Below are positions 1 to 38,585 of a stretch of DNA of 38,585 nucleotides, in pieces. Made by a program: the position numbers and the translations under genes. Origin of the DNA: an uncultured Clostridia bacterium (lineage in GTDB: Bacteria > Bacillota > Clostridia > Oscillospirales > Ruminococcaceae). The notes under the pieces are model-generated. The model worked only from the letters and a program-made list of their open reading frames with translations, did no database searches and had not been told where the DNA came from. How positions within the stretch are numbered: position 1 is the stretch's first letter; the number at the start of each line of letters is the position of its first letter. Where the stretch lies: NCBI GenBank assembly GCA_947166945.1, contig CAMVGH010000014.1, positions 1-38,585 of the forward strand. Reading direction: 5' to 3'.

Positions 1-260
1 GCGGCGAAAGCTGTCTGTGATGCTTTCTTCTCTTTCTTTTTCTCTTCCGCTATTGAAATTTTCTTCTATACATGGTATAAGCGGGGAACGCTGAATTGAC
101 AATTTATTATCAGATTGGTGTAAAAAATGAGATGAAAACCGCGTTTTTTATGCAATATTGCGCTTGAAAAGCGGCTTGTACAGTGGTATAATATTTGAAA
201 CGGTACAGAAAAGTTACAGAACCGTTCAAAAGATGAAAACTGAAAGGAAGGTAACTATCA
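1..260. other. Left-edge non-coding stretch with promoter
   Basis: No gene can be supported here. Plus-strand frame 1 is open from the window edge to a TGA at 100-102 (33 codons rich in Phe and Ser), which could be the tail of a gene outside the window, but nothing in it is recognisable. The rest is the promoter and leader of the surface-protein gene that starts at 261. Confidence 0.4.
164..192 (+). promoter_or_regulatory. Sigma-A promoter of the first surface-protein gene
   Basis: TTGAAA at 164-169 and TATAAT at 187-192 are separated by exactly 17 bases. The start codon lies about 60 bases downstream, with an AAAGGAAGG ribosome site at about 242-250. Confidence 0.75.
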
Positions 261-1901
261 ATGAAGAAGAGAATAATGTGCGCAGTCATCGCTTCGGCTA
301 TGATCGCAGCAGCCGCAATGACATCGGCGGTATATGCGGAAGATGCCGCAGCAGCGGTAAGCGAAAGCTCCGCAAAGCTCACAAGAGGCGTTTATGCCGC
401 TTATGCCGATAAGGACGGCGACGGCAAATACGACGATCTGCACGACTATTATGTATTCGCAAGCGAAACAGAGGGTCATACCACCAAGCCCGGAACAGGC
501 ATGGGCGTTCCATTTGCGGCTGAGCAGAACGGCACTTCCGTGACATTCCACTTCGGCGGCGCGGACGACAATACAAAGGCAGAGATCAAGGACGCAGATG
601 ACGGCGATCTTCTCATAACCATAACATACGGCGAGGATAACGTGCAGACATACAGACTGTCGCTCCTCACCGACGCAGACCCGGACACATTCTCCGGTGA
701 CGACGAAGGAACCGCAAAGGACGATATCGAATATGTCATCGGCAAGGGCGTATGGGCAGCTTACGGCGAAGATAAGGTAACTGACTACTATATCTTCTAC
801 GACGAGAAGTCGGGACGCACCGCAAAGCCCGATTCGGGACTCGGTCTTCCCTTCTCCGTAGAGCAGGTCGGCGACGGCACCGCCACATTCCACTTCGGCA
901 GCGCCGAGAACAATACTCCCGCAGAAATTACCTTCGTTGAGAAGGACGTTTATACCGTAAAGCTCACAGGCGGCGACGGCGAATCGGTCACATACACATT
1001 CAGGCTCGAAGCGGACAAGGATCCCGACACATTCATGAAGGACGAGACAGAAGCTTACCTCAAGCCCGGCGTTTACGCGGCATACGCGCCCAAGGACGAC
1101 CCCGAGGTCTATGACGATCTTGACGCTTACTACTGCTTCACAAGCGAAAACGGCGGCTCTTCCACGACCCCGATAATGGGTACCGGTCTTCCCTTTGAAG
1201 TTGAACAGTACGGCACTTCCGCATTGTTCCACTTTGCTTCCGCGGACGACAACACTTCCGCCGTTATCGCTCCCCTCGGAGACGGCACATTCCTTGTAAA
1301 CTTCACCTATGACGACGGCAGTTCCACAGTCAACCGTTTCGTACCGGTAAGCGGTGCGGATCCCGAAACTTTCAACGGCGCGGCTTACTACTACGGCACA
1401 TTCGAAACTACCGACGAAGGCCGCCAGCTCTATGCCGCAAACAGAGAGTTCGGTTATCTCACCACCAACCCCAGAGCTGATGAGGTAGTTCTCGCCGTCA
1501 ACTATGCACAGCCCCTTCTGAACGGCTTTGACATCGACTTCACCTACACCCTCGCAGACAAGGGTACAGGCACCTACAACATAAGCCATGACGGCGAGAT
1601 CAACAACGACACTATCCTCATAAACCTTAAAGAACTGATAGCTGCCGCCGGGATCGACGCGGAAAACATCGTATCCTTCACCGTGAACAACAAGGACAGC
1701 GGCACTATCGCTTACCTCGGCTTCATGACAGAACCCGCAGACGGCGTAAAGATCACCATTGCGGACACTTCCTCCGACACAGCCGCAGCTGTAGAACAGG
1801 AACCTGTTCAGGAGCAGAACCCCAAGACAGGCGTTGCGGGTATGGGCGCGTTCGCTGCCGCAGCAGGTCTTGCGGCTCTCATCTCCAGAAAGCGCAAGTA
1901 A
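261..1901 (+). CDS. Repeat-containing cell-wall surface protein, NPKTG-anchored
   Basis: Secreted protein of 546 residues and unknown function. It has a Sec signal peptide (MKKR, an Ala/Met-rich core, cleavage near VYAED at 25-28). Three repeats of about 105 residues begin near residues 43, 162 and 267. Each opens with GV(Y/W)AAY, continues with a YYxF strand, a G-T-x-x-P segment, a PFxxEQ segment and FHFxSADxNT, and ends near DPDTF. A different domain of about 140 residues follows, then NPKTG, a hydrophobic stretch and the tail RKRK, the layout of a sortase substrate. The start is supported by an AAAGGAAGG site and a consensus promoter. A paralogue lies at 17122-18759 with its domains in the other order. 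I know no characterised family with this repeat; adhesion or ligand binding is a guess. Confidence 0.85.
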   Translation: MKKRIMCAVIASAMIAAAAMTSAVYAEDAAAAVSESSAKLTRGVYAAYADKDGDGKYDDLHDYYVFASETEGHTTKPGTGMGVPFAAEQNGTSVTFHFGGADDNTKAEIKDADDGDLLITITYGEDNVQTYRLSLLTDADPDTFSGDDEGTAKDDIEYVIGKGVWAAYGEDKVTDYYIFYDEKSGRTAKPDSGLGLPFSVEQVGDGTATFHFGSAENNTPAEITFVEKDVYTVKLTGGDGESVTYTFRLEADKDPDTFMKDETEAYLKPGVYAAYAPKDDPEVYDDLDAYYCFTSENGGSSTTPIMGTGLPFEVEQYGTSALFHFASADDNTSAVIAPLGDGTFLVNFTYDDGSSTVNRFVPVSGADPETFNGAAYYYGTFETTDEGRQLYAANREFGYLTTNPRADEVVLAVNYAQPLLNGFDIDFTYTLADKGTGTYNISHDGEINNDTILINLKELIAAAGIDAENIVSFTVNNKDSGTIAYLGFMTEPADGVKITIADTSSDTAAAVEQEPVQEQNPKTGVAGMGAFAAAAGLAALISRKRK

Positions 1902-2046
1902 TTTAAAAATCAAGAATCAAGAATTTTGGTGTCGCTCCGCAGCGATCCGGATCGTGACGATACTAAAAGAACCCAAAACAGAAAGAAGCTCCTGTGAAAA
2001 AACGCAGGAGCTTTCTTCTTTTGTCACAATTCTTAATTCTTAATTA
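1902..2046. repeat. Nested palindromic element between convergent genes
   Basis: The 145 bases between two convergent genes form nested inverted repeats. The outer arms are A/T-rich tandem AAGAAT units near 1905-1926 and their complement AATTCTT/ATTCTT near 2029-2045. Inside are a TCGCT/AGCGA hairpin, the palindrome GATCCGGATC at about 1944-1953, and the terminator at 1986-2020. The layout resembles a short MITE-like or other dispersed palindromic unit. No second copy is visible in this window. Confidence 0.45.
1986..2020. terminator. Bidirectional terminator between surface protein and phosphatase genes
   Basis: The arms AAGCTCCTG (1986-1994) and CAGGAGCTT (2005-2013) form a perfect nine-pair stem. 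A T-rich run follows on the plus strand and a CTTTCTGTTTT run on the minus strand, so it can end both convergent transcripts. Confidence 0.75.
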
Positions 2047-3786
2047 TTATTCACATTTTCCGATATATCTGAGGGCAAGCATGGTGAGGTCGTCAAACTG
2101 CGGTGCGTCCTTCACAAACCCGTCAACAGCCTTTGCCACGGCTTCGATAAGTTCCTTCGGCGAGCCGTCCGGCACGGTATTGAGGGCTTCTGTTATGCGG
2201 TCGGTACCGAACATATTTTCCGAAGCGTCGGTGGCTTCGGCAGCCCCGTCGGTATAGACGAACACCGTTTCTCCCTTTTCGAGCTGCACCTCATAGTTCT
2301 TGTACTTTATTCCCGGCACAGCGCCCAGCACCATGCCGTGTTTGTCCTTCATAAGCTCAAATTTCCCGTTCTTCCCGAATACCGGGAATTCATGCCCCGC
2401 GTTTGAGCAGATGAGCTTTCCGGTGCTTATCTCCAGTATGCCGAGCCATACGGTCACGAACATATCGAGGGTGTTGTTCTCGCAGATACGCTCATTCACG
2501 AATTCAAATATCTCCGCGGGTGTGCCGCCCAGCACGGCACGGTTGCTTATGAGTATCTTCGAGGACATCATGAACAGCGACGCCGGAACGCCCTTGCCGG
2601 AAACATCGGCTATCACCAGCGCAAGATGATCGTCGTCTATCAGGAAATAGTCGTAGAAATCCCCGCCCACTTCCTTTGCGGGGGTCATGGAAGCGTAGAT
2701 ATCGAACTCCCCGCGTTCGGGGTAAGCCGGGAAGCTGCTCGGCAGAGAGCCGTTCTGTATCCGTGCGGCAAGGTCAAGCTCGGTAGCCACTCTCTGATGT
2801 TCACCGGCAAGACGGATATTTTCGTCTGTATAGCGTTCCATTTCCTCCGCAAGCTGTGATATATCCCCCGCGAGCGCCCCGAATTCGTTCTCCTCGGTTA
2901 TCATTTTCATGCTGTCCACAACGGCTTTGCTGTCCTTATCGCCGATATATCTGCGGACGCACGTCTGTATGGCTGTGACAGGCTTTATCGCCGTTCTTGC
3001 CAGAAAGTGCAGAAGAAGCGAACCGCCCGCCGTCATTATCAGGATCCCGACAATGAGCATTGCGAAAAGATTGTCGCTCAGCACTTTCTTGAATGGCGCC
3101 CAGTCATACAGCATACATACCGCGTACTTTGCCGAGCCGTCCGCCTCCACGGGCGCGTAGCCGACATAATAGCTGTTCCCGCCCGGATCGTCAACGATCT
3201 CATAAAGGGTGGAAGCATAGTCGCCCGACCGAAGCCTCTTCACGGCATTGTGTCCGGTAATGTCTATCTGCATTTCGCTTCCGAGCGAGCTGCGGTCAAT
3301 GAGCACCTCACCGTTGCCCCTGCATATCACATACCCGCAGTTCTTTTCGGTGATATCCACAAGGTATATCCCCGCGTACCTGAAGCTGAACTGTTCCTCA
3401 TTGAAATTGTAGCTCAGGTAGTTATAGTAGTCATGCCCCACAACAAGCTTCTGAGTCTCGGACAGAGACCCGAACATATCGGGTGTCGGAGTGTCATTCA
3501 GAATGCCGTAGGCTTCCCCGCCCGTTTCATACTCCTGATCGGTAAGCTCCCCGCGCATTCTGTCGGGGTGCTCTTTCCAGTATTCGATGAATGTCGGGAG
3601 TATAGGGATATCATCGACCATTTTCTTCACTCTGAGCAGGTCGCGGTCTATCATCTCATTCTTCGCGTTCAGGAATGTGTTTGTTGTTCCCGCATATACC
3701 ACCGCCCCGATAACAACGATGAGGACGGAAAAAAACACGGCGGTCAGTATCCCCACCCGGAAGAGAAGCGTTCTTCCTTTCTTCAT
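2047..3786 (-). CDS. Membrane-bound PP2C-type serine phosphatase (SpoIIE/RsbU family)
   Basis: 579-residue sensor phosphatase expected to dephosphorylate an anti-sigma factor antagonist. An N-terminal membrane helix, an extracellular sensor region of about 200 residues, a second membrane helix (LFAMLIVGILIM) and a HAMP-like linker precede a PP2C/SpoIIE domain. The metal-binding acidic motifs EVGGDFYDYF and IADVSGKGVPASL are present. I place the start at 3786 (MKKGRTLL) and not 12 codons upstream, because GGAGG sits seven bases before that ATG. A TTGAAA-N17-TATAAT promoter lies upstream at 3868-3840. The STAS protein at 6357-6653 is the obvious candidate substrate, though the AmmeMemoRadiSam genes lie between. 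No kinase/anti-sigma partner is in the window. Confidence 0.88.
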   Translation of the reverse strand: MKKGRTLLFRVGILTAVFFSVLIVVIGAVVYAGTTNTFLNAKNEMIDRDLLRVKKMVDDIPILPTFIEYWKEHPDRMRGELTDQEYETGGEAYGILNDTPTPDMFGSLSETQKLVVGHDYYNYLSYNFNEEQFSFRYAGIYLVDITEKNCGYVICRGNGEVLIDRSSLGSEMQIDITGHNAVKRLRSGDYASTLYEIVDDPGGNSYYVGYAPVEADGSAKYAVCMLYDWAPFKKVLSDNLFAMLIVGILIMTAGGSLLLHFLARTAIKPVTAIQTCVRRYIGDKDSKAVVDSMKMITEENEFGALAGDISQLAEEMERYTDENIRLAGEHQRVATELDLAARIQNGSLPSSFPAYPERGEFDIYASMTPAKEVGGDFYDYFLIDDDHLALVIADVSGKGVPASLFMMSSKILISNRAVLGGTPAEIFEFVNERICENNTLDMFVTVWLGILEISTGKLICSNAGHEFPVFGKNGKFELMKDKHGMVLGAVPGIKYKNYEVQLEKGETVFVYTDGAAEATDASENMFGTDRITEALNTVPDGSPKELIEAVAKAVDGFVKDAPQFDDLTMLALRYIGKCE

Positions 3787-3839
3787 CTGTATTCCTCCGT
3801 ATATATTATAAATGCTGCGCAATTCAGAACAGATATAAT

Positions 3840-3868
3840 ATTATACCATTTCCGCGGTAAAATTTCAA
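3840..3868 (-). promoter_or_regulatory. Sigma-A promoter of the PP2C phosphatase gene
   Basis: On the minus strand TTGAAA (3868-3863) and TATAAT (3845-3840) are 17 bases apart, with the ATG about 55 bases downstream. Confidence 0.75.
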
Positions 3869-3896
3869 GACATTCGCGCAACAATTCACGATATTT

Positions 3897-4733
3897 TCAG
3901 CAGTTACCGGTATAGACATATTTCAGGTATTCCCGCGCCGTCTCCGCGAGGGCATACACGGAGGAAACGTCGGTGGCATCTCTGTCCGTCATACGGAACC
4001 TCGGAAAGAACCGTGATATATGCAGGGGTATCTGCGCGGACAGTCCCGCCGTCCAGCGGCAGAGTTCCCGCATTTCCTCCGCGCTGTCGTTCTCTCCGGG
4101 AACTATAAGTGTGGTGAGTTCGACGTGGCAGTCCTGCACCGCCCGTTCAATGAACCGCATGACCTGTCCTCTGTCGCCGCCGAGGACATCACGGTAATAC
4201 CGGTCGGTGAAGCCTTTCAGGTCGATGTTCATGGCGTCAATGTGCGGCAGAAGCTCCTCAAGCACGGGTATCTCCGCGGTACCGTTCGTGACCAGCACAT
4301 TCAGAAGCCCCGCCTCATGGACGAGCTTCGCCGTATCACGGACGAACTCATACCCGACAAGCGGCTCGTTGTAGGTGAACGCAAGACCGATATTCCCCTC
4401 CCGGACATATCTTACCGCAGCACCGGCAAGCTCTCTCGGTGTCACGCTCTGCGCGTTCTTTCCATACGCGAAGGCTTTCTCCGACCATGAGATATCATGG
4501 TTCTGGCAGAACGGACAGCGCAGATTGCACCCATAGCTCCCCACGGACAGTATCATGCTCCCCGGGTGAAACCTCGCAAGCGGCTTCTTCTCTATCGGGT
4601 CGAGGGCGGCGGAGGTTATCCTGCCGTAATTCGCGGGGATAACCTTCCCGCCTGCGCAGATACGCGCCCCGCAGGATCCCCTCTGCCCCTCGTTCAGAAC
4701 GCAGTGTCTGAAACATACTTCACATTCCGGCAT
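3897..4733 (-). CDS. amrS: AmmeMemoRadiSam system radical SAM enzyme
   Basis: 278-residue radical SAM protein of the AmrS type. The cluster-binding CX3CX2C motif is in YGCNLRCPFCQNHD, near residues 69-76. The N-terminus has further conserved cysteines (CEVCFRHC and SCGARIC), typical of this family and of pyruvate formate-lyase activating enzyme relatives. The start is backed by GGAGG seven bases upstream. It follows the Memo-AMMECR1 fusion gene by 40 bases on the same strand, so the two are probably co-transcribed. The reaction of this widespread trio is not settled. The assignment rests on motif and neighbourhood. Confidence 0.9.
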   Translation of the reverse strand: MPECEVCFRHCVLNEGQRGSCGARICAGGKVIPANYGRITSAALDPIEKKPLARFHPGSMILSVGSYGCNLRCPFCQNHDISWSEKAFAYGKNAQSVTPRELAGAAVRYVREGNIGLAFTYNEPLVGYEFVRDTAKLVHEAGLLNVLVTNGTAEIPVLEELLPHIDAMNIDLKGFTDRYYRDVLGGDRGQVMRFIERAVQDCHVELTTLIVPGENDSAEEMRELCRWTAGLSAQIPLHISRFFPRFRMTDRDATDVSSVYALAETAREYLKYVYTGNC

Positions 4734-4773
4734 TTGTGTTCCTCCATGATCGCCCGTATGAACAGCGGGCGGT

Positions 4774-6147
4774 TTAAAAATGCCTTACGACTTCAAACCG
4801 CTGAAGGCTTATCTTCTCATGCTCCCCGATGCCCGCTTTGCGCCGCGCAATGGCTATCTGGCTTTCAACGGTATCGACACCGTCAAGGTCGGGCAGGAGC
4901 AGCCCGCGCCTGTGTCCGCTCGTGACGATGACACCGTAGCGTTTCACATCGAGCATATCCGGCGAGGGTATATCTTCCGGCTCTCCGAGCACGTCAACAT
5001 TCACTTCCAGCCACGGCAGTTCGTCCGGGGCAATGGGGTCGAAACGCGGGTCTTCGGCAGACGCGCTTACGGCGTTTCTGATTATCTCTTCCGCGACACT
5101 GTCTCTTGTGGGCGCTATCGTGCCGATACAGCCCCGGAGACGCCCGTGGCTGTGTATCGAGACGAACGCCCCCGCGCGCACGGTGTACATCTCCTCCGGA
5201 AGTCCCTCCGGCACTGATATTATCCTGCCGTCACGGATATAGCTTTCCATGGAGCTTAACGCAAGCCGCACATACGGGTCGGACTTTGCCCTCCTGTCTT
5301 CAAGCTTTGCGCACATCGCATCAAGAAAGCGCCTTGCGCTGTCGGGACCCTGCGGGAAGAACGTGCATACCCCGTACCCCACTCCGGTCACGTCCTCATG
5401 TGAAAGTGCCGCGGGCTTAACGGCAGTGTCGTCGAGGGCGCCCGCCATGATGATGAACGAACGGTGTCCGCATTCCGCCGCCTTGTCGCAGAATTCCTCG
5501 CTGAGATCAAACAGCTCCCCGAAGGCTCCGCGTCCGAGAATATCCATTATGCGGCGGTCATACTCCGGTCCCTCGGGCGCGAAACCGTACGGTCCGTAGG
5601 TCTGCAATTTGTGGGAAAGGTCGCCGCTCGCCACGAACACCGCGTTCCTGCCGAGTTCCTCCACGGCGGCGCGAATTATCTGTCCGAGGCGGTAATGATC
5701 GGCGAACGGCAGACCCGAAAGCCCCACCCGCACGATCTTCCCGCCCGTGTATTTCTTTCGTATGAAGTAAAGCGGCACCATTGTACCGTGATCGAGGGAG
5801 GGGCGCTTCTCCCCGAGAGTACCCGCGGGAAATCCGGCACTTTCCGCCCTGCGGCAGACTGCCTGTACAAGCTCTGTGTCGTATTCCTCGTCAAAGCGGA
5901 CGCCTGCCGCCCCGAATTCCGAAAATGAGCCTGCCGCCCCGCTTCCGGGAGAGATGTGGAAATAATCCGAGTACATCACCGTATGCGGACTGGAGATGAT
6001 AATGGTGTCGGGGCGAAGTCCGGCAATAATGCCGGCGGTCTGCTCATAAGCCTGTACGGTGGCTTTTATCTGCGATTCGCTCCCGCGTCCCACATCGGGG
6101 ACTATCATAGGCGGGTGGGGTACCGAAAATGCTGCTGTTACGGACAT
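4774..6147 (-). CDS. Memo-AMMECR1 fusion (AmmeMemoRadiSam proteins B and A)
   Basis: 457-residue two-domain protein. Residues 1 to about 270 are a Memo domain, a relative of class III extradiol dioxygenases, opening with FSVPHPPMIVPDVGRG and containing the SSPHT segment. Residues from about 290 to the end are an AMMECR1 domain with the typical RGCIGT motif and the SAEDPRF segment. The two halves are separate genes in many organisms and fused here. The start has GGAGG eight bases upstream and a good promoter at 6205-6177. Pairing with the radical SAM gene downstream is the defining context of the AmmeMemoRadiSam system. Catalytic activity and substrate are unknown. Confidence 0.9.
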   Translation of the reverse strand: MSVTAAFSVPHPPMIVPDVGRGSESQIKATVQAYEQTAGIIAGLRPDTIIISSPHTVMYSDYFHISPGSGAAGSFSEFGAAGVRFDEEYDTELVQAVCRRAESAGFPAGTLGEKRPSLDHGTMVPLYFIRKKYTGGKIVRVGLSGLPFADHYRLGQIIRAAVEELGRNAVFVASGDLSHKLQTYGPYGFAPEGPEYDRRIMDILGRGAFGELFDLSEEFCDKAAECGHRSFIIMAGALDDTAVKPAALSHEDVTGVGYGVCTFFPQGPDSARRFLDAMCAKLEDRRAKSDPYVRLALSSMESYIRDGRIISVPEGLPEEMYTVRAGAFVSIHSHGRLRGCIGTIAPTRDSVAEEIIRNAVSASAEDPRFDPIAPDELPWLEVNVDVLGEPEDIPSPDMLDVKRYGVIVTSGHRRGLLLPDLDGVDTVESQIAIARRKAGIGEHEKISLQRFEVVRHF

Positions 6148-6176
6148 TTGTCAACGCCTCCTTCATATATATCTAT

Positions 6177-6205
6177 ATTATACCACGAAACGCGCCGGAA
6201 AGCAA
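6177..6205 (-). promoter_or_regulatory. Promoter of the AmmeMemoRadiSam operon
   Basis: Minus-strand TTGCTT (6205-6200), a 17-base spacer and TATAAT (6182-6177) lie about 30 bases before the ATG. Confidence 0.7.
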
Positions 6206-6268
6206 TACGGAAAACGCCGACCTGCCGGTATTCAGACACCCGCGCGGCAAAAAATCCTTATTTCACTA

Positions 6269-6297
6269 TTGACAAAATCTGTCCGGTATGTTATAAT
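6269..6297 (+). promoter_or_regulatory. Strong sigma-A promoter of the STAS gene
   Basis: TTGACA (6269-6274) and TATAAT (6292-6297) are both perfect hexamers with a 17-base spacer. The untranslated leader is about 55 bases. Confidence 0.85.
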
Positions 6298-6356
6298 TCT
6301 TTTTGGAATATTATGCTTATCAACATTCATCAATAAATGAAAGGAAATGACAAACC

Positions 6357-6653
6357 ATGACCATTACAAAAAACCAGAACGGCGAAAACCTCGTAATAGC
6401 TCTCGAAGGCAGACTCGATACAGTTACCGCTCCGGAGCTTGAAAAGACAGTAAATGAGTCCGTAAGCGGCATCACCGATCTTGTATTCGATATCTCCAAG
6501 ATCGAGTACATCTCTTCCGCGGGTCTGCGCGTTCTGCTCGCAGCTCAGAAGATAATGAACAAGCAGGGCAAGATGACCGTTACAGGTGCCAACGACGCTA
6601 TCATGGAGATCTTTGAGGTAACAGGCTTCGTTGATCTTCTCAACATCAAGTAA
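6357..6653 (+). CDS. STAS-domain anti-sigma factor antagonist
   Basis: 98-residue single STAS domain of the SpoIIAA/RsbV type, cytoplasmic. The pattern is a first strand (MTITKNQNGENLVIALEGRLD), then the phospho-acceptor segment YISSAGLRVL at about residues 50-59, then a C-terminal helix ending FVDLLNIK. SpoIIAA itself has DSSGL at this place; the ISSAGL version is common in phosphatase-linked antagonists. A kinase of the SpoIIAB/RsbW type would phosphorylate it and the phosphatase at 2047-3786 could reverse that, but no kinase gene is in view. It has its own promoter and terminator, so it is monocistronic and probably well expressed. Confidence 0.9.
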   Translation: MTITKNQNGENLVIALEGRLDTVTAPELEKTVNESVSGITDLVFDISKIEYISSAGLRVLLAAQKIMNKQGKMTVTGANDAIMEIFEVTGFVDLLNIK

Positions 6654-6672
6654 CTCATTTATCCGCAAAGCA

Positions 6673-6700
6673 ACGGCAGTCGCAGAGGCTGCCGTTTTTT
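6673..6700 (+). terminator. Terminator of the STAS gene
   Basis: ACGGCAG (6673-6679) pairs with CTGCCGT (6689-6695) and the run of T continues to 6701. Confidence 0.85.
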
Positions 6701-6712
6701 TCGGTGCGGTAC

Positions 6713-6741
6713 TTGATTTTCCGGAAAGTATGTGATATACT
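6713..6741 (+). promoter_or_regulatory. Extended -10 promoter of the ECF S-component gene
   Basis: TTGATT (6713-6718), a 17-base spacer and TATACT (6736-6741), with TG at 6733-6734 making an extended -10. Transcription would begin near 6748, which rules out the upstream in-frame GTG at 6704 as the translation start. Confidence 0.75.
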
Positions 6742-6799
6742 GTTACCGTTCCGGAAAATACACCGGAGTGAAAGGAGTTGCGCCATTGCGGCGCAGATC

Positions 6800-7408
6800 A
6801 TGACTATGAAAGAAAGCGCAGCGGCAGACAGAAAGAACGACCGTTTCCGCCTGCTGATCTTCGCGGCGATATTTGCCGCACTCACCTATGTGGTGTTCAC
6901 ATTCCTGTCCATACCGATACCGACACCGGGAGGAGGAAAAGTCACCGTCCACCTCGGCAACGCGTTCTGCGTACTGGGTGCGCTGATACTCGGAAGCGCC
7001 TACGGCGCGGCGGGGGGCGCGATAGGACTTACGCTCGCCGATCTGCTGGACCCCGTTTACATCACGGAAGCTCCCATAACTTTCGCGGTGAAATTCCTCA
7101 TGGGGCTTATCGTCGGACTGCTCGCCCACAAAGCCGGAAAGATCACCCGCAAGACTTCTCACGGAGCCGTACTGAAATGGACAGTGCTGTCCTCGGCGGC
7201 AGGATTGCTGTTCAACGCCTTCTGCGACCCGACAGTTCGCTATTTCTACAAGATACTCATTCTCGGCAAGCCTGCCGCGGAAGTCTCTTTCGCCATAAAT
7301 CTCGGAGTAACGGCGATAAATTCCGTCATCTCGCTTGTCGTCTGCGTAAGCCTGTATATGGCTCTGCGGCCGGCACTGAAACGCATGGGAATGTTCTTCA
7401 CTTTCTGA
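6800..7408 (+). CDS. ECF transporter substrate-binding (S) component
   Basis: About 203-residue integral membrane protein of the ECF vitamin-transporter S-component superfamily, with five or six hydrophobic segments after a short charged N-terminus. The family look comes from the first helix (FAAIFAALTYVVFT), the P-x-P-x-P-GGG-K-V loop, and the segment LGNAFCVLGALILG followed by YGAAGGAIG. The substrate cannot be told from sequence. It would need the shared EcfA/EcfT module, which is not in the window. The start is uncertain: ATG 6800 and ATG 6806 lack a well-placed ribosome site, while AAAGGAG at 6771-6777 is seven bases before an in-frame ATT at 6785. The true start may be that ATT. Confidence 0.8.
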   Translation: MTMKESAAADRKNDRFRLLIFAAIFAALTYVVFTFLSIPIPTPGGGKVTVHLGNAFCVLGALILGSAYGAAGGAIGLTLADLLDPVYITEAPITFAVKFLMGLIVGLLAHKAGKITRKTSHGAVLKWTVLSSAAGLLFNAFCDPTVRYFYKILILGKPAAEVSFAINLGVTAINSVISLVVCVSLYMALRPALKRMGMFFTF

Positions 7409-7420
7409 ACGAAAACCGAA

Positions 7421-7451
7421 AAAAGCCCCGGAAAACGTATCCGGGGCTTTT
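7421..7451. terminator. Bidirectional terminator between ECF S and GH13 genes
   Basis: AAAAGCCCCGGA (7421-7432) and its exact complement (7440-7451) form a 12-pair stem with A/T flanks, usable by both convergent genes. Confidence 0.9.
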
Positions 7452-7469
7452 CTTAATGCGGAAAAATAT

Positions 7470-9137
7470 TCAGAAACTCTTTATCCAGTTTATGAGGGAG
7501 TCGTGGTATATGTTCTCGTAAACGTCCTGCCTCATGCGGTCGGTAACACAGCCGTTCTTCTCCATACGGGCAATGACAGCTTCCTGAAGTCCCGCTATGA
7601 CACCGTCTTCATAAGTCCTGCCGGCATCTGACGAAACGGGAGCGGGAGTCGGCGCGGGAGCCGGGGAGGCAGGCTGCGCCGCGGGAGCGGGTGCGCTCTG
7701 TACCGGCGCGGGAGTGTTTTCCTGCGTCGCGGGAGCGGTCTGTACAGGCTCGGGAGCATTCTTTATCTCCTCCGTGATGACCGGAGCGGATACCTCTTTT
7801 CCGTCGGTGAACGGCACCCAGATATCGCCGGAATTTGCCGGGATATGAACGCTTATGCAGCCGTTGTTCACCTGTACCCGCGTGCCTGAGAGGGCGCCGA
7901 TGAACTCGGAAGCGCCGCTTACCGGCACGGTCATGTCGGAGGGGGCGTCATCGTTGTTCACAGTGACAACGGCGCTCCTGCCGTTCAAAGTGCGGGAGAA
8001 AGCGTACTGGCGGTTGGTGAGATGAAGCTCGCGGAAATCGCCGTATGAAAGCTCCGGATTTTCGGCGCGGATCTTTCCGAGGGCGGCGATCAGCTTTGTC
8101 GCGGGGTTATCCCGCACCGCGTCCCGGTAATCCTCCCATTTCAGTGCGGGACGGATAGAAGCGTCTGAATAGCGCTCCTTCTTTCCCTCTATCGCGAATT
8201 CCGATCCGTAATACACCGACGGTATGCCCGGCAGCGTGTAAAGCAGGATATGCACGGGAGTGAAGTGCGCCTTGTTGTTCAGCTTGGTGTAGATGCGCTC
8301 GACGTCGTGGTTATCCACGAAATTGTAGAGCTTTATATTGCCCATTCCGAGCGTTCTTTTCACGGTATGCGCTATCTCAAAGTAGTTGTGGTCGTTGTGA
8401 CCGGAATAGAGAGCCTTGTGGAGCGCGTAGTTGGTAACGGAATGGAGGGTCCCCTCGTTCGCCCAGCGGGAATACTCGCCGTGTATGACCTCGCCCATGA
8501 GCCAGAAATCCGGCTTGACCTCGTTGGCGACCCCCCGCAGCATCTTCATGAAATCGAAGTCCAGAACATCTGCCGCGTCAAGGCGTATGCCGTCGATATC
8601 GAATTCCTTTACCCAGAAGCGTATAACACCGGCTATGTAGTCCTTTACCTCCGGATTGCGCTGATTGAGCTTTACCAGCAGGTTGTAGCCGCCCCAGTTA
8701 TCATAGGAGAAGCCGTCGTTGTACTCGTTGTTTCCGAAGAAATTCACATTGCAGTACCAGTCGCGGTAGCGGGAATGTTCCCGGTTCGCCTTTATATCCC
8801 TGAAAGCGAAGAAATCACGTCCGGTGTGGTTGAACACGCCGTCGAGGATAACGCGGATACCGCGGTCATGACATTCTCTGACCAGCCAGACAAGGTCGGA
8901 ATTGTCACCGAGCCTTCCGTCAACCTTTTTGTAGTCGGTAGTCTCATAGCCGTGACCTACAGACTCGAAAAGGGGTCCTATATACAGAGCGCTGAAACCG
9001 CATTCTTTAAGGTGTCCTATCCACGGCTCAAGCTCACGCAGGCGGTGCGTCACACCGTCGTATCTGTTCTCCATGGGCGCTCCCAGCATTCCCAGCGGGT
9101 AAATGTGGTAAAATACCGCTTCATCATACCATGCCAT
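7470..9137 (-). CDS. GH13 alpha-amylase family enzyme with Pro/Ala-rich C-terminal tail
   Basis: 555-residue glycoside hydrolase of the alpha-amylase (GH13) family, acting on alpha-glucans or oligosaccharides. The four classic regions are present: DGVFNH (about 99-104), GIRLDAAD with nucleophile D187, GEV with acid/base E216, and FVDNHD with D278. There is no signal peptide, so it should act in the cytoplasm, on imported maltodextrin or glycogen. After the barrel and a C-terminal beta domain comes an unusual Pro/Ala/Gln-rich linker (about 452-503) and a charged, helical tail of 52 residues. The start follows AGGAG. A TTGACA-N17-TAAGAT promoter (9232-9204) begins inside the end of larE, and a hairpin at 9169-9193 lies in the leader. 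Exact specificity is not assignable. Confidence 0.88.
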   Translation of the reverse strand: MAWYDEAVFYHIYPLGMLGAPMENRYDGVTHRLRELEPWIGHLKECGFSALYIGPLFESVGHGYETTDYKKVDGRLGDNSDLVWLVRECHDRGIRVILDGVFNHTGRDFFAFRDIKANREHSRYRDWYCNVNFFGNNEYNDGFSYDNWGGYNLLVKLNQRNPEVKDYIAGVIRFWVKEFDIDGIRLDAADVLDFDFMKMLRGVANEVKPDFWLMGEVIHGEYSRWANEGTLHSVTNYALHKALYSGHNDHNYFEIAHTVKRTLGMGNIKLYNFVDNHDVERIYTKLNNKAHFTPVHILLYTLPGIPSVYYGSEFAIEGKKERYSDASIRPALKWEDYRDAVRDNPATKLIAALGKIRAENPELSYGDFRELHLTNRQYAFSRTLNGRSAVVTVNNDDAPSDMTVPVSGASEFIGALSGTRVQVNNGCISVHIPANSGDIWVPFTDGKEVSAPVITEEIKNAPEPVQTAPATQENTPAPVQSAPAPAAQPASPAPAPTPAPVSSDAGRTYEDGVIAGLQEAVIARMEKNGCVTDRMRQDVYENIYHDSLINWIKSF

Positions 9138-9168
9138 TGTTTATGTCTCCTGTCTGTATTTTATTGGA

Positions 9169-9193
9169 TAAACCGCGCAGAGACTGCGGTTTA
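9169..9193 (-). other. Hairpin in the leader between larE and the GH13 gene
   Basis: On the minus strand TAAACCGC pairs with GCGGTTTA across a loop of about nine bases. No good T-run follows, so it is at best a weak terminator of the lar operon or a stability element of the GH13 message. Confidence 0.5.
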
Positions 9194-9203
9194 CCATATA
9201 TAT

Positions 9204-9232
9204 ATCTTACATCATTTTTTCTTTTTTGTCAA
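9204..9232 (-). promoter_or_regulatory. Candidate promoter of the GH13 gene
   Basis: TTGACA (9232-9227), a 17-base spacer and TAAGAT (9209-9204) on the minus strand; the -35 lies in the last codons of larE. Confidence 0.55.
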
Positions 9233-10043
9233 CCTCGGCAAGCCCCTTGTTCATACTTCCGGTCTTATAGCCGCCGAGATCGAGGGTGACGTATGAAAAA
9301 CCGAGTTCACCGAGATACCGGTTTATGTCCCGTGCAGTATCGGGACGGACGAGCTTGGTGATATCCGATTGCAGGGTCTCTATCCGGGCAAGGTCACCGT
9401 GCATACGCACCCGCACCTGCCGGAATCCCAGCTCATGGAGCTTTCGCTCCGCCTTTTCAACGGTTTTCAGCTTTTCGAGGGTCATGGTCTCGCCGTACAC
9501 GAAACGTGACGCAAGACACGCGAAAGAAGGCTTGTCCCATGTGGGAAGCCCCGCCTCGCGGGAAAGACCCCGGATATCGGCTTTGGAAAGTCCCGCTTCG
9601 AGCAGGGGGCTTGATATGCCAAGCTCCATCACCGCTTTCATGCCGGGACGGTAATCGCCGGTGTCGTCGGCGTTGGAGCCTTCGGCTATATGTGTGATGC
9701 CCCGCCCCGCAGCGATCTGCGCTATCCTGCCGAATATCGCCTTCTTGCAGATATAACAGCGGTCGGGGGGATTTCCCCGAAAACCCGAAACAGCGAATGG
9801 GTCGTATGTGAACGTGACCTGCTCGATGCCGTTCTCCGCGCAGAACCGCCGTGCTTCGGCAGTCTCCTCCTCCGGAACGAGCGGCGACTCCGCCGTGACT
9901 GCTATCGCCTTGTTTCCGAGGATATCATGGGCGGCTTTCAGCAGGTAAGTGGAATCCACCCCCGCCGAGAACGCTACCGCCGCCGCTCCGTAACCCCGCA
10001 GTATCTCTTCGAGACGCAGCTTTTTATTGTACAGTTCATTCAT
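9207..10043 (-). CDS. larE: LarE, sulfur transferase of nickel-pincer cofactor synthesis
   Basis: 278-residue PP-loop ATP pyrophosphatase that adenylates the carboxyl groups of pyridinium-3,5-biscarboxylate mononucleotide and replaces them with thiocarboxylates. The PP-loop SAGVDST is at residues 26-32. Three cysteines stand at the family's key places: C96 and C99 in a CxxC and C176 in FACLASR. LarE with only the last cysteine is sacrificial (one turnover). Forms with all three are known to bind a [4Fe-4S] cluster and can be catalytic, so this copy should be of the cluster type. The start overlaps the end of larC by eight bases and has AAGGAAG upstream. It is the last gene of the lar operon. 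Confidence 0.93.
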   Translation of the reverse strand: MNELYNKKLRLEEILRGYGAAAVAFSAGVDSTYLLKAAHDILGNKAIAVTAESPLVPEEETAEARRFCAENGIEQVTFTYDPFAVSGFRGNPPDRCYICKKAIFGRIAQIAAGRGITHIAEGSNADDTGDYRPGMKAVMELGISSPLLEAGLSKADIRGLSREAGLPTWDKPSFACLASRFVYGETMTLEKLKTVEKAERKLHELGFRQVRVRMHGDLARIETLQSDITKLVRPDTARDINRYLGELGFSYVTLDLGGYKTGSMNKGLAEVDKKEKMM

Positions 10044-11292
10044 CGCCGAGCTTCCTTCTCACCTCTCCGATGCTGATCCCGTGCTTCCGGGCGAGCATTT
10101 CAAGGTCGTCATGCTCATACTTCACCCGTGTCACCCCATACCCCGAAGAGACTTTGCGGGAAACAGTTCCCAACGGGGTATCAACGGTCTCGGTATGCCT
10201 CTCCAGCACACGGCGCTTTATGGGTGTTTCCCGCACTCCGATAGTCGTGGTATGGCGGAACATCAGCTCCGCGATATTCTCCGCGTCCTTTGTATCGCAT
10301 ATCACGCAGATAAGCGTCCCGGGACGGGATTTCTTCATTCCCGCAGGCACCGTGAACACTTCCCTTGCGCCGCCCTCAAAGAGCCGTTCCATTGCGAAGC
10401 TTATATCCTCGGCGGTCATATCGTCCACGTTGCAGGACAGTTCGGTGACTTCACCGGCGCTGTCGGCAGTCTCACCGAGAAGCACCCTCACACAGTTCGC
10501 GCGTTCAAAGTCCTTGTGTCCCATGCCGTAGCCCGCGGCTTTCAGCGTCATCACCGGCATATCCCCGAATTCGTTCACGAACCGTTTCAGCAGAGCCGCG
10601 CCTGTGGGAGTACACAGCTCGCCGTCGATCTTCCCGCCGTATATCGGGATATCCCGCAGTATGTATGCCGTCGCGGGAGCCGGAACGGGCAGTATCCCGT
10701 GGGCGCACCGTACACTTCCGCTTCCGGTATGAACAGGGGACGCGACGACCCTGTCCGGCGCCAGCTCGTTCATCAGCATACACACCGCCGTTATATCCGC
10801 CACCGCGTCCATTGTTCCTACCTCATGGAAATGTATCTCCGTGACCGGTACGCCGTGGACATAGCTCTCCGCCTCCGCGATAAGTCCGTACACCGCGAGT
10901 ATGTCCGCCCTCACCTTTTCCGGCAGGTCAAGATGCTCCACTATATGTCCGATGTCGTGCATACTTGTGTGGCTGTGGTGATGTTCATGGTCGTGATGAT
11001 GTTCATGACCGTGGTCGTGGTCATGGTCATGATGATGTTCATGCTCATGTTCATGGTGATGCCCGTGGTCGTGGGTATGCTCCGTTTCCTCCTCACCGTG
11101 GACTTTCACGGTGATATGAGTGCCGGTAATGCCGCACTTGACCGACTTCTCCCGCCCGAATACCACGTCCGGTATGCCGAGAGAATTCAGCTTTTCAAGA
11201 AAAGCGTCCGGCTCCGGCAGAAGCTCCAGCAGAGCGGCTGTGAGCATATCACCGGCGGCTCCCATTCCGCAGTCTATGTACAATGTCTTCAT
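10036..11292 (-). CDS. larC: LarC, nickel insertion protein with poly-histidine stretch
   Basis: 418-residue CTP-dependent nickel insertase that places Ni into pyridinium-3,5-bisthiocarboxylate mononucleotide. The N-terminus (YIDCGMGAAGDM) is typical. Residues 72-108 are a metal-binding run with 23 histidines among Asp, Glu and Gly, encoded by a repetitive stretch at about 10968-11077. The gene is a single open frame, unlike Lactobacillus plantarum, where larC1 and larC2 are joined by a ribosomal frameshift. The start follows GGAGG with six bases between, and it overlaps larB by four bases (ATGA), so translation is probably coupled. Confidence 0.94.
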   Translation of the reverse strand: MKTLYIDCGMGAAGDMLTAALLELLPEPDAFLEKLNSLGIPDVVFGREKSVKCGITGTHITVKVHGEEETEHTHDHGHHHEHEHEHHHDHDHDHGHEHHHDHEHHHSHTSMHDIGHIVEHLDLPEKVRADILAVYGLIAEAESYVHGVPVTEIHFHEVGTMDAVADITAVCMLMNELAPDRVVASPVHTGSGSVRCAHGILPVPAPATAYILRDIPIYGGKIDGELCTPTGAALLKRFVNEFGDMPVMTLKAAGYGMGHKDFERANCVRVLLGETADSAGEVTELSCNVDDMTAEDISFAMERLFEGGAREVFTVPAGMKKSRPGTLICVICDTKDAENIAELMFRHTTTIGVRETPIKRRVLERHTETVDTPLGTVSRKVSSGYGVTRVKYEHDDLEMLARKHGISIGEVRRKLGDE

Positions 11293-12044
11293 ACGTTACC
11301 TCCTGTGTGGTTTATCATATTGGCGAGATATCCCGCGCCGTAGCCGTTGTCGATATTCACCACCGATACGCCGCTGGCGCAGGAATTGAGCATGGACAGA
11401 AGCGCCGACAGTCCCCCGAACGCCGCGCCGTAGCCCACGCTTGTGGGGACGGCTATCACCGGACATTCCGAAAGCCCGCCGATAACGCTCGCAAGGGCGC
11501 CCTCCATTCCCGCTATCGCCACTATGACCGTCGCGGACATTATCTCTTCCTTATGCGCAAGCAGGCGGTGCAGTCCCGCAACGCCCACATCATACAGCCG
11601 CGTCACCCTGCTTCCGAGGAACTCGGCGGTGACTGCGGCTTCCTCCGCCACCGGTATATCGCTGGTACCGCCTGTCGCCACCACGACCGTACCTATGCCG
11701 TCCGGCTCCGGGATATCCCCGTAAATGCCGAGCTTCGCCTCCCGCCGGTAATCGAGTGGGACGCTTGCGGAGACTTCCTCGTAAGCCTGTCCGGAAAGCC
11801 GGGTGACGAGTATCCGCTCCTGCCCGCTGTCACGCATTTTTGCGATGATACCGGCTATCTGTTCCGGGGTCTTTCCCGCCCCGTAGATCACTTCTGCCGT
11901 ACCGCGGCGGAGTTTGCGGTGGGTATCTATCTTCGCGTATCCGATATCCTCGAACGGTCCGGTCTTGAATTTCATAAGCGCGTCTTCCACGCTCATTCCG
12001 CCGTCCCGCACCGCTTCGAGGAGCTTCCGTGCTTCTGTGTTCAT
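11289..12044 (-). CDS. larB: LarB, pyridinium-3,5-biscarboxylate mononucleotide synthase
   Basis: 251-residue enzyme that carboxylates nicotinic acid adenine dinucleotide and releases AMP, the first step of the nickel-pincer cofactor. The C-terminal half is PurE-like and holds the conserved LNSCASG segment with C222, matching the cysteine that forms the covalent intermediate in the family. The start follows GGAGG by five bases. The gene overlaps larC by four bases. A terminator-like hairpin (12059-12088) separates it from the upstream membrane-protein gene, so larBCE may be partly uncoupled from that gene. LarA, the usual user of the cofactor, is not in the window. Confidence 0.94.
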   Translation of the reverse strand: MNTEARKLLEAVRDGGMSVEDALMKFKTGPFEDIGYAKIDTHRKLRRGTAEVIYGAGKTPEQIAGIIAKMRDSGQERILVTRLSGQAYEEVSASVPLDYRREAKLGIYGDIPEPDGIGTVVVATGGTSDIPVAEEAAVTAEFLGSRVTRLYDVGVAGLHRLLAHKEEIMSATVIVAIAGMEGALASVIGGLSECPVIAVPTSVGYGAAFGGLSALLSMLNSCASGVSVVNIDNGYGAGYLANMINHTGGNV

Positions 12045-12058
12045 TTTCTCCTCCTGTC

Positions 12059-12088
12059 CAAAAACGGCTCCGGGGTGACCGGAACCGT
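12059..12088 (-). terminator. Hairpin with T-run ahead of larB
   Basis: On the minus strand ACGGTTCCGG pairs with CCGGAGCCGT (one G-T wobble), followed by TTTTT. It lies in the 50-base gap before larB and could attenuate read-through from the two membrane-protein genes. Confidence 0.65.
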
Positions 12089-12094
12089 CCGAAA

Positions 12095-12415
12095 TTATTT
12101 GTTTTTCCCGGCAAGCGCGGCTTTCAGGACTCCCTTCGGGTCCTTTATCAGCACTATGACAAGCCAGATAACAAGTCCAAGCGCCACCGCCGAAAATCCG
12201 AGGAACGCGTCGTTCAGCATATCGGCGGGCGCGGGAGCAAAGAATGCGTCTTTCAGCTCGATGTACTCAAATACCGCGTCAACGGTCCACATCAGTGACG
12301 CGCCCCAGTACATGAGGCAGAGGGTGCCGAGCCGCATATTGCCTGCCGCCGGGGACTTCACATACCATACTATTGAAGAGATGACAGCGGCGGATACGGT
12401 GATGAGAAGTGTCAT
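12095..12415 (-). CDS. Small membrane protein upstream of larBCE, function unknown
   Basis: 106 residues with three hydrophobic segments (about 3-18, 28-45 and 68-89) and a positively charged end (LAGKNK). No family recognised. It overlaps the gene before it by four bases (ATGA at 12412-12415), so the two are almost certainly made together. The pair precedes larB on the same strand. A role in nickel or cofactor handling is only a guess from position. Confidence 0.7.
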   Translation of the reverse strand: MTLLITVSAAVISSIVWYVKSPAAGNMRLGTLCLMYWGASLMWTVDAVFEYIELKDAFFAPAPADMLNDAFLGFSAVALGLVIWLVIVLIKDPKGVLKAALAGKNK

Positions 12416-12837
12416 GCCGTTCCCTCCTCAGTGTGCTCCGCGTCTTTGTCTGCCTTATGTTTCGCGGTCACCGACGAGACTGCCGCCATTACCGCCCACA
12501 CTCCCGTGACGGCGAGCGCCATGCTCACCCCGACGGTTGACATCTCCGCAAGCATCTCCGCGGTATCCGCCGGATCTGCCGCCGCTGTAAGGAACGGGAA
12601 CCACGGCACCACCTCTCCGTGCCAGATATGCTCGAACATCAGCAGTGCGGAACCTCCCCACAGCATATTGTTGAGCCATTTCAGCCTTGACGAGAAGAGC
12701 GGTCTGTCTGCGGCAGCGGAATTTTCCGCCTTATTCTCCGCGGTTTCCGCGAGAGCGGCTTTTTCCTTTGATTCTATGACCTTTGTGACGATCGTGGTAA
12801 CTATAGCCTCACCTGCAGGTATTAAAAAACAAGCCAT
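12412..12837 (-). CDS. Small membrane protein, first gene of the putative lar transcript
   Basis: 141 residues. The N-terminus (MACFLIPAGEAIVTTIVTKVIE) is a hydrophobic helix, followed by a charged Glu/Ala/Lys-rich stretch, then two or three further hydrophobic segments (from about residue 58) and a charged tail. I chose the start at 12837, not 12903, because GGAGG (12851-12847) lies nine bases before it; an upstream start would run into the structured leader. I do not recognise the family. It is translationally coupled to the 106-residue membrane protein that follows. Confidence 0.7.
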   Translation of the reverse strand: MACFLIPAGEAIVTTIVTKVIESKEKAALAETAENKAENSAAADRPLFSSRLKWLNNMLWGGSALLMFEHIWHGEVVPWFPFLTAAADPADTAEMLAEMSTVGVSMALAVTGVWAVMAAVSSVTAKHKADKDAEHTEEGTA

Positions 12838-12868
12838 AATTGTGAACCTCCATAATTTGATATTCCGG

Positions 12869-12982
12869 TTGATGTGTCCATTGTAAAAACACGCCGAAGG
12901 CACGTTTTTACAATATCGGAAAGCCTGTGAGCAGACTTTACGGCAATAACCGTCCGAATGGCAGTTATTGATGACACATCAA
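12869..12982 (-). ncRNA. Candidate structured leader RNA with a four-way junction
   Basis: The minus-strand leader of the membrane-protein/lar cluster folds on paper into a closed junction. P1 pairs 12982-12973 with 12878-12869, ten perfect pairs (TTGATGTGTC). P2 has CAATAAC/GTTATTG arms around 12971-12945. P3 has AAAGTCTG/CAGGCTTT around 12938-12919. P4 is a 16-pair hairpin with a UUC loop at 12914-12880. A second, competing pairing (ACGG with CCGU inside the P2-P3 region) exists. Four helices upstream of nickel-cofactor genes recall the NiCo riboswitch, but I could not match that class's conserved junction guanines. The promoter's predicted start falls within P1, which would shorten it to three to five pairs. 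Confidence 0.4.
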
Positions 12983-13010
12983 TTATAACATATTTTTTCC
13001 CCGTTCGCAA
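12982..13010 (-). promoter_or_regulatory. Promoter of the membrane-protein/lar cluster
   Basis: Minus-strand TTGCGA (13010-13005), a 17-base spacer and TATAAT (12987-12982). The 10-base arm repeated at 12869-12878 overlaps the end of the -10, so the repeat may act as an operator pair as well as an RNA stem. Confidence 0.65.
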
Positions 13011-13081
13011 CAATTTTCACATATTTTTCACAAAAAAGCGTACCGTAACTAATTATATATTTTTTCGGAAAAGCTGCGGAA

Positions 13082-13122
13082 AAGAAAAAGCCCGGACACC
13101 TTGATACAAGCGGTTCCGGACT
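13082..13122 (-). terminator. Terminator of the Rrf2 regulator gene
   Basis: On the minus strand AGTCCGGA (13122-13115) pairs with TCCGGGCT (13096-13089), followed by TTTTTCTTTT. Confidence 0.75.
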
Positions 13123-13156
13123 CAGAGACCGCCTGCGGGGCGGTGACTGCACAGTT

Positions 13157-13600
13157 TCAGATATAGTACATCGGCTCGCTGGGTGCGGAGACGAGCTTAT
13201 CATAGCGGTCGGCGATATCCCGCAGGGTGACGTTCTCCGCGAAGCTGCGCAGATAGTCGTTCATACGGCTCCAGAGACATTCGGAGAGAACGTCGTCGAT
13301 AAGGGAGTCCTCTCTGCTGTCAAAGGAGACTTCCCCGAGCACGGATTTATCCAGCGCGTTTATCACATCACGCAGGGTTATATTCTCCGGCGGACGGGTC
13401 AGAATATACCCGCCTTTCGCGCCCTTGACGCTGCGGATTATATCCGCCTGTCTCAGCTGCGGGAGGATCTGTTCAAGGTATTTGGCGGAGATATGCTGCC
13501 GGGCGGATATATTTATTACCGTGACCACGCTGTTATTTGAATAGATGCAGATATCCACAAGGGAGATGATGCCGCATTCTACTTTTGAAGATATTTTCAT
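13157..13600 (-). CDS. Rrf2-family regulator, CymR-like
   Basis: 147-residue winged-helix repressor. The DNA-binding half begins MKISSKVECG, with recognition-helix and wing segments (SAKYLEQILPQLRQ, KGAKGGY). It lacks the three clustered cysteines that hold the Fe-S centre in IscR (only C9, C18 and C108). It ends MYYI, much like the YMFYI end of Bacillus CymR, the cysteine-metabolism repressor. Start 13600 is chosen over 13621 because GGAGGG precedes it. The gene is divergent from the metY/hcy operon and the shared region holds three like sites, one over its own -10. It should repress sulfur acquisition and itself. Whether it needs a CysK partner, as CymR does, is unknown. Confidence 0.85.
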   Translation of the reverse strand: MKISSKVECGIISLVDICIYSNNSVVTVINISARQHISAKYLEQILPQLRQADIIRSVKGAKGGYILTRPPENITLRDVINALDKSVLGEVSFDSREDSLIDDVLSECLWSRMNDYLRSFAENVTLRDIADRYDKLVSAPSEPMYYI

Positions 13601-13620
13601 TGGATTTCCCTCCGGTTTCA

Positions 13621-13645
13621 ATTCCTACTATTTCAATAAGTATAG
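13621..13645. promoter_or_regulatory. Operator-like copy 1, over the rrf2 -10
   Basis: CCTACTATTTC at 13624-13634, followed by AATAAGTATA, covers the minus-strand -10 (TATACT, 13644-13639) and start region of the regulator gene. Read on the minus strand it ends AGTAGGAATT, like CymR-type boxes. The rrf2 -35 TTGCAA lies 18 bases further up. Confidence 0.6.
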
Positions 13646-13693
13646 CATATTTTCCCCCTTTTTTGCAATGGTCGAAATAGATAAAAATTTACA

Positions 13694-13720
13694 ACGCCTA
13701 CTATTTCTATATGTTATATA
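13694..13720. promoter_or_regulatory. Operator-like copy 2, between the divergent promoters
   Basis: The same 11-mer CCTACTATTTC at 13697-13707, followed by TATATGTTATA, 73 bases from copy 1. Confidence 0.6.
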
Positions 13721-13734
13721 TGTAGAAAAGCACG

Positions 13735-13771
13735 AATTCCTATTGACTTAGTATGAAAAGCGGAGTATAAT
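13735..13771 (+). promoter_or_regulatory. metY/hcy operon promoter with operator-like copy 3 on the -35
   Basis: TTGACT (13743-13748), a 17-base spacer and TATAAT (13766-13771). The segment AATTCCTATTGACTTAGTAT (13735-13754) shares the ATTCCTA start of copy 1 and buries the -35, so a bound regulator would block RNA polymerase. Confidence 0.7.
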
Positions 13772-13803
13772 TATGGCAGGTCGATCCGAAAGACGGTGAT
13801 ACA

Positions 13804-15039
13804 ATGGAATTCAATACAAGCCTGCTGCACGGCAGGACAGACAGAAATGACCTCGGGGCAACACAGACCCCGATATATCAGGTCAGCGCATTCGCCCACG
13901 ACAGCGCGGAAACGCTGGAAAAGGTGTTTGCGAACCGCGCACCGGGATTTTCATACTCACGTATAGGAAATCCTACCGTAGATGCGTTTGAAAAACGTAT
14001 GGCTGCGCTGGAAGGCGGTGTGGGTGCCGCCGCGTGTTCGTCGGGAATGGCTGCCGTGACCATGTCACTGCTGAATATACTGAAAGCCGGAGACGAAGTG
14101 ATAGCGGGGGCGGGGCTTTTCGGCGGGACGATAGATCTGTTCCGTGACCTCGCACAATTCGGCATAACCGCGAAATTCGCGGATACCGTGACCCCGGAGA
14201 GCGTCTCGCGGCTGATAAGTGAGCGAACAAGGGCAGTGTTCACAGAGGTGATAGGCAATCCGAAACTCGATGTGGTGGATATAAAAGCAGTCGCACAGGT
14301 CTGTCACAGCTATGGCATACCGCTTATAACAGACAGCACCACCGCAACGCCGTACCTCGTTCACCCCTTTGAGCTGGGCGCGGATATCGTGGTACACTCC
14401 ACATCAAAATACATAAACGGCGGCGGGAACTCTATAAGCGGCGTCATCATCGACGGCGGCAGATTTGAATGGGACAGCGGGAAATATCCGGACTTCGGCA
14501 GCTTCCGCTCATTCGGGAAGTTCGCGTATCTCGCGAAGCTCCGCAGCGGTCTTTGGCGCAATGCGGGAACCTGTCTGTCTCCGTTCAACGCGTATATGAA
14601 CATTGTGGGGACAGAGACACTCGGACTTCGCATGGAGCGGATATGCGAAAACGCGAAACGGCTCGCGGAGCATTTGCAGTCCCTTGACGGCATAACCGTC
14701 AATTACCCCGGGCTGGAGACAAGTCCGTACTGCCGGACGGTACAGTCGCAGTTCGGCGGAAAGGGCGGCGGCATACTTACCATACGCGCAGGAAGCAGGG
14801 AAAGGGCATTCAGGCTGATAAACCTGCTGAAATACGCGCTGATAGCCACGAATATCGGCGATGTGCGCACACTGGTGATACACCCGGCAAGCACGATATA
14901 CCTGCACTCGGACGAAAAGCGCCGCGAACAGGCGGGGGTATTCGAGGATACCATAAGAGTGAGCGTCGGGATAGAGGACATAAACGATCTTATTGAAGAT
15001 TTCGACAACGCAGTGAAAAGGAGCGGAGAAAATGGCTGA
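13804..15039 (+). CDS. metY: MetY-like PLP sulfhydrylase
   Basis: 411-residue PLP enzyme of the Cys/Met-metabolism family, closest in look to O-acetylhomoserine sulfhydrylase. The PLP lysine is K202 in VVHSTSKYINGGGNS. Other family segments are FSYSRIGNPT (49-58) and ACSSGMAAV. In the Wolinella thiocarboxylate pathway, MetY adds the sulfur of HcyS-thiocarboxylate to O-acetylhomoserine, giving a carrier-homocysteine adduct. The same role is inferred here because carrier, activating enzyme and peptidase genes follow in the same operon. A cystathionine or cysteine-forming role cannot be excluded from sequence. It heads the operon behind its own promoter; the ribosome site is weak (AAGACGGTG). 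Confidence 0.88.
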   Translation: MEFNTSLLHGRTDRNDLGATQTPIYQVSAFAHDSAETLEKVFANRAPGFSYSRIGNPTVDAFEKRMAALEGGVGAAACSSGMAAVTMSLLNILKAGDEVIAGAGLFGGTIDLFRDLAQFGITAKFADTVTPESVSRLISERTRAVFTEVIGNPKLDVVDIKAVAQVCHSYGIPLITDSTTATPYLVHPFELGADIVVHSTSKYINGGGNSISGVIIDGGRFEWDSGKYPDFGSFRSFGKFAYLAKLRSGLWRNAGTCLSPFNAYMNIVGTETLGLRMERICENAKRLAEHLQSLDGITVNYPGLETSPYCRTVQSQFGGKGGGILTIRAGSRERAFRLINLLKYALIATNIGDVRTLVIHPASTIYLHSDEKRREQAGVFEDTIRVSVGIEDINDLIEDFDNAVKRSGENG

Positions 15040-15277
15040 ATACAACATCGCGGACAGCGTTGACATCACAGATGTCACCTGCCCGGTAACATTCGTAAAG
15101 GCAAAGGTCGCGATCGAGGAGCTTGACGACGGGGATATCCTTGAAATACGGCTGAACGACGGCGAACCGGTGCAGAACGTACCGAGAAGCCTCAAAGAAG
15201 AAGGACACAGGGTCCTTGAACTTACAGACAACGGCGACGGTACATACCGTCTGATCGTGCAGAAGGTGGGAGACTGA
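15032..15277 (+). CDS. TusA/SirA-like sulfur carrier
   Basis: 81-residue protein with the TusA fold signature: a Cys-Pro motif in DVTCPVTFVKAK (C17), then the helix and strands ending RLIVQKV. TusA-family proteins carry persulfide on this cysteine. It overlaps the end of metY by eight bases and abuts the next gene (TGA-ATG), so it belongs to the operon. It may hand sulfur to the ThiS-like carrier or take it from a reductase. No such member is part of the described Wolinella set, so the role is inferred. Confidence 0.85.
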   Translation: MAEYNIADSVDITDVTCPVTFVKAKVAIEELDDGDILEIRLNDGEPVQNVPRSLKEEGHRVLELTDNGDGTYRLIVQKVGD

Positions 15278-15595
15278 ATGGCGGAGAGGATAACAGCAGA
15301 TCAGTTCGGCGTAAAAGTGCTGAACGCCGTGAACCCCGTACTCACGGAATTCTACTCGGATTCCTGCGTACCGTGCAGAATGCTGTCACCGGTGCTGTCA
15401 CAGCTTGAAACGGAACTCGCGGGAAAGCTGGACATATACAAGGTGAACGCCCCCCGCGAACCGGAGCTTGCCGAAAAGTACGATGTACAGGCGTCCCCCA
15501 CCCTGATCTTCTTCAAGGACGGGAAGGAAGCCGTGCGGCTTCGCGGAGCGGTAAAGAAAGCGGATATAATCGCGGCATTTGAAAATTTACAGTAA
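15278..15595 (+). CDS. Thioredoxin-like protein with CVPC active site
   Basis: 105-residue thioredoxin fold. The active site is C30-V-P-C33 in SDSCVPCRML instead of the usual CGPC, and the cis-Pro segment is ASPTLIFF. The missing Gly after the first Cys should shift its redox potential and partner choice. It starts directly after the TusA-like gene and precedes the ThiS-like gene. A plausible role is reducing the acyl disulfide or persulfide intermediates of the thiocarboxylate cycle. That is inference from position. Confidence 0.88.
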   Translation: MAERITADQFGVKVLNAVNPVLTEFYSDSCVPCRMLSPVLSQLETELAGKLDIYKVNAPREPELAEKYDVQASPTLIFFKDGKEAVRLRGAVKKADIIAAFENLQ

Positions 15596-15608
15596 GGAGA
15601 ACAGAATA

Positions 15609-15827
15609 ATGAAGATCACAGTAGCCGGAAAGGTAAAGGAATATGAGGACGGCATCACCGTCGCTAAGCTCACGGAGCTTGAAAATGTGGAGACGCCGGA
15701 ATATGTCACGGTGACGGTCAACGATGAGTTCGTCGAAAGCGGAAGTTTCGCGCAGACCGTCCTCAAAGACGGGGACACGGTGGAATTCCTGTATTTCATG
15801 GGCGGCGGACAGCCGTCCGACAGATGA
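15609..15827 (+). CDS. hcyS: ThiS/MoaD-like sulfur carrier with C-terminal pro-tail (HcyS-like)
   Basis: 72-residue ubiquitin-fold protein. ThiS and MoaD end exactly at a Gly-Gly whose carboxylate is adenylated. Here GGG (65-67) is followed by QPSDR, a five-residue tail that must be removed before activation. The JAMM peptidase two genes downstream is the expected processing enzyme, as HcyD is for Wolinella HcyS. The start at 15609 has AAGGAG upstream and rejects an out-of-place start ten codons earlier. The carrier should become a thiocarboxylate and donate sulfur to MetY. Confidence 0.9.
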   Translation: MKITVAGKVKEYEDGITVAKLTELENVETPEYVTVTVNDEFVESGSFAQTVLKDGDTVEFLYFMGGGQPSDR

Positions 15828-15842
15828 ACGGGGGTATTTTCA

Positions 15843-16649
15843 ATGGCATTCACAAACGAACAGCTTGAACGCTACTCCCGCCATATCATTCTGAAGGAAG
15901 TCGGCGCAAAGGGACAGAAGAAGCTCTCACAGGCGAAAGTGCTGATAATCGGAGCGGGCGGTCTCGGAGCACCGGCGGCTCTGTACCTCGCCGCTGCCGG
16001 AGTAGGCACTATAGGCATAGCTGACGCGGACGAGGTGGATCTCTCCAATCTCCAGAGACAGGTCATACACACCACCGCCGATATCGGCAAGCCGAAAGTG
16101 CAGTCCGCGAAAGAGACCATGGAAGCGATAAACCCCGATGTTACGGTGAACACCTACCATACGTTCGTGACAAGCGAAAACGTGTTGGATCTGATAAAGG
16201 ACTATGATTTCATACTGGACGGGACGGATAATTTCCCGGCGAAATTCCTGATAAACGATGCCTGCGTAATGGCGAAGAAACCCTTCTCCCATGCGGGGAT
16301 AATCCGTTTCAAAGGACAGCTCATGACCTACGTTCCGGGACAGGGACCCTGCTACCGGTGCGTATTCAGAAATCCCCCGCCGAAAGACGCGGTACCCACC
16401 TGCAAACAGGCGGGAGTCATCGGGGCAATGGGCGGCGTGATCGGTTCGATGCAGGCTATGGAAGCCGTGAAGTACATCGTCGGGGCGGGAGATCTGCTTA
16501 CCGGATATCTCCTCACTTTTGACGCGCTGAAAATGGAATGGCGTAAGGTGAAGCTCCCGGCGGACACGAGCAGATGCCCCGTATGCGGCGAACACCCCAC
16601 TATCACCGAACTTATCGACTATGAACAGGCGGAGTGTGATCTGAAATGA
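15843..16649 (+). CDS. hcyF: ThiF/MoeB-like carrier-activating enzyme (HcyF-like)
   Basis: 268-residue E1-like adenylyltransferase. It has the nucleotide-binding GAGGLGAP (37-44), the NLQRQ arginine segment (69-73), the DGTDN motif (126-130), C187 at the place of the ThiF/MoeB catalytic cysteine (PTCKQAG), and a zinc site of two CxxC pairs (C170/C173 and C245/C248). It should adenylate the processed HcyS-like carrier so that sulfide or a persulfide can form the thiocarboxylate. ThiF or MoeB proper is an alternative by sequence alone, but no thiamine or molybdopterin gene is nearby and the MetY/JAMM context favours the homocysteine role. It overlaps the next gene by four bases. Confidence 0.9.
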   Translation: MAFTNEQLERYSRHIILKEVGAKGQKKLSQAKVLIIGAGGLGAPAALYLAAAGVGTIGIADADEVDLSNLQRQVIHTTADIGKPKVQSAKETMEAINPDVTVNTYHTFVTSENVLDLIKDYDFILDGTDNFPAKFLINDACVMAKKPFSHAGIIRFKGQLMTYVPGQGPCYRCVFRNPPPKDAVPTCKQAGVIGAMGGVIGSMQAMEAVKYIVGAGDLLTGYLLTFDALKMEWRKVKLPADTSRCPVCGEHPTITELIDYEQAECDLK

Positions 16650-17053
16650 TAAGAATGTCCGGAAGCGATTACGGGAAAATACTCGCACACGCAAAAAAAG
16701 AAGCTCCCATTGAAGCCTGCGGACTGATCGCGGGGCATTTTGACGGGAACGACAAGATCATAGACAAGGTGTATATCCTCACGAACACCGACCACGCGGA
16801 GGAGCATTTCACGCTTGACCCGCGCGAACAGCTCGCCGCCGTAAAGGATATGCGGGCGAACGGGCTTGAACAGCTCGGTAACTGGCATTCCCACCCCGTC
16901 TCCCCTTCCCGTCCCTCCGACGAGGACAAACGGCTCGCATACGACAGTACCGCAAGCTATATGATACTGTCGCTTATGAATGACGAACCTGTGCTGAACT
17001 CGTTTCATATCGAGGGCGACACGGCGGTAAAAGAAGAACTTGTGATAGAATGA
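16646..17053 (+). CDS. hcyD: JAMM/MPN+ metallopeptidase (HcyD-like)
   Basis: 135-residue zinc isopeptidase of the Mec/JAMM family. The motif is intact: E23 (IEACGL), H81 and H83 in NWHSHP, S91 and D94 in PSDED. Mycobacterial Mec cuts cysteine from CysO-Cys; Wolinella HcyD trims HcyS and later frees homocysteine from it. Two jobs are therefore likely here: removing the QPSDR tail and releasing the amino-acid product. It is the last gene of the operon, with an ATGA overlap and a terminator 2-44 bases after its stop. Confidence 0.92.
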   Translation: MIRMSGSDYGKILAHAKKEAPIEACGLIAGHFDGNDKIIDKVYILTNTDHAEEHFTLDPREQLAAVKDMRANGLEQLGNWHSHPVSPSRPSDEDKRLAYDSTASYMILSLMNDEPVLNSFHIEGDTAVKEELVIE

Positions 17054-17055
17054 CA

Positions 17056-17097
17056 AAAATGACCCGGCTCGGCTGAAACGCGAGTACGGGTCATTTT
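17056..17097. terminator. Bidirectional terminator after the hcy operon
   Basis: AAAATGACCCG (17056-17066) and CGGGTCATTTT (17087-17097) form an 11-pair stem with A/T flanks. It can also end the surface-protein transcript arriving from the right. Confidence 0.9.
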
Positions 17098-17121
17098 GTA
17101 TTTTAAGCTTTCAGTGCCGTA

Positions 17122-18759
17122 TCAGTCTCTCTTTTTCACTGCGAGCGCGGCTGCAAGGGAGAACGCCGCGGCACCCGCAAGAGCCGCCATATCCGCAGTA
17201 CCGGTCTTGGGATTTCCGGGATCTTCCGCGGTTTCGGCTGCGGGAGATTCCTCCGCGGCGGCAGTGTCGGCGGAAACATCATACAGATCCGCAAATGTAT
17301 CGGGGTCTGAATCCGCGACCGGGACGAACATATATGTCATATCTCCCGCCTCATATCCGATCGTTCCCTTGAAACTGCCGTCACCGGTATATTCAAAGCC
17401 GGAAGTGAAGGTGTTGTCATCTGCGCTCGCAAAGTGGAACAGTATGCCGTTCTCGTTCTGGTCGCAGGTGAAAGGTACACCGAGACCTGTGAGCGCGTCA
17501 AGCGTCCTGCCGTTCTCCTTATCATAGAAGATGAAGAATACGGAGGGCTTTCCGTAATTTCCCGAACCGTCGTCCTTATATGCCGCGTACACTCCCCTGT
17601 CTATGATCACGACAGGCTCGACCTCGAAAATGTCCGGGTCAAGTCCGTTGTCGCGGGTGAAATAATATGTGACGGGACCGCCCTCATATCCGATGGTTAC
17701 GTAGTAGCCGCCTTCCGCTGTCGGTTTCAGGACAGCCTTTGTGGTATCATCGGCGCTTCCGAAATGGAATGTAAGCTCCATACCGTTCTGCTCGCAGGTG
17801 AATCCGACGCCTGTACCTTTCAGGGGGTCTGCGGTCCTGCCGTTCTCCGTATCGGTGAATATGAAGTAGTCGGATATGTCAGAGATTTCATCACCCGTTT
17901 TATTGTATGCCGCCCATACACCTCTGCTGAGGGGCTTGAATTCCGCCGCGTCGAAATCCGTCGGATAAACGTCCTCAAGGCGCAGCATCAGATATGTCTT
18001 TTTTCCGGTATCCCCGCCGTAGTCTATGGTCATGAGCCAGCTTCCGTATTCACGGTGCTCCGCAGTGGCTTCGGTAACGTTGTCGGCGCTTGCCATGTGG
18101 AAAATGATATTGCCGTTTTCCTGCTCACAGGTAAATCCCACGCCTATACCCGTACCCGGAGCGGAAGTTCTGCCGTTCGCCTCGTCGTCGAATACGAAAT
18201 AATCGGCAAGGGTATCCGCATTGCCGTCCCTGTCCACGGTATATGCCGCGTAAACGCCCTGTGTGAACGAAGCGTAAACTCCGGATTTCGCGGTTATCAT
18301 AAGGTCGGTCATATCAACACCGACAAGCTTCACGGACATTTCCGTGATATCGTTCGCCTTTATCGTTCCTTCTTCCTCGATAATATCTGCGATATCGTTG
18401 AAGGGGAGGTAAAGGTGCGCGCCCTCCTCATTGCTGTACTGCGGTATCATCATGATATAGGGGGTATCGACACTCTTTTCTCCGTTCCCGCAGTGTACGT
18501 TCAGCGTGAGCGTCTCCTCCACGCGTTCGGACAGGGACATATCGAAATAAAATCCCCTTTCCTCGGTAAGACCGCTTTTCAGCAGTTTCAGACCGCGTTC
18601 CGTGATATCCCATGAACCGTCCTCACCCTTTGCGACAGTGTCGGCAAACGGGTTGTCCATTGTCATCATGGGTGTGTCCTCGGCATACACCGGCACTGTC
18701 ACCGATGCCGCCGCTATCATAGCGGACACTATGAGCGCAAGTGATCTTTTTGTTTTCAT
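17122..18759 (-). CDS. Second repeat-containing surface protein, NPKTG-anchored
   Basis: 545-residue secreted paralogue of the protein at 261-1901. Signal peptide MKTKRSLAL... with cleavage near PVYAED. A non-repeat domain of about 120 residues comes first. Three GV(Y/W)AAY repeats follow, with the same YFxF, G-R-T, GxGxxFTCEQ and FHFxSADD(N/T)T hallmarks. The end is NPKTG, a hydrophobic stretch and KKRD. The order of domains is the reverse of the first protein, where the non-repeat domain follows the repeats. It lies 54 bases behind a small ORF of the cstA/PAP2 group and may be read from that transcript. Function unknown. Confidence 0.85.
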   Translation of the reverse strand: MKTKRSLALIVSAMIAAASVTVPVYAEDTPMMTMDNPFADTVAKGEDGSWDITERGLKLLKSGLTEERGFYFDMSLSERVEETLTLNVHCGNGEKSVDTPYIMMIPQYSNEEGAHLYLPFNDIADIIEEEGTIKANDITEMSVKLVGVDMTDLMITAKSGVYASFTQGVYAAYTVDRDGNADTLADYFVFDDEANGRTSAPGTGIGVGFTCEQENGNIIFHMASADNVTEATAEHREYGSWLMTIDYGGDTGKKTYLMLRLEDVYPTDFDAAEFKPLSRGVWAAYNKTGDEISDISDYFIFTDTENGRTADPLKGTGVGFTCEQNGMELTFHFGSADDTTKAVLKPTAEGGYYVTIGYEGGPVTYYFTRDNGLDPDIFEVEPVVIIDRGVYAAYKDDGSGNYGKPSVFFIFYDKENGRTLDALTGLGVPFTCDQNENGILFHFASADDNTFTSGFEYTGDGSFKGTIGYEAGDMTYMFVPVADSDPDTFADLYDVSADTAAAEESPAAETAEDPGNPKTGTADMAALAGAAAFSLAAALAVKKRD

Positions 18760-18813
18760 TCCTGTTTTCCTTCCTTTTCCTGTATTGAATGACTGTTTTA
18801 TAAAGTACGGCGT

Positions 18814-19029
18814 TCAGACACAGTATTTTCCGATATCCTCACCGGAGATCACGGTGCCGGTATCCCATTTCAGCCGGTAAGCGAGAATGTCCGGGAGCTT
18901 CACGGTACGCTGCGTGCCGTCCTGCGCGGCAAGTATCAGCGTCACCATGGGTTCTTCGCCCGGCATGAAGCCCTCACAGCCGTTATCCGGCTCTATAAGC
19001 TCTGTTACGGTGTAGTTCACGGCGGTCAC
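18814..19029 (-). CDS. Small protein translationally coupled to PAP2 phosphatase
   Basis: 71 residues if started at the GTG whose last bases overlap the stop of the PAP2 gene (GTGA at 19029-19026). Soluble-looking, with alternating strands (VTLILAAQDGTQRTVKL) and the C-terminus GKYCV. No family recognised. A longer reading from 19089 would lie inside the PAP2 gene and is less likely. Confidence 0.6.
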   Translation of the reverse strand: MTAVNYTVTELIEPDNGCEGFMPGEEPMVTLILAAQDGTQRTVKLPDILAYRLKWDTGTVISGEDIGKYCV

Positions 19030-19985
19030 ACCTCTGTTCCTGCCGGTATCTCCCTGTCCTTTGTCACGGCTTTCATGACAGCCGGCCATACCGCGGTGAT
19101 GAACAGCATTATGACAGCGTTTGCCGCCAGCGAGCCCCAGTGCAGTCCCAGCAGCTCACGCAGAGGCGTCTTTACCGTGTCGATGACAAAGAATGTCAGC
19201 ACCGCGCCCACAAGTCCCGCTGCGAGATTTGTCTTTGTGAGCCTCGGTTCATATTTCACCCATGTCTTTTCGATAAATCTTCCGATACAGAACGCCATCA
19301 TCATTCCGACGTCCCCGTAGCCGTCCTTCATCATCTTCTGCGGGTCAACGAGAAGGTTCCCGTCAACATAGTCCATGGGGTACGGTTTGAGGGTGATGTA
19401 GAAGAGCGCGGCTGTGCCGAGTACAACGCCTGCCGCGAGAAAGATGTTCTCCTTCTCCGGGTGCTTTGCTATATACCTGAAAAGCGCCGACATTCCGAAG
19501 AGGGTAAGTACGCCGAGGGTAAGCCCCACCAGCACGTCCTGCGGGGTATGTACACCGAGGTAGTTGCGGGAAAATCCCGTAAGCGCGATACAGATCATGC
19601 ACAGTACCGAGATCCAGCGCAGCTTCTTCCATGCCCGCACCGCCATTCCTCCGTATATCGGCGTGGCGGTGGTGGTGTGTCCGCTCGGGAACGAATAACC
19701 CGTTGCCGTGGTAACAGCGTCCCCCGCCGGGAGTATGCGGCTGTCTCTTATCCACGGGCGGTAAACGCAGGCGGTGAGCTTTATCACCGCGTTCACCGAA
19801 ACACACACATTATATGAAGCCAGAGTGTAAAGCCCGCTCTTTTTATCAACGCACCAGTATATGAAAGCGGGGACTATCACCAGATATGTCACCGCAAACA
19901 GCGATATCATCTCCATGAACGGTGTAAGAGCGTCGTTTATACTGTTCCTGAAATTCTGAAGAAACAGCAGATATTCGATATCCAT
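19026..19985 (-). CDS. Membrane PAP2-family phosphatase
   Basis: 319-residue membrane protein of the type 2 phosphatidic acid phosphatase family. The three motifs are present: K-x6-RP (KLTACVYRPW), PSGH in SFPSGHTTTATP, and SR-x5-H (SRNYLGVHTPQD). Several hydrophobic helices surround them. Likely substrates are lipid phosphates or undecaprenyl pyrophosphate, with the active site facing outward. It starts 13 bases after cstA with GAAAGGAAG as ribosome site and runs into the small ORF, so the three form one transcript. Confidence 0.9.
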   Translation of the reverse strand: MDIEYLLFLQNFRNSINDALTPFMEMISLFAVTYLVIVPAFIYWCVDKKSGLYTLASYNVCVSVNAVIKLTACVYRPWIRDSRILPAGDAVTTATGYSFPSGHTTTATPIYGGMAVRAWKKLRWISVLCMICIALTGFSRNYLGVHTPQDVLVGLTLGVLTLFGMSALFRYIAKHPEKENIFLAAGVVLGTAALFYITLKPYPMDYVDGNLLVDPQKMMKDGYGDVGMMMAFCIGRFIEKTWVKYEPRLTKTNLAAGLVGAVLTFFVIDTVKTPLRELLGLHWGSLAANAVIMLFITAVWPAVMKAVTKDREIPAGTEV

Positions 19986-19998
19986 GGTGTTCTTCCTT

Positions 19999-21483
19999 TC
20001 AATTATTTGTCGTATTATCCGGCGTCAGCGCCTGTGCCGGAGAAGCGGCGTGTTTCCTGCCGTATATCACTATTCCCGCCGCATAGCCGAGAGTGAGGAC
20101 AGCGGAAACGATATACGCGGCAGTCCACGGAAGATTGAAGCCTATCTTCGCGTTGAGTATGTATGCGGATACGATATACATATAGAACATTCCCGGAATA
20201 AGCGCCATAAGATACGGCATTTTATGGCGTATCATATACACGCTTATCATCGCGAACGCGAATACCGCCGTGCTTTCATTCGCCCACGAGAAATATCTCC
20301 AGAGCATATTGAAGCCGCTTGAGTCGGCTTTTGCCCATACAAGGATCGCAGCCACGACGCTGAAAATTATCAGGGCAAGGATAAGATTGCTGCGCTTTTT
20401 TGTCGTGTCTATATGCAAAGCGTCGGAGATCATTATGCGCAGCGAACGCAGCGCGGTATCTCCGGAAGTCACCGGAAGCACAATAACTCCGATGATCGCT
20501 ATGATCCCGCCTATATTTCCGAGCATACTCCTGGCTATGATGCCGACTACATCGGTCGGATGATCATGGAGCATATCAGCGGACGCAAGTCCGAGGTTCA
20601 TTGCTCCCATTGCCGCGGCAGCCCATACCATAGCGATAAATCCCTCAAGGATCATCATATTGTAGAATGTCATGCGGCCCTCACGCTCATCGCCCATAGT
20701 GCGGGAGATAAGGGTAGCCTGTGTGGAGTGAAATCCCGAGACTATACCGCAGGCAACGGTCACAAAGAATATCGGTATGAAATTGTCGCCGTAGGGGTTC
20801 ACAAAGCTGAATCCCTTTTCCCATATCTCATCGAGCGGGTAGCCGTTGAAGAAAAGCCCCAGAAATACCCCGACAGCCGATAACAGCAGGACGGCGCCGA
20901 AGACAGGGTAGATCTTTCCGATTATCTTGTCTATCGGCAGAAGTGTGGCAATTATATAGTACGCGAAGATCACGCCGTAAACTATCCACATCACCGGATT
21001 CCCGAAGCTGCTCTCCTGTCCGAGTATCTGCGTTATGAACAGGTCGCCCGGAGTATAGATGAACACCACACCCACCAGCAGCATCAGCAGGCAGACGAAT
21101 ATATTGTATATCACATAAACGTGCTTTCCGAGAAAGCGCTTCACAAGGGCGGGCATCTGTTCGCCGCCGCTTCTCACCGAGATCATTCCGCTCATATAAT
21201 CGTGGAATGCCCCTCCGATAAAGCAGCCTATCGGTATGGTGATGAAGGCTATCGGTCCGAAGAGTATGCCCTGTATCGGTCCGAGGATAGGACCTGTACC
21301 GGCTATATTCAGCAGCTCGATAAGGCTGTTCTTCCACTTTTTCATGGGGACGAAATCCACCCCGTCGAACTTCTCCACCGCGGGGGTCTTACGGTCTGTG
21401 GGCTTCATTATCTTTTCACAGACTCTTCCGTATATCATGGCTCCGACGATCAGCAGAGCTATACCTGCCAGGAATGTTATCAT
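19999..21483 (-). CDS. cstA: CstA-family carbon starvation/peptide or pyruvate transporter
   Basis: 494-residue polytopic membrane protein. Family hallmarks include a FDGVDFVPM segment, then IAGTGPILGPIQG, a GGAFHDYMSGM loop and an SxxQAT-like stretch (FHSTQATLISRTMG). CstA relatives take up pyruvate or peptides during carbon limitation. It is shorter than E. coli CstA (about 700 residues), as in the short form common in Bacillota. I start at 21483 because AAAGGA lies nine bases before that ATG; an ATG six codons up has no site. A promoter TTGACA-N17-TAAAAT lies just upstream. Confidence 0.92.
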   Translation of the reverse strand: MITFLAGIALLIVGAMIYGRVCEKIMKPTDRKTPAVEKFDGVDFVPMKKWKNSLIELLNIAGTGPILGPIQGILFGPIAFITIPIGCFIGGAFHDYMSGMISVRSGGEQMPALVKRFLGKHVYVIYNIFVCLLMLLVGVVFIYTPGDLFITQILGQESSFGNPVMWIVYGVIFAYYIIATLLPIDKIIGKIYPVFGAVLLLSAVGVFLGLFFNGYPLDEIWEKGFSFVNPYGDNFIPIFFVTVACGIVSGFHSTQATLISRTMGDEREGRMTFYNMMILEGFIAMVWAAAAMGAMNLGLASADMLHDHPTDVVGIIARSMLGNIGGIIAIIGVIVLPVTSGDTALRSLRIMISDALHIDTTKKRSNLILALIIFSVVAAILVWAKADSSGFNMLWRYFSWANESTAVFAFAMISVYMIRHKMPYLMALIPGMFYMYIVSAYILNAKIGFNLPWTAAYIVSAVLTLGYAAGIVIYGRKHAASPAQALTPDNTTNN

Positions 21484-21521
21484 AGGTCTTGTTCCTTTCA
21501 TTTATATCTGTATATGTATTT

Positions 21522-21550
21522 ATTTTAACACTTTACAGCCGTTCTGTCAA
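21522..21550 (-). promoter_or_regulatory. Promoter of the cstA operon
   Basis: Minus-strand TTGACA (21550-21545), a 17-base spacer and TAAAAT (21527-21522). Confidence 0.75.
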
Positions 21551-21629
21551 TATCAAAATGATCTTTTCACCGGATAACACAGTCCGATGCGCGGCGGGGT
21601 GAAAATACCGGAGACCGGGAAGATCCTTG

Positions 21630-21896
21630 TCACATATTCCTCCGACCCCGCGGAACATACGCAAAAAGTCTGCGCTTGTCGTTACCGAGGGGCTTTTTTG
21701 CTCCGTCGGGGCTTTCAATGTATATTTCACCGCTGTCGGGATCAAGTATCCGCATCATCAGCTTCATAACGGTCGATTTCCCGCAGCCGCTCTGCCCCGT
21801 GAATGCCATATATTCGCCCTTGCGCAGTTCCTTGAGCTTTGCCCTCAGCACAAACGCAAACGCCGAAAAATCATTGTTGCAGTCCCGGACTGCCAT
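21630..21896 (-). pseudogene. Remnant of an ABC transporter ATP-binding domain
   Basis: An 88-codon frame keeps a Walker A motif (GQSGCGKST) with the flanking KLKELRKGEYMAFTG and the segment up to the Q-loop (LFAYVPRG, where intact relatives have VPQG). Then it stops. Signature and Walker B motifs and the membrane half are missing. No ribosome site is evident. It is a decayed piece of an exporter-type ABC protein. The 420 bases from 21551 to 21971 hold no intact gene. Confidence 0.75.
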
Positions 21897-21971
21897 ACAT
21901 TACAGTATGACCCACAGAACCCCGCCTTGTCAGGCATTTTATAACACAAACAGCGTATTTCCGGACATAAT

Positions 21972-22016
21972 CAGTAAAAAAGACCGTTCCCCGCACCGGG
22001 AACAGTCTTTTTACTG
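21972..22016. terminator. Terminator of the sulfate/siroheme operon
   Basis: GTTCCC/GGGAAC core arms extended by GAC and A/T tracts (21972-21991 with 21998-22016, one bulge and one wobble), with T-runs on both strands. It lies just after cysN on the minus strand. Confidence 0.85.
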
Positions 22017-22027
22017 CCGGCATCGGA

Positions 22028-23728
22028 TCATATATCCGCGCCGGAAATATATATCTTCCTGTAAGTGTCGAAATCCAGCCACTTCCCGAACAGCTCCGGA
22101 AGGCTCTTTTCGTCGGAACTTTCATACTCCGCCATGAAACGCTGTACATCTTCGTTCGTCTTCGCAAGCACGGCAAATCCGCGCCCGTTTACTATCGGCA
22201 CGGTGCAGTCGCGGGTGTACTCGCCGAACCGGACGAGCTTCCACACCTTACGGTCGCGGATAAGCACCGCCACCCTGTCGCGCATGACTATCACATCGAG
22301 GTCGTCGGGGTACGCGAAGCTCTTCCCGCGCACAGGTATCTCGTCACCGGGTCTGAATGTGCTGTTGATCTTCTGCGCATGGAAAACGTTGTAGCTGTTC
22401 ACATCGTAGTAGAATTCCTCGAACAGGTCGCCGTGCGCGTGAAGGATCCCGTCGGTGAAGGCTGCCTTTTCCTGCGCGTCGCTTTTCCCGTAAACCTCCT
22501 CGACCACTCCGCACGCCGCCGTCATATTCGTTACACGGTCTATAAGTATCAGTTCGCCCAGAGTTTTATGCAGCGCGAACCTGTCGGCGGGGACAGGCTC
22601 GGAAAGCTTTATCGAGCAGCGTGCAAGCCCGTTCTTGCCGACAGTCCGCACCGGTATATGCTCGCCTGTGTTCACGTCTGTGGCGTACTTTATCCCGGTC
22701 ACGACCGCCGGTATCAGCTTTGTTCCGAGCTTCGCAAGATAGTCTCCGCCCGCGGTAAGCTCGCTGTCGTCGGTCCAGAGCAGCGACACATCAAGCCCGC
22801 TGTATGCGGCTATGTTTTCGTCGCTTGTGATAACGCAGCCTCTCGACACATCTACCTCACGGTCAAGAACTATCGTCACGGGCTGTCCGGCGAATGCTGT
22901 ATCAGCCTGTCTGTCTGTGATGAGAATACTCTTTACGGAGGCAGTCTCTCCGCTGGGAAGTGTGCGCACGGTATCGCCGACGGATATGCTGCCTTCTTCG
23001 ATCTGCCCCTGAAAACCTCTGAATGTCCGGTCGGGGCGGCAGACACGCTGCACCGGCATATAGAATTTCCCGTCACCGGCGTTATCGTCCGTATCCACGG
23101 TTTCGAGGTATGTAAGAAGCGGTACTCCCTCATACCACGGCATATTCGGGGAAGGTCCGGTAACATTGTCGCCAGCCGTCGCGGACAGCGGTATGACCTT
23201 GATGTCCGGCAGTGAAAGCTCCTCCGTAAGCGCGTTTATATCGGAAAGTATCTCGTTGAAGCGGGTCTCGCTGTACCGGACAAGATCCATTTTGTTCACG
23301 GCGAAAACATAGTGCCGTATTCCCATGAGACTGCAAATACGGGCATGGCGGCGGGTCTGCACAAGAACGCCCTGCGAAGCGTCCACGAGTATCACCGCAA
23401 GATCGGCAAATGACGCGCCCACTGCCATATTGCGGGTGTATTCCTCATGTCCGGGAGTGTCCGCGACGATGAAGCTGCGCGCGTCGGTGGTGAAATAGCG
23501 GTACGCAACATCTATCGTGATGCCCTGCTCGCGCTCTGCCATAAGCCCGTCGAGCAGAAGTGAATAGTCGATAGCTCCGCCTGTGCTTCCGACCTTGCTG
23601 TCAAGTTCGAGAGCCTTCTCCTGATCGGCGTATATCAGCTTCGCGTCGTAGAGGATATGTCCGATGAGCGTGGATTTTCCGTCGTCAACGCTCCCGCAGG
23701 TGATGAACTTTAAAAGTCCTTTGCTCAT
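22028..23728 (-). CDS. cysN: Sulfate adenylyltransferase GTPase subunit, with C-terminal extension
   Basis: 566-residue translation-factor-like GTPase that drives APS formation with CysD. GTP motifs: GSVDDGKST (12-20), DTPGHEEY (90-97) and NKMD (145-148). E. coli CysN is about 475 residues; here roughly 90 more follow. The end is not an APS kinase domain, since no P-loop is present, so it is not a CysNC fusion. That fits a route using APS directly. It overlaps cysD by one base (TAATG) and is the last gene of the operon. Confidence 0.93.
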   Translation of the reverse strand: MSKGLLKFITCGSVDDGKSTLIGHILYDAKLIYADQEKALELDSKVGSTGGAIDYSLLLDGLMAEREQGITIDVAYRYFTTDARSFIVADTPGHEEYTRNMAVGASFADLAVILVDASQGVLVQTRRHARICSLMGIRHYVFAVNKMDLVRYSETRFNEILSDINALTEELSLPDIKVIPLSATAGDNVTGPSPNMPWYEGVPLLTYLETVDTDDNAGDGKFYMPVQRVCRPDRTFRGFQGQIEEGSISVGDTVRTLPSGETASVKSILITDRQADTAFAGQPVTIVLDREVDVSRGCVITSDENIAAYSGLDVSLLWTDDSELTAGGDYLAKLGTKLIPAVVTGIKYATDVNTGEHIPVRTVGKNGLARCSIKLSEPVPADRFALHKTLGELILIDRVTNMTAACGVVEEVYGKSDAQEKAAFTDGILHAHGDLFEEFYYDVNSYNVFHAQKINSTFRPGDEIPVRGKSFAYPDDLDVIVMRDRVAVLIRDRKVWKLVRFGEYTRDCTVPIVNGRGFAVLAKTNEDVQRFMAEYESSDEKSLPELFGKWLDFDTYRKIYISGADI

Positions 23729-24627
23729 TAAAAATACCCCTCTCTCTTTCTGCGCTCCATGCTTCCCGCCGCCTCATTGTCGATAACGCGGGAGGTGCGC
23801 TCGGATTCTACGCTTGCAAGCGTTTCTTCGATTATCTCGTCGAGGGTCGACGCGGTGCTTTCTATGCCGCCGGTGAGCGGGTAGCAGCCGAGTGTGCGGA
23901 ACCGCACCGACTTCATCTGCGGGACTTCTCCCTCCCGCAGCGGGAACCGTTCGTCATCTACCATGATGATGTTTCCGCCGCGCTCCACCACCGGACGGAC
24001 TGCCGCGAAGTAAAGGGGGACAATGTCTATATTCTCGCGGCGGATATACTGCCAGATATCCTTTTCCGTCCAGTTGGATATCGGGAATACACGGATACTC
24101 TCACCCTTGTTGATCTTCGTGTTGTAGAGCTTCCACATCTCGGGGCGCTGGTTCTTCGGGTCCCACGCGTGTGACGCGCTTCTGAAAGAGAAGATACGCT
24201 CCTTGGCGCGGGATTTTTCCTCGTCGCGCCTGCCGCCGCCGAACGCCGCGGTGAAGCCGTACTTGTCGAGCGCCTGTTTGAGCGCCTGCGTTTTCATGAT
24301 ATCGGTGTATGCCGCGCCGTGGTCGAAGGGATTGATACCGCGTCTCACGCCGTCCTCGTTGATATATTCCAGCATCTCGATACCGAGCTTTTCCGCGGTC
24401 TCGTCACGGAATTTTATCATTTCCCTGAATTTCCACGTCGTATTGACGTGCAGGAACGGGAATGGCGGCTTTTCGGGGTAGAAGGCTTTCATGGCAAGGT
24501 GCAGCATCACGCTGCTGTCCTTGCCTATGGAATACAGCATGACGGGCTTTTCGCACTCGGCGGCGACCTCGCGGATTATATATACCGCCTCGGCTTCAAG
24601 CTCGTCAAGGTGGGATAATTCGGACAT
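23728..24627 (-). CDS. cysD: Sulfate adenylyltransferase catalytic subunit
   Basis: 299-residue PP-loop family protein forming APS from ATP and sulfate. The N-terminal segment [15 protein letters not shown] carries the nucleotide-binding loop, and [19 protein letters not shown] is the typical CysD stretch. It ends RRKREGYF, as most CysD do. Length is normal (about 300). GGAG lies eight bases before the ATG. It is 19 bases after aprB and overlaps cysN by one base. Confidence 0.95.
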
Positions 24628-24646
24628 TTCATCATCTCCTGATCTT

Positions 24647-24961
24647 CTAATATTTATTGGACTCTCTTGTATCGACAGATATCTTCACGGTTGTGCTGTC
24701 CGGCTTTTCTATCAGCCAGTCAAGTATATCGCCGTGTCTTTCCGTGTGCATACGGCTTCCCATGCCGCCCATATCCGCGCCGAGGAAAAAGCTTACCGCA
24801 TACACGGGACATTCCTTTATGCAGCTCGTGCAGCCCCAGCAGTCCCGCGGGTACTTTATATAGGCACGCCTGTTTTCGTCAAGCGCTATGAGCGTTCCGG
24901 GGCAGACATCACGGCATTTCCCGCAGCCGATACATTTCAGTTTATCTATCTCTATACTCAA
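24647..24961 (-). CDS. aprB: Adenylylsulfate reductase beta subunit, short form
   Basis: 104-residue iron-sulfur protein with two [4Fe-4S] sites: C10, C13, C16, C20 and C41, C44, C47, C51. It passes electrons to the FAD of AprA. Dissimilatory AprB has an extra C-terminal tail (about 150-160 residues in all); this one lacks it. The start is TTG, overlapping the aprA stop (TTGA), with GGAGG about 11 bases upstream. No ATG is available ahead of the first cluster. Confidence 0.9.
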
Positions 24962-26613
24962 CTGCCGCTCACCCTCCTTAGTATGATCTCGGTCCTGCCG
25001 TTCACGAAGCGGGAGTTCACAAACACGTTCCAGCGTTCGTCATCACGCTCCGGGTAGTCGGTATTCTCCGCGAAACAGTGCCAGCGTGTCTCGTGACGCG
25101 CTTTCAGATGTGCTATGACAGTCCTGCAAACGGTCAGCCGTTCCCGCAGCTCGTATATATACATAAGCTCCTGCATATCATCGGCGTGAAGGCTGTCCGA
25201 CAGCTTTTGCAGCTGTACTATCCGTCTGTCGGCTTCACCGAGGGTCTTTTCCGAGAAGCGGTAGTTCGTCTTTATCCCGCCCGCATAGCTGTCCATTGCG
25301 GTCTGCATAGCTTCTTCCAGCTGCTCTGTGGTATAAGGGCTGCCGGAGTTTATAAGAAATCCCTCTGCCTCTTTCCGGTGAAGTGCGGCGCTCTCTTCGG
25401 AGACAGTTCCGGGGGTACTGTTCCCGAGATATTTCAGTATGGCAAGCGCCGCTATCTCACCCTCGGCAAGCGCACCGGTGACATACTTCTGCGGGGCGCC
25501 GCCGGAAACGTCTCCCGCGGCGTACAGACCCTTTATGGTAGTGGCGCGGTCGGTGTCCACCCAGAACCCGCTTGCGGTATGCCCGCCGACTATGTACGGC
25601 TCGGTACCCTCGATCTCAACATCGTGCTGTGAGGGCAGTTCTCCGCTCTCACACCATTTCAGGGTCTGCGACGGCGCCATATTCAGATAGGCTTTCAGAA
25701 GTGACTGCTCCTGCTCCGGGGTGATGCCTTTCGTTTTCAGGAAGCACGGTCCCCTGCCCGCCGCGTTTTCCGCGACTGTCCCGTAAACGCGCTCCGAGGT
25801 GGTAAGCCCGTATTTCTGCTCATATACCTCGCCGAGAGCGTTTGTCTGCTTTGCGCCTACCCCCTGTGCGAGAGTTCCCGTGGGGGCTATCGTGTCCTTG
25901 CACCGCAGCGCGATAAAGCGCATCTCGAACGTGGTCATCTCCGCGCCGTGACGTATCCCCATAGCGTACCCCGCGCCGGTATTGAACGGGCAGTACCACA
26001 TCTTATGCCGCGAGAAGCCGGGATTATCCGGCTTGTAAAGTCCCGCCGCGCCGCCGGTGGCTATCAGCACCGCGCCCGCTTCGATGACATAGAACACACC
26101 GTTTTCGATACCGATGCCGAAAGCGCCGTTCACGCGGTTGTCTGTCACGGAAATGTCGGTGATATCCACGCGGTTGAGTATCCTCACATTCGGCTGTCTC
26201 TCCGCCATTCCCGCAAGCAGTGGCTTTATATTCTCGCCGTTTATCTTGATATTGCGGTTCCCGCGCGTGACGTATTTTCCCTGCTCGTCTTTGAGAATGA
26301 CGAGACCTTCTTTTTCAAGCCGCTCCGTTACCGCGTTGAGCCGCTCCGACATTGTGACCAGCAGGTCTTCCCGCGCTATCCCCGCCGCGTCCTTCATACA
26401 GTAATCCGCGTAATCCTGCGGCGTCCTGCCCTCGGTTATGTAGGCGTTGAGCGCGTTCACTCCCGCGGCAAGACAGCCGCTTCTTTTAATGTGCGCCTTT
26501 TCGCATATAAGTATCTGTCTGTCTGAATTTTCGGCGGCAGTCACCGCGGCATAGCAGCCGGCAGTCCCTCCTCCGATTATCAGGATATCGGTCTTTATTC
26601 GTTCTGTCTTCAT
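24958..26613 (-). CDS. aprA: Adenylylsulfate reductase alpha subunit
   Basis: 551-residue FAD enzyme of the succinate dehydrogenase/fumarate reductase superfamily. The FAD fold opens IIGGGTAGCYAAVTAAE (about 12-28). Further family segments are HIKRSGCLAAGVNAL and GLYAAGDVSGG near residue 365. With AprB it reduces APS to sulfite and AMP. It is shorter than the dissimilatory enzyme (about 610-660). The context with cysDN, sulfate importer and siroheme genes argues for assimilation rather than respiration: no qmo or dsrAB genes are present. It overlaps the sulfite reductase gene by four bases (ATGA). Confidence 0.92.
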   Translation of the reverse strand: MKTERIKTDILIIGGGTAGCYAAVTAAENSDRQILICEKAHIKRSGCLAAGVNALNAYITEGRTPQDYADYCMKDAAGIAREDLLVTMSERLNAVTERLEKEGLVILKDEQGKYVTRGNRNIKINGENIKPLLAGMAERQPNVRILNRVDITDISVTDNRVNGAFGIGIENGVFYVIEAGAVLIATGGAAGLYKPDNPGFSRHKMWYCPFNTGAGYAMGIRHGAEMTTFEMRFIALRCKDTIAPTGTLAQGVGAKQTNALGEVYEQKYGLTTSERVYGTVAENAAGRGPCFLKTKGITPEQEQSLLKAYLNMAPSQTLKWCESGELPSQHDVEIEGTEPYIVGGHTASGFWVDTDRATTIKGLYAAGDVSGGAPQKYVTGALAEGEIAALAILKYLGNSTPGTVSEESAALHRKEAEGFLINSGSPYTTEQLEEAMQTAMDSYAGGIKTNYRFSEKTLGEADRRIVQLQKLSDSLHADDMQELMYIYELRERLTVCRTVIAHLKARHETRWHCFAENTDYPERDDERWNVFVNSRFVNGRTEIILRRVSGS

Positions 26614-27476
26614 TTCTCATTTATCGCTTTCAGTATCACTTCACGGAATCTGTCATGCCCTACCCGGTCAAGCGTGAAACGGAACCGCTCGCTCGGGTTC
26701 GCGTTCTGTGCGAAGAATTCTATCGCCGCGTCGCATACACGCATCAGCGTGTCGTGATCCTCGATGAACGGAACTATCGGTTCACCCTTTGCGATGCTGT
26801 TTCCGAACAGTCCGCCGAATGACACGATATAGCCGCTTGTCTGTTCCCACGCGTCCGTCGGGCAGGATTTCACACACCGTCCGCAGAAATTGCATTTACC
26901 CGTATCGACGGTGATCTTCCCGTCCTGCACGGTTATGGCACCGGCGCGGCAGACTTTTTCGCAGACACCGCAGTGAATGCAGTCCTGTTCCTTCCAGCCG
27001 ACCTTTATGCCGCCCTTTATGCCGAGATCGTTCTCTTCCGCTTTGAGGCAGTTGTTCTGGCAGCCGGTTATGCCGAATTTGAACTTGTGCGGGAGTTCCC
27101 TTGCGTAGTACCGCTCGTCAAGCTCTTTTGCCAGCGCGTAGGTGTCGATGCACCCGCTCGGACATATCGCGTTTCCCTGACAGGCGGTTATCGTGCGCAC
27201 ACGCGGACCGCACACACCGGGCTGTACATCGCCCTCTGCGAGAGCGTTCTTCACTTCGTCTATCTGCTCAAGCTTTATGAACGGTATTTCGATGCTCTGA
27301 CGCGAGGTGAGATGTACATGACCGTCTCCGTATTTTTCCGCTACCTCCGCTATCTTCGCAAGCTGCCCCGCGGTGACGTTCCCACCCACAACGCGTAAGC
27401 GCAGCGAGAAATTGTTCTTTTGCTTCTGGCGCATGAATCCGCCTTTTTTGAGTGTCCCATAATCGACTGCCATCAT
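26610..27476 (-). CDS. Siroheme sulfite reductase with built-in ferredoxin domain
   Basis: 288-residue single-chain reductase. Siroheme/[4Fe-4S] ligands are C99 and C105 (CX5C) plus C139 and C143 (CX3C, GCQNNC). An inserted two-cluster ferredoxin follows (C166, C169, C172, C176 and C195, C198, C201, C205). It should reduce sulfite to sulfide. It is about half the length of plant-type or CysI enzymes, resembling the AsrC/DsrA-like small sulfite reductases of anaerobes. The start is ATG 27476 or the next ATG at 27473; AAGGAG lies within the end of hemL, and the TTG at 27479 is too close. The hemL stop and this start overlap by one base. Confidence 0.88.
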   Translation of the reverse strand: MMAVDYGTLKKGGFMRQKQKNNFSLRLRVVGGNVTAGQLAKIAEVAEKYGDGHVHLTSRQSIEIPFIKLEQIDEVKNALAEGDVQPGVCGPRVRTITACQGNAICPSGCIDTYALAKELDERYYARELPHKFKFGITGCQNNCLKAEENDLGIKGGIKVGWKEQDCIHCGVCEKVCRAGAITVQDGKITVDTGKCNFCGRCVKSCPTDAWEQTSGYIVSFGGLFGNSIAKGEPIVPFIEDHDTLMRVCDAAIEFFAQNANPSERFRFTLDRVGHDRFREVILKAINEK

Positions 27477-28744
27477 CAATTCTCCTTCCTGTAATGTGCA
27501 ATTATTTCAGCTGTTTTCGCTATATCCCCGTCGCTGTGAGCATACGACACGAACATCGCCTCAAACTGCGACGGCGCGGCATAGATGCCGTTATCCAGCA
27601 GGTACGCGAAGAACCGCGCATATCCGTTCCTGTCTGCCGTCATCGCCGTTTCATAGTCGGTGACCGGTGTATCCGTGAAAAATACCGTCATCAGCGAACC
27701 GCAGCGGTTTACATTCAGTCCCGCGCTCCTTGCCGCGGCTTCAAGCACCGCCGTTTTCCGGTCAAGTTCGCCGTACAGGTCGGGAATGCGTTCTGTCTCC
27801 GTTATCTGCGCTATCCCCGCAGCCGTCGCTATCGGATTGCCGGAAAGAGTTCCCGCCTGATAGACCGCACCGAGGGGCGCTACGTTCTCCATTATCTCAC
27901 GTTTTCCGCCGTAAGCCGCGAGGGGCATTCCCCCGCCGACGATCTTACCGAGTACGGTCATATCCGGCTTTATGCCGTAAAGCTCCTGTGCGCCGCCTGC
28001 CGACAGCCGGAACCCCGTTATCACCTCATCGAATATCAGTATCGCGCCGTACTTTTCCGTAATATCACGAAGCGCCTTCAGAAATCCGTCTTTCGGCGGA
28101 ACAACGCCCATGTTTGCCGCACACGGCTCGACTATGACGGCGGCGATACTGTCAGGACAGCGTTCAAAAAGCGCCTGCACCGAGTCCGGGTCATTATACC
28201 GCGCGAGCAGTGTATTTTCCGTGAGAGCCGCGGGAACTCCCGCGCTGTCCGGAATACTCCCCGTTATCAGTCCCGAACCGCCCTTTACGAGCAGTCCGTC
28301 GGAATGTCCGTGATAGCAGCCCGCGAACTTCACTATCCTGTCACGGCGCGTATATCCCCGTGCCGCGCGTACCGCGCTCATCACGGCTTCCGTTCCGGAG
28401 TTCACCAGCCGAAGCATCTCCATTGACGGGAAGTGAGCTTTTATCTTTTCGGCGAGTATTACTTCTCCCTCGTGACACGCTCCGTATGTAAGCCCGCTGT
28501 CGCAGGCACGCTTCACCGCTTCGATGATCGCCGGGTGAGCGTGACCGAGAATGTCGGGTCCCCACGAGCATACGTAGTCTGTATATTCATTTCCGTCCGC
28601 GTCGGTTATCCTGTCACCGTGCGAACCCGCGATGAACAGCGGCTCCCGCCCCACGCTCCCGAACGCCCGGACAGGGCTGTTCACGCCGCCGGGCATCAGA
28701 GTTTTGGCTTTTGCAAACAATTCTGTTGATCTTGCTGTTATCAT
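27476..28744 (-). CDS. hemL: Glutamate-1-semialdehyde 2,1-aminomutase
   Basis: 422-residue PLP enzyme making 5-aminolevulinate. Typical N-terminus ([11 protein letters not shown]), [10 protein letters not shown], and the PLP lysine K267 in [15 protein letters not shown] start at 28744 because that ATG overlaps the hemB stop (ATGA), in line with its neighbours; an in-frame ATG four codons up (28756) is possible. It is part of the siroheme block. Confidence 0.94.
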
Positions 28745-29703
28745 TCGTTTATCCATTCCGCGGCATCGAGCGCGTGATATGTGATGATGATATCCGCACC
28801 GGCACGCTTTATTGCAGTAAGATTTTCAAGCACTATACGCTTCTCGTCTATCCAGCCGTTCGCTGCGGCAGCTTTCACCATGCTGTATTCGCCGCTTACA
28901 TTGTACGCGGCTATCGGAAGGTCAAAGCGGTCACGGGCGGAACGAAGCACATCGAGATACGCAAGCGCGGGCTTCACCATGACCATATCCGCGCCCTCGT
29001 CGATGTCGTCCGCTATCTCACGGAGAGCCTCCCGCCCGTTTGCGGGGTCCATCTGGTATGTGCGCCTGTCACCGAACGACGGAGCGGACTGCGCTGCGTC
29101 GCGGAATGGCGAATAGTAGCCGGAAGCGAATTTCGCGCTGTATGACATTATCGGCGTGTTTACGTGACCCGCACCGTCGAGAGCTTCACGTATTGCCGCA
29201 ACTCTGCCGTCCATCATGTCCGAGGGGGCTATAATGTCGGCTCCCGCGTCCGCTAAGCTCACCGCCATTTTTGCAAGGAGCGGGAGCGTTTTGTCGTTGA
29301 CTATCTCGTGACCGCACACGACCCCGCAATGCCCGTGAGAGGTGTATTCGCACAGGCACACATCGGCAATTATCAGCAAATGAGGGTACTTTTCCCTGAT
29401 GTACCGTACAGTGCGCTGAGTGACGCCGTTTTCACTGTACGCTTCGGAAGCGGTTTCGTCCTTGTGGGCGGGTATGCCGAATATCAGTACGCCCGCGATC
29501 CCACTCTCTGCCACGCGGTCAAGTTCCTCGCCGATACGGTCGGGCGACCATTGGTAAATACCCGGCATCGAATCAACGGGATTCTTTATGTTTTCTCCTT
29601 CGGCAGCAAAGACCGGGTATATCAGCTCACTTTTACTGAGCCTTGTTTCGCGGACCAGCGACCGCATTTCCTCACTTGCGCGAAGTCTTCTGAACCTTCT
29701 CAT
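28741..29703 (-). CDS. hemB: Porphobilinogen synthase
   Basis: 320-residue enzyme joining two 5-aminolevulinates. The zinc-type site is [12 protein letters not shown], with three cysteines. The Schiff-base lysines lie in [10 protein letters not shown] and [10 protein letters not shown]. Length is normal. It overlaps the cobA-hemD fusion by four bases and hemL by four. Confidence 0.95.
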
Positions 29704-31133
29704 TCCGCAGCATCTCCTTTTATCGCAGCCGCCGCGCCCTGTGCTGTATGCGTGCCGGCGGTGATGATCTTATTGTTTGTGTATTGCTGTACAGTTTCCG
29801 CTGTCTGTGCGCCTATGCAGACTATCCTTGTTTTTGCGGATATTGTGCTTCCGCCCTCAAAAAAGTGCTGCACTCCGGACGAGCTGCCGAACACTATGTA
29901 ATCCGTATCCGCATTTACGGGCGGGAGCTTTCGGCTCACAGTGTCGTATATCTTCACATCATCGAATACAGTCCCGCGCTCATACAGCACCCTGCAAAGC
30001 TCTTCCGAGCCGCGCTTTGCACGCAGTATCAGCACTCGTCCGGTCACGCTGTCGGCTATCGTTTCTCCGAGGTCACGGACGGTGTATCTCTCCGGAACTA
30101 TGTCCGCGTATATCCCCGCAGCCGCGAGCGTTTCCGCCGTGCCGCTGCCTACGGCTGCGATCTTTATGCCCGCGATGCAGCGCATATCCGTGCGGCTTTC
30201 GCGGCAATACCCGACAAACATTTCCACGCCGTATGAGCTTGTGAACGCGATGCAGTCATATCCCGCAAGGGGCGGTATATCCGAAGTACGGACCGTCCGC
30301 AGATGACAGTATCTCCGGACCTGCGCTCCCTCGTCTGCGAGCAGCGCACCGAGCTTTTCCGTGAATTTTCCCGTCCCGGTGACAGTCACCGATACGCCGG
30401 AAAGCGGCAGCTGAGCGGGTGTTCCCGAAAAGTCATAAGCTGCCGTTTCACCGACGGCAATGACCGCCGGAGCCGTCATTCCCGCCGCTTTTTCCGCGAT
30501 ATCCGCGAGAGTGCCGCGCACCGATCTCTGATGTGCGGTACCGCCTTCCGAGATGACTGCGGCGGGGGTATCTGCGGTCCTGCCTCCGCGGATAAGTCCC
30601 GCCGCTATGTCGGGAAGCGCGTTCAGACCCATAAGAAAGACGAGCGTTCCGCCGAGCCTCGCATACTGCGAAAAGTCCTGTGTTCCGTCCGCCGTATGTG
30701 CCGTTATGACATGGAACGAACGGCTTGTCTTCCGGTGTGTCACGGGTATTCCCGCAAGCTCCGGGACGGCTATCGACGATGATATGCCGGGGATAACTTC
30801 ATAAGCGATACCGTGCTTCTGAAGCTCGGTTATCTCCTCGCCGCCCCGCCCGAAAACGAACGGGTCACCGCCTTTGAGCCGTGCGACCGTGCGCCCCGCA
30901 AGCGCTTTCTCCACAAGCAGAGAGTTGATATCTTCCTGCTTTGCGGAATGTTTTCCGGAGCGCTTTCCCACGCATATCAGCTCCGCGCTTTCCCGTGCGT
31001 ATGACAGAAGTTCGCTGTCAATAAGCGCGTCATATATAACGGTGTCGCATTGTTTCAGCGCATTCAGCCCGCGCACCGTGATAAGGTCTGCCGAGCCGCA
31101 GCCCGCGCCGATGATATATACAAAACCGGTCAC
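29700..31133 (-). CDS. cobA-hemD: Fused uroporphyrinogen-III methyltransferase/synthase
   Basis: 477-residue fusion. Residues 1 to about 245 are the SAM-dependent CobA/SUMT domain: [15 protein letters not shown] at the start, [15 protein letters not shown] near 85-99, and the segment [20 protein letters not shown]. The remaining 230 residues are uroporphyrinogen-III synthase (HemD), a divergent family recognised by position and by the ending with [12 protein letters not shown]. Together they close the ring and add two methyls, giving precorrin-2. The start codon is GTG, overlapping hemC by four bases (GTGA). Confidence 0.92.
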
Positions 31134-31987
31134 AGCGCGTTCACCAGCCTTTCCGCGAGCGAAAAGCGTTCTTCGCAGGAAGCACTCCCTGTAAGGCTCT
31201 TCCGCTGATCCTTCGTCACCGTGAGCTTTATCGTACCGTCTGTGATCTCCGCGAACGCGCCCGCCGGTGACGAGCAGCCCGCGTTCAGCAATTCAAGCAC
31301 CCTCCGTTCTGTCTCATAGCACAGAAATGTGTTTTCATCGCTTATTTTCCGTAAAATATCAGATGCAGTACCGCCGACCCGCGACTGCACAGCGATAATT
31401 CCCTGGCAGGGCGCGGGAACGAGTACAGTGAAAGGTATCTCTTTAAAATCAAAACGTTTATCCGTGAATGCGCCGAGCCGTGTAAGTCCCGCAGCCGCAA
31501 GCACTATCCCGTCATACTGCCTGTCGTACAGCTTTTGCAGACGGGTATCGACATTCCCGCGTATATCGGCGTTCACCGACCGCGGAAACAGTTTCCTCAC
31601 ACCTGCTGCACGGCGGGTGCTGCTTGTTCCGATGACCGGTTTTTCCGGCAGCACCTCACCTCTGCGTGTCACAAGGACATCATGCGCGTCCGCACGGGGC
31701 AGGACTGCGCAAATACAGGTACCCTCCGCAAGTTCAAGCGGAAGATCCTTGGCACTGTGAACGGCGATATCAATATCGCCCGCGAGCATTGCCCTCTCGA
31801 TCTCATCTATAAAAACGCCCTTTCCGCCTATCTTTTCAAGCGGCTTGTCGAGGACGATATCTCCCTTTGTGGTTATATGCACAAGCCCGGTCTCAATATC
31901 CGGAAAGGCAGCTTTTACAGCGTCCGCAGCCATTTCCGACTGTATCAGCGCGAGCTTGCTCTTACGTGTTCCGATGCGTATTTTCAT
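31130..31987 (-). CDS. hemC: Hydroxymethylbilane synthase
   Basis: 285-residue porphobilinogen deaminase. MKIRIGTRKSKLALIQ is the usual start, then VHSAKDLP, then LNAGCSSPAGA with the cysteine carrying the dipyrromethane cofactor. It lies between sirC and the cobA-hemD fusion, with four-base overlaps on both sides. Confidence 0.95.
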   Translation of the reverse strand: MKIRIGTRKSKLALIQSEMAADAVKAAFPDIETGLVHITTKGDIVLDKPLEKIGGKGVFIDEIERAMLAGDIDIAVHSAKDLPLELAEGTCICAVLPRADAHDVLVTRRGEVLPEKPVIGTSSTRRAAGVRKLFPRSVNADIRGNVDTRLQKLYDRQYDGIVLAAAGLTRLGAFTDKRFDFKEIPFTVLVPAPCQGIIAVQSRVGGTASDILRKISDENTFLCYETERRVLELLNAGCSSPAGAFAEITDGTIKLTVTKDQRKSLTGSASCEERFSLAERLVNAL

Positions 31988-32589
31988 AGGCTCTCCAGCA
32001 ATTCTTCTATCTCGTTTTTATCCGGCGGCTCTCCGTCCGCGCACCTTTGCAGCAGCGCTTCGGCAGCCTCTTTACGCTTTTCCGCGGTGGAAAATCTCTG
32101 CTTTATCACGGGTCTGTACTTAGCGAGGATATCCCCTGCCGCAAGCGTTTTTCCGTCAAGCGCACCGGCGACTTTTTCCTTTATGTATCGCGCGAATATC
32201 GGGCTTGCACCTCCCGTGGAGATGCCGGCGGTCACATTCCCCGCCTGCACCAGTGCCGGAAAGTAAAACCCGCAGTTCTCCGGGTCATCGACCGTGTTCA
32301 CGAGGATCTTTTCAGCGCCGCAAAGCTCAAATATGTGCCTGTTCAGTGTCCGGTCGTCCGTTGCCGCAATGACCGCGAAAGCGCCGTCGATATCGCTGTC
32401 ACGGAACTCACGGCAGTACAGGCAGACATTGCCGAGTACCGCAAATCCCTCACAGAACGCGGGCGATACCGCAGCGATATCCGCTCCGAATGGCAGCAGC
32501 TTCTCCGCCTTTCGCAGAGCCACATTCCCGCCGCCGGCTATCAGTATCTTCTTCCCCGCAAGGTCGATGAAAAACGGGAAAAATGCCAT
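31984..32589 (-). CDS. sirC: Precorrin-2 dehydrogenase, possible sirohydrochlorin ferrochelatase
   Basis: 201-residue Met8/SirC/CysG-N type protein. The NAD site is ILIAGGGNVALRKAEKL (about 15-31), and ISTGGASPIFARYIKE is the conserved central segment. It oxidises precorrin-2 to sirohydrochlorin. Yeast Met8 also inserts iron, whereas Bacillus SirC does not; which applies here cannot be read off. No separate chelatase gene is in the operon. Start supported by GGAG seven bases upstream. Confidence 0.9.
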   Translation of the reverse strand: MAFFPFFIDLAGKKILIAGGGNVALRKAEKLLPFGADIAAVSPAFCEGFAVLGNVCLYCREFRDSDIDGAFAVIAATDDRTLNRHIFELCGAEKILVNTVDDPENCGFYFPALVQAGNVTAGISTGGASPIFARYIKEKVAGALDGKTLAAGDILAKYRPVIKQRFSTAEKRKEAAEALLQRCADGEPPDKNEIEELLESL

Positions 32590-32593
32590 ATTC

Positions 32594-33688
32594 TCACTCC
32601 AATCCGCGCATCACGTCAAGCACTGCCTCGAACTGTGCGCCGTCAAGCCCGTCCCGCAGCCGGTATATCAGCTCCTCGAACGTAAGCTGCGAAGCCGCCG
32701 CTCTCACCGTGTCCAGCTCCGGCATGAATCTATGGAAGGCAAGCCGCTTGCGCAGCCCGTCAAGTTCCTCGTTTATGATAAGCTCAGCCTGCTCCGCGGC
32801 AGTCATGCGAAGCTCGTTGTTGTGCCGTGCAAGCTCCCCGAGATCGTCTATCCCGATGAGCCGCACTCCCACGATCTCTGTGACAGTCCGCTCTATGTCC
32901 GGCGGCACCGCGAGGTCGATCAGAAGACGGGGCTTTTCCGTGCGGAGAGCCGCTTTCAGTTTTCCCGCAGTCACCGTGAAATGCGGGCTTGCGGTGGCGC
33001 TTATTATGCAGTCAGCGCTGTCTGCTTCCTCATACCGCCTGTCATACGGTACTGTGCGGACACCGTCATATTGCACTGTTCCTGCCGAATGGACGCGGGC
33101 GGTCTGGGTGATATGCACATTCCTGTGAGGCAGAAGATTTTTCAGGGTCGCGGAACCTATTTTCCCGCTTGCGCCGATCATGAGGATATTCACACTGTCG
33201 CCGAGTTTCGACGCTTCATTCGCCGCGATAGTTGCTGCCGAGACGGGGGTTTTCGACAATTCCGTTTCGGTCTTTACCCGTTTTGCGCAGGTCATGGCAG
33301 CCTGAAACGCCGTGTTCAGTTCAAAATCGGTGCTGCCGTTCACAGCCGCCTCCGAGTACGCGGACTTCACCTGCCGCAGTATCTCGTCCTCGCCGAGTAT
33401 CATCGAATCTATCCCGCAGGCTACCCGGAACAGGTGACGCAGGGCGCTCTCCCCCTCGTAGGTGCGCAGATACTCCGTGATACTGTCTGTTCCGGATATC
33501 CCGGAAAGCAGTGCCGCCGCGTCACCGACCGCCGCCGAGGTGAAATAGATCTCGGTGCGGTTGCAGGTGCAGAGAACGACGGCGGGACCGAGCCCACGGC
33601 GTATTTCCGAACACTTCTTCTCATCAAGCGAGAACTTCTCACGGACGGATACCGGCGCATTTTTATAGCTTATCCCAAGTGCTTTCAT
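32594..33688 (-). CDS. hemA: Glutamyl-tRNA reductase
   Basis: 364-residue enzyme starting the C5 route. The catalytic cysteine is C42 in LCTCNRTEIYF. The NADPH domain has the segment LMIGASGKIG in place of the usual GAGEM. It is shorter than E. coli HemA (418) in the C-terminal dimer region. It sits five bases after cysA, so a transporter and a tetrapyrrole gene are directly joined. Confidence 0.92.
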   Translation of the reverse strand: MKALGISYKNAPVSVREKFSLDEKKCSEIRRGLGPAVVLCTCNRTEIYFTSAAVGDAAALLSGISGTDSITEYLRTYEGESALRHLFRVACGIDSMILGEDEILRQVKSAYSEAAVNGSTDFELNTAFQAAMTCAKRVKTETELSKTPVSAATIAANEASKLGDSVNILMIGASGKIGSATLKNLLPHRNVHITQTARVHSAGTVQYDGVRTVPYDRRYEEADSADCIISATASPHFTVTAGKLKAALRTEKPRLLIDLAVPPDIERTVTEIVGVRLIGIDDLGELARHNNELRMTAAEQAELIINEELDGLRKRLAFHRFMPELDTVRAAASQLTFEELIYRLRDGLDGAQFEAVLDVMRGLE

Positions 33689-33693
33689 GCCGC

Positions 33694-34752
33694 TCAGATC
33701 ACTACCGTTTCTTCGCGGACGGCGTTGTTGGTCAGCAGTCTTACCGAATCGCCGCGGGTGATGAAGATGCGGTAAATGAACACATCGACAGCCTCGCCTA
33801 TCTCAACGGCTGGCTCATCAAGTCCGCGTCTCGCGCTGAAAGTGCTGTTGTTGCAGTCCACGGTTATCTCGATGCTGCTGCCCCGGAACTGTACGTCCCG
33901 CACCACGCCTTCGACCGCCGAACTTTTGTATTTCTGCACTTCATTTTTCTTTGTGATCTTCACGAACTCGGGGCGCACTATCGCCTTGTCGTACTCATCG
34001 ACTTCATCAAACGATTTGAAAGACTTGTAATCCGCAAGCTCCGAGGTCACGCCGAAAAAAGCGGAAGTGAACGCGGTAGTCGGGCTGCGGTATATATCTA
34101 TCGGCGTTCCGGTCTGTTCGACGCGTCCCTTGTTGGTGACGATTATCTCATCGGAAACTTCTATCGCCTCGTCCTGGTCGTGGGTCACGAAAATGCCCGT
34201 TACGCCGAGATGATGTATCATATCTTTGAGCCACCGCCGAAGTTCCTGCCGCACCTTCGCGTCTATGGCGGCAAAGGGTTCATCGAGCAGCAGTACCTGC
34301 GGACTCGGCGCAAGCGCTCTTGCGAATGCCACGCGCTGTCTCTGCCCGCCCGAAAGCTGTGACGGATAGCGTTTCTCGAAGCCCTCCAGCCCTATCAGCT
34401 TTATCAGCTCCGTTACGCGCGCCTTTATTTCCGCTTTGCTCTGTTTGCGTACTTTCAGACCGAACGCTATGTTGTCAAACACGGTCATATAGCGGAACAG
34501 CGCATAGCTCTGGAACACGAAGCCTATGCCGCGTTCGCTGGCGGGAATGTCGTTGACGACTTTGCCGTCTATGACGATCTCGCCGCTGTCGGGCTTTTCA
34601 AGTCCCGCTATCATGCGCAGTATCGTGGTCTTGCCGCTTCCGGAGGGACCGAGAAGCGCCACGAGCCTGCCCTTTTCTATCTCAAAATTCACATTGTCCG
34701 AGGCTTTGAAACCGCCGTAGGACTTGTTGATATTTTTCAGTTCAATATACAT
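33694..34752 (-). CDS. cysA: Sulfate/thiosulfate ABC transporter ATPase
   Basis: 352-residue ATPase of the CysA type. Walker A GPSGSGKTT is at 35-43. LSGGQRQR and LLLDEPFAAID follow, then a regulatory C-terminal domain of about 110 residues. It overlaps cysW by one base (TAATG). Molybdate or other oxyanion ATPases look alike, but the two distinct permeases and the sulfate-type binding protein in the same operon favour sulfate. Confidence 0.92.
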   Translation of the reverse strand: MYIELKNINKSYGGFKASDNVNFEIEKGRLVALLGPSGSGKTTILRMIAGLEKPDSGEIVIDGKVVNDIPASERGIGFVFQSYALFRYMTVFDNIAFGLKVRKQSKAEIKARVTELIKLIGLEGFEKRYPSQLSGGQRQRVAFARALAPSPQVLLLDEPFAAIDAKVRQELRRWLKDMIHHLGVTGIFVTHDQDEAIEVSDEIIVTNKGRVEQTGTPIDIYRSPTTAFTSAFFGVTSELADYKSFKSFDEVDEYDKAIVRPEFVKITKKNEVQKYKSSAVEGVVRDVQFRGSSIEITVDCNNSTFSARRGLDEPAVEIGEAVDVFIYRIFITRGDSVRLLTNNAVREETVVI

Positions 34753-35627
34753 TACTTTTCTCCGCTTCTTTTGCCTATGTATTCCACTATGCTGCGCACT
34801 ATGAGTATGAGTATCGCAAGCACCACAAGTATCGACGATACCGCGAATGCCGGCATGAACTTGTTGTCACCGAAGAGTATCTCCACCTGAAGGGGCAGTG
34901 TGACAGTCTTTCCGCGCAGATGCCCGGAAAGCACCGATACCGCGCCGAACTCTCCCATTGCGCGGGCTGCGCAGAGAACTATGCCGTACAGCAGCGCCCA
35001 TTTTATATGCGGCAGCGTTACTCTCCGGAAGATCGTGAAGCCCTTCGCGCCCATAAGAGCGGCGGCTTCCTCCTCGTCCGTCCCCTGCGCTTCAAGCACA
35101 GGGAGTATCTCACGGGAGATGAACGGGAATGTCACGAACACCGTTGCGAGGATTATTCCGGGGACCGCGTACACCACCATGAAGTCGATGCTTTCAAGGA
35201 GCGGGTACAGTGCGCTCTGTCTGCCGAATGTAAGTACGAATATAAGTCCCGCGATTATCGGGGACACGGTCACGGGCAGGTCGATGAGCGTCACGAGCAA
35301 CTTTTTTCCGTGAAAGCGGAACTTCGATACCGCCCATGCCGCGAACAGCCCGAACACCGTGTTTATCAGTACGGCAATTACGGCAGCTTCGAGAGTGAGC
35401 AGCAGCGCGCTTATCGTGTCCGGATCGGATATAGCTTCGAGATACGGGACGAGCCCCTTTCTGAAAGCCTCATATATCACCGTTATCAGCGGCATCACAA
35501 GCATAACGAACAGAAAAAGAACACTTACGGTTATCAGTATTGCCTTCACCGCTTTTGAACCCGCTGTCTGAGAGTGTATGTCCGTGCTGCCCTCACGGGA
35601 GATCACCTGTTTTTTTTCGGCAGCCAT
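34752..35627 (-). CDS. cysW: Sulfate ABC transporter permease CysW
   Basis: 291-residue inner-membrane permease with six predicted helices. The EAA loop is EEEAAALMGAKGFTIFRRVTLP, and the segment ARAMGEFGAVSVLSG is typical of sulfate permeases. GGAGG lies eight bases before the ATG, within the end of cysT. It forms a heterodimer with CysT. Confidence 0.93.
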   Translation of the reverse strand: MAAEKKQVISREGSTDIHSQTAGSKAVKAILITVSVLFLFVMLVMPLITVIYEAFRKGLVPYLEAISDPDTISALLLTLEAAVIAVLINTVFGLFAAWAVSKFRFHGKKLLVTLIDLPVTVSPIIAGLIFVLTFGRQSALYPLLESIDFMVVYAVPGIILATVFVTFPFISREILPVLEAQGTDEEEAAALMGAKGFTIFRRVTLPHIKWALLYGIVLCAARAMGEFGAVSVLSGHLRGKTVTLPLQVEILFGDNKFMPAFAVSSILVVLAILILIVRSIVEYIGKRSGEK

Positions 35628-35628
35628 A

Positions 35629-36459
35629 TCAGTGACCTCCTTTCAGTATCTTCGTATTCCTTATCTGTATAAGGTTCACAAGGAACAGTATCAGGAACGC
35701 CGCCGCCAGCATCACGAGCGCTATCGCCGTGGCGCTGGAATAGTCGTATTCCTGAAGTTCCGACATTATGATAAGCGGAGTTATCTCCGTTTCATAAGGC
35801 TGATTCCCGGCAATGAACACAACGCTCCCGTATTCTCCGAGACAGCGCCCGAACGCAAGCCCGAATCCCGTGAATATCGCCGGACGAAGCTCCGGCAGTA
35901 TCACCGTAAGGAACGTGCGTGTCCTGCTTGCGCCGAGTATGCCCGCAGCTTCCTCGTACAGCGGGTCGAGCTTTTCGAGCACGGGCTGTACGGTGCGCAC
36001 CACGAACGGTATGCCGATAAATACAAGCGCCACGGTTATGCCTATACGGGTGTAAGCGATCTTTATCCCCATGCCCGAGAAGATCCCGCCGATCCAGCCG
36101 GTATCGGCGTACAGCGATGTGAGGGATATGCCCGCCACCGCAGTCGGCAGCGCGAACGGCAGTTCTATCATACCGTCGAGTATGCGCTTTCCGGGAAAAT
36201 CATACCGTACAAGCACCCACGCGAGCACCACGCCCATGACCGCGTTTATCAGCGACGCGATGAGAGAGGTTATCAGGCTTACCTCAAAGCTTGCCGCAAC
36301 GCGGGGACGGGTTATTACTTTCAGAATATCGGCAAAGTCCATTTTCGCCGTGAACACCACAAGCGACGCCAGCGGTATCAGCACCATGATGCTCAGCAGC
36401 GCGAGGGTCACGCCCATCGAGATCCCGAAGCCGGGAATGATCCTTTTATTGTTTTTCAT
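35629..36459 (-). CDS. cysT: Sulfate ABC transporter permease CysT
   Basis: 276-residue permease with six predicted helices. The EAA loop is EEAAGILGASRTRTFLTVILP, and FGRCLGEYGSVVFIAGN is the sulfate-permease signature. It lies 81 bases after sbp, a gap holding a strong hairpin, and one base before cysW. The ribosome site is AAAGGA. Confidence 0.93.
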   Translation of the reverse strand: MKNNKRIIPGFGISMGVTLALLSIMVLIPLASLVVFTAKMDFADILKVITRPRVAASFEVSLITSLIASLINAVMGVVLAWVLVRYDFPGKRILDGMIELPFALPTAVAGISLTSLYADTGWIGGIFSGMGIKIAYTRIGITVALVFIGIPFVVRTVQPVLEKLDPLYEEAAGILGASRTRTFLTVILPELRPAIFTGFGLAFGRCLGEYGSVVFIAGNQPYETEITPLIIMSELQEYDYSSATAIALVMLAAAFLILFLVNLIQIRNTKILKGGH

Positions 36460-36478
36460 AAAAATGTTCCTTTTGCAG

Positions 36479-36506
36479 TATATCCCCGCCCGAAGGCAGG
36501 GATATA
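36479..36506 (-). other. UUCG-capped hairpin between sbp and cysT
   Basis: On the minus strand TATATCCCTGCC and GGCGGGGATATA pair over a UUCG loop (twelve positions, one mismatch). No T-run follows. This is the usual layout of a stem-loop that protects the upstream sbp message, so that the binding protein is made in excess over the permeases. Confidence 0.65.
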
Positions 36507-36540
36507 CCGGAGTATTGGAAAGATAGTCGGATAGCTTTTA

Positions 36541-37605
36541 TCAGTCCTGTTCGTAGATCTGATCGAACAGTCCGCCGTCTGCGAAGTGCTTTGCGAACGC
36601 TTCGTCCCAGCCGCCGAAATCATTGATAGTTACAAGGTTGATATTGAGGTCGAATGTGTCGGCAAACTCCGCAAGCACTGTTTCATTGGACGGACGGTAG
36701 AAGTTCTCGCCCGCTATTCTCTGTGCTTCCTCGGAATAGAGGTAGTTCAGATATTCGGTCGCTACTTCGCGTGTGCCGTTCTTGTCAACGACCTTATCCA
36801 CTATTGCAACTGAGGGCTGTGCGAGAATGCTGATGCTGGGAGTAACTATCTCGTATTCGTCCGGGTATTCCTTCAGAGAGAGGAACGCCTCGTTCTCCCA
36901 CGCGAGAAGCACGTCTCCCTGCTTGTTCTCAACAAAGGAGTTTGTGGAGCCGCGGGCTCCCGAATCGAGTACCAGAACATTTGCGTAAACCTTCTTGATA
37001 TAGTCGATGACCTTTGCTTCATCGTTGTTGTATTCCTTCTGAGCCCATGCCCATGCGGCAAGATAGTTCCAGCGTGCGCCGCCCGAGGTCTTCGGATTCG
37101 GAGTTATGACACCGACACCGTCCTTTGCGATGTCGCCCCAGTCGAGAATGTTCTTCGGGTTGCCCTTACGCACAAGGAACACGATAGTGGAGGTATAGGG
37201 CGAGCTGTCAAGCGGGAATTCGCTGACCCAGCCGGGTTCGATAAGTCCCGCGTCCTCGACTGCCTTTACGTCATATTCGAGGGCGAGGGTCACTACATCG
37301 GCGGGGTTGCCGTTCGCCACTTCAAGCGCCTGCTTTCCGGAACCGCCGTGGGACTGGGTTATCTCAACCGTGGAGTCATGCTCCGACTCCCAGTGCTTTT
37401 TGAACGCTTCGTTGTAAGCCACATACAGCTCACGGGTGGGGTCGTAGGAAACATTGATGATGGAATAGCTCTTAGCCGCCGCGGGAGCTGCGCTTTCGGG
37501 AGAAGTCTCGTTCGATGCCGAAGCGTTTGAGCATGATGTTGCTGTGACTATTGTTGTAATAAGTGCAAGAGATGCTGCTGTTGTTTTAAAAAATGTACCT
37601 TTCAT
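36541..37605 (-). CDS. sbp: Sulfate-binding lipoprotein of ABC transporter
   Basis: 354-residue extracytoplasmic binding protein. The signal ends at a plausible lipobox with C25 (TATSC), so it should be lipid-anchored. Family segments are SYDPTRELYVAYNEAFKKHW, then TQSHGGSGKQA, then ADVVTLALEYDV and NPKTSGGARWNYLAAW. It delivers sulfate to CysT/CysW/CysA. The ribosome site GAGG (37618-37615) lies nine bases before the ATG but is inside the 3' arm of a leader stem. It is the first large gene of the operon. Confidence 0.95.
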   Translation of the reverse strand: MKGTFFKTTAASLALITTIVTATSCSNASASNETSPESAAPAAAKSYSIINVSYDPTRELYVAYNEAFKKHWESEHDSTVEITQSHGGSGKQALEVANGNPADVVTLALEYDVKAVEDAGLIEPGWVSEFPLDSSPYTSTIVFLVRKGNPKNILDWGDIAKDGVGVITPNPKTSGGARWNYLAAWAWAQKEYNNDEAKVIDYIKKVYANVLVLDSGARGSTNSFVENKQGDVLLAWENEAFLSLKEYPDEYEIVTPSISILAQPSVAIVDKVVDKNGTREVATEYLNYLYSEEAQRIAGENFYRPSNETVLAEFADTFDLNINLVTINDFGGWDEAFAKHFADGGLFDQIYEQD

Positions 37606-37613
37606 TTTTAATT

Positions 37614-37657
37614 ACCTCGTTTCGTTATTGATGTTGAAAATGTGAACGTAACAAGGT
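37614..37657 (-). promoter_or_regulatory. Stem hiding the sbp Shine-Dalgarno
   Basis: On the minus strand ACCTTGTTACGTT (37657-37645) pairs with AACGAAACGAGGT (37626-37614): 13 positions, one A-A mismatch, one wobble, an 18-base loop. The 3' arm includes the sbp ribosome site GAGG. The 5' arm begins one base after the stop of the leader reading frame. Confidence 0.75.
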
Positions 37658-37658
37658 C

Positions 37659-37703
37659 TCAACAGCGGGCTATCCCTCCGGATTTGCCTATCAGGTTTTT
37701 CAT
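37659..37703 (-). CDS. 14-residue leader peptide ending in cysteine
   Basis: ATG at 37703 opens MKNLIGKSGGIARC and stops with TGA at 37661-37659. The last sense codon is TGT for cysteine. A purine-rich AAGAAGAG stretch precedes it as a modest ribosome site. A ribosome waiting at TGT would cover the first bases of the stem at 37657 and free the sbp ribosome site. The frame is too short to prove by sequence alone. The link of its last codon to the pathway's end product and its spacing to the stem are the arguments for it. Confidence 0.6.
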   Translation of the reverse strand: MKNLIGKSGGIARC

Positions 37704-37720
37704 GATATCTCTTCTTTCTT

Positions 37721-37738
37721 TACCCTACTTTTCATATC
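37721..37738. promoter_or_regulatory. Degenerate Rrf2 operator-like site in the sbp leader
   Basis: CCTACTTTTCATAT (plus strand, within 37723-37737) matches the CCTACTATTTCnATA motif of the rrf2/metY region except for one missing base. It lies about 25-40 bases after the predicted sbp transcription start. This would link the two sulfur blocks under one regulator, but a single degenerate match is weak. Confidence 0.35.
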
Positions 37739-37765
37739 GTTTTGATATGTTTTCTCTGTGTGCTT

Positions 37766-37794
37766 ATAATAACACATTTCTCCCGTGTTGTCAA
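37766..37794 (-). promoter_or_regulatory. Strong promoter of the sulfate/siroheme operon
   Basis: Minus-strand TTGACA (37794-37789), a 17-base spacer and TATTAT (37771-37766). The untranslated leader to sbp is about 150 bases. Between 37795 and 37903 I see no gene. Confidence 0.8.
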
Positions 37795-37903
37795 CTACCC
37801 CGATCCAAATTTGTAGCTTATAACATTATTACCGGGCAGCGGACTGATCTTTTCAGTCAAAACTACCACAATATTCCTTCGGAAAAGCGAAAAAATACAG
37901 CAT

Positions 37904-37942
37904 AAAAAAAGCCCGCCGGTGCCGTGCCGACAGGCTTTTTTT
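37904..37942. terminator. Bidirectional terminator ahead of the sulfate operon
   Basis: AAAAAAAGCC (37904-37913) and GGCTTTTTTT (37933-37942) bracket a GC-rich inner stem with two wobbles. It ends the transcript arriving from the hydrolase gene at the right edge. Confidence 0.9.
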
Positions 37943-38016
37943 ACGGTATTACGCCCCGCCGTTCACTCCGGGCAGAGCGCAGTTTCTTAGTTTCCGTGCT
38001 GTGAACTGCCCTGCCG

Positions 38017-38585
38017 TTACTTCATTACCCATTCGACTATCTCCTTTTCAGCGCGCGCAAAGTATTCAAGGTTCTCTTTCCTGTACTTCCCGAATGTCCT
38101 GTACATTATCCCGATAAGCGGCATAAGGCGGTACAGCTTTTTCTCCCTTTCCGGATTCGGCAGCAGTCCGCACAGGTGGCTTCCGTGCGGGAATATCACC
38201 GACTTCACTTCCCGCTCATACCCGATACTTTTCAGGTGTTCTTCCGTTTTCCGGACAGAGTAGGCGGAATTCCAGTCCTCGTCCTCCTCCCCCGCTATCA
38301 TGAGAATGCGGGCGTCCGACTTTTCCGGAGACAGCATAGCCCGCTGCTCCGCCTGCGTATCGTCATACGCTTTCTGAAATGCCGCCCACATTCCCGTGAC
38401 CTTGTACCGCATACCGGGCAGCTTTCTGTATTTCATGACTTTTTCCTTTGAGAAATCGGGGCGGACGAACGGCACTTCCCTGCCCTGCCACACCGCGGTG
38501 CTGTGTCCGGACATTGTTTTTTTGTCCGGCATTGTCCCCTCAAACGGAACGTGCGTCGGGGAGACTGTGATAAGGTTCTCAAACC
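38017..38585 (-). CDS. Alpha/beta-hydrolase, acyl-CoA thioester hydrolase/BAAT C-terminal type (partial)
   Basis: The frame runs from the window edge to a stop at 38017 (189 codons). The first ATG inside (38532) is probably not the start, because the open frame upstream reads on in family-like sequence (SPTHVPFEGT). Visible features are a catalytic-acid segment (IAGEEDEDWNSA) and the histidine in FPHGSHLCG; the nucleophile serine must lie outside. The pattern fits the BAAT/acyl-CoA thioesterase C-terminal family, though other hydrolases are possible. Confidence 0.7.
   Translation of the reverse strand, partial: FENLITVSPTHVPFEGTMPDKKTMSGHSTAVWQGREVPFVRPDFSKEKVMKYRKLPGMRYKVTGMWAAFQKAYDDTQAEQRAMLSPEKSDARILMIAGEEDEDWNSAYSVRKTEEHLKSIGYEREVKSVIFPHGSHLCGLLPNPEREKKLYRLMPLIGIMYRTFGKYRKENLEYFARAEKEIVEWVMK

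Follow-up and report, generated by a model that had tools for sequence, protein, structure and literature searches.

In the translational attenuation of ermC and cat, a ribosome is stalled by an antibiotic at a site before a stem that hides the Shine-Dalgarno sequence (SD) of the next gene. Other leader peptides, such as TnaC and SpeFL, arrest at their stop codon with a ligand present. Cysteine leader peptides have reportedly been tested in mycobacteria, where they are leaderless according to that study's title. Leader peptides with runs of Cys codons have been predicted ahead of the cys operons in Mycobacterium and Propionibacterium and of cbs in Bifidobacterium, where a conserved terminator hairpin was not found (PMC1262725). 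In other Firmicutes, control by CymR and by a Cys T-box has been described (PMC3828012, PMC2940859), the clostridial T-box having a TGC specifier and a terminator (PMC2940859). For Streptomyces lividans, PMC8079986 reads the metL leader before metNIQ as methionine-dependent. The metL peptide given there has RCMCRRMC near its end, and it might be a cysteine leader.

The locus described here lies in a window of 38,585 nucleotides (the whole stretch of DNA that was analysed) from an uncultured Clostridia bacterium, and it is one contig of a MAG-like genome. Its nearest named relatives among the matches listed are Ruminiclostridium and Ruminococcus MAGs, many of them ruminant-derived. A row of sulfate-assimilation genes runs along the minus strand with sbp at its head, and the leader of sbp is, in our best reading, probably a cysteine-responsive translational attenuator. 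From the upstream gene towards sbp, the order is terminator-like hairpin, promoter, palindrome, leader frame and stem:

37945-37901, minus strand: terminator-like hairpin, upstream of the promoter
37766..37794, minus strand: sigma-70-type promoter TTGACA-17-TATTAT, 11/12 matches, with TG before the second hexamer
37733..37749, minus strand: palindrome CATATC-AAAAC-GATATG, just downstream of the predicted transcription start
37659..37703, minus strand: leader frame MKNLIGKSGGIARC, 14 codons, ATG at 37703, ending Arg-Cys-stop
37645..37657, minus strand: 5' arm of the stem, ACCTTGTTACGTT, one base (37658) after the leader stop
37614..37626, minus strand: 3' arm of the stem, AACGAAACGAGGT, holding the sbp SD GAGG (37618-37615)
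36541..37605, minus strand: sbp, sulfate ABC transporter substrate-binding protein (NF008022, 444.6 bits, cut-off 288; Pfam SBP_bac_11)
33694..36459, minus strand: two permeases and the ATPase of the sulfate transporter (BPD_transp_1 twice, ABC_tran, TOBE_2)
22028..33688, minus strand: continuation of the row, with haem/sirohaem genes, a sulfite reductase-like protein, adenylyl-sulfate reductase alpha, cysD and cysN

By their position, we take the permeases and the ATPase to be cysT, cysW and cysA. In the continuation of the row, uroporphyrinogen-III C-methyltransferase was named by a profile match and the other haem/sirohaem genes carry names that we mostly presume. Same-strand packing suggests that the whole row, 22028..37605, is co-transcribed, and the promoter match predicts a transcription start near 37759. 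Searches for a T-box or other Rfam family gave no match at the gathering score in the window, nor at E<=1 in 37500-37900. Five leader peptides compared with NCBIfam matched no family; frames as short as these are likely missed in annotation.

The initial annotation had claimed a 14-codon frame whose final sense codon is TGT, followed by a stop, and just such a frame is present at 37703-37659 on the minus strand (Cys codon 37664-37662, stop TGA 37661-37659). It is one of a class. Among 76 sbp leaders read, including one identical pair (L046/L114) of which both were kept, 33 have such a frame: 26 with [SA]GGxxRC, one variant and six with L[LV]R[AT]NFRxGRC. The 26 and the variant (L090, SVGGIMCCCM) are referred to as type A (27 leaders) and the last six as type B. 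An in-frame Cys codon is found in 33/33, the class being defined by that motif, and Arg directly precedes it in 32/33. In type A, Gly at -4 is invariant (27/27, three codons in use), while Gly at -5 and Arg at -1 are each kept in 26/27, with four and three codons in use. In type B, Asn, Phe, Arg, Gly, Arg and Cys are invariant (6/6), and CGA stands ahead of TGT in all six. That starvation for the Cys codon alone explains the frame, as first proposed, is not supported, because selection seems to hold the residues ahead of Cys at the amino-acid level while their codons change silently.

Codon choice at the Cys position is also uneven. TGT is used in 24 type A leaders and TGC in three (n=27), and TGT in 30/33 type A/B leaders; it makes up 24% of 133 Cys codons in the window genes and 219/695 (32%) in the genes of 30 related loci, a comparison made without a p-value because the leader rows are not independent. 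Cys codons stand side by side only in L027, L080 and L090 of the 33, and the window has one. Together, the conserved peptide and the preference for TGT suggest that nascent chain and codon choice may help one Cys codon suffice. A stop directly after Cys is present in the window and in 25/33 type A/B leaders, and translation reads on past Cys in 8/33, which contradicts the supposed need for a stop at that point.

Within the genus, an sbp match was found in 13/71 genomes; 12 of the 13 leaders have [SA]GGxxRC and the 13th, L011, has LLRTNFRYGRC. The family sample had sbp in 20/396 genomes at 1e-60: the window's own, eight type A, five type B, two with other Cys-ending or Cys-rich frames (L089, L087), three without such a leader (L086, L088, L091) and one cut off (L092). 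L088 was counted as frameless because its Cys-containing frame sits inside an upstream coding stretch. A wider contig database gave 36 sbp loci, of which 19 are type A, 12 lack the frame and five were cut off or left out; one of the frameless loci is labelled Desulfovibrio and the others carry labels of Lachnospiraceae or kin (such as Herbinix, Lachnoclostridium and Acetatifactor). The class sample had an sbp match in 28/391 genomes, own included, and types A and B were absent from its 26 usable others, two of which, L118 and L094, have Cys-rich frames. The single frame of L118, ending RHNWRNGRMCNICMSDGGISYC before the stop, resembles type B followed by type A and is perhaps an ancestral double sensor. 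Left out of the leader set were loci with the gene's 5' end missing (L033, L035, L051, L092, L119) and from distant phyla (L047, L049); loci repeating an already listed genome (L002-L010, L012, L014, L074) were counted once, and the leader of L019 is cut by the contig edge. In a tree of 75 Sbp proteins, type A and type B are each explained by a single change relative to the other, and the two types, plus six unlabelled rows, share one supported 38-row clade, a support that excludes its inner order.

In pattern searches, [SA]GGxxRC matched 22 times in the genus: 12 sbp leaders, one before an sbp fragment and nine elsewhere, mostly inside other genes, with three matches for the reversed-pattern control. 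In the fragment case, L057 (G039 contig 79), the sbp leader is present once more, ahead of a broken piece of sbp. In the 396 family genomes there were 14 matches (four sbp, four cysK, six elsewhere; control 2). The type B pattern had 0 matches in 394 order genomes, the six type B genomes lying outside the listed draw.

The cysK matches point to a second gene, one that appears from its protein, rather than from a database match, to encode cysteine synthase. They come from four genomes of genus g25, in which frames such as MKRLSICAAAGGLARC end ~70 bases before cysK, so that AGGL(A/V)RC occurs ahead of cysK as well as sbp. The cysK locus is present in 6/7 genomes of g25, and all six have an Arg-Cys frame, including the variants GALARCC (L137) and TTARCYC (L138). 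A cysK match was found in 162/197 genomes, of which 30 loci were read, plus four more of g25. Among 28 further family cysK leaders, 13 contain a frame of some kind with a Cys close to the end, and four were judged comparable by eye. L142 has MQIIRAAGVVFRC and L145 has MKYPLPLRCRRC, each followed by a stop; the frame of L147 ends CAGRCCRCCR and a stop, and that of L156 contains RADFRFGRARRC and ends 170 bases upstream. Overall, Arg-Cys frames stand before cysK in L120-L123, L137, L138, L142, L145, L147 and L156, from five family genera and often as CGA TGT. A clear SD stem was found in none of the four cysK leaders folded; a GC-rich hairpin lies directly behind the frame in three of them, and a smaller one in L120.

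At sbp, the element behind the frame is a stem. It had been described as having 13 positions, starting one base past the stop and carrying the sbp GAGG in its 3' arm, and it is present in that form: 12/13 positions pair, with one A-A mismatch and one G-U, around an 18-base loop, ahead of the sbp ATG at 37605. The stretch 37659-37605 folds at -11.2 kcal/mol (z -3.54, 0/200 shuffles as good), and the comparison varies with the stretch chosen, from z -1.18 (29/200) for 37703-37590 and z -2.16 (7/200) for 37660-37590 to z -3.39 (0/200) for 37768-37570. The duplex of the 5' arm with the SD region is better than those of 1000/1000 shuffled 5' arms (p 0.001).

In total, 37 leaders were folded, the 33 of type A/B with L087, L089, L094 and L118, and a stem was counted when the minimum-energy fold paired at least three SD bases with positions 4-11 after the Cys codon. 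Such a stem, abutting the proposed stall codon and hiding the next gene's SD, is found in 22/37, that is, in the window and 21 others, three of them weak (L026, L028, L032). It occurs with both peptide types (L076, L077, L080, L085; L079, L083) and with a Cys-to-ATG gap of 52 to 125 bases. The other 15 leaders (L011, L025, L027, L029, L031, L075, L078, L081, L082, L084, L087, L089, L090, L094 and L118) show no such stem, and the output step is therefore not universal. Two of these, L025 and L078, still reach p 0.011 and 0.02 when their arms are compared with shuffled ones, a test passed at p<0.05 by 18/37 leaders (Fisher 4e-14; 2.8e-6 in 24 leaders after removing 13 close kin, with some kinship remaining). 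Cognate arms also pair better than swapped ones (p 5e-5; 8.5e-4 with close kin removed). In alignment A1, made of 17 leaders picked for having the stem, 78.4% of cells are paired, against 71.6% in shuffles (0/500 as high) and 42-53% when slid, and covariation is 0.266, against 0.171 (0/500) and 0.10-0.13. Four pairs in A1 have double changes, a number not above shuffles (79/500 as high). Whole-fold energy reaches z <= -1.96 in only 9/37 leaders, the window (z -1.47) not among them. Comparison of related sbp leaders, the check first suggested, supports the Cys codon (33/33) and an SD-masking stem at a constant position after it, with compensatory changes in many leaders; 15 lack the stem.

Mean SD accessibility is 0.32 in the 33 frame-bearing leaders versus 0.53 in 39 others and 0.56 in three others (p 0.0005; p 0.045 in a reduced set of 20). 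These three are folded members of the clade that lack the frame (L086, L093, L098 and L102), L086 having been read by eye and being absent from the comparison. Values below 0.25 are found in 18/33 frame-bearing leaders versus 5/42 others (L101, L099, L118, L048, L106), in which the SD is masked by other folds. A leader that keeps the stem and has lost the frame or the Cys codon was looked for and not seen among those folded; the four distant frameless leaders L048, L099, L101 and L106 mask the SD by folds unlike the Cys-adjacent stem. A candidate pseudoknot between TGTTGA (Cys/stop) and TCAACA in the loop was rejected, since in a test on 18 leaders it did not outdo shuffled loops (Fisher p 0.46).

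The effect of a ribosome on the stem was modelled with general values for its footprint, which begins 12 bases upstream of the P site and extends 10 bases beyond the A-site codon, in 19 leaders picked for their stem (L016 and L030 among them are absent from A1). Mean SD accessibility is 0.13 without a ribosome and stays at 0.08-0.12 while the A site is still two to six codons short of Cys; it rises to 0.48 at Arg, 0.43 at Cys, 0.46 at the next codon and 0.52 at the next but one. For the window, the free value of 0.00 becomes 0.65, 0.68, 0.74 and 0.74 at the same positions. The modelled ribosome thus frees the SD only with its A site at Arg, Cys or a following codon. Since only these positions open the SD, only a pause there could act in the model, and one at GGAGGG (37679-37674), which had been suggested as an added pause, could not. 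That hexamer exists in the window, where a ribosome placed on it leaves the SD closed (0.00). Relatives have GGCGGT or GGCGGA, and what is kept is the two glycines of the peptide, not the likeness to an SD. The model fails in L016 (0.08), L080 (0.02) and L085 (0.07), where the SD stays shut with a ribosome at Cys, and in L019 (0.59), L050 (0.50) and L030 (0.63) the SD is half open without one. As it opens the SD equally at the stop, the model cannot tell a stall at Cys apart from slow termination.

A further layer of control may act at the promoter. The palindrome at 37733..37749, which can also fold as a 6-bp hairpin, is likely an operator of CymR/Rrf2-like type and suggests transcriptional control of sbp. 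Similar palindromes were noted by eye in relatives' leaders, including frameless ones such as L086 and L102. The window also encodes an Rrf2 regulator at 13160-13600 on the minus strand (rrf2_super 99.4 bits; CymR 91.9, below the cut-off of 195), next to an O-acetylhomoserine/O-acetylserine sulfhydrylase-like gene. Between these two genes, at 13600-13803, CCTA-type repeats seen by eye resemble those of sbp and cysK promoters; a leader frame ahead of the sulfhydrylase gene at 13804 was not seen by eye in 12400-13860. In the promoters of L121-L123, L081, L082 and L011, a palindrome CCTATTGAC-N3-(A/G)TAGG, with variants and read by eye, overlaps the -35 hexamer. Palindromes of the CCTATTGAC type occur at both sbp and cysK promoters.

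What stands of the proposed translational attenuation of sulfate uptake by cysteine is the frame, its Cys codon, the stem and their conservation, to which covariation and position can be added; what does not is the need for a stop, the pause at GGAGGG, starvation as sole cause and a universal stem. Stalling, the cysteine signal, SD opening and the part of the peptide can be pictured as follows. The transcript would start near 37759 and a ribosome would translate the 14-codon leader. With charged Cys-tRNA plentiful, it would pass the single TGT and leave, and the stem 37657-37614 would re-form and hide the sbp SD. With cysteine short, it would wait at the unfilled Cys codon in its A site, holding peptidyl-Arg-tRNA in the P site, and its leading edge would cover the first bases of the 5' arm, so that the stem could not close over the SD. 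The freed SD would allow translation of sbp and probably also of the genes behind it. The Cys step may be slowed by the conserved residues that precede it and by the favoured TGT, enough for one Cys codon to suffice, and a CymR-like repressor may work separately at the promoter palindrome.

This reading is favoured because translational attenuation by cysteine supply fits the frame, its position, the stem and the gene targets, and it is supported by the presence of Arg-Cys frames at another cysteine gene, cysK. Against it, a single Cys codon is a weak starvation sensor, translation in 8/33 leaders continues past Cys towards the 5' arm, and SD masking by other folds is also found in frameless leaders (5/42 below 0.25, L118 included). 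The conservation of the peptide could instead mean that an AGGxxR or ANFRxGR chain senses a ligand (cysteine, O-acetylserine or another) and stalls near Cys or the stop, in the manner of TnaC or SpeFL, with the stem as read-out. Gly -5 (26/27), Gly -4 (27/27) and Arg -1 (26/27) kept through silent changes, Asn-Phe-Arg and Gly-Arg-Cys in 6/6 type B leaders, a peptide that persists where the SD stem is not seen, and AGGL(A/V)RC before cysK all speak for such an arrest peptide. However, Cys is the common element of type A, type B and cysK leaders, and the stop is dispensable (8/33). Ligand-arrest peptides also stall on their ligand, whereas sulfate uptake is expected to rise when cysteine is absent. 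We therefore consider ligand-sensing arrest unlikely. The constant Cys would favour Cys-tRNA starvation, and the conserved residues before it appear to call for some nascent-chain role.

The leader could also be a mere translated spacer, serving coupling or mRNA protection, with the cysteine response coming from a CymR-like repressor at the palindrome. That palindrome is present, also in frameless leaders, and the Rrf2 gene lies beside the sulfhydrylase-like gene, yet the constant Cys codon, the conserved peptide and the covarying stem would be left unexplained, which makes this explanation very improbable. Leader translation might instead govern transcription attenuation, intrinsic or Rho-dependent. 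Rho has been suggested for hairpinless actinobacterial cys leaders (PMC1262725), and a GC-rich hairpin follows the frame in three of the four cysK leaders folded. At sbp, however, the SD lies within the stem, no U run follows it, and the only terminator-like site found lies upstream of the promoter, with none between promoter and sbp; attenuation of transcription hardly seems credible.

If cysteine-responsive translational attenuation is correct, sulfate assimilation in one group of gut and rumen bacteria would be under ribosome-read cysteine control without a T-box or riboswitch. A broader and more tentative idea, which we hold to be possible but rather less than even, is that of a portable module in Ruminococcaceae-like bacteria, in which the AGGxxR or ANFRxGR chain primes the ribosome so that a single TGT reports Cys-tRNA supply, with different outputs (the SD stem at sbp, another arrangement at cysK). 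The leader is also a compact system in which to ask if the ribosome can be made sensitive to one starved codon by a nascent peptide.

In comparison with known systems, the sbp leader is like ermC and cat in that its proposed stall site lies directly ahead of a stem masking the SD of the downstream gene, but the signal there is an antibiotic and the signal proposed here is cysteine supply. Like TnaC and SpeFL, it is a short conserved peptide ahead of a regulated gene; those arrest at the stop with ligand present, whereas here a stop follows Cys in the window and is absent in 8/33 relatives. With the Cys T-box it would share control of Firmicutes sulfur genes by Cys-tRNA charging, although the T-box binds the tRNA directly and the element here is a translated codon, mostly TGT. 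Closest are the actinobacterial leaders, in which cysteine or sulfur genes are likewise preceded by a short frame with Cys near its stop, with cysteine-responsive attenuation as proposed here. They have several Cys codons in a run, where ours mostly have one, and the mycobacterial ones are leaderless, to go by the title, while the predicted promoter here implies an untranslated leader. We recognised no description of a leader of the present kind in Ruminococcus-like bacteria among the open-licence literature searched. Cysteine leader control is thus already known in outline from Actinobacteria, and what is new here, in addition to those leaders, is a conserved short peptide joined to a covarying RNA stem that masks the SD.
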